A DNA stretch of 32,470 nucleotides from Rhodopila sp. (GTDB lineage: Bacteria > Pseudomonadota > Alphaproteobacteria > Acetobacterales > Acetobacteraceae): positions 1 to 32,470 of the forward strand of contig JANXLQ010000211.1 of the NCBI GenBank assembly GCA_025355085.1. Reading direction: 5' to 3'. A program made the translations under genes and the position numbers. The notes under the pieces are model-generated. The model had not been told where the DNA came from and did not search any database. It saw only the letters and a program-made list of their open reading frames with translations. Below, one piece after another: positions 1 to 32,470 of the stretch. Numbering within the stretch: the first letter of the stretch is position 1; every line of letters starts with the position of its first letter.

Positions 1-1377
1 GTGCGAAGCTGGCGCGTGTACTACCTACAGAACAGCCGCAGCAACGACGTCGCCAATGTGCTTCAGCAGGCGTTCACCCCCGGTCACGTCACGTCCCAAC
101 CCTCACCGGCCGAGAGCGGTTCGACGGCGCCGGGATCACGCAGCAGCCGCCCGGGCAGCGGCGGTTCGGGTGGTGGTGGCGGCATAAGTGGAGGCGGGGG
201 TCGATCCGGCGCCGGCGGACGCGGCAGTCTTGGCAACGGTGGAGAAGGCAACGGCCCGACAGGCGGCGCTTTGGGCGTGTCGGCGCAGACCGGCGGTGAC
301 AGCCAGGACCAGGCGACGATGGCGGCCGGCAATCCTTTGCTTGGCGGCCTCGGCGGTCAACCCGACGCATCGGATTCGTCAGCGCAAAATTACACTATGC
401 GTATCATCCCGAACAACCAAAACAACGCGGTCCTGGTTTACGGCACGTCACAGGAAACCGAGACGGCCGAAGCGATGTTGCGCAAAATCGACGTCCTGCC
501 GCTACAGGTCCAAATTGAGGCGGTGATCGCCGAGGTGACGTTGAACGACGACCTGAAGTACGGCACTCAGTTCTTCTTCAAGTCCCGTGGCGTCAACATT
601 ATCCTCGACAATGCGGCCCAACCTATCACGGCCTTGGCGAACGCCGCCCTCAGCACACGGTTCCCCGGCCTCGCCGCCGGCGGCAACGGCGCCGGGGGCG
701 CCCCGTTCGTGATCTCCGCTCTCCAATCGGTTACCCAGGTGAATGTCCTGTCGTCGCCGCAGCTTTTGGTCATGGACAACCACCCTGCCCGCTTGCAGGT
801 CGGCGCTCTGGTTCCCTATCTGACCCAGACCGGGCAAAGCACGTTGGGGTTCAATGCCCCGATCATCAATTCGATCGATTACCGGGAAACCGGTGTCATT
901 ACGGAGGTGACACCGCGCGTCAACAGCGGCGGGCTGGTCACGCTGGATATCAACCAGGAAGTCAGCAACGTCGATACCCTGGCCACCCAGACCCTTGGTA
1001 TCGCTTCACCGACGTTCTTTGAACGTTCCGTTCGCTCCCGCGTTGTGGTTCAGGACGGCCAGACGATCGGTCTGGCGGGGCTTATTCAGGACAGCTCCTC
1101 CCGGGGCAATCAGGGCATTCCGTGGTTGAAGGACGTTCCGTTTCTGAGTTGGCTGTCCGGCACGCAGGCGAATTCGCGGACGCGTACCGAACTGTTGGTC
1201 CTGATCACCCCCCATGTCATCCGTGATCAGCGGGATGCCCGCGCCGCCACCGAGGAATTACGGGCGGGATTGGCGAATGCGGCTTTGGTGCCCCGGTTGT
1301 TGCAGGGTCTGAAGGCGTCCGGTTCCAGCGATCCCGGTGCCGAACTGCGGCAAAGGCTGAGCCTGGAGCCGCGGTAA
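1..1377 (+). CDS. gspD: Type II secretion system secretin GspD, C-terminal part (5' end outside window)
   Basis: ORF open at the window edge; N3-like 'RVYYLQNSRSNDVANVLQQAF', Gly-rich loop, secretin motifs 'VNVLSSPQLLVMDNHPARLQVG...', 'RSRVVVQDGQTIGLAGLIQD', 'PWLKDVPFLSWLSG...RTELLVLITPHVI'. Confidence 0.95.
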   Translation: MRSWRVYYLQNSRSNDVANVLQQAFTPGHVTSQPSPAESGSTAPGSRSSRPGSGGSGGGGGISGGGGRSGAGGRGSLGNGGEGNGPTGGALGVSAQTGGDSQDQATMAAGNPLLGGLGGQPDASDSSAQNYTMRIIPNNQNNAVLVYGTSQETETAEAMLRKIDVLPLQVQIEAVIAEVTLNDDLKYGTQFFFKSRGVNIILDNAAQPITALANAALSTRFPGLAAGGNGAGGAPFVISALQSVTQVNVLSSPQLLVMDNHPARLQVGALVPYLTQTGQSTLGFNAPIINSIDYRETGVITEVTPRVNSGGLVTLDINQEVSNVDTLATQTLGIASPTFFERSVRSRVVVQDGQTIGLAGLIQDSSSRGNQGIPWLKDVPFLSWLSGTQANSRTRTELLVLITPHVIRDQRDARAATEELRAGLANAALVPRLLQGLKASGSSDPGAELRQRLSLEPR

Positions 1378-1447
1378 GCTGTCAGTGGGGGGGGGCCGTT
1401 CTGCCGCGAGTGGGTGCTTGGCCAACGTCTGCATCCTGAACGACAGC

Positions 1448-1477
1448 CAGCCGGGTGTTGGTCAGCCGGGTGTTGGT
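1448..1477. repeat. 15-bp perfect tandem duplication (CAGCCGGGTGTTGGT x2)
   Basis: Direct reading of bp 1448-1477. Confidence 0.9.
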
Positions 1478-1553
1478 CAGCCCCCGGGATTTCAGCGCGC
1501 ACGCAGCCAACCATTTGGCGCATCCCGGATGCAATGTCCGCCGACATCGCGAT

Positions 1554-1910
1554 TCACGGCCTGACGCTGAACTCAAAGCGACCACGGCTTCTGTGGCTAT
1601 CGACCGACAATGCGTGCCAATGGACTACATAAGTTCCCGCCGGCAGCTTCAGCAAATCGACCGCGATGCTGTTGCCGTCGCTCATTCGGACTGGACCGGA
1701 GTCCATACGATTACCTTGTTCATCCTGCACTTCGATCACGCTGAAGCGCGGTTCTATTGGAACCGAGAATATCATCGTCACGATAAGCGGGGCGCTTTGC
1801 AGCGTGCTGCCCGCCGAAGGGCTGGCACGCTCCAGAAACGCATGGGCGAACGCCGGTTCGGACCGAACGATCGCAAGGCCGACGATAAGTAGGCAGACCA
1901 GACGCCGCAT
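1554..1910 (-). CDS. copC: CopC-domain copper resistance protein (periplasmic)
   Basis: Signal peptide 'MRRLVCLLIVGLAIVRSEPAFA', mature start 'HAFLERASPSAGSTLQSAP', C-terminal 'GTYVVHWHALSVDSHRSRGRFEFSV', typical of CopC. Start chosen at 1910 rather than the ORF-track start at 1973. Confidence 0.88.
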   Translation of the reverse strand: MRRLVCLLIVGLAIVRSEPAFAHAFLERASPSAGSTLQSAPLIVTMIFSVPIEPRFSVIEVQDEQGNRMDSGPVRMSDGNSIAVDLLKLPAGTYVVHWHALSVDSHRSRGRFEFSVRP

Positions 1911-2406
1911 AGAGACTTCCCTGAAAAGAGCGAACCAAAATGAAGGGTGGATACACGCAGTTTTATTGTACATAATAACTATTATGAATTCATTTCATAT
2001 TTTCGCGAGGACGGTTGCCTGGATGACGCGCCAACCCCGCTTGCCTCCGGCTGATCGGCAATTCCGTTTTATTGTCGGCGACGCGGAACGACCGCACGTT
2101 GTTACGTAACCCTGTACGATAAGTAAACGTACATACCCCGGTAGGTTTTTTCATCCGACATTCCATATCTATTTAGTGATCGAACAGAAACCATAAATAT
2201 ATTGATTTGATAACTTTGCGCTGTAGTATTTCGCAATCGACCCCGTCACTCTCAACGAAAGCCTTAATAGCGAGGCAAATTCCGATGTTATAGACGATGC
2301 CTCTCTCCGCTAAGAAAGAGCTGCGTTCGTCCACCCCCTATCCCGAATGCGCGCCCATGAACCGAGTGGTTTTTTTCCCCATAATGCCGGCCGACAGGAA
2401 TTAGCA

Positions 2407-4323
2407 ATGACAAGTTGGAAAGATAAGGTCGCGCTGACGGCTCAGCGTAACAGACAAGAGATTGTTAAAGCCAAATTGAGCCGGCGGGAGATGATGCGTC
2501 TGGGCCTGCTTACAGCGGGCGGCAGCCTGATCGTCAAAGCGGGCCTGAGTTCCCGGGCGTTCGGTCAGCCGACAGCGGCCAGCCTCGCCGACCCCGATAC
2601 GACCCTGAGTCGTATGCCGGCAAGTCCGCCGATAAAGCCGTTCGTGCAGCAAATGCCGCGCCTGACGTTGAAAAAGCCAATTAAGTCCAATCAGATGACC
2701 GCTGGCCTGCCGGACCCGATAACCGGCAAAGCACTGCTTCTGCCGTGCGACGGCACCACGCCGATCGACGGCGCGACGAAGCGAATCGACCATCAATACT
2801 ATAAACACAATCCCAATGTTGAGGGTGCCTTCATCGACAAGTTCGGGGAAACGAAGTTCTACGAACTGGAGATGAAAGAAGCACACATAAAATTACATCC
2901 CGACTATGGAGCCTCAAAGGTCTGGGGCTTCGACGGACAGGTTCCCGGGCCACTGTTCCGCGCGAAATACGGCGAACCCGCCATGGTACGATTCAAGAAC
3001 CACCTTCCGTCGGTCAGGATACCGCAGGCGTTCGGCATCGCCGAAATGACCACCCATCTGCACAACGGACACACCCCATCGGAGAGCGATGGCAATCCGG
3101 TCAACTACTTTAACTCGGTTAACGATCCGAACGCGGTAAACCCGCTTGGTTTCAAGGACCAGCATTATCCAAATGTGAAGGCCGGATACACCAAACGTGG
3201 CGATCTTTCCGGCGACCCGACCGAGGCACTCGGTTCACTCTGGTATCATGACCATCATCTCGATTTCACTGCTCAGAACGTCTATAAGGGCATGTTCGGC
3301 TGTTACAACCTGTTCGACGAACTGGACACCGGCGACGGTACCGGCCTTCGACTGCCGCATGATGACTTCGATGTTCCGATCATGTTCAATGATTTCCTGT
3401 TCGATCAGGATTGCCAGACGGTTTTCGACTTGTTCAACCTGGATGGCATCCTTGGTGACCGGTTCGCAGCAAACGGTGCGATCCAGCCTAAACTGGAAGT
3501 CGAGAAACGCCGCTACCGGTTCCGGCTGTACGCTCCCGGTCCATCCCGCTGGTGGGAGTTTGCTCTTTGGGACGGCACGAACTACTTGCCGTTCTGGCAG
3601 ATTTCCAGCGACGGCAACCTTCTGCCTAACGCGATCCAGGTTACCAGCACACGCATCGCCGTGGCCGAGCGAACCGACATTATCGTTGACTTCAGCAAGA
3701 TCAAGGCGCGACGCATCTACCTCGTCAACCGGCTGGAGCAGGTGAACGGACGCGGACCGACCGGCAGGATTCTTAACCCGGGCCAGCCGATTATTCAGAT
3801 CAACCTGACATTGCCATTGTCGAGTACCGATGACAGTGCGGACCCCTCGGCCGGTCAGGCCGGCATCGTTGGAATGCCGCTGCGCCCGCTGCCCGATCCG
3901 GACTGGAAGGCTTTACAGGCGAAGGCCGCCAAATTGCCGACCCGCACCTGGCGGTTCGAACGTGGCAGTGGCGGCTGGATGGTCAACGGCAAGTTTTTTG
4001 ATGAGAACGTTGTCAGTGCCGCCATTCCGCAGGAATCGGAAGAAGTGTGGGTCATTCAAAATCCCGGTGGAAGCTGGCGCCATCCGGTGCATATCCACTT
4101 CGAAGAGCACCGTGTGCTGTCGCGCAACGGTGTGCCGGTCAAGCCAAACACTCAGATTAACGCGAGTGTGGACTACGCCCGCAAGGATGTGATCGAACTC
4201 AACACGAACGAAGAAGTCCGTATCTTCATGCGGTTTAGAGACATGAAGGGTCGTTACGTTATGCACTGTCATAACGTAGTACACGAGGACCACGCCATGA
4301 TGATCCGCTGGGACATCGTCTAA
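2407..4323 (+). CDS. Multicopper oxidase with Tat-like signal
   Basis: 'SRREMMRLGLLTAGGSLIVKAGLSSRAFG' Tat-like leader; copper motifs 'THLHNGHTP', 'LWYHDHHLDFTAQNVYKGMFG', 'HPVHIHFEEH', 'YVMHCHNVVHEDHAMMIRW'. ORF begins at 2347; ATG at 2407 is the likelier start. Confidence 0.93.
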   Translation: MTSWKDKVALTAQRNRQEIVKAKLSRREMMRLGLLTAGGSLIVKAGLSSRAFGQPTAASLADPDTTLSRMPASPPIKPFVQQMPRLTLKKPIKSNQMTAGLPDPITGKALLLPCDGTTPIDGATKRIDHQYYKHNPNVEGAFIDKFGETKFYELEMKEAHIKLHPDYGASKVWGFDGQVPGPLFRAKYGEPAMVRFKNHLPSVRIPQAFGIAEMTTHLHNGHTPSESDGNPVNYFNSVNDPNAVNPLGFKDQHYPNVKAGYTKRGDLSGDPTEALGSLWYHDHHLDFTAQNVYKGMFGCYNLFDELDTGDGTGLRLPHDDFDVPIMFNDFLFDQDCQTVFDLFNLDGILGDRFAANGAIQPKLEVEKRRYRFRLYAPGPSRWWEFALWDGTNYLPFWQISSDGNLLPNAIQVTSTRIAVAERTDIIVDFSKIKARRIYLVNRLEQVNGRGPTGRILNPGQPIIQINLTLPLSSTDDSADPSAGQAGIVGMPLRPLPDPDWKALQAKAAKLPTRTWRFERGSGGWMVNGKFFDENVVSAAIPQESEEVWVIQNPGGSWRHPVHIHFEEHRVLSRNGVPVKPNTQINASVDYARKDVIELNTNEEVRIFMRFRDMKGRYVMHCHNVVHEDHAMMIRWDIV

Positions 4324-4336
4324 TTCTACAACGATC

Positions 4337-4366
4337 GGCGCTCGGTTTCACTGCGGGCCGAGCGCC
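4337..4366 (+). terminator. Hairpin (GGCGCTCGG / CCGAGCGCC) between multicopper oxidase and SCO genes; terminator or processing hairpin
   Basis: 9-bp perfect inverted repeat, 12-nt loop, 14 nt after the stop at 4323; no T-tract. Confidence 0.5.
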
Positions 4367-4392
4367 ACGGTATCGGACTTTGAAGGAACAGG

Positions 4393-4992
4393 ATGATGGA
4401 CAGACGGGCATTCTTCGCCGGGGCCGCCGCTACCGCTTTGGTTCCCTTCGCCGTTACTCAACCGGCGATGGCCGGGAAACTGCCGCAGGACGGCGCCGAA
4501 TGGTTCACCAATGTCGAGGTGAAGACACACGACGGCCAGACGTTGCGGTTCTATGACGACGTGATGAAGGGGAAAATCCTTCTCATCAATTTCTTCTTCA
4601 CGTCCTGCGACAATGTCTGTCCGCTGATGACGGAAAACCTTGCCCGCGTGCAGGAATTGCTGGGCGCCAGGGTGGGCCAGGACATCCGAATGGTTTCGAT
4701 ATCACTGCAACCTGAGCATGATACGCCGGAGGTGATGGCAGCCTACGCGAAGGGTTATGGCGTCGGACCCGGATGGCTGTTCCTGACCGGCAGGAAAGAC
4801 GATATCGAACTATTGCGCCATCGCCTCGGCTTCGTGGATTCCAATCCGGTCACGGACGCCGATCCGGAGCAGCACATCGGCACCGTCCGTATCGCCAACG
4901 AACCGATGCATCGCTGGGCAATGAGCCCGGCGCTGCTGAACCCACCGGCTCTTATACGCGCCATAAAACGGGTATTGCCGGAGTTCTCCTAG
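4393..4992 (+). CDS. SCO1/SenC family copper chaperone / thioredoxin-fold protein
   Basis: 'ILLINFFFTSCDNVCPLMTENLARVQELL' (CxxxCP), 'VSISLQPEHDTPEVMAAYAKGYG', downstream His in 'EQHIGTVRIAN'; N-terminal signal. Confidence 0.92.
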   Translation: MMDRRAFFAGAAATALVPFAVTQPAMAGKLPQDGAEWFTNVEVKTHDGQTLRFYDDVMKGKILLINFFFTSCDNVCPLMTENLARVQELLGARVGQDIRMVSISLQPEHDTPEVMAAYAKGYGVGPGWLFLTGRKDDIELLRHRLGFVDSNPVTDADPEQHIGTVRIANEPMHRWAMSPALLNPPALIRAIKRVLPEFS

Positions 4993-4995
4993 GTA

Positions 4996-5493
4996 ATGGC
5001 AGCATGCAGCCTATCGACCCGAAACAGCGCCCGGTTGCGTGCATCCGCCTCCGTCGCGGAAGGGGGCTTCACGCTGCTCGAAACCCTTATCGTCGTCACG
5101 ATCATGGGACTGACGCTTGGTCTTTTGGTGGGTCGCGGTCCGGTGCGAAGCCAGACGCTCGAAATGCGGGCAGCGGTGAACGACGTCGCCCGAGGATTGC
5201 GACGGGCACGATCCAATGCGATCGTCACGAACAATCCGTCCCGCCTGACGATGGATTTGACACAGCATAATTTCCGGATCGACAACGGCGCCCCGACCGC
5301 CCTGCCCGCATTTTTGACCATCGCCATGACCGCTGTTTCGCAGGAGACAGCAGGTCACCAACTGGCCGCCATTCGTTTCAATAGCGACGGCAGCGCGACG
5401 GGGGGGCGGATCGACCTGACCGATGGTCAGCGCCGCGCCCGGGTCGGTGTCGATTGGATGACGGGGCGTATCAGCGTAATACAGGTTCCATGA
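4996..5493 (+). CDS. gspH: Type II secretion minor pseudopilin GspH
   Basis: Prepilin motif 'GGFTLLETLIVVTIMGLTLGLLVG'; position before gspO/I/J/K. Confidence 0.85.
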   Translation: MAACSLSTRNSARLRASASVAEGGFTLLETLIVVTIMGLTLGLLVGRGPVRSQTLEMRAAVNDVARGLRRARSNAIVTNNPSRLTMDLTQHNFRIDNGAPTALPAFLTIAMTAVSQETAGHQLAAIRFNSDGSATGGRIDLTDGQRRARVGVDWMTGRISVIQVP

Positions 5494-6272
5494 CAGAGAA
5501 TTTCAATGTGCCCAATTGGATTTTGCCGCTTATACTGGCGCCCTTTATCGGCAGCTTCGCGGGGGTACTGATCCAACGGTTGCCAGCCGGGAAGCCGGTG
5601 GGATGGGCACGTTCCCGCTGCGATGCCTGCGGTCATGTGCTGGGGCCATGCGAACTCGTGCCGTTCGTTAGCTTTGCCGCACTGCGGGCACGTTGCCGTT
5701 GGTGCCACACACGTATTCCCTTCGGTCATCTGGCAACCGAGCTTGCTTGCTTCGGGATTGCTGTTGGTGCGGTGCTGGTGGAAGCCGATATCGCACTTGT
5801 TTGGCTGGATTGTATCTTGGGATGGACTCTGCTGACCCTCGCCTGGATCGACTGGGAGCATATGCTGCTGCCTGACGTGTTGACGCTGCCTTTGGTTGTC
5901 GCGGGCTTCGGCGCGACGCTGATGCGTGACCCCTCGGCCATCACGGAACATGCGTTAGCCGCGGCGGCGGGCTATCTCGCATTTCGTGCCATTGAGATCG
6001 GCTATCGAAGGCTGCGCGGCCGCGATGGCCTCGGCCAGGGCGACGCCAAGTTAATGGCGGCAGCGGGCGCCTGGCTGGGGCTTATGGCCCTTCCAACGGT
6101 CGTCTTCACCGCCGCCGTGTTCGGCCTGCTGATTGCCGCCGCCTTGCGCATCATGGGGAACACCCTGCATGCCGGCTTCGCGATCCCATTCGGTCCGCCC
6201 TTGTGCGCGGCCATCGCCGCCGCCTGGATGGGGTTCGATCCCATCTTCATGCTGATGGACAAGCTACAATGA
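5490..6272 (+). CDS. gspO: Prepilin peptidase (A24 family) GspO/PilD
   Basis: Zn-type cysteines 'CDACGHVLGPCELVPF...CRWCHTRIPFG', 'DWEHMLLPDVLTLPL', 'GQGDAKLMAAAGAWLG'. ATG overlaps gspH stop (ATGA). Confidence 0.95.
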   Translation: MTENFNVPNWILPLILAPFIGSFAGVLIQRLPAGKPVGWARSRCDACGHVLGPCELVPFVSFAALRARCRWCHTRIPFGHLATELACFGIAVGAVLVEADIALVWLDCILGWTLLTLAWIDWEHMLLPDVLTLPLVVAGFGATLMRDPSAITEHALAAAAGYLAFRAIEIGYRRLRGRDGLGQGDAKLMAAAGAWLGLMALPTVVFTAAVFGLLIAAALRIMGNTLHAGFAIPFGPPLCAAIAAAWMGFDPIFMLMDKLQ

Positions 6273-6688
6273 GGCGTGCCGGCGAGGGTGGCTTCAGCCT
6301 GCTGGAGGTGCTGATCGCCGTCGTTATCGCCGGCATCGCGCTCGCCACCGTATTTCAGGCGGCTGCCGAAACCATGCGATCCACCGCAATCGCGACACAC
6401 TATCAGCAGGCGGTGTTAAGAGCGCGGTCCCACCTGGATGGTATCGCCGCGAACCTGATGCCGGGCGACCAGGAGGGAGACGACGGGGGAGGATTCCGCT
6501 GGCACACCCTGGTGCGCGCGACTGACTCGACCGGCAAGCAGGATGCGGGCGGCAAGCCACTGATGAACGTAGATACACTGGTCGTGACTTTGTATGACCT
6601 CACCGTTTGGATCGGCTGGAGAGACGGCCACCAAGAGCGTCAGGTGCGCCTGGACAGTCAGCGGCTTCTGACCTCGGCACCCGAGTGA
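6269..6688 (+). CDS. gspI: Type II secretion minor pseudopilin GspI
   Basis: 'GEGGFSLLEVLIAVVIAGIALATVFQAAAETM' prepilin N-terminus; ATGA overlap with gspO. Confidence 0.85.
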   Translation: MRRAGEGGFSLLEVLIAVVIAGIALATVFQAAAETMRSTAIATHYQQAVLRARSHLDGIAANLMPGDQEGDDGGGFRWHTLVRATDSTGKQDAGGKPLMNVDTLVVTLYDLTVWIGWRDGHQERQVRLDSQRLLTSAPE

Positions 6689-6730
6689 TCTTACCAGGGG
6701 ATTGGTCCGAATGACGGCGGGCAGCACTAC

Positions 6731-6783
6731 TTAGACCATGATCGTTTGAGGTTGAACCCTCTTCCGTGCCGATCATGGTCTAA
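6731..6783. repeat. Palindromic intergenic element, 14-bp perfect stems TTAGACCATGATCG / CGATCATGGTCTAA
   Basis: Arms 6731-6744 and 6770-6783, 25-nt loop. Confidence 0.85.
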
Positions 6784-6942
6784 TTCTATGTTTAATCGCG
6801 TGCTTCACGTTTAAGGATGAAGCAACCTCAATCGATCACGCTCTAACCGGAAACGATCGCCGTCCGGTCAATTCCTGGCGATACTCAACCGTCACGACGT
6901 TCCGAAGTGGTCTTGCCCGGGGCTTGTTGCTATGATTTCGCA

Positions 6943-7539
6943 ATGAACAAACGGAACATGGCCGGCTTCACATTGCTGGAAACCCTGGTTGCGCTCGTCG
7001 TGCTGGGTTTCCTGACAGCAGGCCTTGCCGAGGGGGTTCGGTTCGGCGTCGCCGCCTGGCAAACACAAACCCAAAAGGCGGCGGAACGAAGCGATTTGGA
7101 TGCCACGGACCGAACACTGCGCAACCTGATGACCGGCATGAGCCAGGGCGGTTTCAGCGCGCGGGGACCGGCCATGGTGGGAACGTCTCGGGCCATCGTG
7201 TTTTCCACAACACTGCCGCAGGCGGCGGACGCGATGCGCACGCGGGAGGCTGACGTGACATTGAACGTTGATGACGGCCACCGCATGCAGGTGCAATGGC
7301 TGCCGCATTATCGCAACCGAATCGCCCGGCCGCCCCCGCCGGAGAATGTCGTCCTCCGAAATGACGTCGATCACCTGGAGATCGCATACTGGCAATCCGC
7401 GAAAGCCGGCTGGCAGAGCGAATGGTCCGAGAACACACTTCCCAAACTGATCCGGATTCGCGTGGTTCCGCATCGCCAGGGTGGCCATGCGGGGCCGGAC
7501 ATCGTTATTGCACCGATGCGTGATCGGTGGCGGCAATGA
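6943..7539 (+). CDS. gspJ: Type II secretion minor pseudopilin GspJ
   Basis: 'MAGFTLLETLVALVVLGFLTAGLAEGVRFG' prepilin N-terminus and locus context. Confidence 0.85.
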   Translation: MNKRNMAGFTLLETLVALVVLGFLTAGLAEGVRFGVAAWQTQTQKAAERSDLDATDRTLRNLMTGMSQGGFSARGPAMVGTSRAIVFSTTLPQAADAMRTREADVTLNVDDGHRMQVQWLPHYRNRIARPPPPENVVLRNDVDHLEIAYWQSAKAGWQSEWSENTLPKLIRIRVVPHRQGGHAGPDIVIAPMRDRWRQ

Positions 7540-8333
7540 CACGCCAACGCGGTTTCGCTCTGCTGCTGGTATTGTGGACAATGGGTTTACTGGCTTTGCT
7601 CGTGACCCAGTTCACGACAACAGGACGAACAGAATCGCTTGTGGCGGCAAACGCCCGCGCCAACGCGGCTAACCAGGCCGCAGCGGACGGCGCTGTGCAT
7701 GTCGCGATTCTGCGATTGCTCCAAGGCCAATGGGTCGCCGATACAAGTCTTCGCATCATCCGTGCAGAGTCCGCGACGGTAGAAATCCGTATCGCAAGCC
7801 AGGCGACCAGGCTCAATCCCAACATGGCGCCCGCAGCCGTGATCCGGACATTGCTCACCAGCGTTGGTATCGAATCCGGCAAGGCCGCATCGCTGGCCGG
7901 TGCGATCGTTGACTGGCGCTCGGCCGGTCCAAAATCACTCGCCGGCGGATTGAAAATATTGCAGTATCGATCGGTCGGCCTTGATTACGCGCCGGCAAAC
8001 AAGTATTTCGATAGTGTCGAGGAACTCGGTCTGGTAGTCGGAATGACGCCCGCTTTATTGGCGCGGATAAAACCCTTTCTGTCGGTCTATCAGGAAGGCG
8101 ACATATCGGGCACAGACCCGCTTTCAGGCGATCTCGGACAGACATCTTCGACGGATCGCGACGGCTGGTACCTGGGTTCGACAGGCCAGGTCATGGTGGT
8201 GGAGGTAAAGGCCGAAGCCGTCGGCGCGAAAGGTGGCCGGTTCACCCGGCAAGCCGTCGTGCGCCTGCGCAAAGAACCCAGTTTGGATCAGGCGCCTTAT
8301 CAAATCCTCACATGGGAAGCTGTGCAGGAATAA
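7536..8333 (+). CDS. gspK: Type II secretion minor pseudopilin GspK
   Basis: 'RQRGFALLLVLWTMGLLALLVTQFTTTGR' followed by large C-terminal domain 'ATRLNPNMAPAAVIRTLL...AGAIVDWRS'; ATGA overlap with gspJ. Confidence 0.88.
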   Translation: MTRQRGFALLLVLWTMGLLALLVTQFTTTGRTESLVAANARANAANQAAADGAVHVAILRLLQGQWVADTSLRIIRAESATVEIRIASQATRLNPNMAPAAVIRTLLTSVGIESGKAASLAGAIVDWRSAGPKSLAGGLKILQYRSVGLDYAPANKYFDSVEELGLVVGMTPALLARIKPFLSVYQEGDISGTDPLSGDLGQTSSTDRDGWYLGSTGQVMVVEVKAEAVGAKGGRFTRQAVVRLRKEPSLDQAPYQILTWEAVQE

Positions 8334-8348
8334 CCGGCGGCGCCCGAT

Positions 8349-8801
8349 CTAATTGCAGATCGGCGCTTCGCCGCCGCTATTGCCATTTTGCCCCAACGAA
8401 CACAGATCGTAATCACGTCCGGCGCGCCCCGACGGACTGCGGTAAACATAGGGCCTGTTCCAGGGATCGAGCGGCAACGCCTGTACCTTGAAATATGGAC
8501 CGTACCAGTTCTCAACGCCCGCCGGCTTCTCCAGCAGCGCGGCAAGTCCCTGATCGCTGCTCGGGTACAAGCCGACGTCAAGCTTGTAAAGATCGAGAAT
8601 CGATGAGATCCGCTCTAATGACTGCTTAGCAACGGAACCCCGTGCGCCTGAAAGTTGGCGTAACGCCGCCGGCGCGACAAGGCCGATCAGCAGCCCAAGT
8701 ATTGCGATCACAACAAGGAGTTCCAGCAAGGTAAATCCCTGTTCAGCCGATTGACCGGAACGTCGCAAGAGCGAGGCCGATAATACGTCATATTGCTTCA
8801 T
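8349..8801 (-). CDS. gspG: Type II secretion major pseudopilin GspG
   Basis: 'EQGFTLLELLVVIAILGLLIGLVAPAAL', 'DVGLYPSSDQGLAALLEKP', 'WYGPYFK', 'PLDPWNRPYVYRSP'. Encoded opposite to the rest of the locus. Confidence 0.93.
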   Translation of the reverse strand: MKQYDVLSASLLRRSGQSAEQGFTLLELLVVIAILGLLIGLVAPAALRQLSGARGSVAKQSLERISSILDLYKLDVGLYPSSDQGLAALLEKPAGVENWYGPYFKVQALPLDPWNRPYVYRSPSGRAGRDYDLCSLGQNGNSGGEAPICN

Positions 8802-8906
8802 GCCGGGCTCCAGGTGAACACGGTGTAACATTAAGGCTAAATCATAATAATTATCTACGTGGAAATGAATGGACAACGGAACCTTGATCATGATTTGATG
8901 ACTCAT

Positions 8907-9314
8907 ATGTCAGTCCCATTTTTCGCATGTATGTTACTTACAGCCTCGGTGTACCACTTGCCGCCGCGGGTGTTGCCATCGATTCTGGCGGTCGAGGGTG
9001 GCCGGCCGGGGTTGATTCATTCAAATAAAAATCTGTCGGAGGACCTGGGCCTGATGCAAATCAACACCATCTGGCTTCCGGCGCTCGGAAATCGAACCGG
9101 CATGGCACAAGCGGCAGTGCGGGATCGGTTGTTAAACGACTCCTGCTTCAACATCGCCGCCGCCGGCCTGATCATGCGGACATATCTCAATGAGACAAAG
9201 GGCGACCTCATGCAAGCGGTTGGGAATTATCATTCTCACACACCTGTGTTTAACCAGAACTATCAGGTCAAAGTGAAGAATGCGGCGCAAGTTATGTTTG
9301 CCCCAAGGCCGTGA
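8907..9314 (+). CDS. Small lytic transglycosylase (SLT-like) protein
   Basis: 'VLPSILAVEGGRPGLIHSNKNLSEDLGLMQINTIWLPAL' (catalytic E region and GLMQIN), 'AVGNYHSHTP'. Start could be 8859, 8898 or 8907. Confidence 0.82.
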   Translation: MSVPFFACMLLTASVYHLPPRVLPSILAVEGGRPGLIHSNKNLSEDLGLMQINTIWLPALGNRTGMAQAAVRDRLLNDSCFNIAAAGLIMRTYLNETKGDLMQAVGNYHSHTPVFNQNYQVKVKNAAQVMFAPRP

Positions 9315-9318
9315 CGCC

Positions 9319-11034
9319 ATGAGCAATCTGACCGTGGCGCCGTCCCCGTTGGACAGGCTTACAGACATCTTACTTGGTAGCGGGCAATGCGATGCCCGCG
9401 TGATCGAACGCGGTCGTCGTGTCGCGGAAGAAAACGGGCAGCGTCTGGATGCTGTGCTGCTGCAACTCGGACTGGTTTCAGAACGTGGACTGGCCGACGC
9501 GTTTGCGGCACTGCTCAATCTTCCGGTGGCCGGGGCGGACCGATATCCGCAAGACCAGCCATTGTACGCGGATCGCCTGACCGCGCGCTTTCTCCGCCAC
9601 GCTCGCGCACTGCCCGTAGCGATAGAGCGGGGTGAGGCCGACACGCTGGTACTGGCGATGGCGGACCCGTTGGATATTTTCACGCCCGCTGCGGTCGCGT
9701 CCGCCACCGGCTTGAAAGTATGCCTGGAAGTCGCCGTGCCGATCGAATTAGATGCCGCATTTAATCGCCTTTACCCGGATCAGGAGACTCTACAGACAGC
9801 CGAAGTAATGGCTGTAGGCGATCCGCTGGAGGCAGACACCGAGCGTCTTAAGGATCTGGCGAGTGAGGCTCCGGTTATTCGGCTTGTTAACCAGATGATT
9901 ACACGCGCTGTCGAAACCCGGGCGTCCGACATCCATATCGAACCTTTCGAGGACCGGCTGCGCGTGCGCTACCGGTACGATGGACAACTACAGGAGGCGG
10001 ACAGCCCGCCGCCTCGGCTTGCCGCAGCGATTATCTCCCGCGTGAAGATCATGGCTAAGTTGGACATCGCCGAACGTCGCCTGCCGCAAGATGGCCGTAT
10101 TAAACTCGCGGTGCGCGGGCAAGAGATCGATTTCCGGGTTTCCACCATTCCGTCTCTGTACGGCGAAACGGTGGTCATGCGCATTCTCGATCGCAGTGCT
10201 GTCGTGTTCGACTATGCCCGCCTTGGATTGTCCCCGGCAGTCATTCAGAAATTCAGTGCTGCTTTGGAAGTTCCAAACGGCATCGTCCTCGTCACCGGCC
10301 CGACCGGCAGCGGCAAGACCACGACACTTTATACCGGGTTGCTTGCCCTGAACGCCGTGACCCGAAAGATCGTCACTGTCGAGGACCCGATCGAGTATCA
10401 GCTTCGCGGCATCAATCAAATCCAGGCACACGTCCAGATTGGCCTGACCTTCGCCAGCTTGCTGCGCTCTATCCTGCGGCAGGACCCCGACATTATTATG
10501 GTGGGAGAGATCCGCGACGCTGAAACCGCCCAGATCGCGGTGCAGGCAGCGCTGACCGGACATCTAGTGCTTTCAACGCTGCACACCAACTCGGCCGCCG
10601 CCGCAATCACCAGGTTGCGTGACATGGGGGTTGAAGACTACCTGCTGACGGCGGTGCTACGGGGTGTACTTGCGCAACGGCTGATCCGCCGCCTGTGTAC
10701 TGTTTGCCGCAATCCGGCCCCGGCCTCCCCCGAACTCATCAGGCGTTTCGGACTGGATCGCCACTGCGTCAACGATCCGATCACCTTGTATCACCCGGTC
10801 GGCTGTCCCGCCTGTCGCCAGACCGGCTTTCGCGGCCGCACCGGTATTGCCGAGTTCCTGGAACTCGGTCCGGATATCGAACGCCTCATCTTCGATCGTG
10901 CGGATCACCCCACGATCGAGCGCGCCGCCATAGCCGGGGGCATGCAGGTCATGCTCGACGCAGGCATCGCCGCCGCGCTGGCCGGTGAAACAACGATCGA
11001 GGAAGTCGTGCGCAGCGTCCGGCTGGACGGATGA
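9319..11034 (+). CDS. gspE: Type II secretion ATPase GspE
   Basis: Walker A 'VTGPTGSGKTTTLYTGL', 'VEDPIEYQLRGINQIQ', 'LRQDPDIIMVGEIRDAETAQIAVQAALTGHLVLSTLHTN', Zn motif 'CTVC...CPAC'. Confidence 0.97.
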   Translation: MSNLTVAPSPLDRLTDILLGSGQCDARVIERGRRVAEENGQRLDAVLLQLGLVSERGLADAFAALLNLPVAGADRYPQDQPLYADRLTARFLRHARALPVAIERGEADTLVLAMADPLDIFTPAAVASATGLKVCLEVAVPIELDAAFNRLYPDQETLQTAEVMAVGDPLEADTERLKDLASEAPVIRLVNQMITRAVETRASDIHIEPFEDRLRVRYRYDGQLQEADSPPPRLAAAIISRVKIMAKLDIAERRLPQDGRIKLAVRGQEIDFRVSTIPSLYGETVVMRILDRSAVVFDYARLGLSPAVIQKFSAALEVPNGIVLVTGPTGSGKTTTLYTGLLALNAVTRKIVTVEDPIEYQLRGINQIQAHVQIGLTFASLLRSILRQDPDIIMVGEIRDAETAQIAVQAALTGHLVLSTLHTNSAAAAITRLRDMGVEDYLLTAVLRGVLAQRLIRRLCTVCRNPAPASPELIRRFGLDRHCVNDPITLYHPVGCPACRQTGFRGRTGIAEFLELGPDIERLIFDRADHPTIERAAIAGGMQVMLDAGIAAALAGETTIEEVVRSVRLDG

Positions 11035-12263
11035 CTATGCTGACGTTTCGCTACACCGCGATCGGACCCGGCGGCGATCTGCAAAGCGGCTTGATGGACG
11101 CCGCGACTCAGGCCGAGGTGATTGCCCGCCTGAAGGGTCAGGGCAACATGCCGGTACGCGCCGAACCGGCAACCGGCGAAACAAACTTTATGGCGATGCT
11201 GCGGACCAATCTCGGTGCCCGGCGAGGCCTGCGTAAACAAGAAGTCGCCGATCTCACCCGCGAACTCGCCACCATGCTCGCCGCCGGACAGGACCTGGAT
11301 CGCGCGCTGCACTACATGCAGGACACCGCCCCCTGCGCCCGGGTCACGAGGGTGGTGACAGGACTGCGGGATTCCGTTCGTGACGGTAACCCGCTGTCGG
11401 TAGCGTTGGGACGTTATCCCGGGAGTTTTTCCCGACTGCATGTCGGCCTGGTGCGTGCGGGGGAAGCCGGTGGAAAGCTCGCGGTGGCGCTTACCCGCAT
11501 GGCCGATTTGATGGATCGGCAACGCAGTATGTCGGCAACCGTCAGTTCCGCTCTGATTTACCCAGGGCTGTTGGTGGCGGCGGCGATCGGTTCGGTTACC
11601 CTTCTGCTCACACGGGTGTTGCCGCAGTTCGTTCCGATGTTCGAGCAGAGCGGGGCGACGCTGCCCGCGTCCACCCAGTTTCTTCTGGATGCGGGCAACG
11701 CAGTCTCCACCTACGGACTTCACGCGATGCTGGCACTGGGGTTGGTGCTGCTCGGTGTCCGGACGATGTTGCGCTGGCCGGGGCCGCGCTTGCTGGCGGA
11801 CCGGATGTTGTTGCATCTGCCGATTGTGGGGGCGTTGTTGCGCGAGGTTCTTGCCGCCCGCTTCACGCGTGTTCTGGGTACTCTGCTAGTCAATGGCGTT
11901 CCTTTGATCACCGCCCTGGGGGTAGTCCGCGATGCCTTGGGCAATCTAGCGGCCATCGACGCCGTGGATCGGGCGACCTCCAGCGCCCGCGGGGGCGGTG
12001 GGCTGGCCCAGCCGCTGTCCGAAACGCGCGTTTTCCCACCGCGCACAATTCACCTGATGCGCCTGGGTGAGGAAAACGCGCAGTTGGGACAGATGGCGCT
12101 ACGCGCAGCCGATATCCACGAGGAACGCACACGACTGGCGATGCAACGTTTGATCGCGCTGCTGGTGCCGGGGATAACGATTCTGATGGGCATGGCGATC
12201 GGGGGTATTGTCGCGTCGCTCATGACCGCGATGTTGAGCCTGAACGATCTCGCGGGAACCTGA
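11031..12263 (+). CDS. gspF: Type II secretion inner membrane protein GspF
   Basis: 'ELATMLAAGQDLDRALHYM', 'VRAGEAGGKLAVALTRMADLMDRQRSM', 'LIYPGLLVAAAIGSVTLLLTRVLPQFVPMFEQSG'; ATGA overlap with gspE. Confidence 0.95.
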   Translation: MTMLTFRYTAIGPGGDLQSGLMDAATQAEVIARLKGQGNMPVRAEPATGETNFMAMLRTNLGARRGLRKQEVADLTRELATMLAAGQDLDRALHYMQDTAPCARVTRVVTGLRDSVRDGNPLSVALGRYPGSFSRLHVGLVRAGEAGGKLAVALTRMADLMDRQRSMSATVSSALIYPGLLVAAAIGSVTLLLTRVLPQFVPMFEQSGATLPASTQFLLDAGNAVSTYGLHAMLALGLVLLGVRTMLRWPGPRLLADRMLLHLPIVGALLREVLAARFTRVLGTLLVNGVPLITALGVVRDALGNLAAIDAVDRATSSARGGGGLAQPLSETRVFPPRTIHLMRLGEENAQLGQMALRAADIHEERTRLAMQRLIALLVPGITILMGMAIGGIVASLMTAMLSLNDLAGT

Positions 12264-12639
12264 TTACGGGGGCGGAACCAGCGTGATGGATCAAAGGCGT
12301 CGCGGGAAAAGAACGGCGACAGTCCCGGCTCGGCCAGTCTGAGCCCGTACGGAGGACGAAAGCCATCATCCCGTCGCCCTCGGGGGGCCATGTTACGCGT
12401 CAGGATGGACGACAGGTTAGATTTTTGCTCTTGGATATGGTAAACGGCGGCATGATACCGGACTGTCCGAAGCAACCCGGCCACGCAGCCGATCGTGCCG
12501 CCGCCATGGCTTTCCTGGAAAAGCTTCGCGGCACGTAAGACGTTGCCCGGGCGGCCGGAGATTCAGGAGGCGGCGGCATTGGCCGATGCCATCGAGCTGT
12601 TGCTAACGACGCGGCGATCATAACGATAGGGACAACGTC

Positions 12640-13608
12640 ATGGACACTCCATCGATCTTGGGCAGCGGTGACTTCAGATATCGCCTGATCCCCGACTGGG
12701 CCCGCCTGCCAGATGGCTGGGACTTTAATGAAGTGGCAGCGGTGGCCGTCGATAGCCGCGACCAGGTGTACGTGTTCAGCCGCAGCGCGCATCCGGTCAC
12801 CGTGTTCGATCGCGACGGCAACTTCCTGCGCTCCTGGGGCGAGGGCATTTTCAAGCGCGCCCATGGGCTGAGCATGGCGCCCGATGACACGATTTTCTGC
12901 ACCGACGACGGCGACCACTCGGTGCGCCGCTGCACGCCTGAAGGCAAGATTCTGCTGACCCTCGGAACGCCCGGCACGCCGAAATCCTACATGGGCGGGG
13001 AGCCGTTTTGCCAGTGTACTCATACCGCGCTGTCGCCGGCTGGCGACATCTATGTGTCCGATGGGTATGGCAACGCCCGGGTACACAAATACTCGCCCGA
13101 TGGCCGCCTGATCATGTCATGGGGCAAGTCGGGCGTGGGCAAGGGCGAGTTCAATCTTCCGCATAACATCTGCTGCGACGAGGACGGCTGGGTCTATGTC
13201 GCCGACCGCGAGAATCATCGCGTGCAGATATTCGACGGCCAGGGCAGGTATGAAACCGAGTGGCGCGATCTGCACCGGCCGAGCGGGCTGTTTATTCCGC
13301 CGGGTGGTTGTCCGTATTGCTATGTGGGGGAGTGTGGGCCGACATTCGGGTTCAGCCGGAATGCTTCGAATCTTGGTCCCCGCGTGTCCATCGTCAGCAG
13401 GCAAGACGGCAAAATCCTTGCTCGGCTTGGCGACCGGACACCGGGTAATTTTCCCGGGCCGTTCACGTCACCGCACGGAATCGCCGCCGACTCGCGTGGC
13501 GACATCTATGTGGGTGAAGTCGCCAAGACCGGCTGGGGCAATCTGTTCCCCGGTGTGACCCCGCCGAAGCCGCGGGCCGTGCTGCAAAAACTTGTCAAGC
13601 TGGACTGA
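12640..13608 (+). CDS. NHL-repeat / six-bladed beta-propeller protein (peptidyl-alpha-hydroxyglycine lyase-like fold)
   Basis: Repeated blades 'GNFLRSWGEG', 'GDIYVSDGYGNARVHKYSPDGRLIMSWGKSGVGKGEFNLPHNICCDEDGWVYVADRENHRVQIFDGQGRYETEW'. Confidence 0.85.
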   Translation: MDTPSILGSGDFRYRLIPDWARLPDGWDFNEVAAVAVDSRDQVYVFSRSAHPVTVFDRDGNFLRSWGEGIFKRAHGLSMAPDDTIFCTDDGDHSVRRCTPEGKILLTLGTPGTPKSYMGGEPFCQCTHTALSPAGDIYVSDGYGNARVHKYSPDGRLIMSWGKSGVGKGEFNLPHNICCDEDGWVYVADRENHRVQIFDGQGRYETEWRDLHRPSGLFIPPGGCPYCYVGECGPTFGFSRNASNLGPRVSIVSRQDGKILARLGDRTPGNFPGPFTSPHGIAADSRGDIYVGEVAKTGWGNLFPGVTPPKPRAVLQKLVKLD

Positions 13609-13812
13609 AAGCGAGGCGCCCGATCGACGCTTTCCCCAAGGTCTGGGAAGAGTTGGACAACGCGCACGGCCGCTACGGGAAGCCGTTCGGCCCGCGTGCG
13701 ATTTATGGGCGCGAGCATTTCATGAATTCAGGCGATCGCGCACCAGCCACCCTTGCAACCTCCGCCCCTCTTTCGTAGGCTAATGCGAATTCGTACAAAA
13801 GGAGAGGCCGGG

Positions 13813-14736
13813 ATGCCACAATCGCAGGGAACCAGATTTACCGCCGATCCTCTGACCTTTATCGTCAGGCACCAACTCTGGGATGCCAATGTCGAGGATC
13901 ATTCGGACCAGGGTATATCCATCGAAGTGGCGGCCGATGTTGGCGGCACGGCGACCGTTTTGCTGCGCTTCAACTGCTTCGATATCGAGAAAAGCTATAT
14001 CTACGGCCCGGAAAATCCCGCACTGACGACCGATGGCCGTGTCGGCGGCGGCATGGGAGTACACTGCCGAATGGACCCGATCACCGATGGCAATTCCATC
14101 GGCTGGACCATCCGAACCCTGGGGCAAAAACTCCCCAGGATGCTGGACCGGGCGGGATACAAAGAAATCGCTGACGCAACCGACCTCACCACGGTGCAGC
14201 ACGTCCTGCCCGATGTGGAATCCTGCGCTAGAGAAACGTTTGTGTCCAAGCGGAACACAGTCAAACATAACCGCGGTACGGACATCTTCGAAGCCGGGAA
14301 CATCCGGTTTGGGCTGGAAATGCGGCGGCAGCGGAACGGTGACGGCGGCCTGGCGCTCCATGTGCTTGGCGACGTGGGCGGGTCGAAAGGGAAGGCATAC
14401 GTCGAAGAAACGGAGCTTCTGGCATTCGATTGTTTTTGGAACGGCGCGCATTACCACTATGGTCCGCGCAACAAGAACCATCGGATCAACTGGGATCTGA
14501 CAGTAATAGACGATCCGCTGGACTGGACCTTCGAGCAGATCGAGAACAAAAGGCTCGGCGCGATGATCGAGCGCGCCGGTTACCCGGGAATCGCAGCCGA
14601 CCTGGATCTGGACACAATCGCATCGGTCCTTCCGGCATTGAAAAAACGGGCCTTCGAGATGTACGAGGAAGGCGAGCGATTGACCGGGCACAAGGGATTG
14701 CCGCTTGAGTTCACCCCGAACATAGCCGCCCAATAG
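13813..14736 (+). CDS. Protein of unknown function with internal tandem domain duplication
   Basis: RBS-like AAAAGGAGAGG upstream of ATG 13813; two halves align ('DVGG..LLRFNCFDIEKSYIYGPEN' / 'DVGG..LLAFDCFWNGAHYHYGPRN'; 'RMLDRAGYKEIADATDLTTVQHVLP' / 'AMIERAGYPGIAADLDLDTIASVLP'). Confidence 0.8.
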   Translation: MPQSQGTRFTADPLTFIVRHQLWDANVEDHSDQGISIEVAADVGGTATVLLRFNCFDIEKSYIYGPENPALTTDGRVGGGMGVHCRMDPITDGNSIGWTIRTLGQKLPRMLDRAGYKEIADATDLTTVQHVLPDVESCARETFVSKRNTVKHNRGTDIFEAGNIRFGLEMRRQRNGDGGLALHVLGDVGGSKGKAYVEETELLAFDCFWNGAHYHYGPRNKNHRINWDLTVIDDPLDWTFEQIENKRLGAMIERAGYPGIAADLDLDTIASVLPALKKRAFEMYEEGERLTGHKGLPLEFTPNIAAQ

Positions 14737-14745
14737 CGTATCGCG

Positions 14746-14781
14746 AAGATGGTGGAGGGATCAGAAGACCTCCACCATCTT
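14746..14781 (+). terminator. Strong hairpin (13-bp stem) downstream of duplicated-domain gene
   Basis: AAGATGGTGGAGG (14746-14758) / CCTCCACCATCTT (14769-14781), 10 nt after stop. Confidence 0.75.
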
Positions 14782-15077
14782 ATACCAAGACGACCACTTC
14801 AGGCACAGCGACAGTCGCTGTCATATGCTTGGCGGTCTGGTCGTGATCCCACCGTCCTCATTTCTCGGCGCCATTGCAATCGGTCTTAAGCCCGAAGCCT
14901 CCGGCATGTGTACCATGCCATTGCCGACCTCGCCCCCTCCGGACATTCGTCGTCGCCTGTTTTCCGCTGGCCGGCCAGATGGAAAAATAACAAAGTTTCC
15001 AATCGAGTCAGACCAAGTTATCGTGCCATCGAGATGCTCGGACAGGCCGGTCATCCCCAGATTGCCGGAGAAAATAG

Positions 15078-15539
15078 ATGAAACGATATAAATTCGTTCT
15101 GCCAGGAGAAGGGGCCAATTACGATTGGACTAAAGACCATACATTCGTGAAGGTCTCGGCCGCTGATACTGGTGGCGCTTATTCGCTCATGGAAGATAAC
15201 CTGAAGCGTGAGTTCTCACTCGGCCTGCATCTGCATCGGCAGCATGCCGAAACATTCTATATTCTCGACGGTAATGTTGACTTCTACATCGATGGCGACT
15301 GGATGACAGCGTCCCCCGGTGCCACAATACATATCCCGCCTGGAACCCCGCATGCGGTTGTGCTGCCCGACGGACAAACTGGAAAGATGCTGATGGTTTT
15401 TCAACCATCCGGATTCGATCAATATCTCGCGGAACTTGCTCGGATGACCGAGGAAGATTTCGCCGATGAAAAACGCATGGAAGCCCTGAGCGAAAAGTAT
15501 GACCTCATCAGTTTGGGTGGAGTACCGTCTCGTACTTGA
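15078..15539 (+). CDS. Cupin-domain protein
   Basis: 'LGLHLHRQHAETFYILDGNVDFYIDG' and 'PGATIHIPPGTPHAVVLPDG' cupin motifs 1 and 2. Confidence 0.88.
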   Translation: MKRYKFVLPGEGANYDWTKDHTFVKVSAADTGGAYSLMEDNLKREFSLGLHLHRQHAETFYILDGNVDFYIDGDWMTASPGATIHIPPGTPHAVVLPDGQTGKMLMVFQPSGFDQYLAELARMTEEDFADEKRMEALSEKYDLISLGGVPSRT

Positions 15540-15596
15540 TCGGCCAGCGGTGCGAGCCGAGCGGTTGAGTGTCCTTATTGCCGGAAGCAAAATGGA

Positions 15597-16337
15597 ATGG
15601 AGTTTTTGGCATTACCGATAGATGAGACAGACGAAAGTTGGGTCAGTGCGTGGCGCCAGGCTCTGGACGCTGAAGAACTGGCACAGGCGGATCGGTTCCG
15701 GCGTGCGGCGGACCGCACTCGGTACATCGCCGCTCATGCTCTGTTACGAACAGCGATCAGTGCGGCCTCCGGTCGCCCGCCGGCATCCCTGACGCTGACG
15801 CGTGGACCCTACGGCAAGCCGTTTCTGCCTGCGACTCCGGCATTGCATTTCAATTTGACGCATACTGCCGGGTTGGTCGCGGTTGCATTACATAGCTCTC
15901 CTATCGGCTGCGATGCCGAACCAGCCAACCGGCACATGGAGGAAGGGGTGCTGTACATGATGGCAGCGGAGGAGCGCGGTTGGTTAAGGAGATTGCCTCC
16001 TGGTGCGGTCAGAGACAGGGCTTTCATCAAATTATGGGTAATAAAAGAGGCTTTTTCAAAAGCACTCGGTCTTGGTCTTTCCCTGGATCCTTCAGCTTAC
16101 GCTTTTGATTGCGCCGGGGAAAAAATGAACCTGTGCCGTGCCCCGGCCGCCCACACCCGCGATATTATCTGGAATTTTTCCACAACCCTCTTTGGATTAA
16201 ATCATTGGGTCGCACTGGCTGTTCAGGGCGATCCTGGTTCCGCCGGCCTACCTTCTCCCCGCCATTTGTCTGCCGGCGTTGTCGCCGGGGCCGCGACGGA
16301 TGGGTTGCCACTCCGGTTATCCGCCCTGCCCGGTTAA
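15597..16337 (+). CDS. 4'-phosphopantetheinyl transferase (Sfp-type)
   Basis: 'LTRGPYGKPFL..ALHFNLTHTAGLVAVAL', 'IGCDAE', 'FIKLWVIKEAFSKALGLGLSLD'. Confidence 0.92.
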   Translation: MEFLALPIDETDESWVSAWRQALDAEELAQADRFRRAADRTRYIAAHALLRTAISAASGRPPASLTLTRGPYGKPFLPATPALHFNLTHTAGLVAVALHSSPIGCDAEPANRHMEEGVLYMMAAEERGWLRRLPPGAVRDRAFIKLWVIKEAFSKALGLGLSLDPSAYAFDCAGEKMNLCRAPAAHTRDIIWNFSTTLFGLNHWVALAVQGDPGSAGLPSPRHLSAGVVAGAATDGLPLRLSALPG

Positions 16338-16348
16338 GCGTCGATGCA

Positions 16349-16384
16349 GATGCCTCCAGCCGGGTTGACCTGATTGGAGGCATC
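16349..16384 (+). terminator. Hairpin downstream of the phosphopantetheinyl transferase gene
   Basis: GATGCCTCCA / TGGAGGCATC 10-bp inverted repeat, 16-nt loop, 12 nt after stop 16337. Confidence 0.6.
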
Positions 16385-16628
16385 TATCCCTGGCATATAA
16401 TTACGAAATCCGTCTGAATATATCCGCTTCGGCATCACAGATGTTGAACGATCGTCCGCTGCCGGGTGCGGCAGAACCAGGTTGCATCGAACCTATATGA
16501 AGCCGAAGCGTGCCATCCGCACTTCGGCTAAAAATCGCGGGTACCGGGGCATTTTTCTACGTCGGTGTGTCAAAATGCGAAGGGCACAGGCCACCGATTT
16601 GGAGGTCTGTGCCCAACGGTAAAGCGTT

Positions 16629-16650
16629 CCAGTTCGGTTTCCCGAACTGG
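16629..16650 (-). terminator. Hairpin just downstream of the (-) strand outer membrane protein gene
   Basis: CCAGTTCGG-TTTC-CCGAACTGG; 9-bp perfect stem adjacent to stop at 16658. Confidence 0.65.
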
Positions 16651-16657
16651 CCCGGTA

Positions 16658-17560
16658 TCAGAAATGTATGCCAACGCCAAAGTACGGGGTCAGCTCGATG
16701 GCGCCGCCATCGTTCTTTGTGGGATTGCCGAACTTGTTATACCAATACTGAACGCCAACGAACGCGTCGAATACATGGGGTTTGGAGTGAAAGACCTCAC
16801 CAACATCAAGAATCAGGCTGCTATAGGTATAGAACTCTGTCTTCGTATGGACCCCAAGCGTGTCGGTACCCTTTGGGCCCGTTACGTTGAAGACGCCTTC
16901 CCAGCGCACAGGTAAGTTGATGAGGGGGTCCAGATACTGGGTCCAGGACAACTCGGTATTCCACGTTGGATTGTAGTTTTCGGACCTGTTCGTGAAACCT
17001 TGATGACCCCATTCTTTTGCGAAGTGGACGGCAAAGGTCACTGAGCCTGGCAGGTCGAAGTAGAAAATCGGGCCAAGCAGCAGGAACTTGCGACGAGGTG
17101 CGTACTGCGTGTCTTTCCAATTCAGATCGCCACCGAATTCAAACATCAGGTCTCTCACGCCCGGCATCGTGATCGGCGGAAGGCCAAAGCCGGTGGCGCT
17201 GACATCGCCACGATACGTGGTATAGAATTCCGTCGCGCCAGAGCCGCTAATCGCTGGGTCGTTTTTATCGGAAAACAGACCGGTAACTGTCAAGCTGTTC
17301 CAAACCATACCACCGGTATCGATATGTTCAAAATGGGCCATGTTCTTGACGATATCCTTGCCCTTATTCGGCTTGCCCAGAACGTTGATGCCAGGCTCGT
17401 GCGACAAGGGTTGGACACGAAACCAAACCTGGTCGTCGTACGTTACCGGGGGGGCCTCGAAACTCACGGCCGGCGGCGCGTCGGCAGCACGAGCAGTTGG
17501 GACGGCGAGTGCTGCCAGTGCGATTGCACCGGCTGCGAATATCCTGTTGGGCGTATTCAT
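16658..17560 (-). CDS. Outer membrane channel protein, Tsx-like / nucleoside-specific porin family
   Basis: Signal peptide 'MNTPNRIFAAGAIALAALAVPTARA', alternating beta-strand pattern, terminal aromatic '..TPYFGVGIHF', Tsx-like 'KPHVFDAFVGVQYWYNKFGN'. Confidence 0.7.
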   Translation of the reverse strand: MNTPNRIFAAGAIALAALAVPTARAADAPPAVSFEAPPVTYDDQVWFRVQPLSHEPGINVLGKPNKGKDIVKNMAHFEHIDTGGMVWNSLTVTGLFSDKNDPAISGSGATEFYTTYRGDVSATGFGLPPITMPGVRDLMFEFGGDLNWKDTQYAPRRKFLLLGPIFYFDLPGSVTFAVHFAKEWGHQGFTNRSENYNPTWNTELSWTQYLDPLINLPVRWEGVFNVTGPKGTDTLGVHTKTEFYTYSSLILDVGEVFHSKPHVFDAFVGVQYWYNKFGNPTKNDGGAIELTPYFGVGIHF

Positions 17561-17581
17561 GTTGTCTCCGTGAGCAAGTTG

Positions 17582-17600
17582 CGGCCGCTTAACGCGGCCG
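17582..17600 (-). terminator. Hairpin CGGCCGC-TTAAC-GCGGCCG between MBL and outer membrane protein genes
   Basis: 7-bp GC stem, 5-nt loop, between 17560 (start) and 17636 (stop); orientation ambiguous. Confidence 0.5.
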
Positions 17601-17635
17601 GTTTTGTGTTAAAAATCGGAACATGACGGCGTGAC

Positions 17636-18667
17636 TTAGACCCCGTAGGTGCCTTTGGCTTCGTTGAACTTCTGCACCTTCACAGTGGAATGGCTGATCA
17701 CGATGCGGGTCAGGTCGTCGCCGACCATCGTCCTGCCCTGCCAGTTCTTCTTCGCACGGCGCAGAATTTCGCTTACCGCGGTGGCCGGACGCTGGTCGTC
17801 AAGCAAATCGACGATGTGGCTGAATACCGCCAAACGGGGCTTGGTGCGGGCGAACACGATGCCCGCCTCTTCCGGCGATGTGTGGTGGTTCATGATGAGC
17901 TGATCGCCTTCCTGTAGCTTCTCGGACGCGACGCCCACCTCATGCACGATGACATCGCAGCCGACGCCATGTTTGATGAGATTCTCGTCGAACTTGGTGT
18001 CGCCCGACACCAGGACAGAACGGCCGGCATAGTCCACGCGGTAGCCGCAGGCGGGCTTGATCAGCGGGCCGTGATTCACCTCAAAAGCAGTGACCGTCAC
18101 GCCGTTGCGGTTGAAGATGACGCCATCGGTAGCGAATTCGTTGGCCTTGATCCGGGTAGCGGTGTCGTCGATATGCTCATCCGCTTCGCGAATGCGGATG
18201 TCGTCGCTGAACGCATCACGCATGGAATTGCAGAGTTTGGTCGTGCCGATCGGGCCGTTCACTTCCATCATTCCGGCGCGCTGGCCGAAGGTCGGATGCA
18301 GATAGCCCGTCATCCAAAGGTCCGGCAGGCCAATGACATGGTCGGAATGGAAATGCGTCAGGAAGAACGCGTCGATCTTGCCCATCGGCATGCCAACCTG
18401 GGTCAGGCGTACGGCGCAACCGCGTCCGGCATCGATCAGGAAACTGAGGCCGCCGGCCTGGATCAGAGTGCTGTTGCCATATCGGATGGTGTTAGGGACC
18501 ACCGAACCCGTGCCAATCAGCGTGACCGCGATCTCGTCCTTCCCAACCGGGGGCAGGCCCGTCGAGGTCGCCGCCATCGCGCTAACAGCCGGCAGGGCTG
18601 CCCAACCGATAAGGGATGCGCCAACAAGCCCGCGGCGCGTGATCCCGGATTTCTGCTCAGACGACAT
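17636..18667 (-). CDS. MBL-fold metallo-hydrolase with Tat signal (RNase Z-like fold)
   Basis: 'SGITRRGLVGASLIGWAALPAVSAMA' Tat leader; 'FFLTHFHSDHVIGLPDLWMTGYL' HxHxDH motif; 'VLVSGDTKFDENLIKHG'. Confidence 0.88.
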   Translation of the reverse strand: MSSEQKSGITRRGLVGASLIGWAALPAVSAMAATSTGLPPVGKDEIAVTLIGTGSVVPNTIRYGNSTLIQAGGLSFLIDAGRGCAVRLTQVGMPMGKIDAFFLTHFHSDHVIGLPDLWMTGYLHPTFGQRAGMMEVNGPIGTTKLCNSMRDAFSDDIRIREADEHIDDTATRIKANEFATDGVIFNRNGVTVTAFEVNHGPLIKPACGYRVDYAGRSVLVSGDTKFDENLIKHGVGCDVIVHEVGVASEKLQEGDQLIMNHHTSPEEAGIVFARTKPRLAVFSHIVDLLDDQRPATAVSEILRRAKKNWQGRTMVGDDLTRIVISHSTVKVQKFNEAKGTYGV

Positions 18668-19661
18668 GATAGAGTTCTCTTTCCTGATTGTTCTTGGGTG
18701 CCAGCAACCCGAATTCCCGGGCTGCATCGATAACTTCTTTCTTGTCCGCACCATCGAGGATCAGGACGAGTGTGGAATTCCGCAGACCGGCCGGCCAGGC
18801 CGCCAGCCGCGTGGGCGGATGAAACATGTGCTGCACGCCATGCACGGCGAGCGGACGCTTTTCGCCGCGGATGCGCACGATACCTTTCGCCCGCAGTAGA
18901 GCCGCGCCATACGTCTCGGCGATCGCGCCGAGGAAATCCGCTAAATCCACGAATTCAACCTCATCCGCGAGGATCAGGCTGACCGTCGAGATACGGCTGG
19001 TATGACCTGATGTGGCGGCGAAGGGTGCCTTGCGTCGCGTCGGAGTCAGCAGCGCCAGATCGTCGGCGGATGCCCGCGTGAGTTCATCCGGGTCGATTTC
19101 GCCGTTTAAAACCGGGATCAGCTTTGCGTTCGGATTGAGTTCGAACAACATCTCCCGCAGGGCTGTGCCCACCTCGATATCCGGCTTTGTCAGAAGCAGC
19201 CGGTCAGCCATCGCCACCTGTTGCACCGCTTCCGGATGGCGCCGCAGCGTGTCCAGACCGTGGGCGGCATCGACGGTGGTGACGACCAGTCCCGGCGTGT
19301 AACCGCGCAGGAGGACTTTGCGATCCAACAATGTTTGTAGAACCGGTGCGGGATTCGCGAGGCCGGTCGTCTCGATGATCACGCGGTCGAAGTGCGGGAT
19401 CTCGCCTAAGATACGGCGGTTGTCCAACCCCTCCAGCGTGCCGGAAATAGTGCCGTCAACCATGCAGCACACGCAGCCCTGTGGCAGCAGCACCACGTCG
19501 CCGTCCAACCGTTCCATCAGCATGTGGTCGAGGCCGACTTCGCCGAATTCATTCACAATGACGGCCGTGTTGGCGAGGCCGGGCTGCCGCAGCAGGCGGG
19601 AGATCATTGTCGTCTTACCGCTGCCAAGAAAACCGGTAACGACCGTTACAGGAGTTTTCAT
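18657..19661 (-). CDS. CobW/COG0523-type G3E GTPase
   Basis: 'VTVVTGFLGSGKTTMISRLL' P-loop, 'LLPQGCVCCMVDG' CxCC motif, 'IIETTGLANPAPVLQTL'; C-terminal CobW domain. Confidence 0.93.
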   Translation of the reverse strand: MKTPVTVVTGFLGSGKTTMISRLLRQPGLANTAVIVNEFGEVGLDHMLMERLDGDVVLLPQGCVCCMVDGTISGTLEGLDNRRILGEIPHFDRVIIETTGLANPAPVLQTLLDRKVLLRGYTPGLVVTTVDAAHGLDTLRRHPEAVQQVAMADRLLLTKPDIEVGTALREMLFELNPNAKLIPVLNGEIDPDELTRASADDLALLTPTRRKAPFAATSGHTSRISTVSLILADEVEFVDLADFLGAIAETYGAALLRAKGIVRIRGEKRPLAVHGVQHMFHPPTRLAAWPAGLRNSTLVLILDGADKKEVIDAAREFGLLAPKNNQERELYHVV

Positions 19662-19999
19662 AACCTCCCGTTCCAACTCGCTCGAAACCGCGCTCGGGCT
19701 GGCCATCATTGCTGAATTTCTCGCAGCGTGTCCCACACTTCGCTATGTCCTTCGATGTCCAGTTAACATGAACGTGATCACGCCAAACTACAGATAACAG
19801 AGACGTGACAATATCGCAAGGCGAGCCATTTCAAAATGCGCTTATTCGTCTCGGAATCCACATTGGTGCGACAAGCGATTCCCTCCCGGCGCTCTGCGGC
19901 AACCCAATCGGCCGGAAACATTAACCTGAGGCAGTATCACGAGCGATAATTCGCTAAAATTCTCGCATGCTGGGAGTCGTTTCGGATATTGCGTCACAC

Positions 20000-20024
20000 A
20001 AAGGGCGCCACTCGGGCGCCCTTT
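20000..20024 (-). terminator. Rho-independent-like hairpin for the OmpA-family gene
   Basis: AAAGGGCGCC-ACTCG-GGCGCCCTTT; 10-bp perfect stem about 24 nt past stop (20048). Confidence 0.8.
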
Positions 20025-20047
20025 CCGTCCCATAGGTAAGCTGAAAC

Positions 20048-21244
20048 CTACCTGATGATGATTTCGACCCGACGGTTCTGCGGCTCCCGCACGCCTGCGG
20101 CGGTCGGAACCAGCGGATGGGTTTCACCGAAACCCTGGATCGTAATAGCGCTCTTGGGCACGCCGTCCTTTACCAGTTCCGCAGCGACCGACTGAGCGCG
20201 TCGGATCGACAGGCTCTGGTTGTGCTGGGCGGTGCCCGACGCGTCGGTATAACCATTCACTTCAAGACGGGTGTACTGCACCTTCGAGGAGTTCGCAGCG
20301 GCTTCAGACACGATCTGCCGCGCACGGCTGGTCAGGTCCGCCTTATCCCAGTCGAAGAACACGATGTACGAACGCGACACCGGCGACGGAGCCACCGCCG
20401 CCGCAACCGGAGCGGCCGGGGCAGCGGCCGGAGCCGGGGCGCCGAACGCGTAGCGCACGCCGATCATCACGCCGTAATTCCACTCATTGCCATAGTCGTG
20501 AAAACTCGGGCTTTTGATGGTCCCGAAGGCGCTGCCCGGCGCGAAGCCTAGGGTAAACTGGCCATGCTGCTTGAAACCTTGCGGCAGTCCCGTCATACGA
20601 AAATCGGTGGTCAACGCCAAACCGGGAACGCCCGGAACGTCGTAGCTGAAACCGGCTATGCCCTGGGCGGCCAGCACGACATCAGTGGAACTAAAGGTGC
20701 TGAAGATAGTATTGGCGGTGCCGATGGGGGGGCCAAATGCGAGGGGGCCGCCGGAGCGGGACACGTTCGACCAATCCACCGTCGAGATGCCGACGCCGAC
20801 GCCGATATACGGCGTGATCGGCAGGCCAAGGTCGGCTTTCAGTCCATTGAAGTCATAGATGACGTTCGCCATAAGCGAGGTCTTCCGTTCCTCGCCGGAA
20901 AAAATCAGACCGATCGGGGTGGATGGGGCTGGAGCAAAGCGAGACACGCCATTTTGGCGGTACGCCCCTTCCAATTCCAGGCGGATGCCGTTCGTGAAGC
21001 CGTAACCGACAGCACCGGCGAGAGTCACACCTGGCTTGTAAACCGTGTTGCCCGCGTTAGTGAGGTTGAGCGCAAACCCCGGCGCCCCTGCAAAATTTTG
21101 AGCGATGGATTTCTGCTCAAGAGGAGACGAAACCCAATTCCCTCCGCCTCCCAGACTCACGTAAAAGCCATTGACCGGCTCAGCCGACGCGGCCACGGGC
21201 GCCGCCAAAAGGGAAATTACTGAAACAGTATGACGGAGCTTCAT
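20048..21244 (-). CDS. OmpA-family protein: N-terminal outer membrane beta-barrel plus C-terminal peptidoglycan-binding domain
   Basis: Signal peptide; 'VNGFYVSLGGGGNWV' barrel start; Ala/Pro linker; 'LEVNGYTDASGTAQHNQSLSIRRAQSVAAELVKDGVPKSAITIQGFGETHPLVP...NRRVEIII'. Confidence 0.93.
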   Translation of the reverse strand: MKLRHTVSVISLLAAPVAASAEPVNGFYVSLGGGGNWVSSPLEQKSIAQNFAGAPGFALNLTNAGNTVYKPGVTLAGAVGYGFTNGIRLELEGAYRQNGVSRFAPAPSTPIGLIFSGEERKTSLMANVIYDFNGLKADLGLPITPYIGVGVGISTVDWSNVSRSGGPLAFGPPIGTANTIFSTFSSTDVVLAAQGIAGFSYDVPGVPGLALTTDFRMTGLPQGFKQHGQFTLGFAPGSAFGTIKSPSFHDYGNEWNYGVMIGVRYAFGAPAPAAAPAAPVAAAVAPSPVSRSYIVFFDWDKADLTSRARQIVSEAAANSSKVQYTRLEVNGYTDASGTAQHNQSLSIRRAQSVAAELVKDGVPKSAITIQGFGETHPLVPTAAGVREPQNRRVEIIIR

Positions 21245-21560
21245 GTTTGGTCTTTCAGTTGATTACAATATTATTTACTAATCACCCCGGTCGCGATGCG
21301 CAACCGCATCCGACCGGCTTTGACCGGAATTACTCCATATTCAAAAGAAATTCTTGAATGCTGTGGTACAAAAAACCCTGAATTAATGGGTAGGCGGATT
21401 CAATGTTAAATCAAGACAATTTAGGGAACGACTTCCCAGCCAATCGGCCCGAAAGCCAAACCGCCGACCGGTGAAGCATGCTGCCACCAACTAACTGGAA
21501 ACGATCCGGCGGTAACGACGCCTCATCGACCGCGCGATAAAGGCTCCCTGATCCCGATAG

Positions 21561-21580
21561 GCGCCCCTCATTCAGGGCGC
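21561..21580 (-). terminator. Hairpin GCGCCC/GGGCGC downstream of ABC transporter gene
   Basis: 6-bp GC stem, 8-nt loop, about 24 nt past stop at 21604. Confidence 0.5.
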
Positions 21581-21603
21581 ATTATGGCCCCGTCGTTTGG
21601 TGT

Positions 21604-23211
21604 TCATTCCACTTGCCGGCCGTCCTCGAGGCAAATCATTTGGTCGGCAATGCCAGCATATAGAGTGTCCCTGCTCGCAACGACGATCGCTCGGCCGCTC
21701 TCGCGCATACGCGGGAGCATTACCTTAAAGTAGCGTTCACGAACCGCGGGGCTTTGGCCGGCGTCCCACTCATCGAGCAAAAGCAATGGACGGTCTTCCG
21801 CGACAGCCACAAGAAGCGCGATTCGCGCCCGCACGCTTCGCGACAGCCCCTCGGCGCCCGGGATGCGTCCGGCCCTGATCTCATCGAATCCGCCAAGATC
21901 CAGTTCCTCGATCAGACTCTGCACGTCCGGCCGGGCAATGTTCCGAATATGCATACCGGCGAACAACACAGGATCGGCGGTCACGAAGGCAGCCAGATCG
22001 CGATTCCGCCGGGCGTCGGCCAAAACGCCGTCGCGCACTATCGCCCCACCTTCCGGCGCTGCCAAACCCGCCAGCACGGTGAGGACAGATGTCTTCCCAG
22101 AGCCTATACCGCCGACGACGAACAGGATGCGCCCGGGCGTGACGCTACAGGAAACCGGCCCCACGATAGCCCCCGGCTGCCCGGGGTGCGCGGCATAGCG
22201 GAAGATCGCGTCCCGCAACTCCAGTGACGTAAATTCCGGGCCGGCAGTGGTCTGCGGTGGTGCCCAGCGTTGCGCAGCGCCACGTAACGCCGCCTCAAAC
22301 GCCGCAAGGCGGTCGGCGGCAGCGGACAGTGCGCTGAGGCGGGGGATGGCTTCGATCCAATCGAATGGAACAAGAAATGCGATCAACAGCATCGCGACCG
22401 CCTGATCGGCTGGTACATTGGAAAGTCGCGTGGCGCCAACCACGAGGGCTGCCAGCAGCGGCCTTCCCATCGCGGCGGCTGCGCCTTCGGTCGCGATCCA
22501 GGCAAGGCGGCGTGTCCGCGCGGTTCGGCGTGCCGTAATCGCGACCTCCAGCGGCGTTTCTTTTATAGATGAAGGCAACGGTATCGATGATGACGCAGGC
22601 GCGGCGAGAAGCGACTGCCTGATCCCGCGGAAGGTCTCGTCCATGGCGCGATCGATGCCTGCGTCGTCGATCTGCGCCGCCAAACTACCGCCCCGCGCGC
22701 GAACGACGAGCGCCGTTGTCGTGACCGCCCCGAGCTTGAGGGAGAGAAGCAGTGCTGCGCCGGCGACCGGGTTAATCAGCAGCGTGCCCATAACGCACAC
22801 CACCGTGGTCAGAAACGATTGAACCGCGGTCGGCGCCTCTGCTCCCAACCGCGCCAGACCGCGCGGCATGGCCACCAGAGCGTCGCGCATCGTGTCCTTG
22901 TCGATCTCGGCAAGTGCCGGCGGCTCAAGCCCGGCATAGCTCGTCAGGATGGCGCGGCGTATCTGGCGTGATAAACCTGCCATCCATTGGCCAATCCGCG
23001 TGCTGGCCCAACTTTGCCCGAAGCTGGCGGCAGTGATCGCAAGCAGCGCGCCTGCCAGACCGGCCGGCATCTCCCAAACCGGATCGGCAGTCAGACGCTC
23101 CGACAAGCCAATGACAACAGCGCCCGTCGCAAGCGCCACGGCCCACATCGCGATCAGCACACGCATGCGCCCAATGCGTATCCTGGCGTTTAGCAGACGC
23201 CAGAGATTCAT
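21604..23211 (-). CDS. ABC exporter half-transporter (TMD-NBD), intact Walker A; PvdE/SyrD/McjD-like NBD
   Basis: TMD helices; Walker A 'VVGGIGSGKTSVL'; 'LLLLDEWDAGQSPAVRERYFKVMLPRM' resembling DEWxADQxP of cyclic-peptide/siderophore exporters; signature region 'EGLSRSVRAR'. Confidence 0.87.
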   Translation of the reverse strand: MNLWRLLNARIRIGRMRVLIAMWAVALATGAVVIGLSERLTADPVWEMPAGLAGALLAITAASFGQSWASTRIGQWMAGLSRQIRRAILTSYAGLEPPALAEIDKDTMRDALVAMPRGLARLGAEAPTAVQSFLTTVVCVMGTLLINPVAGAALLLSLKLGAVTTTALVVRARGGSLAAQIDDAGIDRAMDETFRGIRQSLLAAPASSSIPLPSSIKETPLEVAITARRTARTRRLAWIATEGAAAAMGRPLLAALVVGATRLSNVPADQAVAMLLIAFLVPFDWIEAIPRLSALSAAADRLAAFEAALRGAAQRWAPPQTTAGPEFTSLELRDAIFRYAAHPGQPGAIVGPVSCSVTPGRILFVVGGIGSGKTSVLTVLAGLAAPEGGAIVRDGVLADARRNRDLAAFVTADPVLFAGMHIRNIARPDVQSLIEELDLGGFDEIRAGRIPGAEGLSRSVRARIALLVAVAEDRPLLLLDEWDAGQSPAVRERYFKVMLPRMRESGRAIVVASRDTLYAGIADQMICLEDGRQVE

Positions 23212-24854
23212 TGTGCAACCTCGTCCGGCGAAGCGAATATCCCATCCTGCATACGAAGGACCCGGTCGGCTGCCGCGATCACGCCGGCATCGCCGGTGGC
23301 GACGATGCATGTTCGTCCGCGTGCCCGCGCTTCCTTCAACGTTTCGACGAAAGCATTGCGAAAACGAGGTTCCAGACGCGCGGCACGCTCATCGTAAAGG
23401 CGGATCGGACGATCCTCCAATTCCGCGATCACGATCGCCAGGCGAGTGCGTTCCGATTGACCGAAGACGAACGTCGCGTTCCCATCTTCCGGCGGGTGCA
23501 ACATTTGCGATGAGAGGTCGAAGCGGGCAAGCAGCGCCTCTGTCCGCGATGCATCGGCAGACGCTGAGAGGAAGCGTGGCATCGCGTCGCGATCCAACAC
23601 GCCGCCGCACAGTCCGCGCAACATCTCCGGGGGAACCGAGCGTCCGTCCAGCAGAACGGCTCCGTTATCCGGCGGGGTCAGGCCGCACAGTAGATGCAGC
23701 AGCGTCGCGCGATCATCCTGGTTGGGGCCAGTGAGGGCAACGATCTCGCCGCGATGCAACTCCATATCCAACGGCCCAATAGCGGCGAGGAATACGCTCG
23801 GTGTATCCCGCTCCTCGACCCGCGCCTGCCGGAACGCGATCGTGGTCCACCGCGCCGGCGCCACGGGGGCGAAGGTTTCCCGCGCGGGAAAGCGCTCAGC
23901 GATGGCGTCGATCTGCGCAGATGCCGTCCCGATCCTTCCAAATGCGAGGTAGGCGGCGGATGCCTGGCGTGCGTGATGCAGTGTCGCGGCAACGATAATA
24001 AGCGCGCGCGTCCAATTATCATCCTTGGTACTGCCAGACCCGAAGGTCAGCAGAATGATGACGAGCAGAAAAACCAGCCATCCAAAAAGGCCTGCTATGC
24101 GGGCGTGTGCTCGCGCGTGGACCGATGCGGCGCGGGTGGCGTCGTCAACGGCCGGCCACAGTGCCTGCGTGCAAAAGTCAGCCTGATGCGTGCTGGCCAG
24201 CCGCAACGAGGCACCGGCCTTCAGCACGCGCGCGGTTACACGGTCGAACGCCGCTTCCGCATGAGCGAGCACGGTTTCACTTGCGCGCACCCGCGAGATT
24301 TCGCGGCGGAGCAGCATCGTACCCACGACGGATAGAAGCACAACTATCATAAGGGCGTTCGGCTCATAGAGACTGAGCCAAGCCGCAGTGACCGGCAGTG
24401 CCGCGAGCGCCGGCAGTGCCACGGCCGCTTGGCTCGCATCCTCGCGCATGCCGGTCGCGATACGGGCCAAGGTTTTGCCCGGCCCATCAGAGCCTAGGTG
24501 GCGCCAATCCGCGGCGAGCACTCGCCGCGTCCCAGTCACCAGCACCGTATCGCTTGCGCGCTCGGCCAGCGCCAAACCGGCCATACGTGTCCAACGGCCC
24601 AGCAGAAAAGTTCCCGCAATTGCCGCGAGAATCCAAACCAGGTCCGCCCGCCAGGGTCGATCCTGGCCATATACCGCGTCCGTAACACGCAAGACCGCAA
24701 AGCGATCCAGCACAGCCGTCAGGGACGCAAGCGCCAGGACAATCCAGGCAAGTCGCGGCTCGTTTTTGCCGATAACGCTCGCCACGACCGCTGCCGCCGA
24801 GTCAAAGCCCGGCGTGGACGCGAGTTGACGCCACATGCTTCGCTCGCGGGCCAT
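23208..24854 (-). CDS. ABC exporter half-transporter (TMD-NBD) with degenerate Walker A
   Basis: TMD helices; 'GEIVALTGPNQDDRATLLHLLCGLTPPDNGAVLLDGRSVPP' in place of GxxGxGKS/T; 'FGQSERTRLAIVIAELEDRPIRLYDERAARLEPRFR'. ATGA overlap with the next gene. Confidence 0.85.
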   Translation of the reverse strand: MARERSMWRQLASTPGFDSAAAVVASVIGKNEPRLAWIVLALASLTAVLDRFAVLRVTDAVYGQDRPWRADLVWILAAIAGTFLLGRWTRMAGLALAERASDTVLVTGTRRVLAADWRHLGSDGPGKTLARIATGMREDASQAAVALPALAALPVTAAWLSLYEPNALMIVVLLSVVGTMLLRREISRVRASETVLAHAEAAFDRVTARVLKAGASLRLASTHQADFCTQALWPAVDDATRAASVHARAHARIAGLFGWLVFLLVIILLTFGSGSTKDDNWTRALIIVAATLHHARQASAAYLAFGRIGTASAQIDAIAERFPARETFAPVAPARWTTIAFRQARVEERDTPSVFLAAIGPLDMELHRGEIVALTGPNQDDRATLLHLLCGLTPPDNGAVLLDGRSVPPEMLRGLCGGVLDRDAMPRFLSASADASRTEALLARFDLSSQMLHPPEDGNATFVFGQSERTRLAIVIAELEDRPIRLYDERAARLEPRFRNAFVETLKEARARGRTCIVATGDAGVIAAADRVLRMQDGIFASPDEVAQ

Positions 24855-24879
24855 TTAATGACAGGGCCGCGCGCCGAAA

Positions 24880-25569
24880 TCAGACGGCAGCCGGCTCCAC
24901 ATCGGGGTTGGTGGTATGCACCGGCGGGGCCACTGCCGCTTCCGCAGGTGCCGCATCTGGCTTGCCCTTTGCAATGATCTTGTTCGACACCCTGTTACGC
25001 AGCGAACGGGCAAACGTCACACCGTTATCGAATTCACGACGCATGGCGGCACGGGCCTTGGTCGGATCGAAATCGATCAGGCTCTCATGGGTTTCCAGAT
25101 GCTCGTGAAACACGCTACCGATCGCATAGGTCATTGCGCCACCAAGCAACGAGGACCCTGCGGCGCCGGCCAGGCTGCCGAGGCCGGGAATGAGCTTCAG
25201 CCCACTGACGAGGCCAGAGGCGAGCGTCACCGGAAGCAAACCGCCAGCCAAAGCGAGAACCGCAGCTTTCGCAGCGTTTTCTCGCAGTGAGACACCATAG
25301 ATTTCGCAAATTTGGTGAACCATGCGAATCTGAATTGCAACCATCGCCGCCATGTCCACGCCGGGAATCGGCACGAGGCCGACCGCCATGGCCGCGATGA
25401 CATGATTCTTGATTACGTCGGTCGAATCCAACGCTGCGTTGAGCGCGTCGTCTGTCGCCTCTGCCGACGGCACAGTGGCTTCAACTCTGTCAGCGGCTAC
25501 GGCTGTGTCGAGAGTTTCAACTGTGTCAGCGGCCACGGCTGTGTCGAGGGTTTCAACTGTGTCAGTCAT
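24880..25569 (-). CDS. DUF697/YcjF-like membrane-associated protein
   Basis: 'IKNHVIAAMAVGLVPIPGVDMAAMVAIQIRMVHQICEIYGVSLRENAAKAAVLALAGG' typical DUF697 segment with hydrophobic helices. Confidence 0.75.
   Translation of the reverse strand: MTDTVETLDTAVAADTVETLDTAVAADRVEATVPSAEATDDALNAALDSTDVIKNHVIAAMAVGLVPIPGVDMAAMVAIQIRMVHQICEIYGVSLRENAAKAAVLALAGGLLPVTLASGLVSGLKLIPGLGSLAGAAGSSLLGGAMTYAIGSVFHEHLETHESLIDFDPTKARAAMRREFDNGVTFARSLRNRVSNKIIAKGKPDAAPAEAAVAPPVHTTNPDVEPAAV
25489..25560. repeat. 36-bp in-frame tandem repeat (x2) encoding DTVETLDTAVAA units
   Basis: Units 25489-25524 and 25525-25560 differ at two positions (C/T and A/G). Confidence 0.9.
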
Positions 25570-25868
25570 GGTCAAGCAACTCCGAATGAATATGCGGAAT
25601 GCGCTATCGAATAGCGGAACCGCGCTGTTAAGGCATCGGTAACATCGCACAACCGCGGTAATTCCGCAACCAATTCGAGGCAGTTTAGGTCGTGTCGTAA
25701 CAGGTTTCCTGTGCATACGTCTTCAGAACCGGCCCAACCGGGCGGACTTCGCCACCCTCTCTCCCCTCATGGCCGCATGTGTAACGGAAAACGATCTGTT
25801 CTCCTTTCCAGCAATTGAACCCTGGCAGTCGTATGAGTACCTATTATCTTCGATGGTGTAGTCGCGAT

Positions 25869-25953
25869 GGAACCGGAGGCAGGGCCAATCATCGGCGGGA
25901 GTCCGGACTTTTCGCATCTGCGGATAAACTCGCCCGCCAAAGCCTCCGGTTCC
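25869..25953. other. Nested inverted-repeat structure, possible structured RNA or palindromic element
   Basis: Outer arms GGAACCGGAGGC/GCCTCCGGTTCC (25869-25880/25942-25953) and inner GGCGGGAGT/ACTcgCCCGCC (25894-25902/25928-25938). Confidence 0.55.
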
Positions 25954-26362
25954 CTGGCACCCTGGCCGTTGCGAAGCGTCAGACGAGCAGGGCGTCATTG
26001 TAGTCCTCGGACCCGGTCGGGGCTTCCAACTCGAGTTTCCCGGGTGATCGTCGGATCAAATCGATTATATCAAAAAAATCCTATGGCCGCGATCATTTCC
26101 AAAAATCTCCCCCATACAATCGCACCTACGGCAAGACCGGTTGTTCGAAATTGAGTAATCTGACTACACCGTGATGATCGCGCCATCGGACCAATGGTCG
26201 GCGCGTCCTCGCCATTTGGGCGTTTATTACCCGCCAAACGCCGACGGGCCACCTGCCGACACCTTCTCCGCGCCGGCAAAATTGATCATTAAGGCTTGTC
26301 AAAATCGCGTGATGTCTGTTATCTGTTCGCACGCAGTTAAAAACTTAGGGACCCCGGAGAAA

Positions 26363-28204
26363 ATGATTTTCCACGATTCCATCGTCCTCGGGGCCGGTCC
26401 CGCTGGCATGCAGATGGGCTACCTCCTTGAGACTGCGGGCCGCGACTACCTGGTCCTTGAAGGGAGCGAGAGGGTCGGCAAATTTTTTACGCAGTACCCC
26501 CGTCACCGCCGTCTGAATTCCTTTAATAAGCGGTTTAACTGGTTCAGCGAACCCGACTTCAACCTACGCTTCGATTGGCATTCGCTGCTAACCCACGATT
26601 TTTCCTTCCCGTTCCGCGGGTACTCGAAGGATATTTTTCCGCAAGCCGATGCTCTGGCGCAATACCTGCAAGATTTCCGCGATCACTTCGGCATCAAGGT
26701 TCAGTTTAATACACGGGTTACATTTATCGATCGTGATCCGGAGACGCGCCATTTCATCCTCACGACCGGTGACGGCGAGGAATATCGCTGCCGGACGCTG
26801 CTGATGGCGACTGGCCCGTTGAAAGGCGACACCCCGGATATTCCTGGAATCGAGCATGCCAGCAGCTACGAGGATCATGACGCTGACGCTGAGATTTATG
26901 AAAATAAGCGTGTCCTGATTATCGGGGGCGGTATCTCGGCGTTTGAGACAGCCAACCACCTCGTTGGCTCCGCCGCTGCCATCACCGTCGCGCTCGGCCC
27001 CAAGTTCATGAAGCATGCATGGCGGACCCATTTTGCCGGCGACTTGCGGGTGCATGACAATACGCTGCTCGATATGACGGCGCTGAAGATGATGCACGGG
27101 ATTTACGGGCTCATTATAACGCGCATTACCAAACAGGAAGACGGCACACTACGGGTATATTATCAGGAAGAAATGCCGCACTGGACGAAACCCGGTGTCA
27201 TTGAGGGTTGGATGCCGGTGGATCACGTCATCCGTTGCACCGGCTGGACATTTGTCAATCCGGAACTGTTTGCGCTGTCGGTTCGGCCACAAACGGTATG
27301 TGAAGGCCAGTATGCTCTGTTGAACTCGACCTGGGAAAGCACCACCCCGGATCTATTTTTTATCGGCACCGCCATGGCTGGCCGCAATCTGCGCAGCCCT
27401 ACGACGACTCTGCATGGCTTCCGCTATGCGGTTCGCGCCGTGTTCAACTTCCTTGAGCAGCGTTATGAAAATGTCCCGACCCCCAATCGGGTTTTCCCAC
27501 TAAAGACGCGGGAGGATCTGGAGGTTCTGGGGAAGGAAATGATCAGGCGTGTCAGTATCTCGTCCGGTCTTTTCCAATGCAACAGCATCCTGGGCGATGC
27601 CCTGGTGTTCGATAAAGACACCGGAGAGGTCCGGGTATTTTATGAAATGCCGATCGACTATTTCCTGGAAAGCCCCGAATTCTCTGAAAAAACAGTGATG
27701 TATTTTACGCTGGAGCTTGGCTTCAACAACTTTCCCGGCCAGGATCCAAACGTATTTGTTCGTCGCAACGACCCGTCCCGGCCCGGCTGTGTGGGCGTTA
27801 TCCATCCGGTGGCCCGCCACTACGAAAATGGAAAATTCGTCAAAGGCCGCAGCACGCGCGGCTCAGTCGGCAGCCGATACGACGAAGATTATAAAGGCTT
27901 CGAACACGAGATGGACGACGTGAAGCCACGCAACATCGTGTTGAATTTCATCAACGAGGTGGCTGGCGTCACTGACGAAATCTTCTCTGAGAATCATTTT
28001 TTCAATACTGAGGAACGTGGCGGCTTCCGGGAGCTGGAACCCGGGGAAGTACTAAGCAATCCGGGCCTGCCGGAATGCGCACTTGTGGTCGGCGGCGAAC
28101 AAGTTTCGGACTTTGGACACTTCAGGCAGGTGAGCCGTCGTGCCGATGGCACGATCCCACCCTGGGTCCATGCCAAATTGTTCGAGATTTCAGAGATTCA
28201 TTGA
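26363..28204 (+). CDS. FAD-dependent oxidoreductase, FOXRED2-like / flavin monooxygenase superfamily
   Basis: 'DSIVLGAGPAGMQMGYLLETAGRDYLVLEGSERVGKFFTQYPRHRRLNSFNKRFN', second dinucleotide motif 'KRVLIIGGGISAFETANHLVG', 'LFFIGTAMAGRN'. Start ATG 26363 preceded by GGAG. Confidence 0.85.
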   Translation: MIFHDSIVLGAGPAGMQMGYLLETAGRDYLVLEGSERVGKFFTQYPRHRRLNSFNKRFNWFSEPDFNLRFDWHSLLTHDFSFPFRGYSKDIFPQADALAQYLQDFRDHFGIKVQFNTRVTFIDRDPETRHFILTTGDGEEYRCRTLLMATGPLKGDTPDIPGIEHASSYEDHDADAEIYENKRVLIIGGGISAFETANHLVGSAAAITVALGPKFMKHAWRTHFAGDLRVHDNTLLDMTALKMMHGIYGLIITRITKQEDGTLRVYYQEEMPHWTKPGVIEGWMPVDHVIRCTGWTFVNPELFALSVRPQTVCEGQYALLNSTWESTTPDLFFIGTAMAGRNLRSPTTTLHGFRYAVRAVFNFLEQRYENVPTPNRVFPLKTREDLEVLGKEMIRRVSISSGLFQCNSILGDALVFDKDTGEVRVFYEMPIDYFLESPEFSEKTVMYFTLELGFNNFPGQDPNVFVRRNDPSRPGCVGVIHPVARHYENGKFVKGRSTRGSVGSRYDEDYKGFEHEMDDVKPRNIVLNFINEVAGVTDEIFSENHFFNTEERGGFRELEPGEVLSNPGLPECALVVGGEQVSDFGHFRQVSRRADGTIPPWVHAKLFEISEIH

Positions 28205-28293
28205 AACGCTGACCGGCGAACTGAACCGCTCGCCAGCGGCGGGCAAGGCCGGGACGCGTAACGACCCGTCTGGATGCACAGGAGACGACCTTA

Positions 28294-29862
28294 ATGTTGA
28301 AGCATCTCGCAGGCGGCGACCGAGCCAGTCCCCTGGCATTCTGGGGGGGCGCACTGGCCGTCGCGGTCGGCGTGGCGCTCCACCTGCCGATGTTCTTCAT
28401 GGCGGCGGATATGGGCTACAAGCTCGTGGGTATGGAGATGGATGGCTCCATGACGGTTGGCATGGTGTTGATCGTCATCGGCACCCTGGCGTCGGGATAC
28501 GGACTGTTGCCGCGGGCCGCGGTTACCCGATCCGCACCGGCCGAGTTGGCTGACCTTGCCGATGCGCTACCCACGGGCGGCCGCGAGCGGATCACGCCGG
28601 CACATTGGGGCCTGCTGTTGACGCTCACCTTCGCCCTGATCATCGACACCATGAAGCCCGCCTCGCTCGGTTTTGTTATCCCGGGCATGGCGGCGGAATA
28701 CGGCCTGACCCGCCCGACCGCTGCGATCCTGGCATTCTTTGCGCTGTCCGGCACTGCGCTGGGTTCGGTGATTTGGGGCATCATCGCGGATCGCCTGGGA
28801 CGGCGGGCGGCGATTCTGTTAGCCGCGATCATGTTCATCGGCACATCGATCTGCGGCGCGATGCCGTCCTTCGTCGCCAACATCGTCATGTGCTTCCTGA
28901 TGGGGATGTCGGCAGGCGGCATGTTGCCGATCGCTTATACCTTGCTCGCCGAATTGATGCCGTCGCGCCACCGCGGCTGGCTGGTCGTGCTGGTCGGCGC
29001 TGTCGGCATGATCGCGGGATATCTCGCGTCCAGTTTGTGCGCCGCGCTGCTGGAGCCGGTGTTTGGCTGGCGCATCATGTGGTTCATCGGCCTGCCCACC
29101 GGGGTCATGCTAATCGGGCTCAGCCGTTTCATACCCGAATCGCCGCATTTTCTGCTGCTGCACGGCCGTGTTGCCGAAGCGGTGCGGGTAATGAAGCGGT
29201 TCGAGATGGGACTGCCCGCCCACCGTGGTGCCGGAGCAACGGCACCTGATGTTCCCGGCCTGCTGACGCCATCCTTTGTCGGAACGACGGTTAGTCTAAA
29301 TCTTGCGGCAATCGCCTGGGGTCTGGTGAATTTCGGCCTGATTCTCTGGCTTCCCGCCGATCTGCGCGCCAAGGGTTATAGCGTCGCCAGTTCCGATGCG
29401 CTGCTCGCCCGATCCGCCCTGCTCGCCCTGCCGACAGCAGCGATCACGGCGTGGCTGTATGCGCGATGGAGCACCAAGGGAACGCTGCTGCTGCTTTCGG
29501 CGGTCACCGCCCTCGGGCTGGTGGGTATTTCGCTGCTCGGCAGTAGCCTTCCGCTGCCCGACGGCAGCCCTGTTGTCCTTATCAGCCTGTTGATGATCGG
29601 CACCAACGGCATCATCGCCGTGCTGCTGCCCTACAGCACCGAAAGCTATCCGTTGCATATCCGGGGCCGCGGCACCGGCTTCGTTGCCGGCAGCAGCAAG
29701 TTCGGGGGCATCATTGTGCAGGTCGTCAACCTGGCCGCCATGGTGCCGCCACTGGCGACGGCGGCGATCGTGCTGGTCGTACCAGTCGTGGCTTCGGCCG
29801 TGCTGATCGGCAAGTTTGGTGGGGAAAGCCGGGGCCGGCGGCTCGACGTGCCGGCGGAGTGA
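28294..29862 (+). CDS. MFS transporter with N-terminal membrane extension
   Basis: RBS AGGAGACG; MFS motif A 'GSVIWGIIADRLGRRAAILL', 'RHRGWLVVLVGAVGMIAGYLAS', 'PESPHFLLLHGR', 'YSTESYPLHIRGRGTGFVAGSSKFGGI'. Confidence 0.92.
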   Translation: MLKHLAGGDRASPLAFWGGALAVAVGVALHLPMFFMAADMGYKLVGMEMDGSMTVGMVLIVIGTLASGYGLLPRAAVTRSAPAELADLADALPTGGRERITPAHWGLLLTLTFALIIDTMKPASLGFVIPGMAAEYGLTRPTAAILAFFALSGTALGSVIWGIIADRLGRRAAILLAAIMFIGTSICGAMPSFVANIVMCFLMGMSAGGMLPIAYTLLAELMPSRHRGWLVVLVGAVGMIAGYLASSLCAALLEPVFGWRIMWFIGLPTGVMLIGLSRFIPESPHFLLLHGRVAEAVRVMKRFEMGLPAHRGAGATAPDVPGLLTPSFVGTTVSLNLAAIAWGLVNFGLILWLPADLRAKGYSVASSDALLARSALLALPTAAITAWLYARWSTKGTLLLLSAVTALGLVGISLLGSSLPLPDGSPVVLISLLMIGTNGIIAVLLPYSTESYPLHIRGRGTGFVAGSSKFGGIIVQVVNLAAMVPPLATAAIVLVVPVVASAVLIGKFGGESRGRRLDVPAE

Positions 29863-29869
29863 CGACGGT

Positions 29870-29915
29870 GATGTCCGGCCGGTTGCTGACGATGCGGCTG
29901 CCGCGCCCGGACATC
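29870..29915 (+). terminator. Hairpin downstream of MFS gene
   Basis: GATGTCCGG / CCGGACATC inverted repeat immediately after stop 29862. Confidence 0.5.
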
Positions 29916-30042
29916 TCATTCCTTGCCTCAAGAAGGCTTAAGACAAATTAGAAAAATGCCCATCGCATGAAGCCATCCAAGTAGCCTAAAGCGTTGCGAT
30001 TTCGACACCGTGATGATATCTAACCAAGTAGGAGTATTCTTA

Positions 30043-30063
30043 ATGCGTGGTGCCGCGGCATGA
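30043..30063 (+). other. Putative six-codon leader ORF (MRGAAA) overlapping the adenylation gene start
   Basis: ATG CGT GGT GCC GCG GCA TGA preceded by GTAGGAG; its TGA overlaps the ATG at 30060 (ATGA). Confidence 0.4.
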
Positions 30064-31475
30064 TCGTCAGTGATGTTTTAGGCAATTGCGCCACGGACGC
30101 AAAAACCCGCGACAATTTCATCACCGATGGTTCGTTTACCGTTGCGTACCACGAGCTTTGTGCGCTGCTTGACGAAACGGCTAAAGCCCTGGCCGGTCAC
30201 GGCGTTCAACCCGGCGATTGCCTAGCCGTCGAATGCGCCAATTCGGTTGCCGGCGCGCTTCTTCTGCTCACCTTGATGCGTGACGGTTACAGTTTCGTCC
30301 TGGTACCACCCGCCGTTAACGCCGAGATCAAGCCCACGCCGCTGTTTTGCCGCTTCAGCATCGCGGTCGGCGCCGGCGTCTCGCTGCAACCGGCGGCGGC
30401 GTTCATGTCGGTAACCGCGAATCCGGAATGGAACCGCAAAAGCATACCGTCGGCGAAGTTGTTACTACGTACCTCCGGTAGCATGGGCACATCGAAGATC
30501 GTCGTGCATGGCCATGACAAGCTGATGGGCAATGCGGCAAACTGCGTGCGCAAGTATGGTTTTCGGGCAGAAAGCCGCTGCGTCATCCCGGTCCCGATCG
30601 CGCATATGTATGGGTTCGGCGCAGAGTTTCTACCCGCCATTCAGGTCGGCGCATCGATCGACCTTCAGGACAAGACAAACATCATCAAATACCTGGACCG
30701 CGAAAAGCGTTTCCAGCCGACCATTGCGTTCGTCACACCAGCCATCTGCGAAATGCTTTTGAAAGCGTATAAAAGTCCGCGCACCAATTATGAGGTCATC
30801 GTCACGTCCGGCCAACGCATCAGCGAGGACGTGTTCGCGGCCTTCGATGAACGGATCGGCGGGCGGTTGATCAATCAGTACGGTAGTACCGAAATGGGCG
30901 CCACCTCGGCCTGCGACCCGGGCGACAGTTTCGAAATGCGCAGCCAGACCATCGGCAAGCCGATGCACGATGTTCAGTTGCGGATCACCGACGGCGACCC
31001 CGGCGAACTGAACGTGCTGCACCCGTTTGGCTATGACGGCTATCTCGACGACGCCGGCGAATGGATTCACATAGCCGAACCCAATGCCTGGTATCGGACC
31101 GGGGATCTGGCCAAGGCCGATGCAGAAGGCGCGATCAAAGTACTTGGACGCGCCGGTACCAGCGTCAACCGGGATGGCTATCTCGTCCTGCTCGAAGATA
31201 TCGAGCGCATCATCGAAAAGCTGCCGGATATCTTGCAGGTCGTGGTGACCGCCACGCCCGGGCTATCGGGACACGGGCAGCGTATTGCGGCCTTCTGCGT
31301 CCCCAAGGCTGACGCGGTGTTGGATGGACAGCAGATCCGCGCGCGGTGCTTCGATTTACTACCGCGCTACGCCTTACCAGACGAAGTCCATGTGGTGGAA
31401 ACCATGCCGTTGCTCGCCAGCGGCAAGGTGGACCGGCGGACGTTGGCGGCCGAGCTGAATCATATGCAACAATGA
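30060..31475 (+). CDS. Stand-alone adenylate-forming enzyme (AMP-dependent synthetase/ligase, A domain)
   Basis: 'LLRTSGSMGTSKIVVHGH', 'LINQYGSTEMGAT', 'WYRTGDLAKADAEGAIKVLGRAGTSVNRDGYLV', 'LLASGKVDRRTL'. Confidence 0.92.
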   Translation: MIVSDVLGNCATDAKTRDNFITDGSFTVAYHELCALLDETAKALAGHGVQPGDCLAVECANSVAGALLLLTLMRDGYSFVLVPPAVNAEIKPTPLFCRFSIAVGAGVSLQPAAAFMSVTANPEWNRKSIPSAKLLLRTSGSMGTSKIVVHGHDKLMGNAANCVRKYGFRAESRCVIPVPIAHMYGFGAEFLPAIQVGASIDLQDKTNIIKYLDREKRFQPTIAFVTPAICEMLLKAYKSPRTNYEVIVTSGQRISEDVFAAFDERIGGRLINQYGSTEMGATSACDPGDSFEMRSQTIGKPMHDVQLRITDGDPGELNVLHPFGYDGYLDDAGEWIHIAEPNAWYRTGDLAKADAEGAIKVLGRAGTSVNRDGYLVLLEDIERIIEKLPDILQVVVTATPGLSGHGQRIAAFCVPKADAVLDGQQIRARCFDLLPRYALPDEVHVVETMPLLASGKVDRRTLAAELNHMQQ

Positions 31476-31485
31476 AGTCGAACCG

Positions 31486-31764
31486 ATGATCGAAGACACG
31501 ATTGAACAACTACGCAAGCTGGTGGCTGAACGTCTGGACGTGAACCGGACGCTGGACGAAATCACCTCCGACGCCGCGCTTCTTGGCGGTGGGCTGGGTC
31601 TGGATTCCCTGGCACTCGTCGAACTCGTCAGTTTGACCGAGGAATGCTTCGGTATCGAATTTGGCGAGAACGAACTGAATATGGACTCTTTCGCCAGCAT
31701 ACGTTCGCTTGCCACTGTTGTGGTGGAAATGCGAGCGCGGGATGTCCAGCCCATCGCAGTATGA
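31486..31764 (+). CDS. Acyl/peptidyl carrier protein
   Basis: 93 aa; phosphopantetheine site 'GGGLGLDSLALVELVSLTEECFGIEF'; acidic helical. Confidence 0.9.
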   Translation: MIEDTIEQLRKLVAERLDVNRTLDEITSDAALLGGGLGLDSLALVELVSLTEECFGIEFGENELNMDSFASIRSLATVVVEMRARDVQPIAV

Positions 31765-31906
31765 GGGTCCGGGACACGGCCGCGCTGTCGCAGGGTACGG
31801 CGCCCCTGCCCCGAATTGGCCGGCCATGATGTGTTGTTTCGGCTCCCATCCTGATCGTCAGGACAACTCCCCACCCGCGTCGTTTTGCAGCATTGGCCTG
31901 GACTGA

Positions 31907-32470
31907 ATGGAATTGCATCGACTAACCACGGAAGAGATGCTCGCGGATTGCCTGCTGGATCCTGAAATTCAGTTCCGGCACCCGGTATCTCCCCATGCCC
32001 TTTCCCCGCGGGCGGCGTGCCTGACGGGCGCGACCGGCTTCCTGGGCGGGTATCTGCTGCATGACCTGATGACTAAGACCGGCGCGGACGCCTATTGCCT
32101 CGTGCGTGGGACGGACGGGCCAGAGGCGTATGCACGTCTGGTCCGGCACCTCACCGGATATGAGCTTTGGGACGAAGCGTTTCGCAAGCGGGTCCATGTC
32201 ATACAAGTGCAGGACCTCGCCGACCGCCAATTCGGCATGACAGACGCCGATTTTCGTGAACTCGCCGCCACGGTGGATGTCATCTTTCACAGCGCCGGCT
32301 CGCTTAATATGGCGTTCCCCTACGATCGCCTGAAGCGAACCAACGTTACGGGCACGGTGGAAGTGCTGCGTCTTGCGGCGGCCGAACAAACGAAGCCGGT
32401 CCACTTCCTGTCCAGCCTGGTGGTGTTCTTCACGGACGCGCACATCGCGGATTCGCTGCTGCGCGAATCC
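31907..32470 (+). CDS. Thioester reductase-like NAD(P)-binding protein (3' end outside window)
   Basis: Manual translation of 188 codons open to the window edge: MELHRLTTEEMLADCLLDPEIQFRHPVSPHALSPRAACLTGATGFLGGYLLHDLMTKTGADAYCLVRG...VDVIFHSAGSLNMAFPYDRLKRTNVTGTVEVLRLA; TGATGFLG Rossmann motif. Not in the ORF track because it is unterminated. Confidence 0.88.
   Translation, partial: MELHRLTTEEMLADCLLDPEIQFRHPVSPHALSPRAACLTGATGFLGGYLLHDLMTKTGADAYCLVRGTDGPEAYARLVRHLTGYELWDEAFRKRVHVIQVQDLADRQFGMTDADFRELAATVDVIFHSAGSLNMAFPYDRLKRTNVTGTVEVLRLAAAEQTKPVHFLSSLVVFFTDAHIADSLLRES

Follow-up and report, generated by a model that had tools for sequence, protein, structure and literature searches.

The last three genes of the stretch of DNA analyzed here (32,470 nucleotides of the Rhodopila sp. 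assembly GCA_025355085.1, contig JANXLQ010000211.1, referred to below as the window) encode an AMP-forming acid ligase (A), an acyl carrier protein (ACP), and a thioester reductase (R). Since domains of these kinds are fused in carboxylic acid reductases (CARs), the question arises as to whether the three free-standing proteins form a split CAR or serve a biosynthetic pathway of another kind, involving a nonribosomal peptide synthetase (NRPS).

The A-ACP-R genes and the block shared with a sister genome

The three genes are separate and co-directional, and their products match all the families for which searches were recommended in the preliminary description of this DNA, namely AMP-binding, PP-binding, and NAD_binding_4/TIGR01746 (Table 1). 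The GLDSL site of the carrier and the TGATGFLG motif of R, corresponding to the GxxGxxG nucleotide site, are both present in the window proteins. The contig ends exactly at position 32470, which means that R is truncated by the assembly, and a search of the same genome (G000) failed to identify the remainder of the gene. The 3' extension also recommended there was provided by a sister Rhodopila MAG (G010, locus L039), which carries the genes in the same A-ACP-R order along with a complete R and the downstream genes. The sister R, with a length of 409 aa, is fused to nothing: the continuation of R into a fused NRPS or PKS, which had been envisaged, was not found.

All the genes tested from 15078 to 32470 are collinear with the sister contig (G010:C115), and no match was found on the latter to the genes located left of 15078, a position which was therefore taken to bound the shared block on the left. 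The initial extent of 30060-32470 thus proved to be too small: collinearity with the sister contig begins at 15078, and the cluster extends past the window onto another contig of the same genome (C178), which bears out the idea that the pathway continues beyond the window. From these sequence comparisons, all the genes of the shared block may be regarded as candidate members of the pathway, and the trio almost certainly belongs to a larger dissociated NRPS cluster, where it would make up the left half of the core biosynthetic genes. The FAD-dependent oxidoreductase probably starts downstream of position 26171, homology beginning at residue 42. An oxidoreductase of this kind (about 600 aa) adjoins A in the window (26171-28204) and occurs in two copies in L039 (4011-5870 and 6204-8144) and L040 (12548-16126), and DUF697-related proteins are encoded near the clusters in five loci. 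On the left of the cluster, the window carries type II secretion genes (T2SSE, T2SSF, T2SSG, and pseudopilin-like open reading frames, 4996-12263) without any match on the sister contig, as well as a multicopper oxidase gene followed by a SCO1/SenC gene (2347-4992).

Table 1. Genes of the window which lie in the block common to the two Rhodopila genomes
Feature	Position	Strand	Remarks
Cupin protein, left edge of the shared block	15078..15539	+	92% identity on G010:C115; Cupin_2
4'-Phosphopantetheinyl transferase (PPTase), likely dedicated to the cluster	15597..16337	+	PF01648/PF22624
Protein without Pfam family, kept in the sister	16658..17560	-	59% in G010
Metallo-beta-lactamase-fold protein	17636..18754	-	Relatives adjoin clusters in L040 and L072
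CobW-type GTPase	18657..19736	-	PF02492; 85% in G010
OmpA-family outer membrane protein	20048..21244	-	In sister block
ABC half-transporter	21604..23310	-	In sister block
ABC half-transporter	23208..24854	-	In sister block
DUF697 protein, recurs near related clusters	24880..25716	-	In sister block
FAD-dependent oxidoreductase	26171..28204	+	PF13738; 74% to L039
MFS transporter, nearest to aromatic-acid/H+ symporters (below cut-off)	28294..29862	+	85% to L039
A, free-standing AMP-forming acid ligase	30060..31475	+	471 aa; Pfam AMP-binding 115.7 bits, AMP-binding_C
ACP, free-standing carrier protein	31486..31764	+	92 aa; PP-binding 37.3 bits; GLDSL site
R, thioester reductase, N-terminal 188 aa	31907..32470	+	NAD_binding_4 134.5 bits; TIGR01746 partial

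The PPTase had been proposed to prime the carrier, and its distribution ties it to the cluster. Among the 33 genomes of the genus, a close orthologue was detected only in G010 (62% identity between the two), where it is located on the contig carrying the cluster. The orthologue and the cluster co-occur in two of these 33 genomes, the others harboring distant PPTase relatives or none. The link proposed is therefore well supported, and the PPTase is likely to be dedicated to the cluster.

With TIGR01746, the fragment of R present in the window scored 145.5 bits, a value which cannot be judged alone in a truncated protein, and the complete R of the sister passed the cut-off over its full length (269.5 versus 213.35 bits). 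In the latter protein, the nucleotide site and the YxxxK pair are intact; this pair reads YGKSK in the sister and most relatives and YKQSK in L075 and L081. Weak matches to epimerase and 3-beta-HSD families were also obtained, as would be expected if a sugar epimerase or SDR had come by chance to lie beside an ordinary acyl-CoA ligase. Such a grouping is extremely improbable, since the ligase of the sister shares 84% identity with A and the family is kept in some 20 further relatives; the full-length match of the sister R, the gene order kept in distant genomes, and the synteny block shared with the sister also speak against it. The identification of R as an unrelated sugar epimerase or SDR was rejected on these grounds.

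The NRPS module and its neighbors

In the sister locus (L039/L083), as read in L039, the genes are arranged in the order FAD-MFS-A-ACP-R-ST-[MT+A-MT-T]-[TubC_N-C]-P-ATPase. The sulfotransferase gene (ST) located directly after R in L039 belongs to PF03567, and the module consists in the sister of a methyltransferase (MT) fused to A-MT-T. In the genome under study, contig C178 carries the NRPS module (88-89% identity to the sister), the condensation-like protein C (84%), and the P-type ATPase (84%); next to these come genes for a pair of ABC half-transporters, a Band_7 protein, and a periplasmic binding protein. Judging from the order and spacing of the genes in the sister, the window contig (C27) would join C178, with about 2.5 kb missing in between. 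The adenylation and carrier domains expected of an NRPS module are both present in the A-MT-T module of L039 and, from residue 391 on, in that of G000:C178. Genes of the Band_7/SPFH type recur near the related clusters (L089:9981-10883, L040:2963-3904, L043:4785-5735, L047:723-1580, L078:2418-3455, and L079:3171-4247). The ATPase is P1B-like: in L039:19118-21304, L089:4059-6260, and 12 further loci, the DKTGT motif is kept and the CPC metal-binding motif of heavy-metal pumps is absent.

The module ends with the C-terminal tail EEGEI in six of the seven complete copies and in the genome under study, and the condensation-like proteins examined carry a TubC_N domain (48.9 and 63.2 bits). TubC_N domains and short charged C-terminal tails (SLiMs) are known to form pairs of docking elements at interfaces between carrier and condensation domains, and TubC-type domains have also been reported to precede thioester reductases (PMC9113145). 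By sequence, the EEGEI tail and the TubC_N domain would be the two halves of a beta-hairpin docking pair of this kind. In the condensation-like protein itself, the sequence H-[I/N]-x-x-[Y/F]-D takes the place of the HHxxxDG motif in all six copies (L039, L045, L047, L071, L073, and the genome under study). Since the second histidine of this motif is the active-site residue (PMC10212144), the catalytic histidine is absent from all six copies, and the protein may either catalyze an unusual condensation or act as a scaffold organizing its partners.

The pocket code of the module, which was read by hand, is DVWHISLID in L044, L045, L047, L071, and L073, DLFNNALTY in L072 and L043, and DLLNVAWIL in Rhodopila. 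We tentatively take DVWHISLID, the code of most of the Methylococcales copies, to be a serine-like pocket and DLFNNALTY to be an alanine-like one, the Rhodopila code being left unassigned; a text search of the literature for two of the pocket-code strings gave no match.

Affinities of R and its co-occurrence with the NRPS

The complete R of the sister scored 245 bits against the model for the NRPS MxcG (NF038078) and 105 bits against the CAR model (NF041592), which means that the sequence of R is closer to NRPS release domains than to the reductase domain of CARs. The two features expected of a CAR are both lacking: A, T, and R do not form a single polypeptide, either in the window or in the sister, and R is not closest to its CAR counterpart.

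The distribution of R among the related loci points in the same direction. A, R, and the NRPS are found together in eight loci: the window (with C178), L039, L044, L045, L047, L071, L073, and L081, where the condensation-domain gene (positions 39243-42461 of its contig) is cut by the contig end. A occurs with neither R nor NRPS in view in L074, L078, L079, and L080, the last two of which were viewed over 15-20 kb only, and these four loci all carry the ATPase and sulfotransferases. The NRPS without any R in view was found in L072 and, among the partial loci, in L043 and L082, and R without any NRPS in view only in L075, the contig of which is just 7.3 kb long. Although this co-occurrence is based on few genomes, some of which are related, the occurrence of R with the NRPS in eight loci and its absence from the four loci with A but no NRPS in view favor a role of R in the NRPS pathway over one in a self-contained A-ACP-R reductase. 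In view of this pattern and of the higher MxcG score, R is more likely to be a dissociated reductive-release or tailoring enzyme of a small NRPS pathway. It is fairly probable that R is tied to this pathway and does not simply reduce the acid in an A-ACP-R system, and the explanation as a whole deserves the same degree of confidence. As regards the split CAR initially proposed, the separateness of the three proteins therefore stands, and the CAR as a functional unit is not borne out, R being nearer to the NRPS reductases and tracking the NRPS module.

In a true split CAR, A would load the acid onto the ACP and R would reduce the same acyl-ACP to a free aldehyde, and the downstream NRPS genes might use this aldehyde or form a separate branch. 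The adjacency of A, ACP, and R in the window and the sister is what this scheme predicts, the ACP adjoins R in seven loci (the window, L039, L044, L045, L047, L071, and L073), the in-trans reduction of a ligase-loaded acyl-ACP has a precedent in TamA/TamH (PMC9594044), and the short contig of L075 carries R, A, and a chorismate lyase gene but no NRPS. Set against this are the four loci in which A is kept without R and NRPS, indicating that A and ACP can do without R, and the far higher score of R with the NRPS R model than with that of CARs. The split CAR is thus a possible reading, ranking second to the NRPS pathway, and on the whole a rather unlikely one.

Several of the relatives encode a 273-aa protein without any Pfam family (L045:11489-12310 and relatives), in which residues H86, E156, H208, and E264/E266 are conserved, and which forms a single polypeptide with A in L073:8669-10816 and with ACP in L040:11429-12502. 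The model of this protein (pLDDT 86.5) resembles VOC-fold enzymes such as methylmalonyl-CoA epimerase and extradiol dioxygenases, with a low TM-score, and the protein is probably a metalloenzyme acting with A and ACP. One might suppose that A and ACP feed this or other tailoring proteins, and that R, being unconnected to them, only offloads the aminoacyl group from A-MT-T in the form of an amino aldehyde or alcohol; the two fusions and the related clusters with A and ACP but no R and NRPS would be in line with this idea. Neither of the Rhodopila genomes encodes the VOC-like protein, however, and the seven loci in which the ACP adjoins R tell against it, which makes this explanation very unlikely.

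Distribution of the A family

The A family has a patchy distribution: it was found in two of the 397 genomes of the order of the window, in 15 of the 311 genomes in the order to which a Methylococcaceae locus belongs, and in two of the 399 genomes of an Acidobacteriia class. Records labelled cyanobacterium and Chloroflexi also contain A-family loci. In the tree, the Rhodopila A groups with Acidobacteriia and a "cyanobacterium" bin (support 100/97), apart from the nearest Methylococcales group. This grouping and the patchy occurrence suggest that the cluster has probably undergone horizontal transfer. The locus L043 is filed under the cyanobacterium bin, and since its ligase groups with Acidobacteriia, this bin may be mislabelled. 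In five Methylococcales loci, a HemN/HutW-related radical SAM gene is located near A or ACP (L074:7323-8645, L075:6451-7200, L077:7031-7605, L080:11924-13237, and L082:9687-10967).

Candidate substrate of the ligase

The catalytic motifs of A are kept, and when the sequence was compared by eye in alignments to solved structures, it was found to lack the aspartate at the position which binds the amine in amino-acid-activating domains. The ligases nearest in structure to the predicted model (pLDDT 82, pTM 0.73) activate malonyl, oxalyl, salicyl, dihydroxybenzoyl, and chlorobenzoyl substrates. With the aryl-acid AMP ligase families, A remains below the required scores (96.6 of 783 bits for NF008192 and 94 of 723.55 bits for TIGR02275). 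A chorismate-lyase-like gene (PF01947, Rv2949c-like) is present in three related clusters (L075, L080, and L081), and since a lyase of this type would make 4-hydroxybenzoate, an aryl acid may be the substrate of A; the MFS transporter of the window is nearest to aromatic-acid/H+ symporters, under the cut-off of that model. Neither UbiC-type nor Rv2949c-type chorismate lyases were found in G000 or G010, which counts against a 4-hydroxybenzoate source in Rhodopila, and with malonyl- and oxalyl-CoA ligases also among the best structural neighbors, the case for an aryl specificity is weak. We therefore propose an aryl acid, of the same type as 4-hydroxybenzoate, only tentatively and with slightly less than even confidence.

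Proposed pathway

The scheme proposed is based on the gene order, the domain identities, the docking tail, the loss of the histidine, and the co-occurrence of R and NRPS, all read from sequences, and the chemistry of every step is inferred. The PPTase would prime the ACP and the carrier domain of the NRPS. A would activate a carboxylic acid, the preferred candidate being an aryl acid such as 4-hydroxybenzoate, and load it onto the ACP, and the separate A-MT-T module would load and methylate a small amino acid. The condensation-like protein would dock on the module via its TubC N-terminal domain and the EEGEI tail and, having no catalytic histidine, might condense the building blocks unconventionally or only organize the partners. 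Working in trans and using NAD(P)H, R would convert a carrier-bound thioester into an aldehyde or alcohol and release the product. Its target might be either the acyl-ACP loaded by A or an NRPS-linked intermediate; the adjacency of ACP and R in seven loci is also consistent with the former. The sulfotransferase would then sulfonate the product, and the ABC, MFS, and P-type ATPase transporters might move the product or a co-substrate.

A more far-reaching proposal, to which we give little credence as yet, is that several phyla of lake bacteria might have in common a hitherto undescribed product family made by a fully dissociated assembly line, in which two carrier-bound blocks would be joined without a normal condensation domain (an amine capturing the aldehyde made by R, for example), sulfonated, and handled by the P1B-like ATPase without CPC.

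Comparison with known systems

Literature searches covering mainly open-access papers, on free-standing A/ACP/R sets, methanotroph NRPS clusters with sulfotransferase and P-type ATPase, and 4-hydroxybenzoate combined with a thioester reductase, brought up no system matching this one and no cluster with the same gene set. The cluster therefore appears to be undescribed; among the known methanotroph metabolites, tundrenone, which is named in papers that were found, came into consideration as a possible explanation. The cluster is real and conserved, and domains which are normally fused are made here as separate proteins, presumably for a small peptide-like molecule. A hitherto uncharacterised biosynthetic pathway would be common to lake-dwelling methanotrophs, Acidobacteriota, and Acetobacteraceae, which are not related to one another.

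In the tambjamine YP1 pathway, TamA loads a carboxylic acid onto an ACP and the separate reductase TamH makes the aldehyde in trans (PMC9594044). The system predicted here from the genes is similar in that the reductase converting an ACP thioester into an aldehyde is not on the same polypeptide as the ligase. In TamA, however, A and ACP are fused, and TamH is a reductase of the AAR family with an active-site cysteine, fused to a transaminase, whereas the three proteins are all separate here and the reductase is an NRPS-type one. If R acts in trans on the ACP, A, ACP, and R would constitute a small modular toolkit for converting acids into aldehydes without a large CAR protein.

The fabclavine cluster likewise encodes a thioester reductase (FclG) apart from the assembly line as well as a condensation-domain-like protein (FclL), but its pathway is that of a PUFA/PKS-like polyamine, the comparison being by description rather than by sequence (PMC9113149). 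The terminal R of NRPSs such as MxcG and that of CARs would share with the present R the NAD(P)-dependent reductive release of a carrier thioester, but A, T, and R are fused in them and free-standing here. In EntE/EntB, PchD, DhbE, and CahJ, which are among the structures nearest to the A model, an acid ligase is also separate from its carrier; A is only about 20-22% identical to these ligases, however, as well as being shorter (471 aa) and below the cut-offs of the curated families. Lastly, the module ending with EEGEI and its partner starting with TubC_N recall the TubC_N/SLiM pairs previously described (PMC9113145), from which they differ in that the docked condensation domain is without the active-site histidine. 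This conserved loss raises the testable question as to how the building blocks are joined.
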